Assembly: GCA_003194525.1 (NCBI GenBank)
Contig: NBIV01000195.1
Location: 62,001-126,000, forward strand
DNA from: Gracilariopsis chorda
Lineage: Eukaryota; Rhodophyta; Florideophyceae; Gracilariales; Gracilariaceae
DNA length: 64,000 nt
Direction: 5' to 3'
In this document: one piece after another, positions 1-64,000 of the stretch
Position numbering within the stretch: the first letter of the stretch is position 1
Layout: each line of letters opens with the position of its first letter
Made by a program: the position numbers and the translations under genes
The notes under the pieces: generated by a model
The model's input: only the letters and a program-made list of their open reading frames with translations
The model's database searches: none
Told to the model about the DNA's origin: nothing

Positions 1-1429
1 CCACAAACGAACCACGAATGTGGTTGTTGCCTTGCGGGCACCGGGGCTAGAAGATCAATGCAAAGGTGTGAGCACCAGCGATGGGTAGGTCACGTGTGTG
101 AAACGATGCGGCGGAGGGGCGGAGGCTCAGCGTAGTCAGAATGATATTAGTATCAGAAGAACCTGTGTCAAGCACAGCAACACGAATAAACAAAAGAGCA
201 AAACGAAAAAAGTCAGCTGTAAAACGCGCGAGAATATCCTCGGAACAAAGAGCTACTGCTCAGAAACAATTAAGTACTGATACTATAGGTGCTCCTGTGT
301 CGTAAACGACTTAGGATTCCTGACGGTCTGACCAACAAGTCAAGAACCGAGGGTGTTGGTTGGCCTTTGCCTACCTCACCTGCACAGGTCACCCTTTACT
401 AGGCTGCGAAGCTACTCAGTCGTATGACTGTAGGGTCTAAATGTGTGGCTCTCCACTAACTACAGTAATAAAATATAAGAAAATAAAATAAATAAGTAGT
501 GGAGGCCCACTACAGTACCATGCACAGCAGTGCAGTGCTAAATTACTATTCGTAGTCCACATTCCTCCATAAAGGGGTTCCTTTCATAGTCCTCGCTGAA
601 CAGCCATGTACTGCAGCGGAAAGCAACGAACGCCGTGCTCGACTTAGCTCATTATTCGGTGATCCGATACCAAAGCATCTCGAATGCTCCATGCACCAAA
701 AGATATTCGGGATATTTTCTCGTTAGAGGTGAGCCCAGTTGGGTAGAGCCCTCCCAGGAGTGGAAAGACTATGTCGGGTTGTAAGGCCGAGGCCAGCCGT
801 CGCGAATTGCGCAGGGAGGCTAAGGAAAGAATCTGGTATCCGCAGGAGCGGTGTGTGGGGGTGGTCGTCCTCTAGAGAGGTGAGGTTTCCACGTTAGTGG
901 AACTCGCGAACACGAGCTGTGGGTAGCGGGAAAGCCACCCTGTAACGGGAAAAGAAAGGGGGAGCTGAGTCACGAGTGCCGTGACGAAGACTAACGGAAG
1001 TGCCAGTAAATAAATATTATACACGGCGAACACCAAGACAGTTGGAATAACAATCCGAATACTCGGGTCCTTTAAATAGGCGAGGGGGTTAGACTTTCCG
1101 TATGCTACGGTGCTTCCCTCCAAGGAGGAGTAGAGAACACACGAAGGCGGTGAGGTCTATAGCCAATTCCCCAGGTGGGGTCCCTTGCTGGGGAAGGTTT
1201 ACTGGTGGGACGGCAACTCGCCGGCGCACTAAGTACCAACCATCCCAGAAATGGGTATAAAAATAATCAATAAAATTAACGAAATTACTCCACTTTGGTG
1301 GTTCATGCCCACTATTGTGACCAACCACCAAGTAACTCTTCCCCGTCCCACGTGTCATATCCACTATTAGTGGTCGTAGTTCATGCAATGACTACATTAC
1401 CGAAACCTACGGGAAATCAACCAAGTTCC
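1..1429. other. Unassigned sequence at left edge
   Basis: I see no supportable gene here. The open frames are short, overlap on both strands and match nothing I recognise. An AT-rich patch near 465-500 and a few short GC-rich runs are the only compositional features. The retroelement homology that becomes clear near 1430 does not extend leftwards, so that element copy appears truncated at its 5' side and this stretch may be older flanking DNA or unrelated transposon debris. Confidence 0.4.
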
Positions 1430-2762
1430 AAGAATCACTCCCTGAGGGCATTGCACTTCATTACTCAGCAAGACGTTCAATTGGTAGATACCAATCACGC
1501 GTAAATTCGGTGATATGTACTTAGAGTCCGACGTCTCTGAGATACTGTACACAAATAATGAACTCCGGAAAATGCATATGCACTTCTACCATCCAAGTGC
1601 GAACAAGCTTTTTAACTCGATCTCCCGAGCGAAGCCAGAAAATGCCACACCCGAGACTAGGAAACTCATAGGAATTATTTCAAAATCATGTGCTACTTTC
1701 CAACGTTTTGCACCCCGGCCACAGTCCTTTCAAGTATTCATTCCAGGCAAAATAATATTCCACAGTGAAATTGCTTTGGATGTTATGTTTTTGGACAAAA
1801 TGCCAGTTCTAAACATTGTTGATACACATACGCACCTCAGCTTTGCAGTTATCGTCAAGAGTCAAACCACTGAAGCAATCTGGTACGCATTTCTCAGTTG
1901 TTGGGATACATTGTACATTGGATATTCAGACAATATGAAATTGGATAAAGCCATACAATTCATATCCGCTCAATGAAAAGAACTGAACGCATGGCTGGAA
2001 TCAAATTACAAATATCAGGTGTTGAAAGTCACAATCCCATTGGCCAAGGTGAACAGTAACATGAACTCTTACGTCATATCTATCAAAAGATTTGTTACAA
2101 CGGGCACGACGTCCCTATCGATCTAGCTTTTCCACTTGCTGTCAGAGCTATGAACGATAAAATGAAACTCGAAGGACTTGTGCCTTCACTACTCGTATTT
2201 GGAGATTTTCCTCGCTTTCCCCTCTTTAGCACAGAATATCCAAATAACGAAGAGCGCATGAGAGCTCTTGAACTCTAGCGCACTGAGATGAAAACAATCA
2301 CTTTGGAGCTTCGTTTGCGCCGTTCGATCGTCCTTCGCATTCCATCTGCCGCATCCACAAACTTGAAGATTGGACACGAAGTTCTAGTTCACCATGAGGA
2401 CTTGAAGCCAACATAATGGACTGGACCCTACAAATTTGTGAAAATTGACGACAAGCTGGTCTACATTAATCGCAATGGAGAACCAGTCCAACATTCCTAT
2501 TGCGCAAATCAAACCCTTCCATCCTGACAAACGAATGGACAAACTTCATACTTGTCTCAAACCAATACGTGCTGCTGATTTTCAACTCTATGATGTTGAA
2601 ATCACTGAAGTGTTAGGTTCTTCCGACCACCGTCGGAGTTTACCAACATTCAGTGAAGCCAAAAGAAAATAGCTGGCAGGATTAGTATCCGGTGGGTCGT
2701 GGAACGTCATTAGATAAGACGAAGTGTCAGAAGTCGCCCACATTCTTACTAAGAATACCCTG
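1430..2762 (+). pseudogene. Decayed copia-like pol fragment (GAG-pre-integrase, integrase, start of RT)
   Basis: The open part (1515-1976) reads as a GAG-pre-integrase region, with KMHMHFYHPSANKLF near its start, followed by the integrase strand HSEIALDVMFLD. Coding continues past the stop at 1974-1976: VESHNPIGQGEQ with an in-frame TAA where a Tyr is expected, then GLVPSLLVFGDFPRFP and the C-terminal stretch LKIGHEVLVHHEDLKP. After a frameshift it reaches the integrase tail and a piece that resembles the start of reverse transcriptase (TFSEAKRK, LAGLVSGGSWNVI) before homology ends near 2762. Several stops and at least one frameshift make it dead. The first bases match the right edge of the window (63,950-64,000) closely, including the stretch around ACGCGTAAA, so both ends carry the same family. 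The copy lacks Gag, protease and most of RT-RNase H. Confidence 0.75.
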
Positions 2763-5375
2763 TGAACACCAAAATGGACGAAATATGGCCGGCATGTGAC
2801 CGAGATGTGGCCGTTCAAATCCAAAATTTGGGACAGAGATTATCTAGTCGAGATAAGCAAGTTGGGTTCAAAGCAATGTGAACAGAATGTGGCCAGAATG
2901 TTCCAAAAATACGGCTATGATGCCGACCATATTTGATTTCTGTTAGCCAGATACACGTTCTCCCAAATCGTCGACTTAAAGTGTCAAATCTTGGTCATAT
3001 ATTGGACATATTCCGGCCATTTATGAACTTGATAGGGACTTCCTGAGATGTAATCAGGGAAGGAGACCTTCCAGAGAATATCTTGACTCAGTGCAGTCTT
3101 GCATCAAGGCCAACTCTTCGCTATGTGGGTACAATGGTGAGACAAAAATCGAAAATCGACAAAAACGGTGTACAAACTATTGCTGCTAGGTATTTTTTTA
3201 TACGTAATTGGCTCGCAAAAACGCAAAATACAGCGAAATACTAATATTGAAAACCTGCCCAGAATCATTGGAGGAGATGAACCAAGTAAAAGAGTTACGT
3301 TAGTGAACATATGGGCCTCAATGCCAAAAGCGAAAGTCATTGATCATTTAACAGCAGAAATACAGTGGAGGGTAAAAAATCCCCATTACTGGATCGTTAC
3401 ACTTATGAAGATGTGATTGAAGACCATTTAGAATGGATTGTATATCTCTAAAGATCGAAAAGTTTCAAAATTTTAAACACTACTTCAGCCAGAACGATTA
3501 AGTTGCAAATCGTTTAAAAATGCAGCAAAGAGACGAATTGTTGCACTAATGCTAGAGCGTTTAACACAGAACGCAGAATAACGACTGAAAATAGTTATGA
3601 GTATCCTTCACTGTTTTAATATCGTGTAGTACAGTAGCCAATTGGCTAAAGAACTAAATATTCTCAACAGCTTTATTTTGTACATTAGCAAGCCGAATTG
3701 TAAATTGTATTCTTAAATTTCTGTGGGAAACTTCAAATGATTTGGGAAGAAAACATTTTGATACCATATTGCGTAAATGCAACGCAATTTGGTAAAAAAT
3801 ATTGTTCTTTCCAATCCACAAAATTATTTCCCTAAAAGTAGTTTAACATCCTTATCAGTAGGTTTAACGTCATTGTATTGAAGCATTGGTAGCATAGTGT
3901 TTTCAAATCCTTCAAATGTAGAAAAATAATGGTTTTGTTAATTGTCGATTCAAATGGGCATTGAAAATTTTCTTGACCATTGAAAAAACGTGTTGTATTT
4001 TGAATGGATTTGGTTGAAAAGAATACGCTTGATTGAAATCTTTTGAAACTTTGGTTGTGGTTTTGGGCAACATTTATTTTAAATATCTTTAGTGTTTTAA
4101 TATCTGATATGCCAAGTGTCATCTGTCTTTAAAGGAATGCAGCTAGAAGGTTATCAACGTTTTGTTAACTGTTTCATGCTGAAAAAAGGTATGATTTGTC
4201 GTTTGTGTGAGTGCTAGTTTTTCTGTCTATGGTTTTGTATTTGGCGAATGTCTGCTACGGACAACATATATGCTATTTTATAGCACTCGTCTGATAGATT
4301 TGCGCATTCTTTGTGTTGCTAAATTGATATTTCTGAAAGACGTGTCTTTGGCAGAGTACTGGGAAACTTGCTCATACGTATTCAGATTCTGAATTTCAGA
4401 AGTACGTCTGTACCCATTTATATTAGCTAGAGTTAATTGTTCTGCTAGTTCTATTTCGTTGTTTTATTTCGTTGACCGTTAATTATCCACACTTGAACCA
4501 AGCACGTTGAAGCGAGTGCGTTACCTCAAGCGGCCGTATCATAATGTGCGGAGTGCAGACACACCAAATTTCAATAGGAAAACCGGAACCACGATTACGC
4601 GACCCCGTGACCGAGTGCTCGTTGACAAGCTGTCACGTAGACGCGTAACCTTCTGCTGCCATGCGAATCACACCCAAGTTACAGTAACTGTAGGTTTCCA
4701 TCTAAACCCTCGGTACATTGAACCGCTTCCTACGCGAGGAGCGTTCAGAGCAATGTTCAAAATGGGAGGGCATTCCTTACTGTACCGAGTGCTTGCCCAA
4801 CTACGCCGACGGGAAGCAGTTTTTTCTTTTGTCTTTGTTCACAAGCACCGGCAGCTTTACGATGCACTGCAAGCTTTTCCTTTTTGAAGCACATGGTGCT
4901 GCGGGTGATTCTTGTCCTAGCTCAGGCCGAAATGACATACTGTCAATTGCATCTGGTCTTCTTGCCGTTGGATGCAGAAGCACACAACAGTAACGTTGTA
5001 AGGGTGTCGTCGTAACCCAAGTAAAGGGTTCTCGTCAACTATTTCCTTCCTTTGTGACAAATTCAAGATACAGTCTTCTAAGCACATTCTGATTGCGTTC
5101 ATCAATTTGGGTTCCATGTCACTGGATGATACTGCACACAGCAGCACGACACCAATCTTGGACTCGCCGTTGAGTATAATTTTAGTGCGCGTACAGCCAC
5201 ACGCCTTTTGATTGCGTTTCCGGTCTCACCCGTATCGCGTATCAGAGATATCCAAATGGGGCCACATTGTCGTTTATTCGTCAAGTCATGTGGCCGGCAT
5301 TCCTTTCTTTCCTACCTGTAACGCATAACGCAATAACCGGAGGTACCAACAGACAACTATGTGCACGCAAGACGG
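2763..5375. other. Intergenic, no gene recognised
   Basis: About 2.6 kb separates the retroelement relic from the promoter side of the bestrophin gene. The section 3100-4500 is AT-rich with many stops. Open frames at 3168-3416 and 4507-4887 have no family motif I can defend, and the latter overlaps equally long frames on other strands. GC rises from about 4500 towards the bestrophin start. Confidence 0.4.
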
Positions 5376-5382
5376 ATATATA
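5376..5382 (+). promoter_or_regulatory. Possible TATA-like element of the bestrophin gene
   Basis: An ATATATA heptamer lies in otherwise GC-rich DNA about 170 bp upstream of the ATG at 5551. Position and composition are compatible with a core promoter leaving a 5' UTR of roughly 140 bp. No transcript evidence is available and such heptamers arise by chance, so this is weak. Confidence 0.25.
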
Positions 5383-5550
5383 CGGATGAGTCGGTTGAGC
5401 TGCATATATCCAAGGCGCAAACCGCCCCCGTCCTTAAAGCATCTCTCACCATTGCTAATTCGTTATTCCCCTGCACGCACCACAACCGGACAAGCGTAGC
5501 TGCTCTTCGATTCGTTCCGTTCGCTCCTCCTCCGGGAGATTACACCGACT

Positions 5551-8500
5551 ATGTCGGCTGCAGAACCATCGCCGTCCGAGAGTACCCACCCCGAGTTTGA
5601 TTCCAGGCTCGAACTCGATTCCGAACTCTACAAGGAAACCCCTCTCACCGAGAAAAGCGTAGAAGCGCCGCCTCATGGCCCATCATACCGTCAGTTTGAG
5701 CATCGCGTCGTCGCACTACGTCTTCGCAGCGCAAAGGCCACCGGGCAGCTCGGCTCCGGACAACCAGAGTCTAATCCCGCTGACTACTCCAGCCTGCTGG
5801 CTGTCTTGCAGACCATTCCGTATAGAATTCTCGTGTTTCAGCTCGTATGGAGTACGCTTGTTACCCTCGTAGCGTACGGACTTGCCCCGCGTGAGGATAG
5901 TTCCATCAGTTGGTTCTCTGTTGAGTTCTGGACTTCTCGGTTGGTTGTTTCCTCTTCGGTTTCGTATGGCGTTGGCTGGGCGCTGTTTGTGTTGTTGGGC
6001 TTCTTCATTAGAGAGGCCAGTAACCGTTACTGGGAGGCTCAACTCAACTGGACTCAAATGACGGGAAACCTTCGCCAGACTGTTCGTCATTTGCGACAGA
6101 ACTATCCAGCAGGTACTTGGCATGACAAGGATATCGACCGTATAGTTGCTCATCTAATCGCGTACCCAATCGCATTGAAGATGCTTCTCCGGGGGGAGAA
6201 GGAGAGAGAACAGTTGCAAGGCATACTCCACGAGGATGACATTGATGATGTTCTCAACTCAGATGCCATGCATTGGTATTGCATGCGAGTCGTTCGCACA
6301 TATCTCAGCGCTTCTGAAGACGACCAAGCACACTCTTTTGATTGCGCCGCAGCGGAGAAAACGCCGGCTGGCTGGGGTGTGCGCTACGTAATCATGGACG
6401 TCATAGACGCTGTAGACATGAGTGCAAATGCCATTGTGAAGATCGCTAACTCCAGTCCCTCAGCCGGATACGTCACTCATTTACATATCTTTCTCTACAT
6501 TTGGTTGTTCTTCCTGCCTCTGGCTCTTGTACAGAGCAGCGGATGGTAAGTATCAAGGTAACCCTTTCCTACAGAACCGTCAAGTGTCCTGGTACACTTC
6601 TGCTACATGATCCTAACTAACTGATGCGCATACTGCCGTTCTACCTTCCTTTCCGAGTGTAGGTTCACAATTCTTTGGGCTGTTCTCACTTCATACGGTG
6701 TAGGCATGCTGTTCACTATTGGTCAAGCGTTGACCGATCCTTTTGGTTACGATATGCAGGATGTCAAGCTCAACCACCTTGCCGCAGATACCGCTCTTCA
6801 GGTTCTTAACGCGTTCGCCCGTGATCCGCTGGAGCTCACGACTGTGGTGCAAAAGAATCACGATACACCGTTTTGGTTGGAGAAACCCGTAGGTGGATCT
6901 ACCGAAGATCCAATCAAGCCCCCAAAGGGTCCAGGTCTGCTCAAACGGCTGATCATCAACCGTATCGCAAACATCGGCAAGGGAGTGTTTCTTTACGTCC
7001 TTGTCGTCGTAGTGTGGAGCGCGTTTTTGTTGTTTCTCACATGGGGTAGACGCACAGACGAGACAACATGCAGGTGGTGGTGCATTTATATTCCTGTTGA
7101 TTCCTCAATCACATCCTATGTAAGTCTGGGTATCTTCCTCATTCTCGGCTTTTGGATGAATGTTGCATACAGCCGGTACTGGCGGGCGTTGCAGTTGTGG
7201 CAGAGTAAGATCCGAACCTGCATCGAAGAATTAGCATTTCAGTTCGCAGTTATGTGCAAACCGGGTACCTGGCATGATCGTGATCGAGAGCGCCTTTTCT
7301 CCCACGTAGTTGCACTTTGCTACGCAGCTAAATTCAAGCTTCGGGGAAGCAGAGACACGAGTGAGTTGAACGAATTCCTTTCTCCTCAAGACGTCACTGC
7401 GTTTGACGAGTCCGATGACTTCTTTGTTCATGCCACAGATGTCGTTTTCGGCTATCTCAACAGCGTTGACAGTGCTCACGAAAGCGCTACTCAAGTTTCG
7501 ACGTGCCCTCTCAACTTCACTATCTACACCTTGGGATATACGCTCTGGGGTCTGGAATGGACGATACAAGAGTGCGCAGCCATCCACCAGTTCCCTATAT
7601 CTCCGTCCTTCACCACGCATCTGAAGGTGTTTACGTTCTTCTGGCTGGCTCTGCTACCACTGTCGCTGATAAGCTTCTCTGGGTTTTTGTCGTTCTTGTA
7701 TATCATCCCAATCAGTTACTCAATCATCAACCTCATCAAAATCGGGAGCAACCTTGCCGATCCGTTTGGGTTCGATAAGGAAGACATTCCATTGGACGTG
7801 CTGTGCGATGAAATCAAAACATCTGTTCATAATTTGTACCACGAGACAAAGGGTGGCATGGTTTCATACGTTCGGCCATCGACCTATTCTCGAGAAATGT
7901 TCAGAGCAAGGCAACTTTCTGCGGATCCGGTCACATGTAATGTGGAAGAGCTGAAAGAACCTACAGCCCTATGGCGCAGATGGTTCAGGAAATCGAATAG
8001 CTCTCATGACCAATCTACACATCCCACTGTTGTGGGGTCCTTGAGGTCGCTGTTTGACAAAATGCCGTCGGTATCACTTCGGTACATGATACTGGTTATA
8101 GTATGGACAATTATGGCTGTGTTCTTGTCATATGGGTTGTCGTTTTCATGGTCTGATGAGAAACGCGACCAATGTCTTTGGTGGTGCAGTCCGATAGATG
8201 TTGATGTGAGTGTTCTGGCGAATATCGGGTTCGCTTTATTCATGATTCTTAGTTTCCGCGCTTCTGATGCTATTGGAAGGTATGAGGAGGGTGCGATGCT
8301 CGTCTACGACATTGAAATGAACCTACGAAATCTGGCCATTGAAATCGTGCAGAACTTTCGGGACGGTTTCTTTCATGAGAAGGACAAGGAGAGGATAGTC
8401 GCACACATCGTTCAAATACCACTGTGTTTTCGCGATCGCTTGCTGGGCATCGAAAGAAAGGAAGCGGATGAGAAGGAAGGACTGCTTTCCGATGAAGACA

Positions 8501-11403
8501 GGCACGCTTTCGAGTCGAGTGCTTATCCGATTGAGCATCTTCTTCAGACAGTTGAAGGGTACCTTCTACTTCAAGATTCCCCCTCTCGTGAATATCCCCA
8601 CATCAGTGATGATCGGATAAATGGAGCGCTGAATGGAACCATGTTGAGTAGAATCGCAGCAACCCGTACCACCATTTCCAGGGCTTTGGGTGTGAAGAGA
8701 TTTCCTGTTATTGAGAGCTATACTCAACATCAGCACATGTTCACAGTACTGTGGCTCGGTCTTCTTCCCCTAGCAATGGCACCGAGCACAGGCTTTTTCA
8801 CTATACTGTGGGCTCCGATTATTTCATTTGGCGTGCTTGGTCTTGAAGAGATAGCTGCCAGACTGGTGGACCCGTACGGAAACGATGCGATTGACATTCC
8901 TTTGGAGAAAATGTGTACCGAAGCTGCAGCCGGTGTTCTTGGAGGTGTACAAAGCGTTGAATGGGGATTATCTCGCCACATCCACCCTATGCTTTCAGAC
9001 AACAACCCACAGCTTGGAACAGTTCTTCAGAAGAGATCCGTTGGTAATGAATATACCCTGCCTCATTTCGATGATTCACAGGAGTCCTCAATGTTTGGGG
9101 ATGGCACTCCTGTACGGTTCAGCGGGCCCAAGTCCCCCAAGATGAAGCCTGGGTTCTATGCTCATGTAATGCGCTCTGTTCCGTGGTGGTTGCTGCTATA
9201 CGTAACTGTTTGGACGACGATAGGAACCATCATTTCCTATGCTGCGAGGAAGAGAGGTGACGATGTTGTAGCCAGATGGTGGCAGTCGAACTTCAGTGTT
9301 AACTCGACGGTGGCGACGTACATTTCGTTTGCAGGTACGAATCCTTCATTGGTTGCCGGTCCTTAATGAGATGAAGATACGAGCGACTAACTGTTTTCTC
9401 TACTCGTGTTTGCATTTGGTGTTGTGGACATCAGCGTTTATGCTTCTTGGTTTCTTCGTGAGATCGGCGTTTGTGCGGTACATATCGGCTGGAAGCGTGT
9501 GGGGTGCCCGACTGCGTTCCTCGTGTCACGCACTTGCGACCCAATTCCAAGTACTGTTCGAGGAAGGAACTTTTCATGATGGGGATCACCGTCGGATCAT
9601 TGCGCATGTGGCAGCGATTCCGTTGGTGTTGAAAGCTGAACTTCGCAACTCACGAGACATACGGGAAATCAAGGGGCTGCTGTCATTTGAGGATGTTGCT
9701 CGTATTCAGTGCGCTGATAGTATGGTAAGCCATTGTGTGGACGTCTTACGCTCATACTTCTTGGGTGTACAGAGCGATAATGCTGCGAAGCACAAACCAT
9801 TTCATTTTGGAAGTCGAGTGTCATTTGTGAAGTATGAGATCATTGAGCTAGAGAAGATGATTCGAGAATCCAAGTTCCTCCGATCATTTGAGATTGCACC
9901 AGGGTTCCTGATATTGCTGAACACGTTTCTTGGGCTTTGGTTCCTGATCCTACCCTTTGCTATTGCAGAGCATTCAGGTACGAGCGCATGCGTCGATTAC
10001 AATGTTCAGAGTAGCTACGCGAACAAGTACTAACAATCACCCACTGCCTTGATGGTGCGTACAGGCTGGTTTACTATATTATGGATTCCGATCATTGCGT
10101 ATGGTGTACTAGGGTAAGTTGACGAAACAATTCGTTTACTGCTGTTGCCGAGAGTGAAACCAGTTCACACTAACTTCTTTCATATTGTTGCAACAGAATG
10201 TACTCGATTGCGAAGGAATTACAGTTCCCGTTTGGAACAGATCTGAACGACCTGGATCTAGACACAATGGCCGATGAGATTGTGGCGGACTTGTTGTTTG
10301 TTCAGAAGCACTTGACGCGGAATTCGGAGAAGTTCGTGCGCGCATCCAGCATCGAACCATTCTGGACGGAAAGATCTGACAACGGACAGAAGCCAGTGAA
10401 CAAAGGATTCAAGGAGCGAATGCGCGAGAACTTGAAACTGGCGTTGAACACATTTTCTCTTTGGCAGACAACTGTGATACTGATATGGACTGCGTTGTGT
10501 GTTCTGGCAGCGTGGTTGGTATCTCGGGAATTCCCGTTCTCGGACGAGATTGAAGAAGGGTGTTCGATGTGGTTCTGTTCGCGGATTGCAGTAAGTGGTG
10601 AGGTGAAGGAGTATGTAGGATTTGCGTTGTTCCTACTGCTGGGCTTCCGCCTATATGAGAGCCACGGTCGCTATATGCAGGGAATAGGTATCTGGTCTCA
10701 GATCAAAGGTATTCTGCATCTGCTTTCCAACAGGATTTTCGAATGTTACTACGGCGGGGAATGGCATGAACAGGATGTAGAAAGGGTTGCTGCACATTTG
10801 GCGGCGTTCGCGGTGACGATCATGGGCAAACTGAGGGGCGAAGATTGCGAAGACAGACTAAGGAAAATCCTAAGCGAAGAAGACTGCGACCAATTGCTAC
10901 GCGCCCATGACCGAAGTGATTACTGCTTGGACGTGCTGCACTACTACTTGTCAGAAGGAGATCGTTGGTCTGCTTACAAGGAAAAGAGCCACGCCGGATG
11001 CAACGAGCACTGGATATTCTTTTGGTATTTGAAGGATTTGCGATTTAAGGCGGTGGACTTAGAAGAAATAGTGAACATCCCAATGCCGTATGGATATGTT
11101 CAACATTTGAGGATCTTTCTGTTTATCTGGTTGTTGTTGTTGCCGCTAGGGTTTGTGGAGTCGTCCGGGTGGCTGGCCATACTCTGGATTGGATTTATCT
11201 CGTATGGAATTGTTGGGATTGAGAAGTGGTCGTCCGAGCTGGCGAATCCGTTTGGGAAGGACTTGTCGGACGTGCCGCTGGAAGAAATTGTTGATGAAAT
11301 CTGCGATGTCGTGAAGCAGAACTTGATGTTGTACAAGGATGGGGTACAGCCGTTTATTCGTCAAGAACGCAATTCCTTCCCGCATGTGATGGAATCAGAG
11401 TAG
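5551..11403 (+). CDS. Five-unit tandem bestrophin-like anion channel (1,821 aa, 5 exons)
   Basis: Exons are 5551-6545, 6663-9334, 9435-9977, 10065-10113 and 10197-11403; all phases join without a stop. Five homologous units lie at about residues 85-410, 428-740, 795-1100, 1168-1465 and 1500-1801. Each has a first membrane helix, a second helix ending in L-(G/S)-F-x7-R-Y, a W/F-H-(D/E)-x-D segment followed by a (K/R/D/E)-L-(R/L)-(G/N) turn, a C-terminal membrane pair around (S/T)G(W/F), and an (N/D/F)P(F/Y)G-x-D-x2-D-x-x-L motif at about 357, 698, 1068, 1430 and 1770. These match the bestrophin/UPF0187 family, whose members are Cl-/HCO3- channels built from five single-unit subunits. The Phe aligned with the family's neck Phe84 (human numbering) is present in all five units (about residues 151, 495, 863, 1229, 1570). 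Inference: one chain could make a complete pentamer-like pore. The ATG at 5551 is the first in frame before unit 1; the N-terminus (1-80) is polar with no clear signal peptide. Substrate and membrane are unknown. Confidence 0.88.
6546..6662 (+). other. Intron 1 of bestrophin gene (117 bp)
   Basis: It begins GTAAGT, ends GTGTAG, and contains overlapping CTAAC branch-point motifs at 6613-6621, about 41-45 nt before the acceptor. It splits a Trp codon (TG|G) in the SSGW motif closing unit 1. Splicing joins the SGW to FTILW, as in the uninterrupted units. Confidence 0.9.
9335..9434 (+). other. Intron 2 of bestrophin gene (100 bp)
   Basis: It begins GTACGA, ends ATCAG, and has a GACTAAC branch point at 9385-9391. 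It lies inside the second membrane helix of unit 4. Removing it restores the helix (ISFA joined to AFMLLGFF) that aligns with the other four units; reading through gives a stop within 11 codons. Confidence 0.9.
9978..10064 (+). other. Intron 3 of bestrophin gene (87 bp)
   Basis: It begins GTACGA, ends TACAG and has a perfect TACTAAC at 10028-10034, 30 nt before the acceptor. It splits the Gly codon of HSGW in unit 4, four nucleotides away from the site equivalent to intron 1 in unit 1. Confidence 0.9.
10114..10196 (+). other. Intron 4 of bestrophin gene (83 bp)
   Basis: It begins GTAAGT, ends CAACAG and has CACTAAC at 10168-10174. It leaves a 49-nt micro-exon (10065-10113) that encodes only the last membrane segment of unit 4, GWFTILWIPIIAYGVL. 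The joined protein continues GMYSIAKEL in the same way as the other units. Confidence 0.88.
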
Positions 11404-12841
11404 GGTTAGGTAAACATCGATAGAGGGGCGTGCATAAGCTCGTGCAAACACAAAGAAATGAATGGCGTGGTGTATGCGTCGAAGTCCCTCTTAGACCTGT
11501 GTCTTCTGTACCGAAAAGCGAAAGTTCTAACCCTTACCGTGCAGGACGAGAAAGCTGATAAGGGTTCTAGTTTACGGTTACGACCAGGCTTACCAAAAAC
11601 ATCATGTGTGCCTAGTGGAAACAACAGTGTAATGTCCCGGTTCGAGGTTCTGCCGCTGACTGGATCTCCACATACCAATAGAGCATTACTGAACCTAACT
11701 GTATAGAAGAGGAGCGCTGCAGATCGTTATGATCTGCGACAGGTAAAGGTTAAGCGAATATATTGGATTGTTGACCCTTTCTAGACTACCCTCCGTACCT
11801 CTCAGGAATTCCGGGAAGCGCGTGATGTTATGAAAGCGTGTCCAGCATACGGACAGCGACTATCCCCGCCAAACGTCAGATACAAGGGTAGCAATGCTCA
11901 TACTTCTCACGCAAATGGGAAGTCGTAGAAGTGGTTCACATTTTTGGACTTCGTTTGGAAACAGCAGAAAGTGAATTGCCGAGGTTTGGTGAATTCGGGC
12001 CGACAGCACAATGATGTGGCTGAAAGAACAGCCTGGTGTTGTGTCTTGTAGGTGTCCGATCTCTGGAGAGAAAGACTCAAACAGCTGCATAGTATGTAAT
12101 CAGCACGACAAATACTGCTCACCTGACGAAGGGCTGCTAGGGATTACGAGTTGTCCCCACTTGTAGTAGCCAGCCCTTTAACCGTTACCCATATCTTGTG
12201 TACCCTTTATGATTCTAATTCCGAGGCAGCGGTATTAACTTTCTAGAAGGCTAATCATCTATTCGACGGCTAAATAGACCCAACCGCATATCCATTTGGC
12301 TTTCTCATTCGGCGTAACTTGATAGTCTCTTGTAGCCTTTTCGGAAGGTCGGCCTCCAGTGCAAAGCGATTAAGCATCGTGGTTCCATATGGGCTTCGAC
12401 AACTTTGACTCCCTCCATATGTTGTATGTCCAAGGGGTTGTTCTCAATTAGATGCGTTACCGACTAGCTTTAACGAGCGCAGTGGAAGACGGCAGTGGAA
12501 CGTGATTAGGGAAACGTCGCTTGCGTATATGTAGTCTAACAAGACTAACATTACATAAGGATAAAGTCACAGCAGTGCGCAGGATGGAAGCTTATGTTGC
12601 TTCCGTCTCCAATTTGACAGGACTACGGACCGTACATGTGTCGAAGGAGAGCGATGGGGGATGTGCAATGTCAATCAAAACGTCAGAAAAAGTGATGTTG
12701 CAACTCTATCAGTATGTAGTGTCGAAACTTGCGGACCAACACAGGGCCCATCCGAACATTCGGGGGTTCAAACAGAGTACGTGAAAACAGCGGGCGAAGA
12801 GGATGTGGACCAAAGTTAACTGTGAAGAACAAGAATAGCAG
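11404..12841. other. Intergenic, no gene recognised
   Basis: This holds the 3' flank of the bestrophin gene up to the copia insertion. An 87-residue open frame at 12521-12784 has no recognisable motif. I see no RNA gene, clear terminator or repeat. Confidence 0.4.
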
Positions 12842-12846
12842 GGGAG
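12842..12846. repeat. Left target-site duplication (GGGAG) of copia-1
   Basis: GGGAG directly precedes the left LTR and is repeated at 17643-17647 directly after the right LTR. A perfect 5-bp duplication is what Ty1/copia integrases leave. Confidence 0.9.
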
Positions 12847-13027
12847 TGTGACGCTGAAAGCATACCTCCCTCCATGGAGGTCTGTTTACTCGGGAAGGTG
12901 ACTCTATTTCAAGGGCACCGTCGTCGTTAATCGTGTGCGTGTCGTGTGGACACTGGTGACAGTTGTAAGGCTCTGAACGTGAACGGAGGTTGCCCCAACT
13001 CTTTGTGTGTTTGTAAGGCTCGTCACA
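12847..13027 (-). repeat. Copia-1 3' LTR (181 bp, with 48-bp insertion)
   Basis: It starts TGTGACG and ends CGTCACA, an inverted terminal repeat. It differs from the other LTR only by 48 bp inserted after GTAAGGCTC near 12973. The insertion ends in a second copy of TTGTAAGGCTC, so an 11-nt flank is duplicated, and it contains CCCCAACTC, the inverse of GAGTTGGGG just inside the element at about 13034. Confidence 0.93.
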
Positions 13028-16000
13028 CTCCCCTGGAGTTGGGGTAAGCTTCGTGGGGTCGTATATGTAGTGCGCGGATCATGCGCACGAATACTTGTCG
13101 CTTCACAGCCTTGGTCATAATGTCCGCGAGCATGTGCGTGGTTGGTATGTGTTTGAGTTGGATGTGTCTTTTGCGTATGTGGTCTTGGATGTAGTGTCGT
13201 CGCAGATCGATGTATTTCCGTTTCTTTGTCGGTGCGGTGTTATTAGCTACGTCAATCGCCGATGTGTTATCGATGTGCAACGTGGTTGGCGTCGTTGTCG
13301 TGCATCCCATGTCGAAGAGGAGTCGCCTTATCCATTGGATTTGTTGTGCTGCGGAGCAGGAGGCGACGTACTCGGCTTCGCAAGTAGAGAGAGCAGTGAT
13401 GTGTTGTTTTTTGGAGTACCACATAAATGGAGTTCCGTTGAAGCAGTGTACTGTGCCTGACATGGATTTGCGATCCGTAGTATCGCCTGCGTGGTCTGCA
13501 TCCGAGTAGGTGTGGTAGTACCGCAATAGGCTGGAAATTTCAAACGAGACGGTTGTGTGTTTCATTAATATGCCAAGGTTAGTGGTGCCTTTGAGATACC
13601 GCATCAAGCTTTTCAGTGCTTTCCAGTGTCGGTCGCAGGGATTGGAGAGGGCCGCGGCGAGTTTGTTGACGATGTAGAAGATGTCCGGACGGGTGGAATC
13701 TGCGATGTAGCGAAGTTCTCCAACGATTGATTGGTACCACTCATTAGAATATGGGAATGGTTTGTCGAGGTTAGTGGTTTTGTGCAAATCTATGCCATCG
13801 GGGAAAGGTGTTTGTTTCGGGTTGCAGGTTTCGAGCTTGAGTCGATGTAAGAGGGCAGTTATGGCGTGTGGTTGTGAGAGGTGAATATCGCCGTTGCCTG
13901 TGCGCTGTACTTTCCATCCGAGGTAATTGTTTGGGAAACCAAGACGCTTCACGACTTTGTATTTGTCTAGCAAAGCGTGGTATAGGCTGTCAATTTCTTG
14001 TGTTGATGTAGATGTGACTTTAAAGTCGTCGATTGTGACACATATGAAAGTGGTTTCTCCGGCGCAATGTTTGATAAATAAGCATGGGTCTGCGTCGGAT
14101 TGTGTGAATCCGATGGATTTCAAGTACTTGGTGTTCTTCGTTAGGTAAATGTGTCCTGCTGATTTTCCACCGTATAAGTTACCTATTAGGAGTCCGGTGT
14201 GGTTGTGATGTTTAAATGTGCCGTCGAATTGGGGTAGCTCCTTCACGTAAACTGGTTTCTCGTATTCAGATTTCTCCTCTAGGAAAGCGGACTTGATATC
14301 GAAATGTTCGACATGGAGCCGAAAGGTAGCCGCCATTGCCAGTAGTAGGCGGCTGGTGACTCGATCGGCTGTATACGTGGTGGTTTTGTTGGGGTCATAA
14401 TGAACGTGTGGCACCATTTTGTCTCCTCTTACGACGCAGCGCGCACGCCTGCTGATGATTTTGTTCGAGGTATCGCGTTTGTACATGTAGGTCATGCGGA
14501 GTGGGAGCGGTTTGATGTGTGCTGGAACTTGCGAATTCGGTATCCATTTGATGATGCTGTTGTCCTTGATGTATTGTAGTTCGGAGTGGTGGGCCTTGCG
14601 CCAGTGATCAGCATCGGGGTATTTCCTCGCTTGTGATCGTGATAGGGGTGGTGGTGTTGTGTATGTGATCCTGAGCGGGATAGGGTGAGGTGTAAAGGCT
14701 TTATGCGCGTGTGAGACGCCTACTACGGTCTTTGATGGGTCGGTGGGTGGGTGGTACGGTTTGAAGTCTTTGATCCGCGTATGAAAGACACGGTTCGTCT
14801 TTGTTTCGAGGACTGCGATTGTGGAGTCGTTGAGAGGGTGTAGGTAGCGACAGAGCGTAGCTCGATGTTGCAGTTTCTTGCGGGTTGATTTGTTGGTTTG
14901 TGTTGGTGTTGTGCCGTACTGGCCAAAGATGAATAGATCTCGTGAAGACGGAGTTGTGCCGAACCAGTCGGTGTATGGTATTCGATTAGTACTAGAGTGC
15001 AATGTTCGGTTGTATTTGTGAGTTATGTCTCGCAGTGCGTCTTCCCAATATTTGTCGGGGAGATTACTATGTGTCAGGGCGGCTCTTGTGGCGGCCAGAA
15101 GCGTTGAGTTGATACGCTCTGCTATTCCGTTTTGTTGTGGCGTGTATGGAAGAGATGTCGAGTGGTGTAGGTCGTGTAATTCGTACACGTCGTGGGCTTT
15201 TCTTGATATATATTCTTTCGCGTTGTCGGTACGCAGTGCTTGGACCTGTCGACCAGTAGAATGGTGTATATCCTTGAGTACTGAGCTGATGCGGGCGGGT
15301 AGGTGTTGGCGGCTCGGCATGAAGTCCAGGATGAGGAATCGGGATTCATTGTCAATGAAAGTAGTGAAATAGGTATTTCCTTGCCGGGATTTGGGTGTAA
15401 TGGGGCCACATATGTCGCTGCCGAGGGACATGTGGGCAACTCGAGGTCTGGTGATGCGCTTGTATGGTGTGGGACGTTGTTTGGCTAGACGGCAGGGTTG
15501 GCACGTAATTGTGGGAATTGGGGATTTCAGTGATGCCGGGAGGTGTTGTAGCAGGGATCTTTTTGCCATTTGTTGTAGGGTATGTGGCTTGACGTGATTG
15601 AAGATGAGATGGAACTTGTGGAAGTCGTGGGTGATCTTGGGGTTTTCGTCGGTCGGAAAAGGATGCGATGTTGGGATTTGTATGATTGGTGGTTTGTGTG
15701 GGATCGTTGAGGCAGTGATGTGTTCTGTGGCTCTTTTACCATTGTGTTTGTATCGGGGTTTATGCTGTTGGTGTATTTTTTGGGGGGTGGGGACTGGTGT
15801 AGTACGAGAGGCAAAGACAGAGGTAGTTTGTTTGTTGTGGCGGTCGAGGATGTAGAGTCCGTTGTGGAATGTGGCTGTTCCAATACAGGAAGGGAAACGT
15901 GGGTTTAGAGTGTTGATGATGTAGGCCCGATGTGGAGTGAATGATACCAGGCCCCACTTCTTTGCTGTGTCATGTACTGATAACAGGGGTCTTGAGATCC

Positions 16001-17483
16001 TTGAGTTGGCCACAGCGGGTACATCAAATTGATATCCAACATTAGTTGTCACCTGAATAGAACCGGCGTGCGTTGCGTGAGAGGTAGTTTCGGTAGCAGT
16101 TTTTGTTAGTATGGGGTTTTCCAGCGCGTGCATCGTTATCGTAGGTGTGGGAACGTGGGTGGGCGATGCTGCTGAGTCAAGAGCAAACGTACTCGTTACG
16201 TCATTGTCGTCCTCGTTTTCGTAGGGCGTGAAGGGGTCCTCGGTAGCGACTGCGTTCGCCTCCGTTTTGCGTCGCATGCGTCGACCGGGAGTGCGCTCCC
16301 TCATCGTGGCGAATTGTTGTTGCGGCTGTGGTTGAGGAAACACAGGAGGAGTGTAGAAGGGGTTCGCTCTCTGGGGCGTCAATTCTGATGGGGCTGGGAA
16401 GGACGGTGGTGGTGTCGCGTATGGAGGATACTGAGGTGGGCTGTACATATAATACGGGACCCGAGAGTAAAACTGCTGCTGCCACATTGGAGGCGCGTAG
16501 AAACCACGTCCACGTTGACCTCGCCCACGGCCTCCCCTGCGGCCACGAGGGCGTGCGCGGGGGGCTCTTGATTCAGTCGAAGTTGAGGTACTGGCAGTAC
16601 CGCTGCGGAGGTTGGCCCTGCCTTCTGCTCTCTTCAATCTTGTCTCGAATTCGGCGATAGTTTTGAGAACACTGTTGGAATCGTACCAAGTGTCAACGAT
16701 AGTTTGAAAATATGGAATTCCGCCGAGGCCTCTGATCATGAAGTCTATCGTGGTTGATTGTAAGGTAGCGTTGGGAAATTTGGTTGTAACCATCTTTGAT
16801 CGGACTGCTCTATGTTTTTTCACGTATTCTGCGATGGACATGTCTGGTTCAAGAGTAGTATATTCAGCCTCTTGGCGGAGTAACTGGTGGTCAGCGGTTG
16901 TCGCAGATTGGAGACTTGAGGATACAGCGTTGATGATCTCTATGGGCTGTGTGTCTGGTCCGATGTCGATGGGTATGTCGAGATCTTCGGGGATACTGCG
17001 CATCATATGTGTGCGTAATTTAGCTCTTTGTCGGCGATAGAGATTGTGGTTTGCACTCGTTGGGGGAGGGGGTTGATGTTCTTCGGCGATAAGGTTTTCC
17101 ATGTCGTTCATTATCACGAAATCTTCTATGGCCATTTTCCATGCATTTAGATTGGTACCATCTTCTTTCAGGGTTGGAAAGGCTGGCGCATGCACGTCGG
17201 TATAGTTGGACGGAGCAGCCATTGGTGTTGGTAGTAAAGTGTGGGGAATGTTCGTTGCCACAGCGGGAGGGGTTGCGAGAGGCGTTGGGCTTGCAGGAGG
17301 AGTTATTCCGGTATTTGGCTCGGTTTGTTGAGTGTGGCTCATTTTGTGAAAGGTATGTGCGGGTTGAGGCTTTGTGGTTTGGCGTTGAGGTGTGGAGATA
17401 TAATTTTGGTAGCGTTGTGGCCTGTTGTTTCGTGTCGTTCGCTTTGGGTATCTATTGGGGTGGGATGTGGTGGGCTTAGGCAT
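13023..17483 (-). CDS. Copia-1 Gag-protease-integrase-RT-RNase H polyprotein (1,486 aa)
   Basis: A single frame with the usual copia order. The Gag-like region spans about residues 90-300 with no CCHC zinc knuckle; instead an arginine/glycine-rich stretch (about 305-327, RPRGRRGGRGRGQRGRG) probably binds RNA. The protease motif LDSAAS is at about 435-440. Integrase catalytic residues are D690 (SDICGP), D753 (RTDNAKEY) and E789 (GIAERIN). Reverse transcriptase carries VTIDDF at 1149-1154, where copia elements normally have YVDD. RNase H starts at SDADHAGD (about 1327) and includes STCEAEY. I chose the ATG at 17483, the first after the primer-binding site; the upstream extension of the frame runs through the LTR and is probably not translated. 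The stop TGA lies inside the first bases of the 3' LTR. Confidence 0.93.
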   Translation of the reverse strand: MPKPTTSHPNRYPKRTTRNNRPQRYQNYISTPQRQTTKPQPAHTFHKMSHTQQTEPNTGITPPASPTPLATPPAVATNIPHTLLPTPMAAPSNYTDVHAPAFPTLKEDGTNLNAWKMAIEDFVIMNDMENLIAEEHQPPPPTSANHNLYRRQRAKLRTHMMRSIPEDLDIPIDIGPDTQPIEIINAVSSSLQSATTADHQLLRQEAEYTTLEPDMSIAEYVKKHRAVRSKMVTTKFPNATLQSTTIDFMIRGLGGIPYFQTIVDTWYDSNSVLKTIAEFETRLKRAEGRANLRSGTASTSTSTESRAPRARPRGRRGGRGRGQRGRGFYAPPMWQQQFYSRVPYYMYSPPQYPPYATPPPSFPAPSELTPQRANPFYTPPVFPQPQPQQQFATMRERTPGRRMRRKTEANAVATEDPFTPYENEDDNDVTSTFALDSAASPTHVPTPTITMHALENPILTKTATETTSHATHAGSIQVTTNVGYQFDVPAVANSRISRPLLSVHDTAKKWGLVSFTPHRAYIINTLNPRFPSCIGTATFHNGLYILDRHNKQTTSVFASRTTPVPTPQKIHQQHKPRYKHNGKRATEHITASTIPHKPPIIQIPTSHPFPTDENPKITHDFHKFHLIFNHVKPHTLQQMAKRSLLQHLPASLKSPIPTITCQPCRLAKQRPTPYKRITRPRVAHMSLGSDICGPITPKSRQGNTYFTTFIDNESRFLILDFMPSRQHLPARISSVLKDIHHSTGRQVQALRTDNAKEYISRKAHDVYELHDLHHSTSLPYTPQQNGIAERINSTLLAATRAALTHSNLPDKYWEDALRDITHKYNRTLHSSTNRIPYTDWFGTTPSSRDLFIFGQYGTTPTQTNKSTRKKLQHRATLCRYLHPLNDSTIAVLETKTNRVFHTRIKDFKPYHPPTDPSKTVVGVSHAHKAFTPHPIPLRITYTTPPPLSRSQARKYPDADHWRKAHHSELQYIKDNSIIKWIPNSQVPAHIKPLPLRMTYMYKRDTSNKIISRRARCVVRGDKMVPHVHYDPNKTTTYTADRVTSRLLLAMAATFRLHVEHFDIKSAFLEEKSEYEKPVYVKELPQFDGTFKHHNHTGLLIGNLYGGKSAGHIYLTKNTKYLKSIGFTQSDADPCLFIKHCAGETTFICVTIDDFKVTSTSTQEIDSLYHALLDKYKVVKRLGFPNNYLGWKVQRTGNGDIHLSQPHAITALLHRLKLETCNPKQTPFPDGIDLHKTTNLDKPFPYSNEWYQSIVGELRYIADSTRPDIFYIVNKLAAALSNPCDRHWKALKSLMRYLKGTTNLGILMKHTTVSFEISSLLRYYHTYSDADHAGDTTDRKSMSGTVHCFNGTPFMWYSKKQHITALSTCEAEYVASCSAAQQIQWIRRLLFDMGCTTTTPTTLHIDNTSAIDVANNTAPTKKRKYIDLRRHYIQDHIRKRHIQLKHIPTTHMLADIMTKAVKRQVFVRMIRALHIRPHEAYPNSRGV

Positions 17484-17509
17484 GTGTGGTAGCGTGGGGG
17501 CCCATAACC

Positions 17510-17642
17510 TGTGACGCTGAAAGCATACCTCCCTCCATGGAGGTCTGTTTACTCGGGAAGGTGACTCTATTTCAAGGGCACCGTCGTCGTTAATCGTGTG
17601 CGTGTCGTGTGGACACTGGTGACAGTTGTAAGGCTCGTCACA
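17510..17642 (-). repeat. Copia-1 5' LTR (133 bp)
   Basis: TGTGACG...CGTCACA, identical to the 3' LTR except for the 48-bp insertion there. It contains the palindrome CCTCCATGGAGG. At 133 bp it is short for a copia LTR. The second target duplication GGGAG follows at 17643-17647. Confidence 0.94.
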
Positions 17643-17647
17643 GGGAG

Positions 17648-18401
17648 GGAGCCGGTTCCAACGGCACCGGAGCCCTCTGGAAGCACAAGCCACAAACGTT
17701 GTGGTGTGTCCAAGAAAGGGTTGGGAGTTGCCGACGGTACTGATATGCGGCTGGAAGCGCAAAAGGGTTGGCTCCCCCCTTCGGGACTTTCAGGGCACAA
17801 ATGTGTGGCTTGCGCGAACGTATGCAAGCCACAACGCCCAACTGTGGCGGGTTCTTTTAGGGTTGAGGGGGCCTCCTGGACGGATGCGGCCATTGTATGC
17901 GGCTCCATCGTGCAGTCAGCGGGAAGGCGGAGGGTTGTGGCACACAGCGACAAGGATGGCGTCCAAAGTGTGAGGTGGCGAGGTGTACGGTCGGTAAATG
18001 CAGTATCCGCACTGTCAGCATCAACTTGAACGCGATGAGGAGGGAGGAAGGCGCGACGAGGCCTCTCGCGCAATGGTGCTCTGCATACATCGTGACGCAA
18101 GCCGCGGCGCGTGTCCTGCGCGTGTGGTGCACGCCACGCGTGCGTGAAGAAAGCGCTGTAGCGCGCACTCACAAGTACCAACAACTCGTCGGTGCACTCA
18201 TATCGTGCAGTACGCGCGCCGCGCTTCCTTGCCACCAGCACGCGCTGTGCTCCACTCGCCTGCGTCACCTCCTCGCCGCACTCGTTCTCCGCTGCACCGC
18301 GCAGCTCAACTACATACAGTACCTTCGGTACCCAACGAAATTCGCCTCCTCACCTTCCGCACCCCCCCCGCCCCTCATACCGTGCGTCTCCTCTGGAGCC
18401 C
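17648..18401. other. Upstream region of the first orphan membrane-protein gene
   Basis: It is markedly GC-rich, with open frames on several strands that look like by-products of high GC. It presumably contains the promoter and 5' UTR of the gene starting at 18402. A 70-codon in-frame upstream extension to 18192 has no counterpart in the paralogue and is rejected as coding. Confidence 0.5.
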
Positions 18402-19934
18402 ATGGCTTTGAGACTCCACGAAATTGAGCGCGGCATCGGCATAGACCTGCTCCGCCGCCCCGTCCTGGTCGCCTTTCTCAACGCCTTCCTTCTCCAGCTC
18501 TTCGCCGACGCCTTCCTCCACCACGACGACGAGGAGGAGGAGAAAGTCAAGTATGAAGCCCCCAAGGCAGGCTGGGCCAAGAGCCCCCTCACCGAAAAGC
18601 TCGCCGCCACTTCCATCTTCTTCCTCGCTCATCTCCTCATGCTCGTCGGCTTTGCCGAGTCCGTCGGGTGGGCGTTGATTGCAATCGTCTTCAAAGTGCT
18701 CAAGTTGCCGCGCGTGTACGTCTTGGAAAAACTGCTGTTGGACTTGCGCGTGATGTTCTTGAAACCGTCCGTGCGATACGTCAAGAAGACCATCCGCTTT
18801 CAATGCCGCCCTGGGCAAAAGATCCCTCGTTTGCAAACAACGCGCCGCGGCTTTGGCGTGTTCGTTATCACCATTGTAAGCTCGGTGGAGTCGATTACCC
18901 GTGATACCGCCGCCTTGCTACACATGCTGCGCTACATGAACTATCCAACCTATGCGTACTGGACGGACGACTCTGTGCTTCTTATCGGTATCAATCGAAA
19001 TATCGAGCGCGCACTTTGCAATTTGGCAAGTGAGCCGGCTGTCATTGACCTGGGCTGGCATAAGGACGTTATAGAGTCTACAAACCTCAAGGTGGAGGCT
19101 GTCTTCACCAAGGAAAACCTCCGTCGAGTGGATAGTGGAATTCAATCCGTTGGGCGTCGCGCCGTAGTAGTAGAGATCGCCGCCGAGTTCACAACGCTCA
19201 ACCTCGAGACGCTCGTCAAGAGCATGAGTCAATACGCCGCCGTATGCGAAGCGCATGAACGTGGAATTCGCTTGTTCAACGGAAAGCGATTGTCAATCTA
19301 TGCGGTAGGTTTGTTTGTGTCGCTCGCACTGATCGTGTTTTACGAGGGACTCGGCGGTTTGCTCAAACCAAGTGCCGACGTTTTAACGCTGGCAGTGGGC
19401 GCGTATACGCTTTGGATGACGGTTGGAAAAAGTGCTGCGCTGGGAGAGACGGAAGAACGCACCTCTTTGTCCACTTACAACCGCGAGAACGTGCTTTTGG
19501 CGTATCATGGTTTGGCGCATATTGAGGAGAATGTCATAAATATCTGTTGGGTGCCTGAGGTTCATCGCGATGATCACGAATCGCCTTTGGATGCTGAAGC
19601 GGTGGATGGATCCATCAGTGTTCTGGAGGCGGGTATCTTTCTTAACATCTTTGAGCACTTTGGCCATTTTGTGAAATGGAAAGGCCCGCGTTTGCAGCTG
19701 GATCGCATGAAAGTAGTTGCTGGAGATGATCCGGGCGTAGCGCATATTGTGTCTGTGGATCGAATGGCCCATCTCAATATGCTGGGCTACCAAAAGGGTG
19801 AGACGTTTGTCAAACGGCTTGGAGGGGTTCGATACGTGGGCCAGAACGGTTTTGTACGGAATGATACTGCGACGCGGGAAAGGCCACTGCTGCTGGCGAA
19901 TAATGTTACTGCTGCTGAGGGACGTAGCAGATAG
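18402..19934 (+). CDS. Orphan membrane protein, paralogue 1 (510 aa)
   Basis: I do not recognise this family. The protein has an N-terminal GIGIDLLRRP block, an acidic stretch (residues 42-48), a hydrophobic region at about 66-102, the block KPSVRYVKKT and RFQCRPGQ (121-139), a mixed soluble part with DLGWHKDVIEST (216-227), then two adjacent membrane helices at about 297-316 and 324-345 bracketing FYEGLGGLLKPSADVLTL, followed by GKSAALGETEERT and a C-terminal domain containing GHFVKWKGPRLQLD (421-434). The ATG at 18402 matches the paralogue's start. It is single-exon. The first 400 bases are much richer in C/G at third positions than the paralogue. No transport or enzyme motif is visible. 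It sits between copia-1 and its paralogue, on the same strand as the bestrophin gene. Confidence 0.8.
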   Translation: MALRLHEIERGIGIDLLRRPVLVAFLNAFLLQLFADAFLHHDDEEEEKVKYEAPKAGWAKSPLTEKLAATSIFFLAHLLMLVGFAESVGWALIAIVFKVLKLPRVYVLEKLLLDLRVMFLKPSVRYVKKTIRFQCRPGQKIPRLQTTRRGFGVFVITIVSSVESITRDTAALLHMLRYMNYPTYAYWTDDSVLLIGINRNIERALCNLASEPAVIDLGWHKDVIESTNLKVEAVFTKENLRRVDSGIQSVGRRAVVVEIAAEFTTLNLETLVKSMSQYAAVCEAHERGIRLFNGKRLSIYAVGLFVSLALIVFYEGLGGLLKPSADVLTLAVGAYTLWMTVGKSAALGETEERTSLSTYNRENVLLAYHGLAHIEENVINICWVPEVHRDDHESPLDAEAVDGSISVLEAGIFLNIFEHFGHFVKWKGPRLQLDRMKVVAGDDPGVAHIVSVDRMAHLNMLGYQKGETFVKRLGGVRYVGQNGFVRNDTATRERPLLLANNVTAAEGRSR

Positions 19935-21325
19935 CGATGGCTCCATGCGTTTACTTCAGATATGACCTAGTTGTCCCTGATAGAGACTAAACCAAAGCTT
20001 TTCACTTAGTACTTCAGCCGACTTGACTCTACTTGAGTCTACTCGCTGATGGTTCCTACGGCAGCTGATCAATCACATGGAGACTCCGCTATCAATAATG
20101 ATGTCCTCTCATGCTGTTCCTGAGAATGACATCAGTATCTTCGAAACGCGAAGCGAACCCTTGCCCCAACGTTCGTTACCAAGAAAGCTCTTCTACTTGT
20201 CCCTACCGCACGTAGCCCCGGTAAGCGATCACGGAGAATAGGGCTACTGAAATTAAAGGGTTACCAAAGGGTAAAGATACCGGTTTATCCCTACATATCC
20301 GTTTATTTGCCAACGTAATGCCAAATATGGTATAACTACCCATTCTGCCATGTGGTACCGCAATAGTGAGAATGATATGCCCAACTTCTCAAGCCCGCAA
20401 AGGTGAGATTTGATGGATTGTGGCGTGGATATTTGGCATACCAAAAGTTTCCGAACTGTCTTCTTCACAGTCAGAGCGTACTAAACGCCCACGAAGCGTA
20501 AGAGTTCCATTTTCGGCAGCATACTTTCTAGGTACCGAAAAGGATGCCATATAATATATTTCTGGGTCGATCCGCACCGCCTGGACGGTACAGGGGAAGA
20601 TATTGGCTGCGTGTTCACGGCTAACAACGGCCGTCTTCACGTGGACGTCGAGCACCCCACTGAGCCGTTTTGGGGCAAAGCTCTCCAAGCCCTTCTTTCT
20701 CGACGGCACGGAAGGTAAGATGATCACGTGAGTTCTACAATGAGCTGCCCTTTATCTTGGCTGTATCTCAGTTAGTACTATCAGATTTTAGACTACTCAA
20801 CCAAAAACACTTGAAGACCAAAGTAGTTATTGGTGCGTTTTTCTTCTTCTCGTCTGGCTAAGTAATCAAGCAGTAAGGAGCCCTATAAAGTATTCGTCTT
20901 CTTCCCGACCCATCTCATGGCGTTTGATCGCCAACAGGGAAAAAACGTCTTTACTGATACCGTTAACCAACTCTTGTACAGCTTCAAATGCTTGTGGTCC
21001 CTTGTCGAATTGCACTCAGGTATGGGAACAGAAATTATAGGAAAGAAGCTGAAAGCCTTTCAAACATGGCCCAGCTTGCTGCTGATGTGAAAAGGCCGGA
21101 CAGTCCAACGTTCTATAGATGCACCTCGCTTGTCACGACGCCATCAGTTGATGTAACGAATAGGATAAAGTTCAGCAATGTAATCACACATGCAGGTGTA
21201 CAATATGTTGCATCATACTGGTGATGTGGCTGCTCACAAAAAAATAAGGGTTTCTCAACGGAACAAAAGCATCTCCAACGTTTTATTCATGGTAGGGAGC
21301 TTCGAAAACACCTAAACGTATTGCG
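19935..21325. other. Intergenic between the two paralogues
   Basis: About 1.4 kb with no recognisable gene. It presumably holds the 3' flank of the first paralogue and the promoter of the second. An AT-rich CCTATAAAG occurs at about 20881-20889, too far from the ATG to assign with confidence. Confidence 0.4.
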
Positions 21326-22783
21326 ATGGGGTTTCGTCTGTACGAAGTCGAACGTGGAATCGGAGTTGATTTGCTTCGTCGACCTTTGTTCACTTCGTTC
21401 GTCAATGCTTTCATGCTAAGTATCTTCAACGGTGCTTTCCTTCAACCAAACGAAGATGAAGAAGACGAGAGCGAAACGCAACAAAACGATGGAGAGGGCC
21501 TTGTCAAATATGAACTCATTGAAAAACTTGCTGCCTCGAGTATTTATTTGATTGCGCACCTGATCACTGTTGCAGGATTTGTAGAGACGTTTGTTTGTGT
21601 TGCAGTGGCTCTTATATTCAAAGTTCTACGCCTTCCTCGCGTTTATGCTTTCGAGAAACTCCTAATAGACGTGCAAGTACTATTATGCAAGCCCTCTGTC
21701 CGCTACATCAAGAAAACAGTCCGATTCCAATGCCATCCTGGCCAAGTCTTGCCAGGTCTTCAAACGACCCGTCGTGGGTTTGGCTTTCTCGTAATCACTA
21801 TCATCAGCTGTGAAGAGACATTAACTCGTGAAGCAGCTGCTCTTCTGCAAATACTTCGATATACGAATATCACAACTGCTGCATACTGGACCCGCGACTC
21901 TGTCATTTTTGTCGGAAAGAATTGCGCGATTGAACGCGCCCTTTGTAGAATTGGCAGTGAGCCAGCCAGAATCGACCTTGGCTGGCATAAAGATGTAAAG
22001 GAGTCAACCACCTTCAAAATGGAAGCCGTATTCAGCAGGGAGAATAGGCGTGTGGCAGATAGCAGCATTCAATTAGTGGGGAAGCGGGCCGTTTTCGTCG
22101 AACTCTGTTCAGAGTTTTCTGCGAGTGCTCTGGAGCTTCTGGTCAAAACTATGAACCAGTTTGCGGCTGTTTGCGAAGCATATGAAAGAGGTTTAAGACA
22201 ATTCAACGGCAAGCGAGTGTCAATATATGTTGTTGGAGGTTTCATCTCGGTAACGCTCATAGTGTTCTACGAAGGTTTCGCAGGCCTGTTGAAGCCCAGC
22301 GCCGATGTGCTCACTCTCGCAATTGGGGCGTACACGTTATGGATGACAGTAGGTAAGAGCGCTGCGCTCGGTGAAACTGAAGAACGAACAACTCTTTCCA
22401 TTGTAGGGCGCAACAATATTCTCCTAGCCTACCATGGACTGGCAGAAGTTGAGCCAAACGTTGTGAATGTATGCTGGATACCTGAGACAAATCGTGAAGA
22501 AAGGGAAAAAGTTGGCGAAAACGATGCTGTGGATGGGTCGATCAGTGTGTTGGAAGCTGGACTTTGTTTGAGCATCTTTGAACACTATGGTCATTTTGTG
22601 AAATGGAAAGGACCGCGTTTAAAGCTTGACAACCTGGAAGTGGTTGTAGGGGACGATCCCAATATTGTCCATGTTGTGTCCATCAGACGCCTTAGAAATC
22701 TTAGTTTACTCGACTACCGAAGAGAGCATATGTTCAGGCAGCGCATTGGTGGTTTTCGATACCCATCTGAAGTGCGTAGGTAA
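21326..22783 (+). CDS. Orphan membrane protein, paralogue 2 (485 aa)
   Basis: It aligns with the protein at 18402-19934 almost from end to end: GIGVDLLRRP at the start, an acidic linker, FKVLRLPRVY, KPSVRYIKKT, LQTTRRGFG, DLGWHKDVKEST, FYEGFAGLLKPSADVLTL, GKSAALGETEERT and GHFVKWKGPRL are shared with few changes. The two adjacent membrane helices after the middle are the best conserved part. It is shorter at the C-terminus. Codon use is more balanced than in the first copy, which argues that the tandem duplication is old or that the copies have drifted under different local composition. It is single-exon and intact. Function unknown; the strong conservation between copies implies both are under selection. 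Confidence 0.8.
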   Translation: MGFRLYEVERGIGVDLLRRPLFTSFVNAFMLSIFNGAFLQPNEDEEDESETQQNDGEGLVKYELIEKLAASSIYLIAHLITVAGFVETFVCVAVALIFKVLRLPRVYAFEKLLIDVQVLLCKPSVRYIKKTVRFQCHPGQVLPGLQTTRRGFGFLVITIISCEETLTREAAALLQILRYTNITTAAYWTRDSVIFVGKNCAIERALCRIGSEPARIDLGWHKDVKESTTFKMEAVFSRENRRVADSSIQLVGKRAVFVELCSEFSASALELLVKTMNQFAAVCEAYERGLRQFNGKRVSIYVVGGFISVTLIVFYEGFAGLLKPSADVLTLAIGAYTLWMTVGKSAALGETEERTTLSIVGRNNILLAYHGLAEVEPNVVNVCWIPETNREEREKVGENDAVDGSISVLEAGLCLSIFEHYGHFVKWKGPRLKLDNLEVVVGDDPNIVHVVSIRRLRNLSLLDYRREHMFRQRIGGFRYPSEVRR

Positions 22784-23015
22784 GAGTTAGTTGAGGATCT
22801 CACCTTTCCTTGCATATACATCCTGCTGAAGTTACACCCAACTTAAGAGCAATACGCAAAATGGGTCTGACAGTAGAGGTGAAAGTTGTGACTGGAACCC
22901 AGCGGCGTATTTGTGACTGACTATTCTGCCACACGAAGTAGTCACTAGCCAATACTTCTCCAAAAAGAAGAAAGAAGAAAGCCTTCAATCATAATAAAAC
23001 AACAGGATGGTGGTT

Positions 23016-23383
23016 TAGCAACTCTTTACCTGATTGTACGATACCTCTTTTCCCCGGAACGAGACATAGCCATGCAGAGCCCTATTTAAAGGGGTGAGGT
23101 CGAGTGTCGGCACAAGTCAGCTGCCTCTGCGTGCTCTATTGCGTGTCAGCTCTCCTCCAAAAGCGGGGGAGGAGAGTTGTGTACCCATCACTCTAAGAAT
23201 AATGACCATTCTAAAATACAGCGGTCATAAACGTCCTTTCCCGACGGGTTCCGGGTAGGAGAATTCACCAATATGATCAAAAACCCTCTTTCTGATGTGC
23301 TATTGCGCACTTCGTCGTCACTCGCTCCACTCGCTATCATATCATACTCAAAGCGCAGTGCTTTGTAAGAAATTGTTGTTGCA
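23016..23383 (-). repeat. Gypsy 3' LTR (368 bp)
   Basis: It matches 27239-27606 along its whole length with numerous substitutions, including the shared blocks ACGAGACATAGCC, GGCACAAGTCAGCTGCCTC and TGTGCTATTGCGCACTTCG. The ends read TA...CA on the plus strand; the start is a mutated TG. Confidence 0.9.
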
Positions 23384-23687
23384 CTATTGCAATCATCCCT
23401 TTATTGACGTCCTCGTCAATTCCAATGTGATGTGCAGGGTCAATGTAGATGTGGTAAAACATTGTACTTATTAATATACTCATGAAATGCTTTTGTTAAT
23501 TTGCCATCCGTGTAGATAAAATCCCTAGTAGGTTGCCACTGCCCGCCATGAATTGGTGTTCCTCGCAGCAGGATTAACTATTGATAACCAATAACCGGTT
23601 ACTAGTGCGATAATATTTCGGCTACCAGGTAGAGTGGACCTTTTCTGGTAACTTCAACAGACATCGCATTCTTCCTCATATTTTGCC

Positions 23688-26321
23688 TTATTTCGTTCGG
23701 TTGAGTAAGATCAGGCTTTTAAATGACACATTTACTACTGGATAGATTCTTATAGAGCTAGGGAGGTTTAAACAATCTTTGTTCTTCCCTATCATCTTTG
23801 AAATAGTGAATGGTCCAATTTTTCGTGCTGAAAACGTCTTTTCGTGCAGAGACCTTCTCTTTTGGCTGAAACTTGCTATAAGCATCTCGAAATAGCTTTC
23901 GATATATCAATACCTGGTCACACACTTTATTAAACGAGACCGTAACGTGAGTAGAAGATTTTGCGCTTTTCTTGGCCTTGGCAAAAGCTTAGGTGTATTT
24001 TGCGTCTTTTAGTAGTAAAAGAAGCTTGTTCTTGAATTTTTCAAGTGATCCGAGAGCCATTGGTGTAGAAGAATGGATATATTGGAGAGAGGTCTTAGGA
24101 TTCTAGCCCAGATTCGCTTGAAATGGTGACATTCTAAGGCCATCCAGTTTTGCTGCTGAGTTGTAAGCATACTCAGCTGTAGGGAGTAGCAAGTCCCAAT
24201 CATCTTATTGGAAAAAAAGCACTGGATGTAGTTTTAGTCCATACTTTTCATCAGTTCTGATGCTCCAACCGTTTGCGGATGCCGTGATGAAGAGATAGGT
24301 AGATCAGTTTTGCAAAGCGTCATGAGCGTCTTCCAGAGTAACGAAGTAAAGCGAAAGTCGTGGTCAGAGATCACAGCATCGGGGAGACCGTAATGGAGAA
24401 AGATGTGCTTAAAAAAGGCTCTGACAACAGCGGGTGCATCGTCGGTCTTATGGGACGGTATAAAATGGACTCGTCTAGAAAGACGGTCTACCAATGTTGA
24501 AATGCAGTTGTAGCCCCTTTCTGTCTTTGGTAATTCCACAATAAAATTTGTTGAAAGTAGACCGCATCGGCATGTAGGAACTGGTAGAGGCATTGGATCA
24601 TTGAGGGCTTGACCGTGATGATCTTTCTGTTGCTGACGGATCTAACATCCTTCAAAATACTTCTAGGCATCTCGAATCTTGTGTTTTCAATGAAATCCGA
24701 CGAGACGAGAAAGTGACTTGCTGAAACTGAAGTGACCTGCGGTTTTCAAAGTATGCATCAGTTTTAGAACCTTTCTTCTAGATTTTCGTAGGATGCAAAG
24801 CTTATTCTTGTAAAGCAGCTTCTAACGATCACGCCAAAACTAGGATAGTAATATCTCGATCTACTTTCGTTCGTTCGGAGTACCCGATAAGCTACCCTAT
24901 AGTGCGGACATGATAGGCCCAAAGAGCTGGTCGTCAGCGTACTTCCCCACAAGATTTTCAAGTTCATAAATGTGGAAAGCATCCATCTCCACATTTGCAG
25001 CAGATATCGGGGTAATACGAGAAAGTGCATCCCCCAATACATGAATATTTCCTGGTTTGAGAGATACTTCCCGAATATTGTAGGAGGCTAACAACTCCAG
25101 CCACCTTGCTTTACGGCGATTCACCCTCTTCTTCGTAAAGAAGTTCTTCAAAACCTGATTATCGGTGAACAAGTTCTATGTAGAGCCCTCTAGGTAGCAA
25201 CGAAACCGCTGCAATGCGGTAATAAGTCCAAGCAATTCTCTCTCGTTCGTTGCATAGTTGCATTCTGCCGATGCTAGCTTCTTTGACATATACGCGACCC
25301 CTCTGTCGTAGTTATGGTCATCTGACTGAGAGAGGGTGTACCCAAAAGCAATCTGTGAAGCATCAACATGAAACCGGAATTGTTTTGACCAATCCGGAGG
25401 TCGGAGTATTGGTGCCATGGTTTAAGCATGTTTAAAGTCCGCGAATGCCACGTCACAGCTCTCATTCAAAGTTCCTTCACAAAGAACAGCGGAGAGCCAT
25501 ATGCAGATTTGCTTCGAAGCATTTTGCACTTATCAAAAGTTTCTCTACATATTCTTTCGCAGCCACAAGCTCAGCTGGCGAAAGCTGGTACGACGAACGG
25601 TGAGGAGGCCTTGACCTTTCTCTGTATTCATGCAATTATCAATGTCTCTTTGCGGTGGGAGTCCGTGCGAGAGTTCGTCTTGAAACAAATCCTTAAACTT
25701 TTTAAGAATATCTTGGACGTCCTTGTCTTCTGAATGTAGAATAGGTGTCCTTCCATCTCCTAAACTTCCTGTCCTTGAATGGATACTAACAGGGGCAACA
25801 TGGTACACTAACATTCCCGCCCTATGTTTGCGTAGCATTTTTCGGAACCGCTTGACTCCCAGGTTACATACTCTGATACTTGTCTTCCTTTCCACCGGCC
25901 TTGCATGGAGAACGTGCTTTAAAACCTTCACCTTACGTTGCTCGTAGTCCTTTTCTGGGTTACACTCTTCATTCCAGGGCATGCCCAGTAGAAAATCGTA
26001 GCGGCAGTCTACCACAATCCACCTTGAATTATAAGATAGATTCCCCATGCGCAATGTTCCATGTATTATCTCAGATCCAATCTCTTCTGATCCCTCCTTA
26101 GATTGTGAAATATCTACGAGCGTTTGCTCCCATTTAAAGGTCTCTCTATGGCGAGAGAAAAGATTTCTAGAGATAACTTTCATATTGCACCCGTCGTCTT
26201 TTAGAACGCAGACCGGCACGTCTTCGAATGCTCCATCTAAAACCAGAAGAGGAACACAACGGTACATCATCATTTCCCGAACCCTTTCGGTTCTGCAACG
26301 ACACTTCATAACAATTCGCAA
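23688..26321 (-). pseudogene. Gypsy pol remnants (protease, RNase H, integrase)
   Basis: Reading leftwards: a retropepsin-like region (25545-26321) with LKDDGCNMKVIS in place of the usual D-T/S-G-A and the downstream DFLLGMPW; the linker KFKDLFQDELSHGLPPQRD typical of gypsy polymerase starts; then SPLFFV jumps directly to the end of the RT (MAPILRPPDWSKQF), so the central RT including the catalytic DD is deleted. RNase H follows (FRFHVDASQIAFGY; 25176-25418), then integrase (24234-24593) with TLVDRLSRR, SDHDFRFTS and a degenerate HPQTVGASE. The C-terminal piece (23688-23885) has KIGPFTISKMIG and IYPVVNVS, the usual integrase tail. Confidence 0.85.
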
Positions 26322-26459
26322 GTCCTTTTAACATGCACTTATTTTTCCTAAAATGGCCGTCTATTTTTCCGAGCTATCCGAGTCTACGTTCTCGTGGTCA
26401 AGCTCAATGTGGATATTAGCGACATTTGCGGACCGAGCTGCTGCGTTCTGGCAATGTTT

Positions 26460-27192
26460 CTAAGGGCAACATCCAGGCATGTGGCACACAAAGCACGTAT
26501 TGTTCTTAATATCATTAAGACGCTGTCCCGACTTAAACTTCTGACGCCCCTCCGAATTCCCAATATCCATCGCATCAGTGTTTTGAAAATATAGAGCTTT
26601 CGATGGAAACAGTATCTGCACGAGAGCTTCCATTAAATTCAGCTTCAACCCTTATCGCAATCTTCGTAGCTTCATTAAACCCGAAAAAGTTAGATTTTCT
26701 TACTTCAAACTGAATGTTTGGCTTTAAACCATTCGTAAACCTGTCCCACTTCTCGCCTGCACTGATATCTGGAATTTTTAGTACTAAGTTCCTGAACTCT
26801 GACAATTAATCGGCCACAGTTGTAATCTGCTTGCATAAACGTAACTTATCACGTGCTCGACGCTCGTGGTCTTCCGGAACAAATTCCTTCCGAATCACAG
26901 CATTAAATGCTTCCCATGTTGTTGGCGACTCATTATGTTGTAGAATTGTATACCACCATATTGCTGCAGTACCAGTTAGCAAAGTGCATGCAAAAGAAAT
27001 CTTCTTATCATCACTCAAGGTCACATTGTTGTTAGAAAGTTGGGCTGGGTTAAAGTACTGTTCAAATTTGAAAATCCATATATTAACTACAAGAAAATCC
27101 CTTTTACCTGAAAAAGACTCCGGTTTGTTTGGCTTGAGGTTGATCGTCACAGACAAATTGTCTGGCGCAGGGGTTTTGTCAAAAGCTTCCAT
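26460..27192 (-). pseudogene. Gypsy Gag remnant
   Basis: The start MEAFDKTPAP is followed by a retrotransposon Gag domain (KPESFSGKRD, LLTGTAAIWWYTIL, RRARDKLRLCKQ). The frame is cut by a TAA within TTVAD*LSEF and then continues in the same frame with SEFRNLVLKIPDIS. A partial zinc-knuckle (CFVCHMPGC) lies near 26470, before another stop. It probably made the capsid before decay. Confidence 0.85.
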
Positions 27193-27238
27193 CACTCAGC
27201 TGTAGAAAGGTTTTCCTTGTAGCGCGATTCTACCACTT

Positions 27239-27606
27239 TGGCAACGCTTTACCTGATTGTATGATAACTTGTTTCCCCGGGACGAGACATAGCCCTGCAG
27301 AGCCCTATCTAAAGAGGTGAGGTCGATAGTCGGCACAAGTCAGCTGCCTCTTCGTGCTCTATTGAGTGTCAGCTCCCCTCCAAAAGCGCCGGAGGAGAGT
27401 TTTGTACCTATCACTCTAAGAATGATGACCATTGTACAATAAAGCGGTCATAAACGTCCTTTCCCGACGGGTTTCGGGTAGGAGAGTTCACTAATAATAT
27501 CACAAACCCTCTTTCGGATGTGCTATTGCGCACTTCGTCGTCACTCACTCCACTCGCCGTCAGATCGTACTCAAATCGGAGTGCTTTGTAAGAACTTGTT
27601 GTTGCA
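27239..27606 (-). repeat. Gypsy 5' LTR (368 bp)
   Basis: This is the partner of 23016-23383, with ends TG...CA. The number of differences between the pair indicates an insertion much older than copia-1. Confidence 0.9.
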
Positions 27607-29225
27607 GGCGGCCTGATAGTCGGTTACAAAGACCTTTCTCACATATACACCTACAGGTAATACATTTACCTATGGTGTAGTTTGTAATAACACCCACTTC
27701 GATTGATACCCCCTCCGCCACCGACGCTAGCGTCCAGGGTTTCATACCACGTTAGCTAGTATTTTTTTATTAGGCTGTTTCCCTACTTGGGAACAGCGTC
27801 TGTGCTCTTAAAGCACTGATCACAGCATCCTCAGTAAATCGAGGAAATCGAACTCCATATTATCCACACTGCCCTCAACGCTTGCAAACGACCCGTGCAC
27901 ATATATGCAAAGGTTGTCCGAACGTATTACTACGGGCACTGAACCGGATGAGTTCCGGTGGAGTTGAGGAATGAGAGATATAGCCTTGCTCGAAACGACC
28001 CTTGCAAATGATGTTCAACGCGGAACGTGAAGCACAGTTGAGTCCTATTGAAACTGATTGTAATTCGAGAATGCTGGCTCAGGAAATCTAGTTAGCCCCC
28101 AACCTTTCAACGCGTACTCCAGAATGAGTCAATTCAGTGGGTTACAAGAAGTTCATGAACTGACCCGGGTGGTCATTAAAATTGTCCACGTCATCGCTCA
28201 GCTTGCCTGTCGCGGACCATGGTGGAAAGTCGTGAAAAGTGGTCCGTCTAACTGTACGTACACAGTCATTTGCGAGCCTGTTGTCAGAAAGTCCAACTAC
28301 CATTTCCCTGATATTCTGCATTCGAAGAAAACGCTCCAATGGATCCTCAGGAGAAAGAGTTTATTGGAGGAATACGCTCGGGTTGTATGATGATGCGAGT
28401 GAAGCGCCAGTTTCTTATCTGACATTGCCAATGATTTGAGAATTGCGCGAAAGGAGGTCGTGAATGGTTCTATGATGGCCAATGTAGTACATGCTACGCA
28501 CCTTGTTGTGGTTTGCTCTTTAATCGACTATCTCTGGGGCTTAAATGAAGAGGTGCAGAGAAGAAGGCGATATTCATCGGACAGAAAACGCTATATCAGT
28601 TCAAGAAACTACAAGACCTTACACTTTCTTCGTATCATATGTAGCTCAGTAATTGTAGCACGACTAGTAACTTGTAGTTTGTACCTACGATCTACAGCAA
28701 CCTACCCAAGGATTGCTCCGAAAACGGGGGACAACCCCTTAGTCTCAACGATTCTCGTAATATAATTATTTACTCCAATACAAGTGAAAGTGGCCTTCGG
28801 ACGGGGACGGCGCTGTGCGCCGCGTTTTCTAGTTGCGTAGTGTAGTAGAAGGTCTTTTGGAGGCCCTCCTGTCACTTCGCTTGCTACCGCTCGCAATAGC
28901 GCCCGTAGAGCCCCGGGGTGCCTCGGCACCTAAATTGCCTCGAGCGGTATAGTTTTATGTGGCTCATTTGTCTGTGATTGGATACCATTTCATAGCCAAT
29001 TATGGACAATAGATCCTAAATTGACTGCAGTGGCAGCAAATGAGGCTGAAGCGAGACACGTTTCTCTCTGTAACTGGCTGGGGCTGCAGTCGTTATGGGA
29101 TTAATGACCACTCGGCAGGACGTTTTGCTGCTGCTGCTAACTTTTATAAATAAAGGTAAGCGTTCTACCAAATTGTCATTTTGCAGGTGTTTAGAGACGT
29201 GCATGTCGGTTCATTAGTAAGCATA
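27607..29225. other. Intergenic, no gene recognised
   Basis: Between the gypsy element and Helitron A. Open frames are short and mutually overlapping. Two GC-rich patches with related cores (near 28800 and 29310) may be old repeats. I see no RNA gene. Confidence 0.4.
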
Positions 29226-29472
29226 AGCACCCAGAATTCTGCAGAGTGCGAAGCAGAATTCTGCCAAAATCACTACATTGAAAGAAGAGGAAGCGGCCTT
29301 TGGTCACGGGCAGCGCTGCGCGCCGCAGTGGAGGAGTGATAAACAGCGGTGAGACGAAAAAAGGGTGGAGAAATCAAAAGAATAAATGCAAGTAGTTTAA
29401 TTCACTGAATGAAGAAAGCAAGAGATATTACGGTTCTGGAGGGATGAAAAACTGAATGGCTTAAGTCAGCAC

Positions 29473-30770
29473 TGGTTTCGCGATGGCCACAGGCATGTGA
29501 TGAAGAGTCTGCACATTCGCAGATGTACGTTGCGTGTCATGAAGGAACAGCACATGTTCGTTCCTTCGAATGCGCGATAATGCGATATACAACTGACCGG
29601 CGCAGAAGAAGTTGGATCACACATTCACAATCAAGCCATCGAAGGTCTTTCTCTGTCATTTCTGAACGGTAGCTGCAAACGCAAGACGAATGGGGAACTG
29701 CCTTCGAATCATGCGAATGTCTGCAAAAGAAAACTCAAAGTCGATACGATGTAGGAGCTTTCGCTCCAGAACCTGTCCGTTTTCGTCGAATCGAGCCACC
29801 TGCATGGTATACTGATCAACACGCATGACTACGAACAGCTTCCCGTTGACCACAGTGGGATAGATCACGTTCCGGATTACTATAACTGGCACACCGATCT
29901 TCAAGTCCAAATTAAGGGGCGGTAGTCCAGTAGACGCATAGTGATATGCAAACTCGGGAACCATAGTACTGGCGATGTCACACTCTGGGTTCTGTCCACT
30001 ATCAGGCTGCACAGTAGTCACTGAAGGAAGATTGAAGCGCTCACCAGGAAACAGATCGAACGCTGCTGCATTATGTTCGTCAACAAACTGGTTTGTGGAC
30101 ACAAGAAGCATTTGGCTGAGATCCGCATCTCCCTGCGTCGTGTTGTGAGCCACTTCCACAGTAATTGATGAGGGGTTTGCATGCCAGCAGCAGATCTGAG
30201 TGGTAGTGGAGTGTTGTTGGATATTGTGCTGCGTGCATTGTAACCTAACAGCGACGGAAATGCCGGATCACTGGCTCGCCGTACTTGTTTGGTGAGGTAC
30301 CGCACTTGAACCGAGCACAATGGCCACAAATCACTCTTCCACGGTAACTCGTTGAGAATTATTGTGTAGAATCGTCTCACATTTCCACTTGGCTCGGCCT
30401 CCATGTACACCTGCGCCACCACTGGAAGCAGTCGTCCACCGTGCGGTTCTGAGATCTCCACCACTCGTCGATACATTTCTTGCTTTCGTTGCTGCTCATG
30501 CCCTGTATGCATGTCGCTACATAGCGCCTCCCAGTTTTCGACGGCCATTTTCTCTGGGTCTGCGCACTTTTGGTATAGTTTGACAACCAATCGTTGCAGC
30601 TCGGAGGCCGTGCTGTTCATCGTCACTGCTTCTTGAAATGCAATATCAAACTCGGATCCGTCCCCGAGCAGTCCGATTTCAATCGCCGTTTCACGATTCG
30701 TTCCATACTTCTGTCCGTTGAAAGTCCTTGCACCTTTATAAGAGGTCGAGGCGTGATTCATAAGCAGCAA
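29473..30770 (-). pseudogene. Helitron A PIF1-type helicase, 5' core deleted
   Basis: The first part (30018-30770) reads through the Rep-helicase junction (LLLMNHASTSYKGARTFNG) and then passes directly to GRLLPVVAQVYM and LPWKSDLWPLCSVQVRYL, the middle of a PIF1 helicase. The Walker A and Walker B segments that should lie between are missing. The second part (29656-30159) has LKIGVPVIVIRNVIYP, RRQFPIRLAFAATVQK and, after a stop, FFCAGQLYIALSRIRR, the classical C-terminal PIF1 motifs. It would unwind DNA during rolling-circle transposition if complete; it cannot do so here. Confidence 0.82.
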
Positions 30771-30836
30771 GCAGAGAGCAAACAGCTCAAGTTCGTACGG
30801 TGAAACACCTCTGATCCTTGCAACGTATTGCTTGTT

Positions 30837-33292
30837 TTACATGCGCTCTACCACGTACATAGGTGGATCGCAGTGGTCTGTTGGCACCTGAGTGCTGTCT
30901 CCGTCGTGTTGATTAAGCACACGTGCAGGGAGCATGCGATACAAGCGCATCTTTTCAAAATAAGAAAGGTAGTCGAGGTTTGCATATGCTTCGGGCCTGG
31001 CAAAGTATCTCTCCAGTGTAGACGGCTGCGATGCAGAAAGGAACTGATTTGAACCTCCGAGCAGAAATGTCCGCCTTACGTCCAAGTTAATGACCAGTCG
31101 CTCTACTTTTGGTAGGATGTTCACATGTCGAAACTCGAAAACTCTCCAAGCTGCGTTGACGGCACCCACCACACGTGCTCGCATGTACGCACGAATGTCG
31201 TTCTACGCCTGCGGCTCTTGTTGCTAGTCGTTGCGTGTGCCTGTCTCATTAGCATCACTCACATTGAGCACCACCTCCTGAGCTTTGAACTGCTTAAAGG
31301 TGCCTTTCATCAGATAACCCACTATGTCTCCTCCTTGCGTGCGTTCTAAGGTGATATGAGAGCGGTACTTCTTGGTCAGAGTTGGGTTGTAGGGCAATAT
31401 CTTGAGGTCTTTTTGCCTTCTTATGCAGTAGATCACGCGATTCGCGCCTTCTTCAATGTACGTCTCCGGCACCATCATGTTGCTTTCATATCCAAACTTG
31501 CACCGCCCCAGCGCGATTCCAGCATTAAGGAGAGTGGCGGTACCTGTGCATGGGCCGATTGAGGCCACGCAAGGCGTCTTCTTCGCCTCAAAGGGCACGT
31601 TCTGCACGAATCAGCTCATTGATCACATTAAACTATTCAATCACGCCTCTTTCGAGCCAGACGAGCATGTGGTGATGAGGCCCATTGCGTTCTTGAAAAT
31701 CAAGTTCTAATGCAAGCCTCAGGCACTCCATTCTGAAAAAGTGCTCCGAGTTATTCTTAAAGTTCTTTATGAATTTGTTTGCCTACATTTCTTAAACCCT
31801 TGCAATCAGATCCGGTCGTTCAAACGGTCGAGGGCAGTTACAATGTGCTGTAAATGCGCTCCGATTGGCGGTGGTTATATCAAGGTGCTGAATGTTCTCT
31901 CACCAGATGTTCATTGTGATTGTAATGAAAAGAGAAGGCGCTCTCCTCCGTGCTACAATCGCCTGTAAATCTATTCGCTTGTTCTTCCAGTACACGGCTG
32001 AGTTGACAGAGTCATTGGGCAGAAATATGCGTCCCATTTGTGCGAACTGTGATGGTGACATATGACATATTTGCTCTTGTGCTTGCTGGATCTCTTGCTC
32101 CTGTACAACACGGGCCTGTTTTTCTCTCTCCAAGAAACGTAGTTGCATGTCGTCAACGTTTGTGTGTGTGCAGAGCATCCACATCTGCATCAACTGGCTA
32201 CTGTTTAGAAGGATATTATCAGAGTAAAGACATCGCTTCGCGTTCTCAGCCCAGATGAGCTTGGGGAGCTTCCAATCCGTTGGCGCTGAGACCTGAGCGT
32301 TGCTTCGTGGAGATCCTTGCATGCAGAAACAGGCCAATGTCAAAGGGTTCATGCTGATCACCGTACGGGTAGAGAAGAGGGAAATTGCCCTTCTCTGCAA
32401 GTTTGGATGCCGTTGTTAGAAGTCGGTACCACACTTGCGCATTGTTTGCGGCATTCGCAGTCGCCCCTGCTCCAGCAACAGCAGCAGTCGTCACTGCAGC
32501 TTGTTCTACTGTTACCGTTCCTTCTACCAAGCGTGGTACTTGAGACACCACTCGTTACAAGCCAGTTGGATCAACCACGAGCGTTCTCAACATGGTTGGC
32601 CCCCCACTAGGAACATATTCAGGGAGAGGGCCAGCACCTGGATGGGAAGCACTGACTGTAGCACCTCGGGTTCTTTCGTATCCACGTACGAATACCCCTT
32701 GGTACACTGTTGCACTCTGATATCCACGGCGGTCTCCGTATTTTTATTGTTGTTGTTGTTGTTGGTGGTGTTGCGTGCTAAACATGGATCCGTAACGCCT
32801 GCGCACCACGTCTAGCTTCGGCTGGATCACATCGTACAACTTGAGTACGATGTCTCTTACGTTTATTTCCTGAATGAACGCACGCAGATTGGCACGCGAA
32901 TAGTGAGATGGATTCATGAAAGGCGAACCGGTACCCCACAGAAAGCTGAAGCACGTGTTGTTCTGGTTCTGCGTGGGGAGAGCCAGAACAGCGTTGGCCT
33001 CAAGTAGGAGAAAAGAAGGGCCACCTCCCGTCACATACGACATGTCTATAAACGCTTGCGTCGTCGCGAAGAGTGTATTAAACATGAGGAAATGGGATTG
33101 AAACGCTCTCAGGCTATAAAGACTTCGAACCAACTCGTTGCTATGAACTCTGCGGAAAGTTTCGCCCCATCCTGACATTCTTCTCATTCCACAGCAAACT
33201 CCGGTGGTCTCGTTTCCAAGCAAACCGCATCCACAGTACTTGCAGTTAAGAATTATCAATGCCCAGTCCGGGTAAGAGCAGGAGGAGAGCAT
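30837..33292 (-). pseudogene. Helitron A Rep (HUH endonuclease) remnants
   Basis: Pieces in order: a cysteine-rich start (CKYCGCGLLGNETTGVCC, 32744-33292); LLYPYGDQHEPF (32246-32551); Rep motif 1, RIFLPNDSVNSAVYWKNKR and APSLFITITM (31900-32400); the HUH motif PHHHMLVWLERGVIE, whose His codons lie at 31669-31677; then ILPYNPTLTKKYRSHITLE with GGDIVGYLMKG (31224-31607). The usual K-Y-x-x-K-Y tyrosine pair reads GYLMKG, so only one tyrosine position survives. The region 30837-31184 (WRVFEFRHVNILPKVERL) is the Rep-helicase connector. Stops and frameshifts separate the pieces. Confidence 0.82.
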
Positions 33293-33313
33293 GTGGGAGT
33301 TCTCGCCGCATCT

Positions 33314-34276
33314 TCAGCATCGTGTTTGATCAGAGATGCAAAACGTCTCAAACACTGGAACGATTGCACAGATGGCTGGATCATTCCAAACTTCAGCTGC
33401 CACGCGATCCCACGCGTGAGAAACGTGATAAAGTTCTCGATCTGTACTTCCAGCACAATGTAATATCGCCGTACCAAGCTGCTGCTGTGGGTTCTGCCGC
33501 TGCTCCTGTGGAGATTGTAAGGGAACAGGAGTGATCTTATCCTCTTCAACTTCCATGGTAACTGGAATCTGCTCTGCTTCTTCTTCAGCATGTGGCAGAG
33601 CATGTTGCTGTGGTGGCTGTGAGGGGGTGGGAGTGATATCATCCTCTTCGATTTCCATCGGAATGGGCATCTGTTCTTCTTCTTGAACGTGCGGCAGAGA
33701 AGGCTGCTGCGGTGGCTGTGAGGGAGCAGGATTGATCTCACTATCTTCCACTTCCATCGGAACGGGCACCTGTTCTTCTTCTTCAACTTGCAGCAGAGGA
33801 CGCGCATCTGTCTCCATGGTTGTGTTGCGCTCATCATTGACAGCAAACACAGGCATTGGAGGGAGAGATGGAGGCATAGAAAAGGTAGTTGGTCTTGATT
33901 TGGGCCTGGAACCACTTGCTCCAGCGACGCACGTAGGTACAGGAGTAATTTCATCTTCTTCCACAGCTGGAACAATGCTTCCTTGCACATGCAGTACGCT
34001 CTCATTTACCGGCATTTCATCTGGAGAGGGAGGAGCTGGCAATCGTTGAGGCCGTCCAGCTCCTGGCCTTGCACCGCCTGAGTTCACCCTGGCCCCTTCC
34101 AAATTTGCTCTGGGCCCTCCCGAGTTGGCTGTGGTGCCTCCAGAATATGCCCTGGCACCTCCTGAATTTGCACTGGCACCTCCAGAAATTGCCCTAGCAC
34201 CTCCGGAATTCGCTTTGGGACCTCCAGAACTCGCTCTGGCCCCTCCGGGGCTCGGTTGTGGACCTCCCCGCGTCAT
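33314..34276 (-). CDS. Helitron A N-terminal repetitive protein segment (320 aa open)
   Basis: It starts MTRGGPQPSPGGARASSGG and continues as about nine heptads of the type S-G-G-A-R-A-N, encoded by 21-bp repeats, closing in GGARPGAGRPQ, an AT-hook-like GRP core. A proline-rich region follows, then three acidic/proline units of about 34 residues (PVPMEVEDSEINPAPSQPPQ and relatives, 33530-33780). The end (STDRELYHVSHAWDRVAAEV) has counterparts in copies B and C and leads to the cysteine-rich Rep start in another frame. It may be the N-terminus of the full Rep-helicase or a separate protein. The start is supported because copies B and C begin MTREGP at the same place. Confidence 0.7.
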   Translation of the reverse strand: MTRGGPQPSPGGARASSGGPKANSGGARAISGGASANSGGARAYSGGTTANSGGPRANLEGARVNSGGARPGAGRPQRLPAPPSPDEMPVNESVLHVQGSIVPAVEEDEITPVPTCVAGASGSRPKSRPTTFSMPPSLPPMPVFAVNDERNTTMETDARPLLQVEEEEQVPVPMEVEDSEINPAPSQPPQQPSLPHVQEEEQMPIPMEIEEDDITPTPSQPPQQHALPHAEEEAEQIPVTMEVEEDKITPVPLQSPQEQRQNPQQQLGTAILHCAGSTDRELYHVSHAWDRVAAEVWNDPAICAIVPVFETFCISDQTRC

Positions 34277-34443
34277 AGCAATTAAAAAAAAGGAAACAAT
34301 CAGTTCTATTTTTCTAAACCTCTAAAAACTTTGACAGAGTTCCAGAATATGTTTCCAATATGTAACAAAGTTGAAGTGAAAAACTGGTTGCAGTTTGTTG
34401 CTTTGCAATCACCGGGCCAAGTTGCGTGAGCAATTAAAAATAA

Positions 34444-34749
34444 TTGCTGCAAGACTTATATTTACCCGATGCAGTCGTGCGCAGCACAAGGAATCTCAAC
34501 ACACTCTTGTTGGATTATGACGGGTGGAGTGTGCCCAGCGGGCTTACAACCCGTTTGATGTTGAACCCGCGTCCGGTTGTAAGGACTGGTCTGCCTTTAG
34601 TCAAACACAGAAGTGTGCTTTCCGGTCCCAAGAGTTACGACACGGCGGACGCCCTGGCCTCTGCACAGCGGGATGTTATTAAGTCCGGGAAACCCTCAGA
34701 CGTCCTGAATCGCCGTCAAATCACCAGTATACCACACAGGAGCATCTGA
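34444..34749 (+). CDS. Helitron-borne divergent reading frame, copy A (101 aa or longer)
   Basis: It encodes a protein I do not recognise, running away from the Rep gene. The same product is readable at 44317-44556 (copy B) and, on the minus strand, at 46364-46795 (copy C). Shared blocks include LPDAVV/LPNAVV, NTLLLDYDGWSVPSG versus DTLLLGFDGRSMPSG, GLPLVKHRSVLSG versus DLPLLTLRNMLSG, and a C-terminal RRQITSIP/RRQTTSMP just before the stop. Coding probably starts further upstream (TEFQNMFP near 34335), but a frame change intervenes. Conservation of frame across diverged copies suggests a real element-encoded protein. Confidence 0.6.
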   Translation: MLQDLYLPDAVVRSTRNLNTLLLDYDGWSVPSGLTTRLMLNPRPVVRTGLPLVKHRSVLSGPKSYDTADALASAQRDVIKSGKPSDVLNRRQITSIPHRSI

Positions 34750-34932
34750 CCTTTCCCAGATCCATCGTACTCAGTGGGTTACTCTTGTGGCTACCTGCAC
34801 ACAAGCTTGGCCTTGCCAAGGTCCCAGGCCAGCAACAGTGCCCAAAGTAGCAAAAGGTTACGACACTGTGCTATTGGCCAGGCCTGAATGGGATGCAAAA
34901 TAGTGGTTCAGGTCAGCAAGTGGGATGCTTTT

Positions 34933-34991
34933 TGCACTGCGCCAGTGCAGTATATATGCTCTGTGCATTGTTTTGCACTGGCGCACTGCAA
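34933..34991. repeat. Imperfect palindrome in Helitron A 5' region
   Basis: The arms GCACTGCGCCAGTGCAGTA and TGCACTGGCGCACTGC can pair around a short AT-rich loop. Copy C has the same arrangement at about 46119-46197 with a longer loop. It may be a terminal or regulatory structure of the element. Confidence 0.6.
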
Positions 34992-35501
34992 CATGCAAGC
35001 CACGTGTCGTGCAAGCCAGCTGCTGCTGATGAGTGGTTGGCACTGCAGTCATTTTCTTTAGTGCCAGCCACTCAGCATCAGAAGCAATCAACATGTAGCA
35101 GCATGCAGCAGCGGCCAATGAGCCGTACGCTTTGCTGCTGCTGCTGAATTTGTTGAATGGAAGGGAGGCGTTGTGCCAAGAGAGGTTTTTGCACTGGCGT
35201 GCGGGGGCGTGCATGCGTGTTTATTGGCGCAACGCCTTTTTTCAATCAACAACTACCCCTCATACGTGAATAAATCTATAGAAGGGAGAGACTTAGTTTG
35301 CAGGATTCTCTAGCGAAGAATTGACGAATAATGCTGAATACTGTGTCGTTACAGAACTGGCGTAAGTAAAGCTAGGAGTACCACATGTAATGAATTTTGC
35401 AAATTTAGCGGTAAAGAGCTAACCTTACATGCACTACTGCGAGCACAATACTGCCCAGCAACCGATACGCAGCCACACACAGCCACCGCGACGCAGCCAC
35501 A

Positions 35502-36321
35502 ATGGCAGAAGTTTGTGACATCGATGCTGTGCCCCTCACCCCCGGAAAGAAGTCGCGTTACACGTGGCGCAAGATATTGTCATTGCGTGTGAAGTTGCAG
35601 CTGCAAGGGTGCATATGCCTCCGTCTGGCGAGACAAGGATGTGGTTTTAAGAGGGAGCCACAAAGTTCAACGCAAACTCTGCTTTTGCTGGTAAAACTAT
35701 TGCATTGAAGCCTCTTTAAGACCGCTAAAAGTGTATGCAGAAGCAATACTGCAAGCTTGACGGTGTTGATCAGCGGCTGTCTAAGGTGAATGAAGGAGAG
35801 AGGGGGGAGCTTACTGACCTGAACATGACAATGCAGGAGGCAAAAGACGATTAAGACTCACTAAAAAGGCACGGGAAATGGCTCAGCGCAAGAAGGAAGC
35901 AGATAACGAAGGCATGTCTACCACTCTTTTGTCTGCCACTACAAAGTGTGAGACTGCAAGTAATGTCAGAAGTAGTGGTTCATCTGTAATTGGGGAGGCT
36001 TCGGTCGCTGAAAAGGTCAAGTGGAGCAGTGAGCCAAGAAGGGCAGCTGCGGCCCGCCAGTTGTTGGGAGTGAAATGGATGGCTTCAGCTCTCATCTCAA
36101 AGAGGCTGATCTTGCGCGCGTAGAACTCGAACGCGAGTGCGTGGCCTTTGAGCAGGAACGCGCGATTTCCGACCGTATGGAGTGAGAGAAGGAGCGCGAG
36201 GAGCGTAGAGAAGAGCAGCGCTTACAGCAAGAGGAGCCAAGCGAAGAGCGTCTCAGGCATGGTAAAGTAGAGTTGGAAAAGCATGAAGCGCTACTGGAGC
36301 TACTGTCTAAGCATAAGTAAA
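35502..36321 (+). pseudogene. SANT/Myb-like coiled-coil protein pseudogene of transposon type
   Basis: From an ATG at 35502 (MAEVCDIDAVPLTPGKKSRY) the frame is soon interrupted, but coding pieces continue: FNANSAFAGKTIALKPL followed by a stop, then a charged helical part (KVNEGERGELTDLNMTMQEA) and a C-terminal coiled coil (ERECVAFEQERAISDRME, then LEKHEALLELLSKHK). The FNANxxFxGKT-L-DR arrangement is the one I know from Myb/SANT-like proteins that accompany transposons in algae and oomycetes. Stops and frameshifts make it non-functional. It lies just left of the DDE transposon; whether it belonged to that element or another is unclear. Confidence 0.55.
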
Positions 36322-36703
36322 AGTAGCGTTTTTGCTCTCCATTGGCCTTGCTAATGGGGGACTTCTAAAATCTAAAATGGCAAAAAGCGCACACTCACAT
36401 TCATTAATTCAGAGCTTTAGCGTGCACTCAAAATGCGAAAGTTGGAGATGCCTCCGCCCCGTACGAGCTGTTCCGCAAAATGCGGCATTCGCTCTTTTGA
36501 CGCCAAACAGGTTACCAAAAACCGAATGCCGCCAAACCAGAGCCCAAAAAAGCGTACTGGATTTGACATAGCCCAATCTCAGCACCCATTCTGAGCGATC
36601 AGAACGCCTTCTGCCTTAACCAAACCTGCTCAGCTTCTAAGCACCCACCCACCCCGTTTGAGCCCTCCTTCCTTCCGCCATCCCCGCGGTTGCCATTTTT
36701 ATC

Positions 36704-37483
36704 ATGACTCCACGTCTTCCTCTCGACACTACGTCTTTCTCTGCTGACAATCCGGTTGACTCTGTTTCACCACTGCCTCTTAAACTGCGTGCAAAAACCA
36801 TGAAAAAGAAAACCGGTACAGCGCCACGGGGGTTTGGGTTTTGTCAAAAGGAGACGGACTTATTATTGGATCTTATGGACAAGCATCTTCCTATTGGACG
36901 TGAAGAATGGTTGGCATCGTTCACCGAACACAACGAGACGTTCTCTCAGCGAGAGCGAAGTGGTGAATCACTCAAACGCAAGTTTTCCTCTCTTCACCTT
37001 CGTCGCATGCCGACAGGGGATCCGTTGTTACCTTATGATGTCCTTCGTGCAAAATCAATACGAGATTTGATCACCGAGCGTGCCGAAATCGCTGCGGACT
37101 AGGATGTTGAGGATGCAGTACAAGTTTCATTTAACGAAACACAGTTATCAACATTAGTTGAGACTTATAAGAAGGGTGCACACGAAACGAATGAAACGAA
37201 AGATGTGAATGTGGCAAAGACTTTGGTCCAAACCCCGTTAAGGATTGCACGCCCTTTAGTTCGTCCGCGCCCCATGATGTGTGGGAAGGATAATGCAGAC
37301 GATATTATGGATTTATTTAGGTTGTCGATGTTGAATGAACAGCAGCGGAGAGAGGAGGACGTAGAACGCCGCAAAGAAGAGCGAGAGGAGAACCGACTGC
37401 AACGTCTTGACGAAAGTCGTCGTCACGAGAAATTGATGGAGATGATGCTCATGTTGGTCGCAAAGTCATCGAATTCTCAGTAG
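36704..37483 (+). pseudogene. DUF6818-like DNA-binding protein of the DDE transposon
   Basis: The ATG at 36704 opens a frame with GFCQKETDLLLDLMDKHLPI, SLKRKFSSLHLRR and PTGDPLLPYDVLRAKSIR, a SANT/Myb-like pattern I associate with DUF6818-type transposon accessory proteins. A single TAG at 37100-37102 follows ERAEIAAD; beyond it the same frame stays open to 37483 and ends in a charged coiled coil (EQQRREEDVERRKEEREE, then MEMMLMLVAKSS). With only that one stop the gene is nearly intact. It ends against the 3' end of the convergent transposase. It probably directs the transposase to DNA or to the nucleus, as Myb-like partners of Harbinger elements do. Confidence 0.65.
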
Positions 37484-38450
37484 AGGTTAAAGGTATCCTG
37501 CAGATAATAATTCACATCTGCACTTATGTGAGGCATATAGGTTGACAGAATCTGGTTTATGCCGAGCTTGCGTGTTCGTAGACTAAACAGATGCACAGTG
37601 CAAAGCAGCATTATCCTCTTTCCTCCATTTTCTTCATACATGAAGCGGTCTTTCATTCGCGGAAACATTCCTTGAAATGCGCGCATGCCCCACTCGGAGA
37701 CTTGGCTAACTGAGTTTGCTTGACGAAGGCGTACAAGGTCATCTGGATCGGTCACATTTGTCTCATCCTGGGCAGATTTTAAAAGAAACAGGTGATGCTT
37801 CTTGCAGAAAGCTGAATCTACCACACAAAGGCCGCCATGTTCGGCATATTGAGCGCCAAGTTTGTTTTAAAGCTTTCCAACATCTGCTATAACAGAATCG
37901 GGCATGCTGCCAGGAGCATTAAGCACACATCCTATGATCGTTCCATTTGGTGCAAACACAAAAGCGTCTCCAACATAATGGTCGTGGCTCCATCCATTAT
38001 AGAACATGTTCTGAATAACACAATCAAGAGATTGTTCCATCAACAGTTTGAGACCGTCTGCAACTGCATAGGCGCTGTGTAGTTTGTGATACTTCTCAGA
38101 AATAGCCTCCCTAAATTCTTGTACTTGAAGTAGATTTGGCATTCTTATAGTAGCATGCTTTTCGCGGGACAAGACACGAAGTAGCGAAAGTCTGCCAAAC
38201 CGAAGAAACATAGAGCACACAGAGTTTGTAACTCCGAATATAAGGCACAAATTCCACATCGCCCCTCTTGTGCGATGCCATGAAAGCACAAGACCAAGGC
38301 ACATTTCGGATGTCATAGAGCGGGGACGGCCACTTTTGCTGAATCGTAGTCCTATATCTCCATTGCAGGCTTGTGAAGTTTATCGGTAATACAATGGTTC
38401 GAATAGTTTCAGAAGATACACGAATGTAACGTGGTCAATTCCTGTTAGAT
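37477..38450 (-). pseudogene. DDE (Tnp4-type) transposase of the PIF/Harbinger-like element
   Basis: The N-terminal part near 38340-38300 (NGDIGLRFSKSGRPRSM) leads into LGLVLSWHRTRGAMWNLCLI. The catalytic region is visible: AVADGLKLL (first Asp), NAPGSMPDSVIADV (second Asp) and, after a frameshift at about 37830-37866, VDSAFCKKHH (probable third acidic site). The C-terminal part has VSEWGMRAFQGMFPRMKDR and LFSLRTRKLGINQI, typical of DDE_Tnp_4 proteins. One frameshift and probable stops upstream disable it. Confidence 0.75.
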
Positions 38451-38956
38451 TTATCATAGACTGATCAGACATTGAATTCAAAACTTATAGAGACGGGGAC
38501 TTTGATGGCAATAGCAAAGCAGAACGAGTAATGCGACGATTGCGACGTCGTCTTCCTTAGGAGTTAAGCCTTTGTTTGAATTTTAAAGTCTTAGACAGCT
38601 CTCGGTTAAGCAGAGCAATTAGTAGGACTGAAGTTGGCGTCATGTTCTGGGACAGATTGAAAAAGGTGGAGACAATGCTAAGCTGAATATCTTGGCCTAT
38701 CGCATTTTGCGGAGTAATATCGATGACCGTTATGACACTCAAAATGTGTGTTTGTGCTCATTTTGATATATGCGAATTGCTTGCATTTTGAGTTTTAGGA
38801 GTCGCCCGATGGCATACTTAACCATCAAAATCGCGCTAGCTTCTACTCGCGAAGAGCGAAAAAGTCCGCTCGCTTGGCGCCCTCGGTCGCCTCGGGACGC
38901 GGACGTTTTCGTCGCTACTTGGGAATCTCTGCGAGCTATTTGTGGTGCGATACATA

Positions 38957-39936
38957 CTAATCAAGATAGGAAGAGGGCACACCGAAATAATTTGATATCT
39001 GATTGGGATAGCAACAGTTGCGGAAGTTCGACAACAGCATCGATGCTGTGTATAGCATACCGATAGGTGATTCGAAAACCTTCACTTTGCACTTGAAATC
39101 CACTGCACTAAAGTACATTTTGAGCTTATTGAAGACCCAATCTACGCTGATACGCACGCTTGCCATAGCGCTGTTCAAAGCCTTCTGTGCTGGTCATAGT
39201 GTTGCACTTTGAAAGCGCACCACCATAAACCACTTTACGTTATAACTCGAGTCTCCCTATGTACAGTACGATACGTCTTGATGGTGCAGCACTTGTGGCT
39301 ATTCGTCGTCCACTCGTGTTTAAGCCTTTGGAATGGGCAGTGTAAGTGCATGATCATCCCATCGGGAGTATTGGCGGCTTGATACTGAAGCGCATGGTTG
39401 CGCTGATGTCCGTTGTAAACGACAAGCTGCACAAGGTTACACATTGGCCGTGCTATGCCAAGCACAGTTCTGTCTATAAAACTGACGCAGTTCGGCAACG
39501 TATTTGACCTTCTATTTATGTCTTCCGCCTACAAAAGAAGTATTAGACTGAGAACTTTGGCGCTGATGAGGCCGGTGAGCAAATGCTCTCTTGCATCTAG
39601 AAATAGCTCTTTCTTTTCCCACAAGATCTCGGAGACCTGTGACGCGTGCTTTCCAAAGAGCCCATCCAAGTCTACTCACCTTGTTTGAGGAGCACGTCGA
39701 CGCAGCACGACGCAAGTGGCTCTGAAAGGTGTGTACGAGTAGTGATTAAGGGCAGTTAAAGTCTTGATAGAAAGCCAAGCCATAACAGAAACGAGCTTAG
39801 TAAGATCCTCTTTAAAAAAACGAAAATGGGTTACACACTCTAAGTCGCTAAACAAACTGAAGCTAAAGGTGAGGTCAGTGAGAGATACACGGTTCCGACG
39901 GCGGAGGTGGTTGGTATGGTTTTCGCGATGGCGCAT
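38957..39936 (-). pseudogene. Second DDE (Tnp4-type) transposase relic
   Basis: In order on the minus strand: an N-terminal helical part (39676-39936, RFFKEDLTKLVS and LRRRAPQTR), LFGKHASQVSEI in a shifted frame, CVSFIDRTVLGIARP with VYNGHQRNHALQYQA (39235-39498; the canonical GT(V/I)-x-x-I-xRP catalytic strand), and a C-terminal part (38957-39178) with SVRISVDWVFNKLK and NFRNCCYPNQISNYFG. The C-terminal VEWVF...YPNQI pattern is diagnostic of another branch of DDE_Tnp_4. It is unrelated in detail to the transposase at 37477-38450, so it is a separate element whose ends I cannot find. Confidence 0.72.
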
Positions 39937-40689
39937 GTACTATTGCACAAGCTGCAATAACGCCTTCTCCAAGGAAAAGGCAGAAAATTGGTGCACATTA
40001 CGCTGGCGAACGACAGCCTGTACGGCGTAAGCAGGAGTGAGGGGTTTAGTTGCAATTGCAACTAAGCTGTAGTCGTCTTGGCGAGGACCAAACATGGTGG
40101 CTGCTGCCAGAGTCCCGGACCATCACAGATGCTGAGGCCTTACTGCGTAATAGTGAAGAGGCAGCTTGTGCGTGCTTGCGTAAACGCCCCGACGAGAGAA
40201 TTCTGTATCAATTTTAGTTTACACCTAGGCGTGCAAACTCGTCGGATTTCTGTGAGGGGCTCGCAGAATTCCGCTCAGGCGTAAGCTCTATATTGACACA
40301 AGAGTAAGTGAACCTCGGCTGCAGGCAGCACTGCTCGCTGGGGTTTAAGAGGTGTAAAAGCTGTGCAAAATGAAAAGTTGACCGAAGGAAAAGCACAAAA
40401 CCAAATGCTGTATTCCAATGAAAGAATAACGCAGAAAATGTGATTATGGTTGCAGGAATATGCATAACTGAATGTGTTCAGGAAGCGCTGGGTTTGAGAT
40501 GACTCGAAGCCCGATATAAATTGTTTGCACGTTGCTCTATGTAAATTGTGGTTCATGCAACAGCACAACCTTGTTCCTCAAACTCATAAACATGTGACGT
40601 AAAGCTGATTACCACAAATTCAGTTGGATTGCATATGCATAAGCAAACCGCCCAAGGTTTTTTCAGTTCTGTCTGCTTTCTGTACAGTT

Positions 40690-42500
40690 GCTGCAAACGC
40701 GAGTCGAATGGCAAGCTGCCTTTAAATCATGCAAATGTCTGAAAGGAGAATTCAAAGTCGATGCGATGCAGGAACTGCGGTTTACGTACATACTGATTAC
40801 TTTTGAATGACATCACCTGCATTGTATGCTGATCGAAACACACTACTATGCACAGCTTTCAATTGATGACAGCGGATTACAGCCGTTCCTGCATGACCGT
40901 AGCTGGCACAACAATCAATCTTCAAGTCCAAATTATGAGACTTTAATTCAGTAGGCACATCATGACTTGCAAAATCGGAAACGATAGTACTGTGGAAGTC
41001 GAACTTTGGGGTTTGTCTACGATCAGGTTGTACATTCGTTGCTGACGGAAGAGTTAAGCGTTCACCAAAAATGGGTACAACGCTGCCACATTAGGTTCTT
41101 CAACCTGGTTTTGGACGCAATGAGCATTTCACTGAGATCCATATCCTTTTCTCGTCGTCTTGTGAGCCATTTCCAGGAATTGGTAAACGGGTTGAATCCA
41201 AGCTGTGGATCTGAGTGGTATTTGGATGTCGTTTTATACGGTGTCCCAAGTAATCCAACTTAAAAACGACGCAAATGCAGCATCATCAGCTTGGCGAACT
41301 TTTTCGGTGAAGTACAGCACTTGAACCGAGCACAGTGTACGCAGATCACTATTCCATGGCAACTCATTGAGAATGTTTGTGCACACTGTTGTCATATTCC
41401 CACTTGGCTCATCCTCCATGTATACCTGCGGCACAACCAGGAGCAGCTGGGAGTAGTCCCCGGATATAACAATCTTGGAGCCCCAAAACGGAGGCAGGTT
41501 TTCCATTCCACTGCATAGAATACCTTTGAGCAATGCATCCATGAGTTCAGAAACCTTTATTCGAAGGCGTAGAAGCCTCATCCAAGACGGGCAGTTTTAT
41601 TTCGCGAAGAAGTTCAGCACGTTGAGTTCGGGGGCCGTAATTAGACAAAGCAGCTGTAGCGCTGTTTTTGCTATCCTTATCTGCTACTCCCAGCCCAAGT
41701 AAGCTCTGTACCGTGGGCCAAACGTCATATAAAGATGTTGCAATGCCCGTTGCAGCAGTCAATTTGGCAAGCGTTCCTTCTGACTCTGTGATATCGTGAA
41801 AAAGGTTGAACACGTACGTCATTCCAGTGCCCGAAGATCCCTGCAGAAATAATTCCTTTCCTGGAGTGCTTTTTCACTCTTACAGCGTTTGTCATTATTG
41901 CAATGCGGCAATGAACGTTTCAATGACGTGTATTTGGCGATTTAATAAGGTAGCATATATTAACTGCAACGTTGACGCATTTCGCACCTCGCGTGCGCCT
42001 CCAGTTGTTGGAGCACGATGTGTCTCAGTCAATGTTGCACCATCTTACAAAAAGCTGTAATCGCAAAGCAGTAGTCCAATCCGCCTATCTGAGATTTCCA
42101 CCACACTGCGATGCATATCTTGCTTTCGTTCCTGCTCATAGCCTGTATTTATGTCGCTTCATAGTGCCTCCAAGTTCTTGACGACCATTTTCCCTCGGTC
42201 TGCGCTTGCTGTTATAATGTAACAGCCAGACCTCGTAGCTCCGTGGGCGTATAGTAGATCTGCACGGGTTCTGGAAAAGCTATATCAAACCCCGGTTCTG
42301 TCTGCAAGTAGTCCGCTTGCAATCGCCGTTTCACGATATGTTTCGCACTGCTGTCCGTTCAAATTCCTTTCATCTTTATAGGAGTTCAAGCAGTGATTCA
42401 TGAGCACCAAGCAAAGAGCAAAGAGCTGAGTGTTAGAATCAGACCATTCATCGATCCTCGCGACGCATTGCTCGTTTTCTGTGCGCTCTTACACGATGGG
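40690..42500 (-). pseudogene. Helitron B PIF1-type helicase remnants
   Basis: Here the ATPase core that copy A lacks is visible. Walker A reads GSSGTGMT at about 41815-41838, with Met in place of the essential Lys; then LDEASTPSNKG (Walker B-like, near 41550), SGDYSQLLLVVP (the GDxxQ motif, in 41234-41581) and LPWNSDLRTLCSVQ. The C-terminal RRQFPIRLAF motif is only a ghost near 40700. Frameshifts and stops are frequent. Confidence 0.75.
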
Positions 42501-43944
42501 AGAATTGCAGTCATCCATGGGCACCTGAGTGCTGTCTCCGTTCTGTTAATTAGCAGGACTCGTGCCATAGAAACGCACCTTTTCAAATTATGGTTATTGC
42601 TGTTGCGTGTCAACCATGGATCTTTACTGCTCGCCACCACTTCGGACTTCGGCTGGATCAAATCATACAGCTTTAGTAAGATGTGTCTTATGCTGATGTA
42701 TTGAACAAACGAACAAAGATTGGAACTTGCATAGTGAAATAAATCCAAGGAAAGAGAAACGGTACCACACAGAAGGCTTTAGTGTGCGTTGTTCTTGTTC
42801 TGCATGGGTGAGTGAGAGCTGTGCTGTATTCAAGTTTCAGAAGAGAGGAACCACATCCCATCACATAATAAATGTCCATGAACACTTGCTTTGTCACTAA
42901 GAGTGTATTTAAGTTGAGAAAATGGGAGTAGAACGCTTTCATGCCGTATAAACTGCCCAGCAACTCGTTTCTATGCCTTCTGCAGAACACGAGGCCTCAT
43001 TCCATCATTCTTTTCATTCCACAGCGCACAAAAGTTGTTCCGTTTTGGAGCATAACGTAACCCCGATACTTGCAGCTATGTATTCTCAATGTTCATTTTG
43101 CGTATGGGCAGGAAGAAACCGTGTGCGAGTGTTCGCCGCATCTCCTGCATCGACTTTGACCTGCAGTGGGAAGCGTCTCAAAGGGTTTCACGCTTGCATG
43201 AATGGCTAGATCATTCCAAACCTGAGCTGCTGCAGGATTCCAGACATAGTATTCGCGATATAGTCCTTGATCAGGACAGCCAGCGGACTGCATTATCGTC
43301 GTATTAACATATTGCTGCTGATATGCCAATGCTGGCGATGCCGCCGACTGTGCGGATGCTGCAGCGGCTGATTTGGGGGCTTTAGGGGAGCAGAAGTGAT
43401 CTCATTTTATTTAAATTCCATGGGAACAGGCAGGCTGCGGCAGAGCTCGCTGCGAGGGCGCCTTTGAAAGGGCAGGAGTGATCTCATCCTCTCGCACTTC
43501 CATCAGAACTGGTATCTGTATTTTTCTTTTCTCCGCTTTTGGCTGAATAGGCTGCTGTGGCGGTGGTGGGTGTGAAAGTGCAGCATCGATTTCAATCTTT
43601 TCAACTTCCATCCCATCAGGAGTCTGTTCTAGCATCGGTGGGAGAGAGGGAGGCATCGGGGGCGGAAGAGTGTGACTCGGAAGGCCCCAAAAGTAAGTTG
43701 ATAGCGCTGTGACTGTGGCAATGGACCCACCGGCTCCAGTGACGCTTGGGCTGTCTGCCTCTGCGACTTCTGCGACTGACGTAGGCTCCGCAGTAATCTG
43801 GTCTTCTTCCCCGGCTGGAAAAATGTGTCCTTAAACTTTCGCTCGGCTCTTATTTACTTCAGACTAATCTGGGGTGGTAGGACCTGGTACAGATCGAGGT
43901 CTCCCCGCTGCTGGCTGTGCTCCACCACTTTCGACGTGAAGACC

Positions 43945-44082
43945 TCAAGCTTTCTGCTTTGCGCGGCCTGTGTTCTCCCTAGCATCTCCAGAACTGCCTC
44001 TAGCACATCCCGAACTCGCTCTGGCACCTCCGGAGTTTGGTTGGGCCCCATCAGAGTTCGTGTTTGGACCTTCTCGTGTCAT
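43945..44082 (-). pseudogene. Helitron B N-terminal SGGAR heptad protein
   Basis: It begins at the ATG at 44082 (MTREGPNTNSDGAQPNSGG) with four to six degenerate heptads of the S-G-G-A-R-A-S type before the frame shifts. Acidic/proline units like those of copy A continue to about 43400 (for example EVREDEITPALSKAP). It aligns with the starts of copies A and C. Confidence 0.65.
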
Positions 44083-44316
44083 ATTCATTAACGAAAATAA
44101 GAAACCACAATTCTTTATATTTTTAGACACCAAAACAGTTTGCCATAATTGCAGAATAATTACCATTATAGGAAAGTTAATTATGAAAAAAAGTGGTTCC
44201 AGTTTGGTGCTTTGCACCCCCGATCCTAGTTGCATGAGCAACTAAAGAAATTGCTCTTATACGTATGGTTTCACCATGCAGCCATGCCCAGCACAGGAAC
44301 TCTCGACGCTCTCTAG

Positions 44317-44556
44317 TTGAACTGTGATGGGTGGAGTGTGCCCAGCTTGTTTTCAAGCCGTTTGAAGTTTATCTCACGTCCATTTGTAGCGATTGATCTT
44401 CCATTACTCGCACAAAGGATTGTGCTTTTGGGCCCCAACATATATGACATGGAGGCCGCCACGGATCCCGCACAGCAAGCTGTTATGACGTCTGGAATAC
44501 CTTCAGACTTCCAGGATCACCGTCAAACGACCAGTGTACAACATAAGAGCACCTGA
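44317..44556 (+). pseudogene. Helitron-borne divergent reading frame, copy B
   Basis: CDGWSVPS, IDLPLLAQRIVLLGPN and DHRQTTSVQHKST before the stop align with the 101-residue frame of copy A; the stop lies at the same place. The N-terminal half is in another frame, so this copy is broken. Function unknown. Confidence 0.55.
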
Positions 44557-44711
44557 CTGTTCCCCGATACGTGGTCATCAGTGGGTTACTATTGTGGCCA
44601 TTTGCACACGCGCTAGGGCTTGACTAGGTCCTACTCCAGAAACAGTGCCCAAAGAAGAATAAGGTTTACGACAATACGCTATGGGCCAGGCTGAAATTAG
44701 AGACAAAAATA

Positions 44712-45032
44712 GTGGTTAAAGTCAACAGGCGAGATGCTTTCGGCACTCCGCCAGTGCAGTATGGACCTGAATTCTTCACCAAAAGTGAGGCGTTGCGTCA
44801 TATGGGCGTTTACAGGCACGTACGGGGGCTTCCAAAGCTTTTTCTGGAACAAAGTCTGCGTTTAGGCAACAACATCCCCCTCATGTACATGAACATGCTT
44901 AAGAAAGAAGAGATGGATGGGTGTTCTAGACTGGCTGCAAACTTTGTGCCAACAAATCGGTTCGGACACCCCCAGCCAGGGCATGCAAATCCCACTTTTG
45001 TGGCAAGGACTACCTGCCACTTAAAAAAATAA
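44712..45032 (+). CDS. Unrecognised 106-aa reading frame at the broken edge of Helitron B
   Basis: The ATG at 44712 lies in Helitron-derived sequence, but from about 44765 the DNA has no counterpart in copies A or C. The encoded part EFFTKSEALRHMGVYRHVRG and LRLGNNIPLMYMNMLKKEEM looks like ordinary protein rather than repeat debris. It could be a captured host fragment or another transposon's end. I cannot assign a family, and the frame may be fortuitous. Confidence 0.3.
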   Translation: MVKVNRRDAFGTPPVQYGPEFFTKSEALRHMGVYRHVRGLPKLFLEQSLRLGNNIPLMYMNMLKKEEMDGCSRLAANFVPTNRFGHPQPGHANPTFVARTTCHLKK

Positions 45033-45119
45033 GCAGCAGCAGAAACGTTTACAGATTATTGGCTGCTGCTACCTTTCGGCTGCCACTTCTGGTGAGTGGC
45101 TGTTACTACATAAGTTTGA

Positions 45120-45800
45120 CCCCCTCCGTAGCAGATTGGGTGGCACTGGAGTCATTTACGCAGTGACAGCCAATTGCAATCAAGTGCACTTGAACCGCTA
45201 CGTGTCCTTCAAAAATAACGAACATTAATAGTGGCGCCTTCACTACCATTTCGAATCCGTCCAAGAAATTATGGCTCTGAAGCAGCATGTAGAATCTAGG
45301 TTCCTGTGCTAAGCCAAAGATAGATCCGAAAGCATCTCAACAACCCCCGTACTATCATGGCTAGCTACAACATGAAAAGTGTGCTGCTGACTGACAAGGA
45401 ACGTTGCGCCAAAGAACATTAATGCATATCCCCTACAGGACATGTGAAATTCACTTTGGCACATAAGCTCTCTGCCAACTAAATATTTAGCGGCAGCAGC
45501 AGGAACCCTCAAAGCTTATTGAATTTATGCATGCTGCTGCATGATGACTGTTTTTTGCTGCTGATTGGCTGGCACTGCAAACGAACCAGTTATTCAGCAG
45601 CGGAATGGCTGGCACTGCAGTCATCTGTGCCAGGCCAGCCATTGCAATCAAATGCACTTAGACCACCATGTGTCGGTCGAAAGAATATCACACTTGGGGG
45701 TCTGTCACCAGCATCGTTTTGGATTTAGAAACCACATTCTCTCTCTAACGCAGCATTCAGAATACTGTATGCTGCGCCAAGCCAACGATATATCCAAATT
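45120..45800. repeat. Diverged direct repeat (about 200 bp, two copies)
   Basis: Copies at about 45120-45330 and 45595-45800 share GGCACTGxAGTCAT, GCAATCAAxTGCACTT and a downstream GCCAAxGATAxATCC. A third related segment lies in Helitron A near 35035-35090 (TTGGCACTGCAGTCATTT). It is probably part of the Helitron 5' region or a repeat that these elements share. Confidence 0.5.
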
Positions 45801-46118
45801 CATATTCTTTTATAATTTTTGTAAGGCATTGACATGCACATGAGAGGACGTTCTTGAGTTTATGGATCCGTGGCGACTGGAAAGCGCTTTGTACGTCTCT
45901 GCACGTGTATGCAGAACGGATATCGGCAAAATGCCTCTCTATCGTTTAAAACATTTAAAACATTCAGCAGAGGCTGCAGTAGCGAAGCTTCCAGTTTATA
46001 AGCTGCTGCCGCTGCATGTTGACTGCAAAATTGCTGCTGAATGACTGGCAATACAGCGAATTTGTAGGGCCGTACATTCAGCAGCAGGAACCGGCTGTCA
46101 GTTGCAAAAAGTCAGTGG

Positions 46119-46197
46119 TTGCACTGCGCCACTGCAGTGTATGCCTGGTCACAGACATGACTGCGATAGACGTGTATACTGCACTGGCGCAGTGCCG
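46119..46197. repeat. Palindrome in Helitron C
   Basis: The arms TGCACTGCGCCACTGCAGT and ACTGCACTGGCGCAGTGC flank a loop of about 40 bp. It is equivalent to 34933-34991 in copy A, in inverted orientation. Confidence 0.6.
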
Positions 46198-46363
46198 AAA
46201 GCATCTTGCGTGCTGATCCTAACCGCTTTCTTTATCTCGTACTTCAGGCTTGTCCAATGTCATGGTGTCGTAACCCTTTGCTACTTTTGGTACTGTTTCT
46301 TGCCTGGGACCCAGGCCTGGTCAATCTCTAGTGCAGGTTCGCACAAGAGTAGCCCACTTAGTA

Positions 46364-46795
46364 TTACGGATCTGGAAGTGATCGGGCGCTTTTCTGTGGC
46401 ATACTCGTCGTTTGACGACGATCCAGGATATATAAGGGTTGCCCGGAGGTAATAAGAGCTTGCGGTGCAGGGTCCGGGACGGCCACAGTGTCGTACCTCT
46501 TGGAGCCGGAAAGCATATTTCGCAGTGTGAGTAAAGGCAAATCAAACCTTTCCACCGGAGGCAGGTTAAACATTAAATGGCTTTAAACCCCGCTTGGCAT
46601 ACTCCGCCCGTCAAAGCCCAACAGGAGTGTGTCCAGAGTTCGTGTGTTGCACACGACTGCATTTGGTAAGTATACGTCTTGCAGCATTAATTTAACATGC
46701 AAAATAGGCCCGGTGGGTGTAAAACAACAACCGTCAACCACTTTTTCAATTTCAACCTGTACATTTGTTGGAAAAGTATTGTGTAACTCTGTCAA
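46364..46795 (-). pseudogene. Helitron-borne divergent reading frame, copy C
   Basis: Two open pieces, 46583-46795 (TELHNTFPTNVQVEIEK, VYLPNAVVCNTRTLDTLLLG) and 46364-46573 (FDLPLLTLRNMLSGSKRYD, ILDRRQTTSMPQKSA), together cover the whole protein seen in copy A plus an N-terminal extension. A frameshift separates them, and the stop used in A and B has become CGA, extending the end by a few residues. This is the most complete copy by length. Function not recognised. Confidence 0.6.
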
Positions 46796-46850
46796 AACAT
46801 TTTAGAGAATTAAAAATATAATTGTTCTTCTTCATTTACGGAAATTTTCA

Positions 46851-47580
46851 TGACAAGAGAAGGTCCACTTACAAGCTCCATTGGGCTTTAATCGAGCAAT
46901 GGAGGTGCCCGAACCCAATCTGGAGAGGAAAGTTTGAACACAGGTGGTCCAAGGCAGAAGGCTGGTGATCGCTGCCTCGACAGCAATGGAGCACGGGCAG
47001 GACCTGGAAGATCTCGACGGATACCAGCTCCTCCAGCAGCAAATTAGGAGGCTGTAAACCAAAGCAAATCCCAGGTTCAATGATCCATTGTTCCAGCCAT
47101 GGAAGAAGGTTAAATTCCTCCAGCACTAAGGTTGGTCACAGCAGCACATAGCACAATCACCGCTGGAGCCAGTGCATACGTTTCCACACCGCTATCAACT
47201 TTCTGGTCAACACTTGAATCTCTGGATTTTTTGGGAGGCCTCCTGAGTGACATTACTCTGCCTCTGATGCCTCTCCCTCTCTCACTGATTCCTGCAGAAG
47301 AGATGCCCGTTGCGATGGAAGTGGAAGAGGGAGGGATCACTCCCGCTGTCTCACAGCTTCGTCCGTCGCAGCAGCCGGCTCTTCCATAAGCTGAACAGGA
47401 CGAAGAATAGATGCCCATTGCGATGGAACTCAAAGTGGGTAGGATCACTCCTGCTCCATTACAGCCGCCACAGAAGCCTGCTCTGCCGCAAGCTGAAGCA
47501 AAAGAGCAGATCCCAGTTCCAATGGACGTTGGAGAGGATGATATCAGTCATGCTAACTTATAACCTTACAGCCTCCACAT
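46851..47580 (+). pseudogene. Helitron C N-terminal acidic/proline repeat protein
   Basis: The start MTREGP is followed after stops and frame changes by GARTGPGRSRRIPAPPA (compare GARPGAGRPQRLPAPPS in copy A). Three acidic/proline units follow: PVAMEVEEGGITPAVSQL, PIAMELKVGRITPAPLQP and PVPMDVGEDDISHAN. The number and sequence of units differ between copies, as expected of a tandem array. Confidence 0.65.
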
Positions 47581-47806
47581 AAGTAGCTGCAGCATCCGCA
47601 GCAGCCACAGGAGCAGCTTGATACGATGATATTGCAATCTGCTGGGGTCCTGATCGAGCACTATATCTCGGCTACTATGCCTGGAATCCTGGAGCAGCTC
47701 AGCTATGGAATGCCTCAGCCATCCGTGCAAGCGTGCCAGATATTGAACTTCCCACTGGGGGTCCAGGCTGATGAAGAAGATGCGGCGACCACTTTCACAC
47801 GATCTT

Positions 47807-50800
47807 CTACTGCCAATAAACTTTGTACTCATCAAATCCATCCTCAATGTCCTGAATCACTGCCTCACTGCTTGCCTTTGCCATACCATAGTCCATTACG
47901 CTCTTATATGCTGCTCTGAGTCTTTTGAACTCCCCGTAAGAGCAACGGACACCAGTATTTTTGGCACCCTGCAATGATTTGGAAGAGAATGGCCGGATCC
48001 TACCGTTTACTGGTGGGTCTTGCAGCAGTATAGATTTTGGAGTTGGTGAGCTGCTTTGTATTCCGTTCTTGGGAGCTCCAAGTCTTTCGTTATGAACGGC
48101 AGGGAGTGTGGTATGGCTGTCGTCGGTCTCCAGTCGAGACGTTACCCTTTTGGAGGAATCTCGATATCTCTGAATTCCATCTATGCTGAAACCAGCATGT
48201 GAAATTATTTGCTGCTCCAGTGACTGCTTTCCTCTTTCCCTCGTCAGAATGTTTTCCTCTACAGTTTGTTCCAAAATCAGGCAATACACATTTACAGGCT
48301 TCGTTTGTCCAATACGATGCGCACGGTCTTGGGCTTGATTATCAATCGCACGGTTGTAGTCAGAGTCATAGAAAATCACCATGTCGGGACCAGTTCAGTT
48401 AATCCCAACGCCTCTTGCACGATTGGTTAGTATCATACAGAGAATTCTTGTATCAGAGTTAAACCGTTCCAACACTCTTTGTCTCTCGTCAGTCTTTTTT
48501 GTAGCATCCAAGAGAAGGTATCGACAGAAATGGAGATTTAGAAATGATTCCAGAAATTCAAGCATTCTCTTCATCTGTGTGAAGATTAATGCACGCAACA
48601 TCAGAAACTTAAGCTCACGTAACAAGAGATCTAGAGTTTGTAGCTTACTGCAGTCCCATTGCGTAAGTATAGAGTTTGGAATCTTCATCTGACTTTGAAC
48701 TTCAAATTCACGAGAAAGAGCACATAGTCCCGATAATGCCCAAAAACAGGTCTCAAAACCTGTCTCGTTCACGATAGCGTGACATATCATCCCCATGAAA
48801 ACGAGGTTCAACTGCGAGCACGATTACTCTGGTAGTGCAGCACACAAAACCATTAGCTATTGGTTTAGAATGTTCTACTACTTTTTCGATGGAACGAACC
48901 AATGAAGGTCGAGGGGTATCCCACAAATATTTTAAAGGGGAATCTTTCCGAAGCTCATGAAACAAGGACGAAACCGTCATCGAATATATACCACGTAAAT
49001 CCTGTCCAAGAAGCGCCCGTTTTCTGATCCTTATTGCATACAACAAAACGTAGTTGTGCAGAGTAGCATGGCGAGATGCGGTCCTTCGATGTTGGGCACG
49101 TTGAAAACCGGTTCGAAAGTCCAAGCTCTCTTGGGACTCATACAGAGATTGTAAACATTTAGGACTATCCATTGCGTCTCACATTACCTTTACGGCCGAT
49201 ATACGTTCCAGTTCTTCTTCATACCACTTGAAAGACACGTTGTGCTCCTTGTACTGAGAATCTAAACCCATAAGATGCATTCTTAAGTAATGTGTTGGAT
49301 TATCTTCAATCGATCGTGCCACTATCGTAGGCACGGGCAGTACTAGAAAATGGAGATAACATTGGACGCCCTTCGAAAATGTCGGGGTGGTTACAGACTT
49401 TTCGTAGTTGAAACAGAACATTCATAACTTCAAGCATATCTTTTGACTTCAGTGTTTCTTGGGAGTCACCTCGAGCCATGACATATTCATAAAGCGGCTG
49501 TTGCCGTTTGCTCAGACGACATAATATTATGTGTTCTGACTTGAGCAGTAACCCTTTCTCAACATCTTTCTTCAACCGACGAAGCAAGAAAGGGCGAAAA
49601 ATGGCGTGTAGAGTGCAGACTGTTTCAGACTTACCATTGTTGAGGTCTTTTTCTGCTTCTACGACTTCAATAAGAGGTTTCTAAAACGTATCCCTGAACC
49701 ATGAATGGCTTTAGAATGGTTTGGTCATCAAGAAATGCATTAAACCCAAACCTCCATAATAGAATTCTCCAGAGGAGTACCTGTTAGCAACAGACAATGT
49801 CTCGATGAGAATATTAATAGTGTTTGCCACCTATAATACTAAAAGTTCTTGATGTTATGGGCCTCATCCAAGATCACGTAATACCACTTTTTCTTACTTA
49901 ATATAATTGAATCTTGCACTGCCAGGGTGTAGGAGGTGATACAAACATGAAGCATATCAGGCCTTGTCCAACCGCGGTGTTTCGCTGTTCGTTTCTTGAC
50001 AGAGCTAAAATACGTCAAGACTTTGAATTCTGGCAGCCATTTCTTCAAATCTACTTCCCAGTTCACCATAACTGAGGTCAAAACAACAATGAGGTGTGGA
50101 CACCTCATCCCTTTCCCAACAGCCAACCATGCCAAGAGAGCAATAGTCTAAATCATGTTTTCAAGTCCCATATCATCCGCTAGTATTCAATTGATTGTTT
50201 TGCGCCAAAGCGTCAGTAGCCATTCCAAACGTCTTCCTTGGTAATCTCGAAGATTTCCACGAAATAGCTTACCTGTTAAATGAGTACTCGAGTCATGCTT
50301 TCGAACGACATGAAAAGGAAACGCTTTAGCGTTCTCTACAACTCTTGAGAGTTCCTTGACCTGCCCTTTTCCCTGAACCGATGCTGAATGGTTAGAATTG
50401 CCATTAGTTTGTGGTTCCAACAAACAGGGCGATTCTCTGGAAGGATGCGTACGATGCTCTTTTCTAATCTTTGTACACTGTCGATTCATTGAAAAGTACT
50501 TCTATACCCTGCCAGAATTAGTGTTACGGTCTTTGATTACATGTTCAGTATTTTCAAATGACATGTTACACCTTTCCTGACCAATTACCTTTCCTGCATC
50601 ATCTTCCTTAACCCCATTCTTTACCGGAAAGAAGTGTGGATTTTGTATCATTGTTCGCATCCGTAAACAGAGTGGAATCTTTTGGCTCATCCTGTGGTTT
50701 CAGGTGTACCATCTGATCTGCTCTATACACATCAGGGTCTAAAAAATCTCTTCAATGCTTGCTACTACCTCTTCGGCCGGTCTTTGACCCTCGTGCACAT

Positions 50801-51790
50801 CTGCCACGTCCTCAGGCTCCACAGCTCTTATTGTCTCTTCATCATCGACAACTTCATCCCAGGATGTAGGCTCACTCAGGTCTGAATCTTCGTCGTCTTT
50901 CTCCAACGCTGTGCTCGAGCTCTTTTCCGAAAAATACTTCTGCGGATCAATACCCGGATAACGAAGTAAGTCCTCTAGTGGCATATCAGCCTGAGCTTGT
51001 AATGTACGCAACTAGTTTGGATCCCTTTGTTCTTCTGCTTCTGCAATGGCCATAGTTGTTTCATCATCGAAACCATCAGTGTGGCCTTCGGCAGAGTTAC
51101 TAGCAGGACTTAAGAATTCAGAGTCACAATCATCTTCTTTGCTGTTGCCAGGACTCGGAACATATCTTATGACGCAGACAATGGATGTAGACTGTTCTCG
51201 TAGACAATTTCCTTCAGGACTATATTCTGGAAGAAGATCACCATCTGCCCTATCCCCGGTATGGCTCTCAACGCTTCCGCTACCAAATGATACATGATTT
51301 AACACATTGCAGGCATCCTTGTGATGGTTAGCTGAAGGAGAGACTCGGGGCGTAGATGCAAGCTCTGATGAGAACGCTCCGGTTTTCTGAACCAGGCCCA
51401 TGAGTTTAGATCGCCTTTCCTTGCCCTGCTGGGCATTAAAGTTTAAAGCGGCTCTGTAATCAAAAATCTACCATACTTGCCTCCAAACCCTCGAGAAATT
51501 CTTTGCCATAGAAGTTGCAAGTTTTCGAATTCGTTGCAATTCTTCTACTTGAGCTTTAGCTTCACGACATCTCCGCTGATTGTGGTAGTGTACAACCACC
51601 TTTTCAATCTTTCTCGCCATTTACATTTTCCACTTGCGCTCTCCGATGGAATCGGTACCCAAACGTACTGCGTCTTCCAGAACATAATGGAATTCGGATC
51701 AATAAAGGGAATATCATGAACAAGCCATGCCCATTGCTTTGCATTACACAGAATTCGCCGCTTCCTACAGAGATTGTGTTACTATGCAGC
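47807..51790 (-). pseudogene. SWR1/SRCAP-type SNF2 chromatin remodeller pseudogene
   Basis: On the minus strand: an HSA domain near 51420-51780 (VVVHYHNQRRCREAKAQVEE, TSMAKNFSRVWRQV followed by a stop); an acidic linker with the SWR1-type ADMPLEDLLRYPG (50739-51011); the helicase start (LFRGNLRDYQGRRLEWLLTL, 50187-50489); a ruined ATP loop (DDMGLENMI then a stop, where DEMGLGKTIQ is expected); LIVVLTSVMVNWEVDLKKW; the DEAH box (VILDEAHNIKNF, 49857-49868); LLLTGTPLEN; RRLKKDVEKGLLLKSEH; and the second lobe (LIFTQMKRMLEFLE, QAQDRAHRIGQTKPVNVY, 47807-48811). Intact relatives exchange H2A.Z into nucleosomes. At least a dozen stops or frameshifts make this copy dead. The Helitron C fragment abuts its 3' end. 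Confidence 0.85.
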
Positions 51791-52710
51791 TCTGTCTGAC
51801 TCAAAAGGTGCTTTGAGGTTGTCCAAAACTCCTTCAAACAAAGCTTTTTCTTTCGCACTAACGCCTTCTTCCAACATATCCTTCATCTGCACTATCGCTT
51901 CCAGCACAGACGTAGTAGAGCGAGCTTGTGCCTCCATAACTTCAAACTGTAGCCGTCGCTTTTCCAGTTGTTCTAATTCAGCTGGAACCTTTTGCTGATG
52001 CTTTAAGGCCAATACCAGCCCATCTAACCCAACAAAATTAACATCATGCACATCTCGCTTTGGTCTATTCTGTTGGTCACGTATAAACTCATTTCCTCCA
52101 AATCTGTATGGGTTGACCCCAGACCCCACCTCTTCTTCCCGTTGAGCATCATTCTTCAATGCAGAGGTACCAAACGATTTCAAAATAGGAGGTAGCTGCA
52201 GAATGCAGTACCCGTACGTACTATATGCTTTGTCGTCTGCAAAACTAGCGAACGATTCTGGATCCCCTTGCCCCGACGCCTCAAATTTTGCTAAGCATTG
52301 ACCATATACGCTTTTGAATTTTTGGATTCTTTAACGCACCATCTTCACGAATATAGAGACGCTCAGCAGGCTTGAGCATACATATATCATCCGATGTGAT
52401 AGCTCCCGAAAGATTTGTGTTTGCAGCAGGTTTGAAGGAAATGTCACTAAATAGAGGCGCGATTTGTTACTCCATGGATCTTCATTTTGCCGATCAAGCT
52501 ACTCTCTGGTTAAGCACTCTATCAGTTTCGTTCTTGCTGCCTTCATACGTGGGTCTGCAAAGACCTGAACCAGTCTACCATTTTCTGCGGCCTCAAAAGC
52601 GGGGGTTCGACTTTCGCTAGGAGACGAGTTGTTGTAAAAGGATTGTAACGATGGTTGTCCCACGACAGCTTTATCTCTGATCAGTTGCGGTGCATCTCCT
52701 TGAATTAATC
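51782..52710 (-). pseudogene. Unrecognised decayed reading frame with C-terminal helix
   Basis: A continuous coding trace runs DAPQLIRDKAVVGQPSLQSF, TPAFEAAENGRLVQVFADPR, then a stop after ECLTRE, AERLYIREDGALKN, and the open part (51782-52183) with SGVNPYRFGGNEF, VGLDGLVLALKHQQKVPAEL and a long charged helix EQLEKRRLQFEVMEAQARST. One in-frame stop and at least one frameshift are present. The style is that of transposon accessory proteins, but I do not recognise the family. It could also be an upstream neighbour of the remodeller gene. Confidence 0.5.
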
Positions 52711-52719
52711 ATTCTGCTC

Positions 52720-53540
52720 CCTACCAGATTCAGATTTATTTATACGAACTGTCGTATGGGGTAAGTCTTGGATGTGAGTAGAAACATTGTTAGAACTGGG
52801 TGCTCCGTTATGCATTACCTGAACAAGATGCGACGCGCTTATTTGCCATTATACCATTTTCATGGATATAATTTGCGCTTTCTCTCTATCTTTGCGTTAA
52901 TGGCCCCGCGAAATTTGGGCACCTTCAACGCTTTCTTACATTTGAGTTGCGAAAGGTGTAGGCATGAAGTTGATTGCAAGCTTCATGGAGCAGTTTTAGA
53001 GGTGGCTGAGTACGGGGTCCAATGTCATGCCTACTTGATGGCTGCGGATCAGAGTTTGTCATGCTCGTACTAGCGGTTGTTCGTCATTCATAAATTTCGG
53101 CAAGAAAGAGATCATACTCATTGAAATCACGCAGTTTTAGGTTTTTCATTTGGACTTGTCGGGTGGAAACTGGTTTTTGACTGAATGCAATTGTAAAGTG
53201 TATTCTTCGTACGTTCAACATTCGTCTAATGTAGGAAAAAAAATCGTGCTCCCTACATTAAACGAAATATTGAAAGGTTGGGAGACAACTTATAAATGCC
53301 TGATTGCTCGAGAATCGTTTTCCAGTTTCGTTTCGTTTCATTTAATAAATCATAGAACGCCCCATAGTATTCTCAGAAAAACATCCACATGCCGAAGTTC
53401 TGCCACGTTTAGTGCAAACTCTTTCTGAAATGTTTTATACTGTCCATTGCTGGATTGCACTTGCGTTATTTTCTTCTTCATTTTCCAAGTAGGGTTTACA
53501 GCGATGCCGTCCGTTGATCGTGCCTCGTTGCGGCCCGAGA
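52720..53540. other. Intergenic, no gene recognised
   Basis: Short frames only. I find no family motif, repeat or RNA gene. Confidence 0.4.
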
Positions 53541-53544
53541 CCTA

Positions 53545-53855
53545 ATTCTGGTGGAGCTCGCCTCAACCCTGCGGGTGCACATTAAATTCTGGTAGAGTAC
53601 GCAAGGACGGTAGAGGCGCTCTTCGAAGCGCTGGGGAGCCCGCCTTAACGCCAGGGGAGCTCGCGGGAGCCGCTGGCAGTGCTCGTCACCACGCCAGAGG
53701 AGCTCGACAGAACACTAGGGCCGCTCGTCCGAACGTTGGCGAGCCCCGCGAAAACGCCATGGTGCGGGGGTGCTCGCCAGAACGCCCGGGGTGTCTTAAA
53801 AACGCTTGGAGAGGTCGCTAATACGCATGAGGTGCTCTTAGAGGAGCCAGAGGTT
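53545..53855 (+). repeat. 21-bp tandem repeat array encoding degenerate heptads
   Basis: About a dozen units of roughly GG(A/T)GCTCGCCAGAACGC follow each other every 21 bp. In one plus-strand frame they read as 7-residue units of the type G-A-R-Q-N-x-R (for example ARGARQNTRAARPNVGEP). This is the same period and composition as the SGGARAN heptads at the start of the Helitron proteins, so it is probably the start of a fourth, otherwise unrecognisable Helitron protein. Two stops near its left end show decay. Confidence 0.65.
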
Positions 53856-53869
53856 GCCTTCAGGAGAAG

Positions 53870-54320
53870 AAATGCCACGGAAATGTAGAACTGGTATACT
53901 ACAGCCCCGAGATGCAAAGTTTGTGAATGAAAGCGGCGCCAATGTACAGGAACCAAGTATTAACGTCATTGATTCCTCAACCTCTGTGCCTCTATTGGTT
54001 GCTCCATTGCCTCCAGGGTTTTTCCTCTGCCTATGCTGCCTGTTTTCCCCCCCCGCCCGTGCCAATTTGCAAATCTTCCACCACCTCCACCATCTTCTCT
54101 TCCATCTTCGGCAATTTCTTCGTCTCAAATTACGGCAGGTCCGCCACCTGCTCAAGCTGATGGGACTGAAGTTCCAGGAAATGGCGCCCCATGTCTGTTG
54201 CTGAGGTTGGGGGTACTCGAGTTCGATCAGACACCTGCCAGTGTTTCTGGTTTATTGGGCCCTCAGAGTCTCTCTTATAGGACCCCTGGCTTGCTACTAA
54301 CATTTAATACCTAGGATGCG
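53870..54320 (+). pseudogene. Proline-rich continuation of the 21-bp repeat reading frame
   Basis: Downstream of the heptad array a proline-rich stretch is readable (LPPPPPSSLPSSAISSSQI, TAGPPPAQADGTEVPGNG at 54033-54314). A proline-rich zone follows the heptads in Helitron A too. Homology is too weak for certainty. Confidence 0.3.
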
Positions 54321-54716
54321 CATTGTAAAGCGCAAAAAGAGGTATCAGACCAACCAGGATAGTTCTGTCCGAATCCAGATGAATTCAGAGGTTGCCCGCT
54401 TGGGTAACCACTTCAGTCTGCCTGATTGCGTGTACATCACCACACCATATTCTGGTGCGGCCTAGTCAAGTTCATTGGACTAGGTCATGATGACGTAGGC
54501 AGGGCGTCCCCAACGTTCTCTGTTTCGACGTCAGCTGTTCAGCATGGCTTGGATGAAACGCAAGTCACAACGAGAAACTTACATCATGCTTGCTTCATAG
54601 GCAAGGACCAAGAAGAGTCCGCATATGGTGAAAACAGTTTTCAATAACCTGAGAAACGTTTTATTCAGTCGACTGAAATCCTCAGATTCCGGAATGAGTA
54701 TCATCCGAGAAAGTAC

Positions 54717-55572
54717 TCAAAGAATAGTGGATACTAAGCGGTCAGCATGCTTCATGGGTTCTGGAAGGGTGTATTGCAAATACGTACATATTCGCTGTAT
54801 CGAAATTCGGAGCCGAAAAAAGACGGGGTGGTTGTAAAGAAAATGCGCTATTCTGCGGATGGGAGGCACTGTAAGTTCAAGCGATTGGTACTGAGCATGA
54901 TCATCAAACGCGGAAAGCATCCTGATCGTCGCAAAAAGAAGGACCAGCCCGAAGATATATAGCCGGTCGCTGCTTTCAAAAGTCGTGATGAAGAACAGAG
55001 ATCGCCCGGAAACCTTTGAGTCTGAAATATGGAAGAACACTTGACAACTGCCGTACAAGAATGGGGGTAGAAAATCCACAAGACCAAAGCGTTTGGAGTT
55101 CTTAAAAGAACCACCTATCCCAATGTCACACTTGCAGTGCGGATCGTCTTTGATAATTCCCTTCTCCGAACACCGTTCCATCATTGTGATGAAGTTGTTA
55201 AACCCAGTGGTGCTTCCATCAGAATATTGTTGCACGGATGAGCAAGTCCAATTCAAGAAGCCTTGCATTTGGTTGAGATAGTTTGCGATTATCCCGTCGA
55301 TGCCAAGATGCAGAACAGAAGAGCTTGTGAGTTTGTGGGCGATATTGTCCGGGTAGAGGAGAGAATCTTACGCTAGCGTAATTTCGGCCGTTTAGAAACG
55401 CTATGGGTGATTCGTAGACGATACAACAGCGGAGTTCTGCTCCGGAGAGAACACCACAGTCGTTGAAGCGTGCAGACTCGGCGCAAAGTGTATAACTTAT
55501 CAGAATGTGAGCGAACACGAGTGTTATGCCACGGGAATACATTGTGACGAAAACAGTGGACTCGTACTCCAA
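54717..55572 (-). pseudogene. Possible receptor-like gene remnant (signal peptide, periplasmic-binding-like lobe, membrane helix)
   Basis: The 5' part (55219-55572) starts with a signal-peptide-like SRGITLVFAHILISYTLCAE and a short VYESPIAFLNG. After a frameshift near 55375 the coding trace runs LHLGIDGIIANYLNQM, then the open part (54717-55268): KCDIGIGGSFKNSKRFGLVD, FLPPFLYGSC, and a membrane helix LYIFGLVLLFATIRML. The order resembles the first lobe and first helix of ionotropic-glutamate-receptor-like proteins, in which CDIGxGG...R...VDFxPP is the ligand-lobe signature. The pore and second lobe are missing. This is a pattern judgement, not a confirmed family. Confidence 0.35.
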
Positions 55573-55885
55573 GACTGAGCAAAGCGTTAGCCGGGTGGAA
55601 ATCGGGATGAGACGAAGTATTTTGGGAACTGGCCCATGCTAATCTGTACTTACTGGCGCACAGAAGGGGAGGGGAGGCTCATAGGGCTGGCGCATGTTCA
55701 ACGCTCCAACTGGACGGCACCATTCTGTTTGAAGATGTGAATATGTTTCGCATTGAATGGCATCCCGGTACTTGGGGAGAGATATATGTGGTGCAACCTT
55801 GGTTATCACCATTACGACTGCAGATAATGGACAGAAAGATGAAGACACCCTGTGATACAGAGTGTCCACTTTCTGGCTGGCAACC

Positions 55886-56373
55886 AAGCACTTAATGTTA
55901 CAAAAGAGCTGTCCCTATTCTTGAGCAGGACGGGCTGGAATGCAAACTTGGCTTGGACCATGTGAGAGATGCACTCCTCACATCATCCTCGTCAGATGGT
56001 GAGGAGAGTTTAGATACAACGGACCATCTCACCATCCTTGGATATCGTGGAAAAGCGTCTTGCCTTCTCACCATCCCCAAAGATGGTGGGATGTTTGCTT
56101 ACAATGCCGCATTGATGCGCGCATCTTAGGATAGTTGTAGTGGAGAACAACGAGTAGCGTCTTTCTCCACCGTTATAAAAGGAAGGGAACAGAGCTCGGC
56201 CCTTGCCTCTCGTCTGTTCCCAAACTCACCTTTCTACATCAACTTGTCTATACTAAGCAAAACTACTACAGTTTTTTCGATACTAGCCGTACCTACCGCT
56301 GTATCCTGTTTTCCAATAATCGAGTTTCATCGACATTCCGGACGTAATCGGAAGCTCGATATCTTGAATTAAA
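55886..56373 (+). promoter_or_regulatory. Promoter region of the zinc-finger reading frame (possible LTR)
   Basis: It contains several direct and inverted copies of GATGGTGAG/CTCACCATC (55996-56085). A TATA box TATAAAA lies at 56174-56180, followed by a pyrimidine-rich region, an arrangement seen in LTRs. I cannot prove an LTR because no second copy is in the window. A donor-like GTAAGT at 56372 and a TTTCTAG acceptor-like site ending at 56496 suggest a leader intron of about 125 bp. Confidence 0.4.
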
Positions 56374-56504
56374 GTAAGTTCAAATAAGCTCTCTGCAAAT
56401 TTGAAAAATTCTGTTTATTGTAATACGGCGTTGTTAAGCCAAGGCGAAGAACCTATAAGATGTGATTAATAATTTATACGATTTTTCTATTTCTAGTTTG
56501 CACA

Positions 56505-56844
56505 GTGGCTAGTTTCTATTCTAACGCTATTGTCCCTCGTAACCAATTAGTACATACCGTTGAAGTAGTCACCAACTTTCAAAATATTACAGTGGAAGAA
56601 CCCGGCACTCCTACACACCAGCACTGCAGTTCATTGCTGGATACCCGACCGCCGCCTCAACTGTTGGCACCGGCCAACAATCAACCATTAACCAATCAAA
56701 ACACATCAACGCGTAGAACCGTGCTCGAGCAACTGGCCAACAGTAACGTCGACAGCGAGCATTACACCCCGCCCCGCCGCCATCCAACCATAATCGATTT
56801 GGAAGGCGAAGAAGTCCCCGTGCCCCTTGTGTCACGTGTCAAAC
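56505..56844 (+). pseudogene. Zinc-finger reading frame, 5' part (split by copia-2)
   Basis: The frame is open from about 56466 and reads VVTNFQNITVEEPGTPTH and LDLEGEEVPVP-like sequence (IIDLEGEEVPVPLVSRVK) up to the copia-2 insertion. If the copia and one target duplication are removed, the frame joins 61387 exactly in phase. There is no ATG at the start of the open part (the first codon counted here is GTG), so translation may begin in a spliced leader exon. Low-complexity, polar, no domain. Confidence 0.6.
56840..56844. repeat. Left target-site duplication (CAAAC) of copia-2
   Basis: CAAAC precedes the left LTR and recurs at 61382-61386 after the right LTR. The exact match fixes both LTR boundaries. 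Confidence 0.9.
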
Positions 56845-57057
56845 TCTTGCAAGTCGAACAATGAGCTTAACTAACTCTTTACTCATGGGGCACCAGACTT
56901 ATTCTTATATAGACGTCGATGTACTTTGGGCTTACAGAGAATATCTAGTAGATATTATTACTTTATGGAACAATTCAATATGACTCTTAATCTGTAAACC
57001 TGTAAACAGAATGTGTAGAATGTAGACACTAACGGAAGCAATTCAATACCTATGTCA
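56845..57057 (-). repeat. Copia-2 3' LTR (213 bp)
   Basis: It matches 61169-61381 with about 14 substitutions and no gaps. A purine tract (GGGTGGAAG on minus) lies just inside the element. Confidence 0.92.
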
Positions 57058-57069
57058 CTTCCACCCATT

Positions 57070-60000
57070 CTATACAGTCTCATCAACATCAAGTACCATG
57101 TTATGGCAAATTTTCTTGTGACTCACGGCGTTGAGCGGCTTTGTGTGCACATCCGCAGCATTGGATGTCGTCTCAACCTACTCCAAGACAACATCACCAC
57201 GTTCTACATGATCCCGAAGAAAATGAAAAAGTACATATATATTCTTCGTGCGCTCACTGCATACTGTGTTACTGCTCAGACGAATTGGGCCCTGCTTGTT
57301 ACAACAAATCACCATTTCCTTTCCCTTCCAAAAACTAAATTCTTTCATGATCGATCCTAACCAAAAAGATTCTCGAACCGCATAAGAAAGTGGTGCATAC
57401 TCGGCTTCAACGGTACACTGTGCTACAAGAGGTTGCTTTTTGAACCTCCAGCTCACAGCTGCGCCAGAATTAATGAAAACAAAACCACCTATAGACTTGC
57501 GATCAACTGTATCGCCTGCAAAATCAGAATCTGAGAACCCCAACATCTTGCTCCTCTGCTTTGAAAACACCAATCCGACATTCTGCTTTCCTTTCCAATA
57601 CCTGAAGACTCGCTTCGCTGCCTTCCGATGCTCTTGACTGAACCTGTACATAAAGCGGCTCAAGTAACTTACAGCAAACGAAATGTCCGGTCTGGAGGTA
57701 CTCGAGAGGTATATCAGTTCACCAACAAGTTTTCTGAATGGGTGGCAGTTCTCCTCCTCAGATGTGCTTGAGATCAGAGAACAGGGAAGCACAATGGAAG
57801 TTCTAATGACTGCACAAGATCCCATGTCAAATTGGTGCAACAGACGACTGATCATGCCTGCGTTGTGAAATTTCAGTGTACCACTCTCGCTTTGGACCAC
57901 TGTAATCCCGAGGAACTTGGCCTCATCGGTCTCTACTCGAAGATCAACATGATTCTCCAAGAAAGAAACCACCCTCTGCAGCTCTTCTGATCTTTGACAG
58001 GAAACCAGCACATCATCAACAGAAAAGGCCAATACCAACAAGTAGGACTCGTTACGTATGAAGTAGAGTGCTGGATCTTCCTGAGAGCACGTAAAGCCAA
58101 ATTGAAGCAAGATGGGATGAATAAAGTTATGAAAAGCTCTTAATGCCTGCTTCAAACCATAAATAGCACGCTTGAGTCTGTACACATTCTTGTTTCACTC
58201 TTGCACTTTAAAACCAGGGAACTGATGCATGTATACCTGTTCTTCAAGCTGTCCATACAGAAATGCGGCTTTGATATCCAAGCGAATGAATTCCATTTGT
58301 GGTCATCAATGTTGGATAAAACTAGTCGCATAGTAGCATACTTGACAACGGGGGAAAAGATCTCATAATAGCCAGTCCCGAGTCATTGCATGAAGCCTTT
58401 TGCAACAATTCGCGCTCTATGCCTCGTGAAAACTCCACTCCAGTTATGCTTACGATCAAACACCCACCGGCACTCAATTGGTACAACATTGGGAGGGAAC
58501 TTAACCAGTTCAAAAACATCTCTACTCGTCAGATTGTTCACTTTAATTTTCATTGCTGCCCTCCATTCCTTCCGCTCAGAAGAGTTCATCGCCTGTTCAA
58601 AGGTTTGTGGCAAGTTATCTTCAGTCACTTCTAACATGCAATTCGCCATAAACGTCTCGAGCGAATACCGCTATGGAGCGGAACGCTGGCGAGCGGACCG
58701 TCTCAGAGGTTGGGCATCGGTAGCATCAGGTGCTAGCAGCGGGTCTTCATTTGCTTCAACAGCATCAACACCTTCATAGAAGTCTCCTGCAGCCACAGAT
58801 TCTTCCATGTCGGGCTCTTCCATTCCAGATTCTAGATCATCGAAGAGGTTTTCCACGCTGAAATGTTCCACAACTTCTTCCTTTCCATTCCCAGTCTTCC
58901 AGCCAAAGCACCATTCATCAAGCTTCACATCACGAGATATTGCAAAGCTTCTCGACTTGGGGTAGAAGATTTTGTAAGAATTACATCTCTCAAAGCCGAC
59001 TAGGTGAGAACTTTCCACTTCTTCGCTTCTTAGGAATGTGAACGTATGAATTACATCCAAATATCCTGACATGGGACATATTTGGCTTTCTTTCCCACAC
59101 AGCTTCAAAAGGAGTCTTTCTAGTCGTAACAACGCTGGAATACATTCGGTTCCTCAAGAGATTAGCAGTGGTGACAGCCTCTGCCCACTATTTTTCGTAA
59201 CGAGCTTCGGGTATGTTGTGAAGCATTGCTCTGGCGGAGTTGTTCAAAGTCTTGTTCAATCTTTCCGCCTTACCGTCCGATTCAGGGCTGTATGGCGGAG
59301 CAGGTTCAGAGAGTGTTCCCCTATGCTTAAGCCAGTTCTGCATATCTTGATACATGCATTCCTTCGCGTTGTCAATATGAAATGCTCTGAAAGGCTTCTG
59401 GGCTGTGGCTTCAAACTCTACAATCATTTCCTTAACAGCGTGCGGAAATTCTGACCGAAGACTCAAGAATCGAACAAGAGAGTATTCAGTAAACTCATCG
59501 TACAGTGTAACGTAATAATTTGCTCCACTGAAGGATGTGCACTTCACTGGACCTACGACGTCTGTGTGAACGAGTTCACCAGGTGTATGGCATCGGTCAC
59601 GAGTCACTGTTGGTCTTACATCATGAATTGACTTTGACACTCGACATGACTCACAGGAATTCCAGTCAGAGACACTTGTAAAGCCAACTCCATTAACCAG
59701 GGGAACAGTTGCTCTCAAATTGGATGCACAAATATGACCAAGAGGACTGTGCCATCGTATCGACTTCTCATTCTCGGATGCCGCAACCAGCGCTTTTGTT
59801 GTATATGATTCAGAACTAGGACACCGAATCTCTTCATAAATTCCATTCCTACGCCTTCCAATAGCTACAAGAACAATCTCCTTAGTCTTCGGATCGCACA
59901 CCTTACAAAGTCTCTGCCCTCCTTCATCTAACTGGAACAGAACGCTGTACCCTTTCCTCTGTAGGGCACTGACTGACAGTAGGTTACATCTGAGCTTCGG

Positions 60001-61001
60001 CACTAACTGTACGTCCGTGAGATTCAGACATATCTCCTTGCAAGACACAATTGCAATGCACGGCACAATGCCCTTTCCAGTGACATCAAGTTTCGTTTCA
60101 TCACCGATTTCAACATGCGTTTTCAAACACTGCACGGTACCCGAGTCAAAAGCAGATGAATCATTACACATGTGCTTTGTAGCACCAGAGTCCAGAAATC
60201 ACTTCCTTGAGGATCCCGGAATACCAGCAACAAGAGCTCGAACTACATGTGATTCAACTCCAGAATCGCTAACGTCCTTCTCAAGCCCAGTAACATTTGT
60301 CATGTTCTTGGGAAGATAATTTGGGCTCGCTGGATAGTCACAGCAGTCAGCCTGCTTATGGTTTGGTCGACAACAGTAGTGGCACTTGAACTTCTTCCTT
60401 CTTGATGCATTACCTCTGACATTCAGCGCTATCGCACTGTCCTTATCGACCACGTCCCGCTAAAGAGAAGCTTTCTTCGAAATAAAAGAGGGGGTGCATC
60501 TGGTAGAGTCTTTCCCATGCTGCGGATTACTTCAGCAGTGACCTGAAACTCCTCCCGAAGTCCTCAAAGTAATGCCATTAGTTTCCCTGCATCGTCAAGA
60601 GAATAGTCAATGCCAACTAGGGTGGATTCTAGCTCCGCCAAACGAGCACTATACTGCAGTACTGACTCATCATAATCCATCTTCATGCTCTGATACCTGT
60701 CAAATAGAGCGTCACGACTAGCATGACTGACACTCTGGTACTGCTCTCTGAGGGCTTTCCAAACGTGACAGGGCTCAGTTATCTCTAAGAACCTTGCTAC
60801 ACAAGAATCATGCACCAAAAGAAGGATTGTAGATAAGGCAGTGTCTCTGCGACGAGCATACTTGTCATAGCCGTTATCTTGCGGTTCCAGTTCAGTCCGG
60901 GTGCCGTTCACGATAGCCCACAAACCTTTGCTCTTCAAAACGATTTCCAGCTTCTTCGACCACATGAAATAATTCGAAGACGTTAACAGAGGCAAGCACA
61001 C
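57070..61001 (-). pseudogene. Copia-2 Gag-Pol remnants
   Basis: From right to left: a UBN2-type Gag (60564-61001; SSNYFMWSKKLEIVLKSKG and ALREQYQSVSHASRDALF), a CCHC zinc knuckle CHYCCRPNHKQADC (60199-60453), protease and integrase (59188-60171; FDSGTVQCLKTHVE, HTDVVGPVKCTS, FHIDNAKECMYQ, SDGKAERLNKTL), a linker (58671-59132), the start of RT (58383-58649, IECRWVFDRKHNWSG), the rest of RT and RNase H (57178-58185; AFSVDDVLVS where YVDD is usual, FSDSDFAGDTVDRKS, TVEAEYAPLSYA) and the end AADVHTKPLNA. Stops split the frame at several places, for example after GFMQ and near 57178. Unlike copia-1 this Gag has a standard knuckle. Confidence 0.9.
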
Positions 61002-61168
61002 CTTCTGAAGATCAATCCCAGCAGACGGCTCGGGATCACCAAAAGAAAGTCATGACGAATGAAAAGTTGATTCACACCAATGACAACGAGTGAAGCATAG
61101 AATTGGACAAAGAATAGTTTCAACAACAGAAGCTCAGAGATAGTTGTAGTAGGTCTGGGCCCATAACC

Positions 61169-61381
61169 TCTTACAAGTCGAACGATGAGCTTAACTAACT
61201 CCCTACTCATGGGGCACCAGACTTATTCTTATATAGACGTAGATGTACTATGGGCTTACAGAGAATATCTAGTAGATATTATTACTTCATGGAACAATTC
61301 AATATGATTCGTAATCTGTAAACCTGTAAAAAGAATGTGTAGAATGTGGACAGTAACGTAAGCATTTCAATACCTATGTCA
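61169..61381 (-). repeat. Copia-2 5' LTR (213 bp)
   Basis: Partner of 56845-57057. The primer-binding site is directly adjacent at 61155-61168 and the CAAAC target duplication follows at 61382-61386. Confidence 0.92.
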
Positions 61382-61386
61382 CAAAC

Positions 61387-61706
61387 CGCCAGCTAAATTG
61401 AGACCCGCCATACAAAAACTGCGTATCAAAAAGGGTAAGCTATACCGCGACAATTGTCAACCGAAAACGCATACACGTAACATCGTGCTTGTAAAACGAT
61501 ATTGCAAATTGTGCGATATTCAGTGCAATTCTGCGAAAACTTTTTTTGACCACAAGCAGTCACGCGGTCACAAGACCCTTTTACAAAACAGGCGTGATCC
61601 TCCGTTCTGCAAGAGTTGTGACCGTCACTTTGAGTCACACCACCACCTCAACCACCACATTAACGGCAAGGATCACGATAAAGTGCTTTACCGTAAAATT
61701 AAATAG
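61387..61706 (+). pseudogene. Zinc-finger reading frame, 3' part: two C2H2 fingers
   Basis: This continues the frame interrupted at 56844. It holds two zinc fingers of the form C-x2-C-x12-H-x5-H: CKLCDIQCNSAKTFFDH...H and CKSCDRHFESHHHLNHH...H, the spacing of U1/matrin-type fingers that often bind RNA. The lysine-rich start (KLRIKKGKLYRDN) fits nucleic-acid binding. The undisturbed protein would be about 220 residues. It may be a host gene or the first reading frame of the retroelement whose Gag follows at 61888; 180 bp of non-coding DNA separates them. Confidence 0.65.
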
Positions 61707-61887
61707 AAAAATCTTCATTTGCTTTTACACTCTACTGTAAAACATATTCGTATAGTATAATAAAGTGGTTTAGTTTGAAAACAATAATACTGTAAGTAAT
61801 AGGTAAGAAACGTAGTGTTATTGCTAGTTATTACAAATTGAATCCACTTAATGGAAACTTTACGAGGAACATAAGGTATGCTAACCC

Positions 61888-62827
61888 ACAGCAATGACAG
61901 TTCATTGAGTTTCTTAAGAACATCCAAGAAAACAATGCCGACGCCACACCCGCTCAGATAATCGATCTTCTAAGGAACGAATACCTGCCAGACAAATTAC
62001 TTACTTATTCTATTTTGATTAATTGCTTGTTAATGCGTAAATTCGCAAAGTTTCTAGAAGATCGAGGAATAATTCTTGTAGAACATAAAAGTACTAATCT
62101 CTTGAAAAGAATAGCCAAAACGATTTATGAACATTCAAACTTTGACGATGCTTTTGCTGCAATAGATTTATTTGAGCAAACACCCCCCACTGCCCCAAAC
62201 ACCCGCAACCAGCCATCTGAGAACACCGAAACTCAAGGGAACGCCGAAGCTGAGCCAATGCGCGAACTCTCTCCACCCAAGCGTGCGATTGAGCAAAACT
62301 GCCAACGTCAGCCCTGGCGCTCTTCAATAGCCAACAATGAACAACAAGCGAACTTCGGAGACAACCGGGACACGTTATCTCATTATATCGCATCCCGTTA
62401 TAAAGACGAATTGTCCAAATTCTCAGGAGCCCTTGGCGAATGTTGGGAAGAATTTCTGAGCGAATATAAGTATGCCGCTTTAGATTACAATCTATCCAAC
62501 CACCAAAGACTTCAATACTTACACCATACTTTGCATGGAAACGCAAAATAGTTTTATGTACAAAACGTTGATGGCAGAGTGCGAAGCTTCAGGGAAGCTT
62601 CGGCAGTCATGAAAAAGGAATATAATTCTCTCTCCCGTCAAAACCGCATTGCTGCTTATCGACGAAACCTACGAATCCAAAAAGTTGTTTCAAAGAGCTC
62701 TTCATCAAGCGACGCTTTGGAGAAACGCCACGAAGAAATTTCGAAGTTGTCCCCACAAGGCCCTATGCACTGCCGATCGAGGCGCAACAGAATCAAAATG
62801 TTGCAGAATACCGTTATTAGTCGTTCC
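61888..62827 (+). pseudogene. Retroelement Gag (copia-like family of the window ends)
   Basis: The coding trace starts near EFLKNIQENNADATPAQIID and continues through FAKFLEDRGIILVEHKS, a hydrophilic middle, then FSGALGECWEEFLSEYKYAA and LSNHQRLQYLHHTLHGNAK. A single TAG at 62549-62551 interrupts it; the same frame goes on with SFREASAVMKKEYNSLSRQN and a charged helix to 62827. The pattern (cxxFxGxxGExWxEFLxxY, later MxxEYNSxxRQ) is that of Gag proteins of copia-like elements found in oomycetes and fungi. It is nearly intact. Confidence 0.65.
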
Positions 62828-63081
62828 TAGGCCCGAGACGCCTGCAGCAGAGCCAATGCTGGACTGATTAGCTATCATGAACTCTATGGACAGTTGGAAG
62901 CCGCAATTCAACTGGACCAAGAAGAGAAAATTGGTCGCATGAGAGATCAGAAGAGTCCTCAGTTAGTCTCTCTCTCCACCGACGATTTCCAGAACCCTGG
63001 CACGAGTGAGACTTTTTTGCTGGCCAATATCGATACGCACGCCCTCCGAATTCCACAAACAGGGCAACATTTCGTCAATCG

Positions 63082-63189
63082 AATAATAAACGGAACGTTA
63101 ACTGTTGGAACTGTGGTAAATATGGACATGTAATAGCTGAATGCCTGCAACGCAAGGACCTCACCAACAACGCTGCCAATCGTGTGTAA
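63082..63189 (+). pseudogene. Gag zinc knuckle of the same element
   Basis: A frame different from that of the main Gag reads NVNCWNCGKYGHVIAEC, a canonical C-x2-C-x4-H-x4-C nucleocapsid knuckle, followed by LQRKDLTNNAANRV and a stop. Its offset from the Gag frame means a frameshift lies between 62827 and 63082. The knuckle binds element RNA in intact relatives. Confidence 0.75.
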
Positions 63190-63206
63190 GGTTTGCAAAT
63201 AAATGG

Positions 63207-63453
63207 CTAGAAAGATCAGAATAAGGCTTTAAAACGTGTTCTACACGAAATTTGTCAATATCTCGAAGATTTCGGTGACACTGATGAGTTTGAAAGCGCG
63301 GAAACTTTTTTCGCTTGCGATGCTGATTTTGACACCAATAAGCACGACACAGAGCCGTACCCTTCCGAACAATTCTTTGTGTCGAATCGTGAAACGCAAA
63401 GTAACGACCCATCTCTTTGGAATTGCCATGAGGAGTTTAAATGGGAGTACTAA
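63207..63453 (+). pseudogene. Gag-Pol linker of the same element
   Basis: An open acidic stretch (KALKRVLHEICQYLEDFGDT, SAETFFACDADFDTNKHD) ends WNCHEEFKWEY at the TAA of 63451-63453. It lies between the knuckle and the protease. Acidic linkers of this type precede the protease in related elements. Confidence 0.5.
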
Positions 63454-64000
63454 TGAATTCTGCCGTAGTGCTCCTCCAAAGCATCAGAACAAGAAAGGAC
63501 CAGACAAGTCCTCCACTGGCTCACCCAGAATCATTCGTTTTTGTACACGTAAGGAAGCTCGCTACAGTTCACAAACACCTGGTTGGAACTTTGTTGACAT
63601 TCACAACGTGAAGACAAGCTCATTCGACAAACCACCACGCGAATTTCTAGGCGCGTGTCTGGACTCTGGCGTACAACAATCCGTAGTGGGGAAACAACAA
63701 GCACAAGCGGACTGCAAAGTTGTAAGCATTCCATGTAAGCTGAAACATTCCATAAAAGTTGTGAAATTTGGAGATGGGGTATACTTCAGCCGTGGAACCA
63801 TGCAAGTACGCACTCCCATCCCTGAAAAAGCTTTCCTTGCATTAGAGATTGACGTCGTTGACCCCTTTGTACCCCTTCTTATTGGACTCGATATTTTGGA
63901 CCTACAAGTTCTTGTACCTGACAACGTGGACAACATTTTACTCAGCAAAACGTTCAATCGGTCGATACCAATCACGCGTAAACTCGGTCATATGTACTTA
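63454..64000 (+). CDS. Retroviral-type aspartic protease and start of pol (runs off window)
   Basis: The frame is open to the window edge. The protease active site is ACLDSGVQQSVVGKQQAQ (D-S-G; near 63655), followed by FGDGVYFSRGTMQVRTPIP and the C-terminal hydrophobic VVDPFVPLLIGLDILDLQVL with its conserved G-x-D/N motif. The last codons (NRSIPITRKLGHMYL) align with 1475-1526 at the left window edge and lead into the GAG-pre-integrase domain seen there. The upstream limit of the frame is unclear because the join with the Gag-side frame needs a frameshift or stop suppression near 63453. Confidence 0.7.

Follow-up and report, generated by a model that had tools for sequence, protein, structure and literature searches.

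Can a single polypeptide supply every subunit of a bestrophin ring? Bestrophins are typically pentameric, as stated in an excerpt of PMC11638005. The question is raised by a single locus in the window, the 64-kb stretch of DNA that was analyzed, which lies on contig C195 of the 91.3-Mb assembly of Gracilariopsis chorda, a florideophyte red alga. An initial annotation of this DNA described a gene whose product carries five bestrophin units in one chain. Here, we describe the gene, its relatives, and what its five units suggest about the channel that it may encode.

A five-exon gene with five bestrophin units

The initial annotation had proposed a five-exon gene with a frame of 1,821 codons, and its coordinates, exons, and frame are correct (Table 1). 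The spliced translation consists of 1,821 codons followed by one terminal stop, and internal stops are absent. A protein database search returned a deposited "hypothetical protein BWQ96_08484" (P0001) of 1,821 aa that is 100% identical over the full length. All four unit junctions are exonic and are found in exons 2 and 5, while introns occur only within units 1 and 4. Because the junctions are inside exons, mis-splicing of separate tandem genes cannot explain the linkage of the units. The 71-residue N-terminus of the protein is hydrophilic, and no obvious signal or transit peptide was seen in it when the sequence was judged by eye. The sequence CTAAC is present in all four introns of the gene, within ~60 bases of the 3' end, and by eye it resembles a strong branch-point consensus.

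Table 1. Features of the five-unit gene, with positions counted from the first nucleotide of the window
Feature	Position	Strand	Basis
Whole gene, 1,821-aa five-unit bestrophin BWQ96_08484	5551..11403	+	Spliced translation; 100% match to P0001
Exon 1: hydrophilic N-terminal 71 aa and most of unit 1	5551..6545	+	Spliced translation
Intron 1, within unit 1, 117 nt	6546..6662	+	GT..AG; site common to C75 and C202 genes
Exon 2: end of unit 1, units 2 and 3, start of unit 4, linkers 1-2, 2-3, and 3-4	6663..9334	+	One open frame
Intron 2, within unit 4, 100 nt	9335..9434	+	GT..AG; site common to paralogues
Exon 3: middle of unit 4	9435..9977	+	Spliced translation
Intron 3, within unit 4, 87 nt	9978..10064	+	GT..AG; site common to paralogues
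Exon 4, within unit 4, 49 nt	10065..10113	+	Spliced translation
Intron 4, within unit 4, 83 nt	10114..10196	+	GT..AG; site common to paralogues
Exon 5: end of unit 4, linker 4-5, unit 5, stop	10197..11403	+	Spliced translation
Unit 1, residues 72-400, neck W/V/F	5764..6867	+	Pfam, unit borders, neck mapping
Unit 2, residues 420-741, neck L/L/F	6925..7890	+	Pfam, unit borders, neck mapping
Unit 3, residues 780-1106, neck F/M/F, PYGND tail motif	8005..8985	+	Pfam, unit borders, neck mapping
Unit 4, residues 1155-1470, neck F/M/F	9130..10347	+	Pfam, unit borders, neck mapping
Unit 5, residues 1489-1813, neck F/L/F	10402..11376	+	Pfam, unit borders, neck mapping

The claim of five bestrophin units in one polypeptide was borne out. 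The Pfam family PF25539 (Bestrophin_2) matches all five units with 106-133 bits against a cut-off of 27 (E 2e-30 to 2e-38). Each unit is so far over the cut-off that a chance match is excluded. The units do not reach the cut-off of the other bestrophin family, PF01062 (best 12.4 bits vs 24.2). Compared pairwise, the five units are 27.6-33.9% identical (E 7e-33 to 7e-52), which marks them as old, diverged duplicates and not a recent tandem repeat. In the unit alignment, 29 columns are invariant across all five units. The hydropathy peaks fit four helices per unit with both ends on one side, but not all four are resolved in every unit.

Two details of the initial annotation needed correction. 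A PFGxD tail motif had been ascribed to every unit; it is present in units 1, 2, 4, and 5 (PFGYDMQD, PFGFDKED, PFGTDLND, and PFGKDLSD), but unit 3 has PYGND (PYGNDAID). Linkers of 50-90 residues had also been given. Outside the conserved 326-column unit, the linkers of the window protein are 19, 38, 48, and 18 residues long, and the longer range is a better fit with the shorter Pfam core. In animal BEST1, the Ca2+ clasp is a run of acidic residues after PFG. This run is absent from all five units of the window protein, and activation by calcium in the manner of BEST1 was dropped for that reason.

The solved sequences that were matched (n=22) comprise 19 bacterial-type bestrophins, one rhodopsin-bestrophin fusion, and two plant-type bestrophin rows. 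Twenty of these 22 nearest solved sequences belong to entries in which five chains are given for that single sequence. The unit profile aligned with the solved bestrophins only over the part between roughly the second helix and the tail (profile 60-308 of 326), and this partial alignment also fits four helices per unit. PDB 5x87, 4wd7, and the 6iv series, which we take to be the bacterial bestrophin KpBest, are of the same family as the window protein by sequence (best E 2.8e-17 with the chain and 1.5e-29 with the unit profile), and the neck stretch aligns. KpBest has one unit per chain and five identical chains, whereas the window protein has five different units in one chain.

Other algal bestrophins differ from the window protein as well. 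The BST proteins of Chlamydomonas and diatoms are plant/green-type channels with a single unit. Orthologues of plant/green-type BST are absent from red algae, according to an excerpt of PMC11142338. Bestrhodopsin (PDB 7pl9) resembles the window protein in that its very long chain includes an algal bestrophin unit (E 1.2e-24 with the unit profile). Unlike the window protein, it carries rhodopsin; a scan of the five unit pieces detected no rhodopsin family, and the N-terminal 74 residues and the linker parts outside the scan are too short for one. An excerpt of PMC12291454 describes rhodopsin-bestrophin fusions in which a bestrophin is linked to one or two rhodopsins, so that the pentamer contains 5 or 10 rhodopsin modules.

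Copies and relatives of the gene

The five-unit bestrophins are a real, conserved family. A whole-assembly search of G. chorda with unit 1 gave 29 matches. The PF25539 family search gave 27 genome matches and was also positive in two of 14 controls, and the PF01062 family search had no match in the G. chorda genome and none in the 14 controls. An intact five-unit gene is found on C75, where the gene model encodes 1,827 aa that are 90% identical to the window protein. Another is found on C202, where the gene model encodes 1,806 aa that are 63% identical over 1,800 columns. Both genes have the same four intron sites as the window gene. When 20 kb of the window was compared to a 9-kb C75 piece, the DNA match extended from 5617 to 11403, with none outside. 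Since the DNA similarity is confined to the gene, the window and C75 copies are separate loci. Between the window gene and this 90%-identical, C75-type copy (L021), dS is 0.64 at the N-terminus, drops to 0.06 in unit 4, reaches 0 in linker 4-5, and is 0.15 in unit 5. The drop in dS along the pair, with DNA similarity stopping at the stop codon, is perhaps the result of gene conversion.

The remaining unit-1 matches are single-unit or broken in appearance (C125 on both strands, C10, C337, C72 twice, C318, C86, and C311). The pieces of the C125 minus-strand gene span most of the single-unit protein P0071 (370 aa) at 37-63% identity. This gene and P0071 are the nearest single-unit relatives of the window protein, from which they differ in having one unit, and each presumably forms an ordinary homopentamer. 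On C337 (L028), overlapping frames at 4214-4985 of the minus strand group with C202 unit 5 in the tree described below, and they are apparently a copy of the last part of a five-unit gene that has decayed. At three places, two on C72 and one on C318 (L023, L024, and L025), a bestrophin-like fragment with two stops is found inside a 6.4-7.4 kb stretch that is >99% identical among them. This bestrophin piece therefore seems to travel with a repeat. C86 and C311 hold a similar pair of bestrophin fragments.

Beyond this genome, a whole-chain search found 39 proteins. These are the window protein, one protein of Gracilaria domingensis (1,859 aa), four of Agarophyton chilense, the transcript-derived P0005, and 32 others from contigs. 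The initial annotation had suggested looking for the same five-unit architecture in related genomes, and it is present at two further G. chorda loci, in the one G. domingensis and four A. chilense proteins, and on many further contigs. The named hosts of five-unit relatives are all Gracilariaceae and include two genera besides Gracilariopsis. Labeling with position-specific profiles identified all five positions in 32 of the 39 proteins. The other seven are without one end: P0005, P0011, P0025, P0036, P0038, and P0039 are without later units, and P0019 is without unit 1. Of the 39, 22 start within unit 1 at model position 251-274, and five end at position 73 of unit 4. As these ends are near the intron 1 and 2 sites, the sequences are read as exon-bounded frames of genomic DNA.

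Two further searches were done with shorter profiles. The first used a 2-unit profile on candidates of ~380 to 1,210 aa, of which the best 8,000 were scored. It found 21 proteins (two already known), all of them consecutive pieces of the five-unit architecture. The search with a single-unit profile found 25 proteins, among them the bacterial-type single units P0081 and P0082, the single-unit protein P0071, and P0083, whose type is ambiguous. The 79 sequences found, together with the C75 and C202 models, compose a set of 81, from which P0071, P0081, P0082, P0083, and a duplicate window model are excluded.

The order of the units is the same throughout this set. Four or six units at random in relatives had been named at the outset as a pattern contrary to a one-chain ring. 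That pattern was not seen: a complete, ordered set of five is present in 34 of the 81, and the remaining 47 consist of consecutive sub-runs or lone pieces, many of which end at intron sites. Every sequence is a consecutive run of U1-U2-U3-U4-U5 except P0004, where two pieces were called for unit 5. Among 220 junctions, 219 are in order (56 are 1>2, 59 are 2>3, 57 are 3>4, and 47 are 4>5), and the one 5>5 junction is that of P0004. Nine of the 81 have one unit piece only. We take these nine for exons, some of them from contigs equal in size to that of a longer match, and a true single-unit protein among them is possible. Complete chains with two, three, four, or six units did not turn up in these word-limited searches, which could miss exceptions.

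P0005 is transcript-derived by its record name and is the only relative of that origin with multi-unit length. It joins U1-U4 across the intron 1 and 2 sites and leaves the frame in the exon 4/5 region, where by eye its last residues resemble exon 5 in another frame. Among the relatives found, a complete in-frame five-unit transcript is absent, P0005 being the sole multi-unit transcript and limited to U1-U4. Two more G. domingensis sequences, P0056 (567 aa, U2-U3) and P0079 (181 aa, U5), are each on a contig of 40,275 and look like pieces of a second five-unit gene of this species that was split in annotation. When contigs of bacterial and archaeal genomes were scanned with the unit profile, there were 54 pattern matches and no relatives.

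Divergence of the units and the pore neck

A maximum-likelihood tree was built from 58 sequences: 54 units from 12 proteins, chosen for spread, and 4 single units. In this tree, U1, U2, U3, and U4 each form one clade with support of 100/99 or better, and U5 forms one clade (100/99) that also contains the C337 piece. The position-wise clades indicate that the five positions had been established by the time these gene copies and species diverged. There is no sign of unit shuffling in the tree sample of 12 proteins. The long-branch P0082 and GcC10 and the decayed GcC337 leave the root of the unit tree unsure, and an order of duplication is not claimed.

Comparison of the window gene to C202 gives dN values of 0.266, 0.304, 0.246, 0.174, and 0.268 for units 1-5 and of 0.42-0.93 for the linkers. 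For this pair, dS is saturated in units 1, 4, and 5 and is 3.0 in unit 2 and 2.8 in unit 3. Comparison to C75 gives a dN/dS of 0.21 overall and of 0.17, 0.11, 0.22, 0.47, and 0.26 for units 1-5, where the 0.47 of unit 4 rests on few changes. The low unit dN with C202 and the dN/dS with C75 indicate that every unit is constrained. For unit 4, constraint is least clear in the close pair (C75) and most clear in the distant pair (C202). Covariation was also computed between units 2-5 in 35 sequences; neighbor pairs were not favored over others, and the result is uninformative. The enrichment in the top 200 pairs was 1.01 for units 2-3, 0.99 for 3-4, and 0.80 for 4-5, and it was 0.98 for 2-4, 0.70 for 2-5, and 0.82 for 3-5.

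The pore neck was located by alignment to KpBest, in whose numbering we take the neck positions to be 62, 66, and 70. These positions map, through the aligned IAxAIFLGF stretch, to the residues given for each unit in Table 1, and the neck is hydrophobic at all three in all five units of the window protein. In relatives, neck residues were counted in 219 rows, after 83 were dropped for gaps or unclear borders; these counts, and those of the cysteine pairs below, exclude P0071, P0081, P0082, and P0083. Position 62 is W in 15/15 U1, L in 55/57 U2, F in 54/59 U3, F in 27/37 U4, and F or Y in 51/51 U5. In most rows, position 66 is V in U1, L in U2, M in U3, and L in U5, with T or S in 17/37 U4, 3/57 U2, and 1/15 U1. 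Position 70 is F in 14/15 U1, 53/57 U2, 57/59 U3, 36/37 U4, and 43/51 U5; exceptions are S, K, or N in 4/51 U5, H in 1/57 U2, and T in 1/37 U4. The neck tiers of relatives thus appear mostly hydrophobic and largely position-specific, which is a description only because the relatives are not independent.

In the upper tier, one W and one L replace two F, and the summed side-chain volume becomes 964 vs 950 cubic angstrom. This near-unchanged tier volume, drawn from few lineages, fits all five units facing one pore. The neck of the single-unit P0071, FALFLLLGF, is F/L/F, like that of unit 5.

A close cysteine pair, with 2-5 residues between in a loose pattern, is found near the second helix, in the loop between the first two helices. 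It is present in 22/56 U2, 55/59 U3, and 50/50 U5, in 3/57 U4 and 0/13 U1, and in the single-unit P0071. The pair of U2, U3, and U5 is possibly a disulfide.

A proposed one-chain channel and its alternatives

The number of units per chain, five, is the ring number of known bestrophins, and we infer that the ring closes around one pore. The gene probably (about 78%) encodes a natural covalent bestrophin concatemer, one chain of which folds into a single pseudo-pentameric channel. We hold it nearly as probable that one polypeptide forms the entire five-fold ring, composed of five diverged subunits in obligatory order, and that this gene family has been kept in red seaweeds.

In the proposed arrangement, a single 1,821-residue chain would supply all five subunits of one pseudo-five-fold ring around one pore. 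The ring order would be fixed as U1-U2-U3-U4-U5, with U5 contacting U1. Both termini of a bestrophin unit are cytosolic, so soluble linkers can join neighbors without extra membrane spans. Linked neighbors would be at high local concentration and would assemble in a single order, resulting in an obligatory heteropentamer. Because the units are specialized at fixed positions, the channel would be a built-in heteropentamer. Its neck would be mixed and mainly hydrophobic, with an upper tier of W, L, F, F, and F/Y. The gene probably arose through successive internal duplications of a single-unit bestrophin. Each chain would form one ring, and the product would act as an ion-selective channel in a cellular membrane. 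Its selectivity may be of either type: KpBest is cation-selective, and BEST1 is anion-selective.

Ring subunits are joined in one fixed-order chain in the four-repeat Na+ and Ca2+ channels, as compared to the tetrameric K+ channels. The evolutionary idea is the same in the window protein, though the four-repeat channels are four-fold and unrelated and the window protein is five-fold. We know of no natural five-fold case of ring-subunit concatenation. In the excerpts of open-access full texts among the matches listed, there is no description of a multi-unit bestrophin or a natural bestrophin concatemer, and bestrophin together with Gracilaria had no open-access full-text match. If the one-chain channel is real, covalent bonds fix both stoichiometry and order, and each subunit is free to specialize. 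The protein would then be a natural template that allows one bestrophin ring subunit to be changed at a time. Moreover, it would show a route from a homopentamer to a heteropentamer, with apparent single-unit relatives persisting in the same genome.

The alternative that survives best, though unlikely, is that chains interlock, with each pore formed by units of at least two chains (for instance, five chains sharing five pores, or domain-swapped dimers) and fusion serving to cluster them. Single-unit bestrophins and rhodopsin-bestrophin fusions do assemble from separate chains, and linkers can reach 109 residues beyond the unit. However, complete chains were found only with five units, a number that clustering does not require, and a ring of five U1 copies would have five neck tryptophans and would probably be occluded.

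It is less likely still that the chain is cut in its linkers to yield five different subunits, which would then form an ordinary heteropentamer. The faster evolution of the linkers than of the units between the window gene and C202, and their variable length, would agree with cutting. Some residues recur by eye in linker 3-4 of relatives, and a cleavage signal was not noticed, though outside any systematic search; both points count weakly against it. Marginally less probable again is a protein that is no longer a channel, acting instead as a membrane scaffold or sensor made of bestrophin units. No member is known to have activity, and no paper on the five-unit protein was found among the open-access full-text matches listed, but 29 columns are invariant across the five units, and the neck, which a pure scaffold would not require, largely keeps its hydrophobicity. 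Though gene prediction can fuse tandem genes, an assembly or gene-model artefact joining adjacent single-unit genes is excluded at the DNA level by junctions within exons and by the agreement of three loci and other species.

The one-chain channel thus remains the preferred reading, and the surroundings of its gene were scanned for a partner. Of 19 neighboring frames, four match transposon families (three copia-type and one Helitron-like), one has a weak, sub-cut-off Pif1-type match, and 14 have none. There was no match to an Rfam family and no tRNA. Ty1/copia-type retrotransposon frames (RVT_2, rve) are located on the minus strand at 13023-17789 and 57178-60198, one of them a 1,588-aa frame and one in pieces. 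Helitron-like pieces occupy 29656-32415 of the minus strand, with Helitron_like_N at 31900-32415 and a Pif1 2B match barely below the cut-off at 29656-30267.
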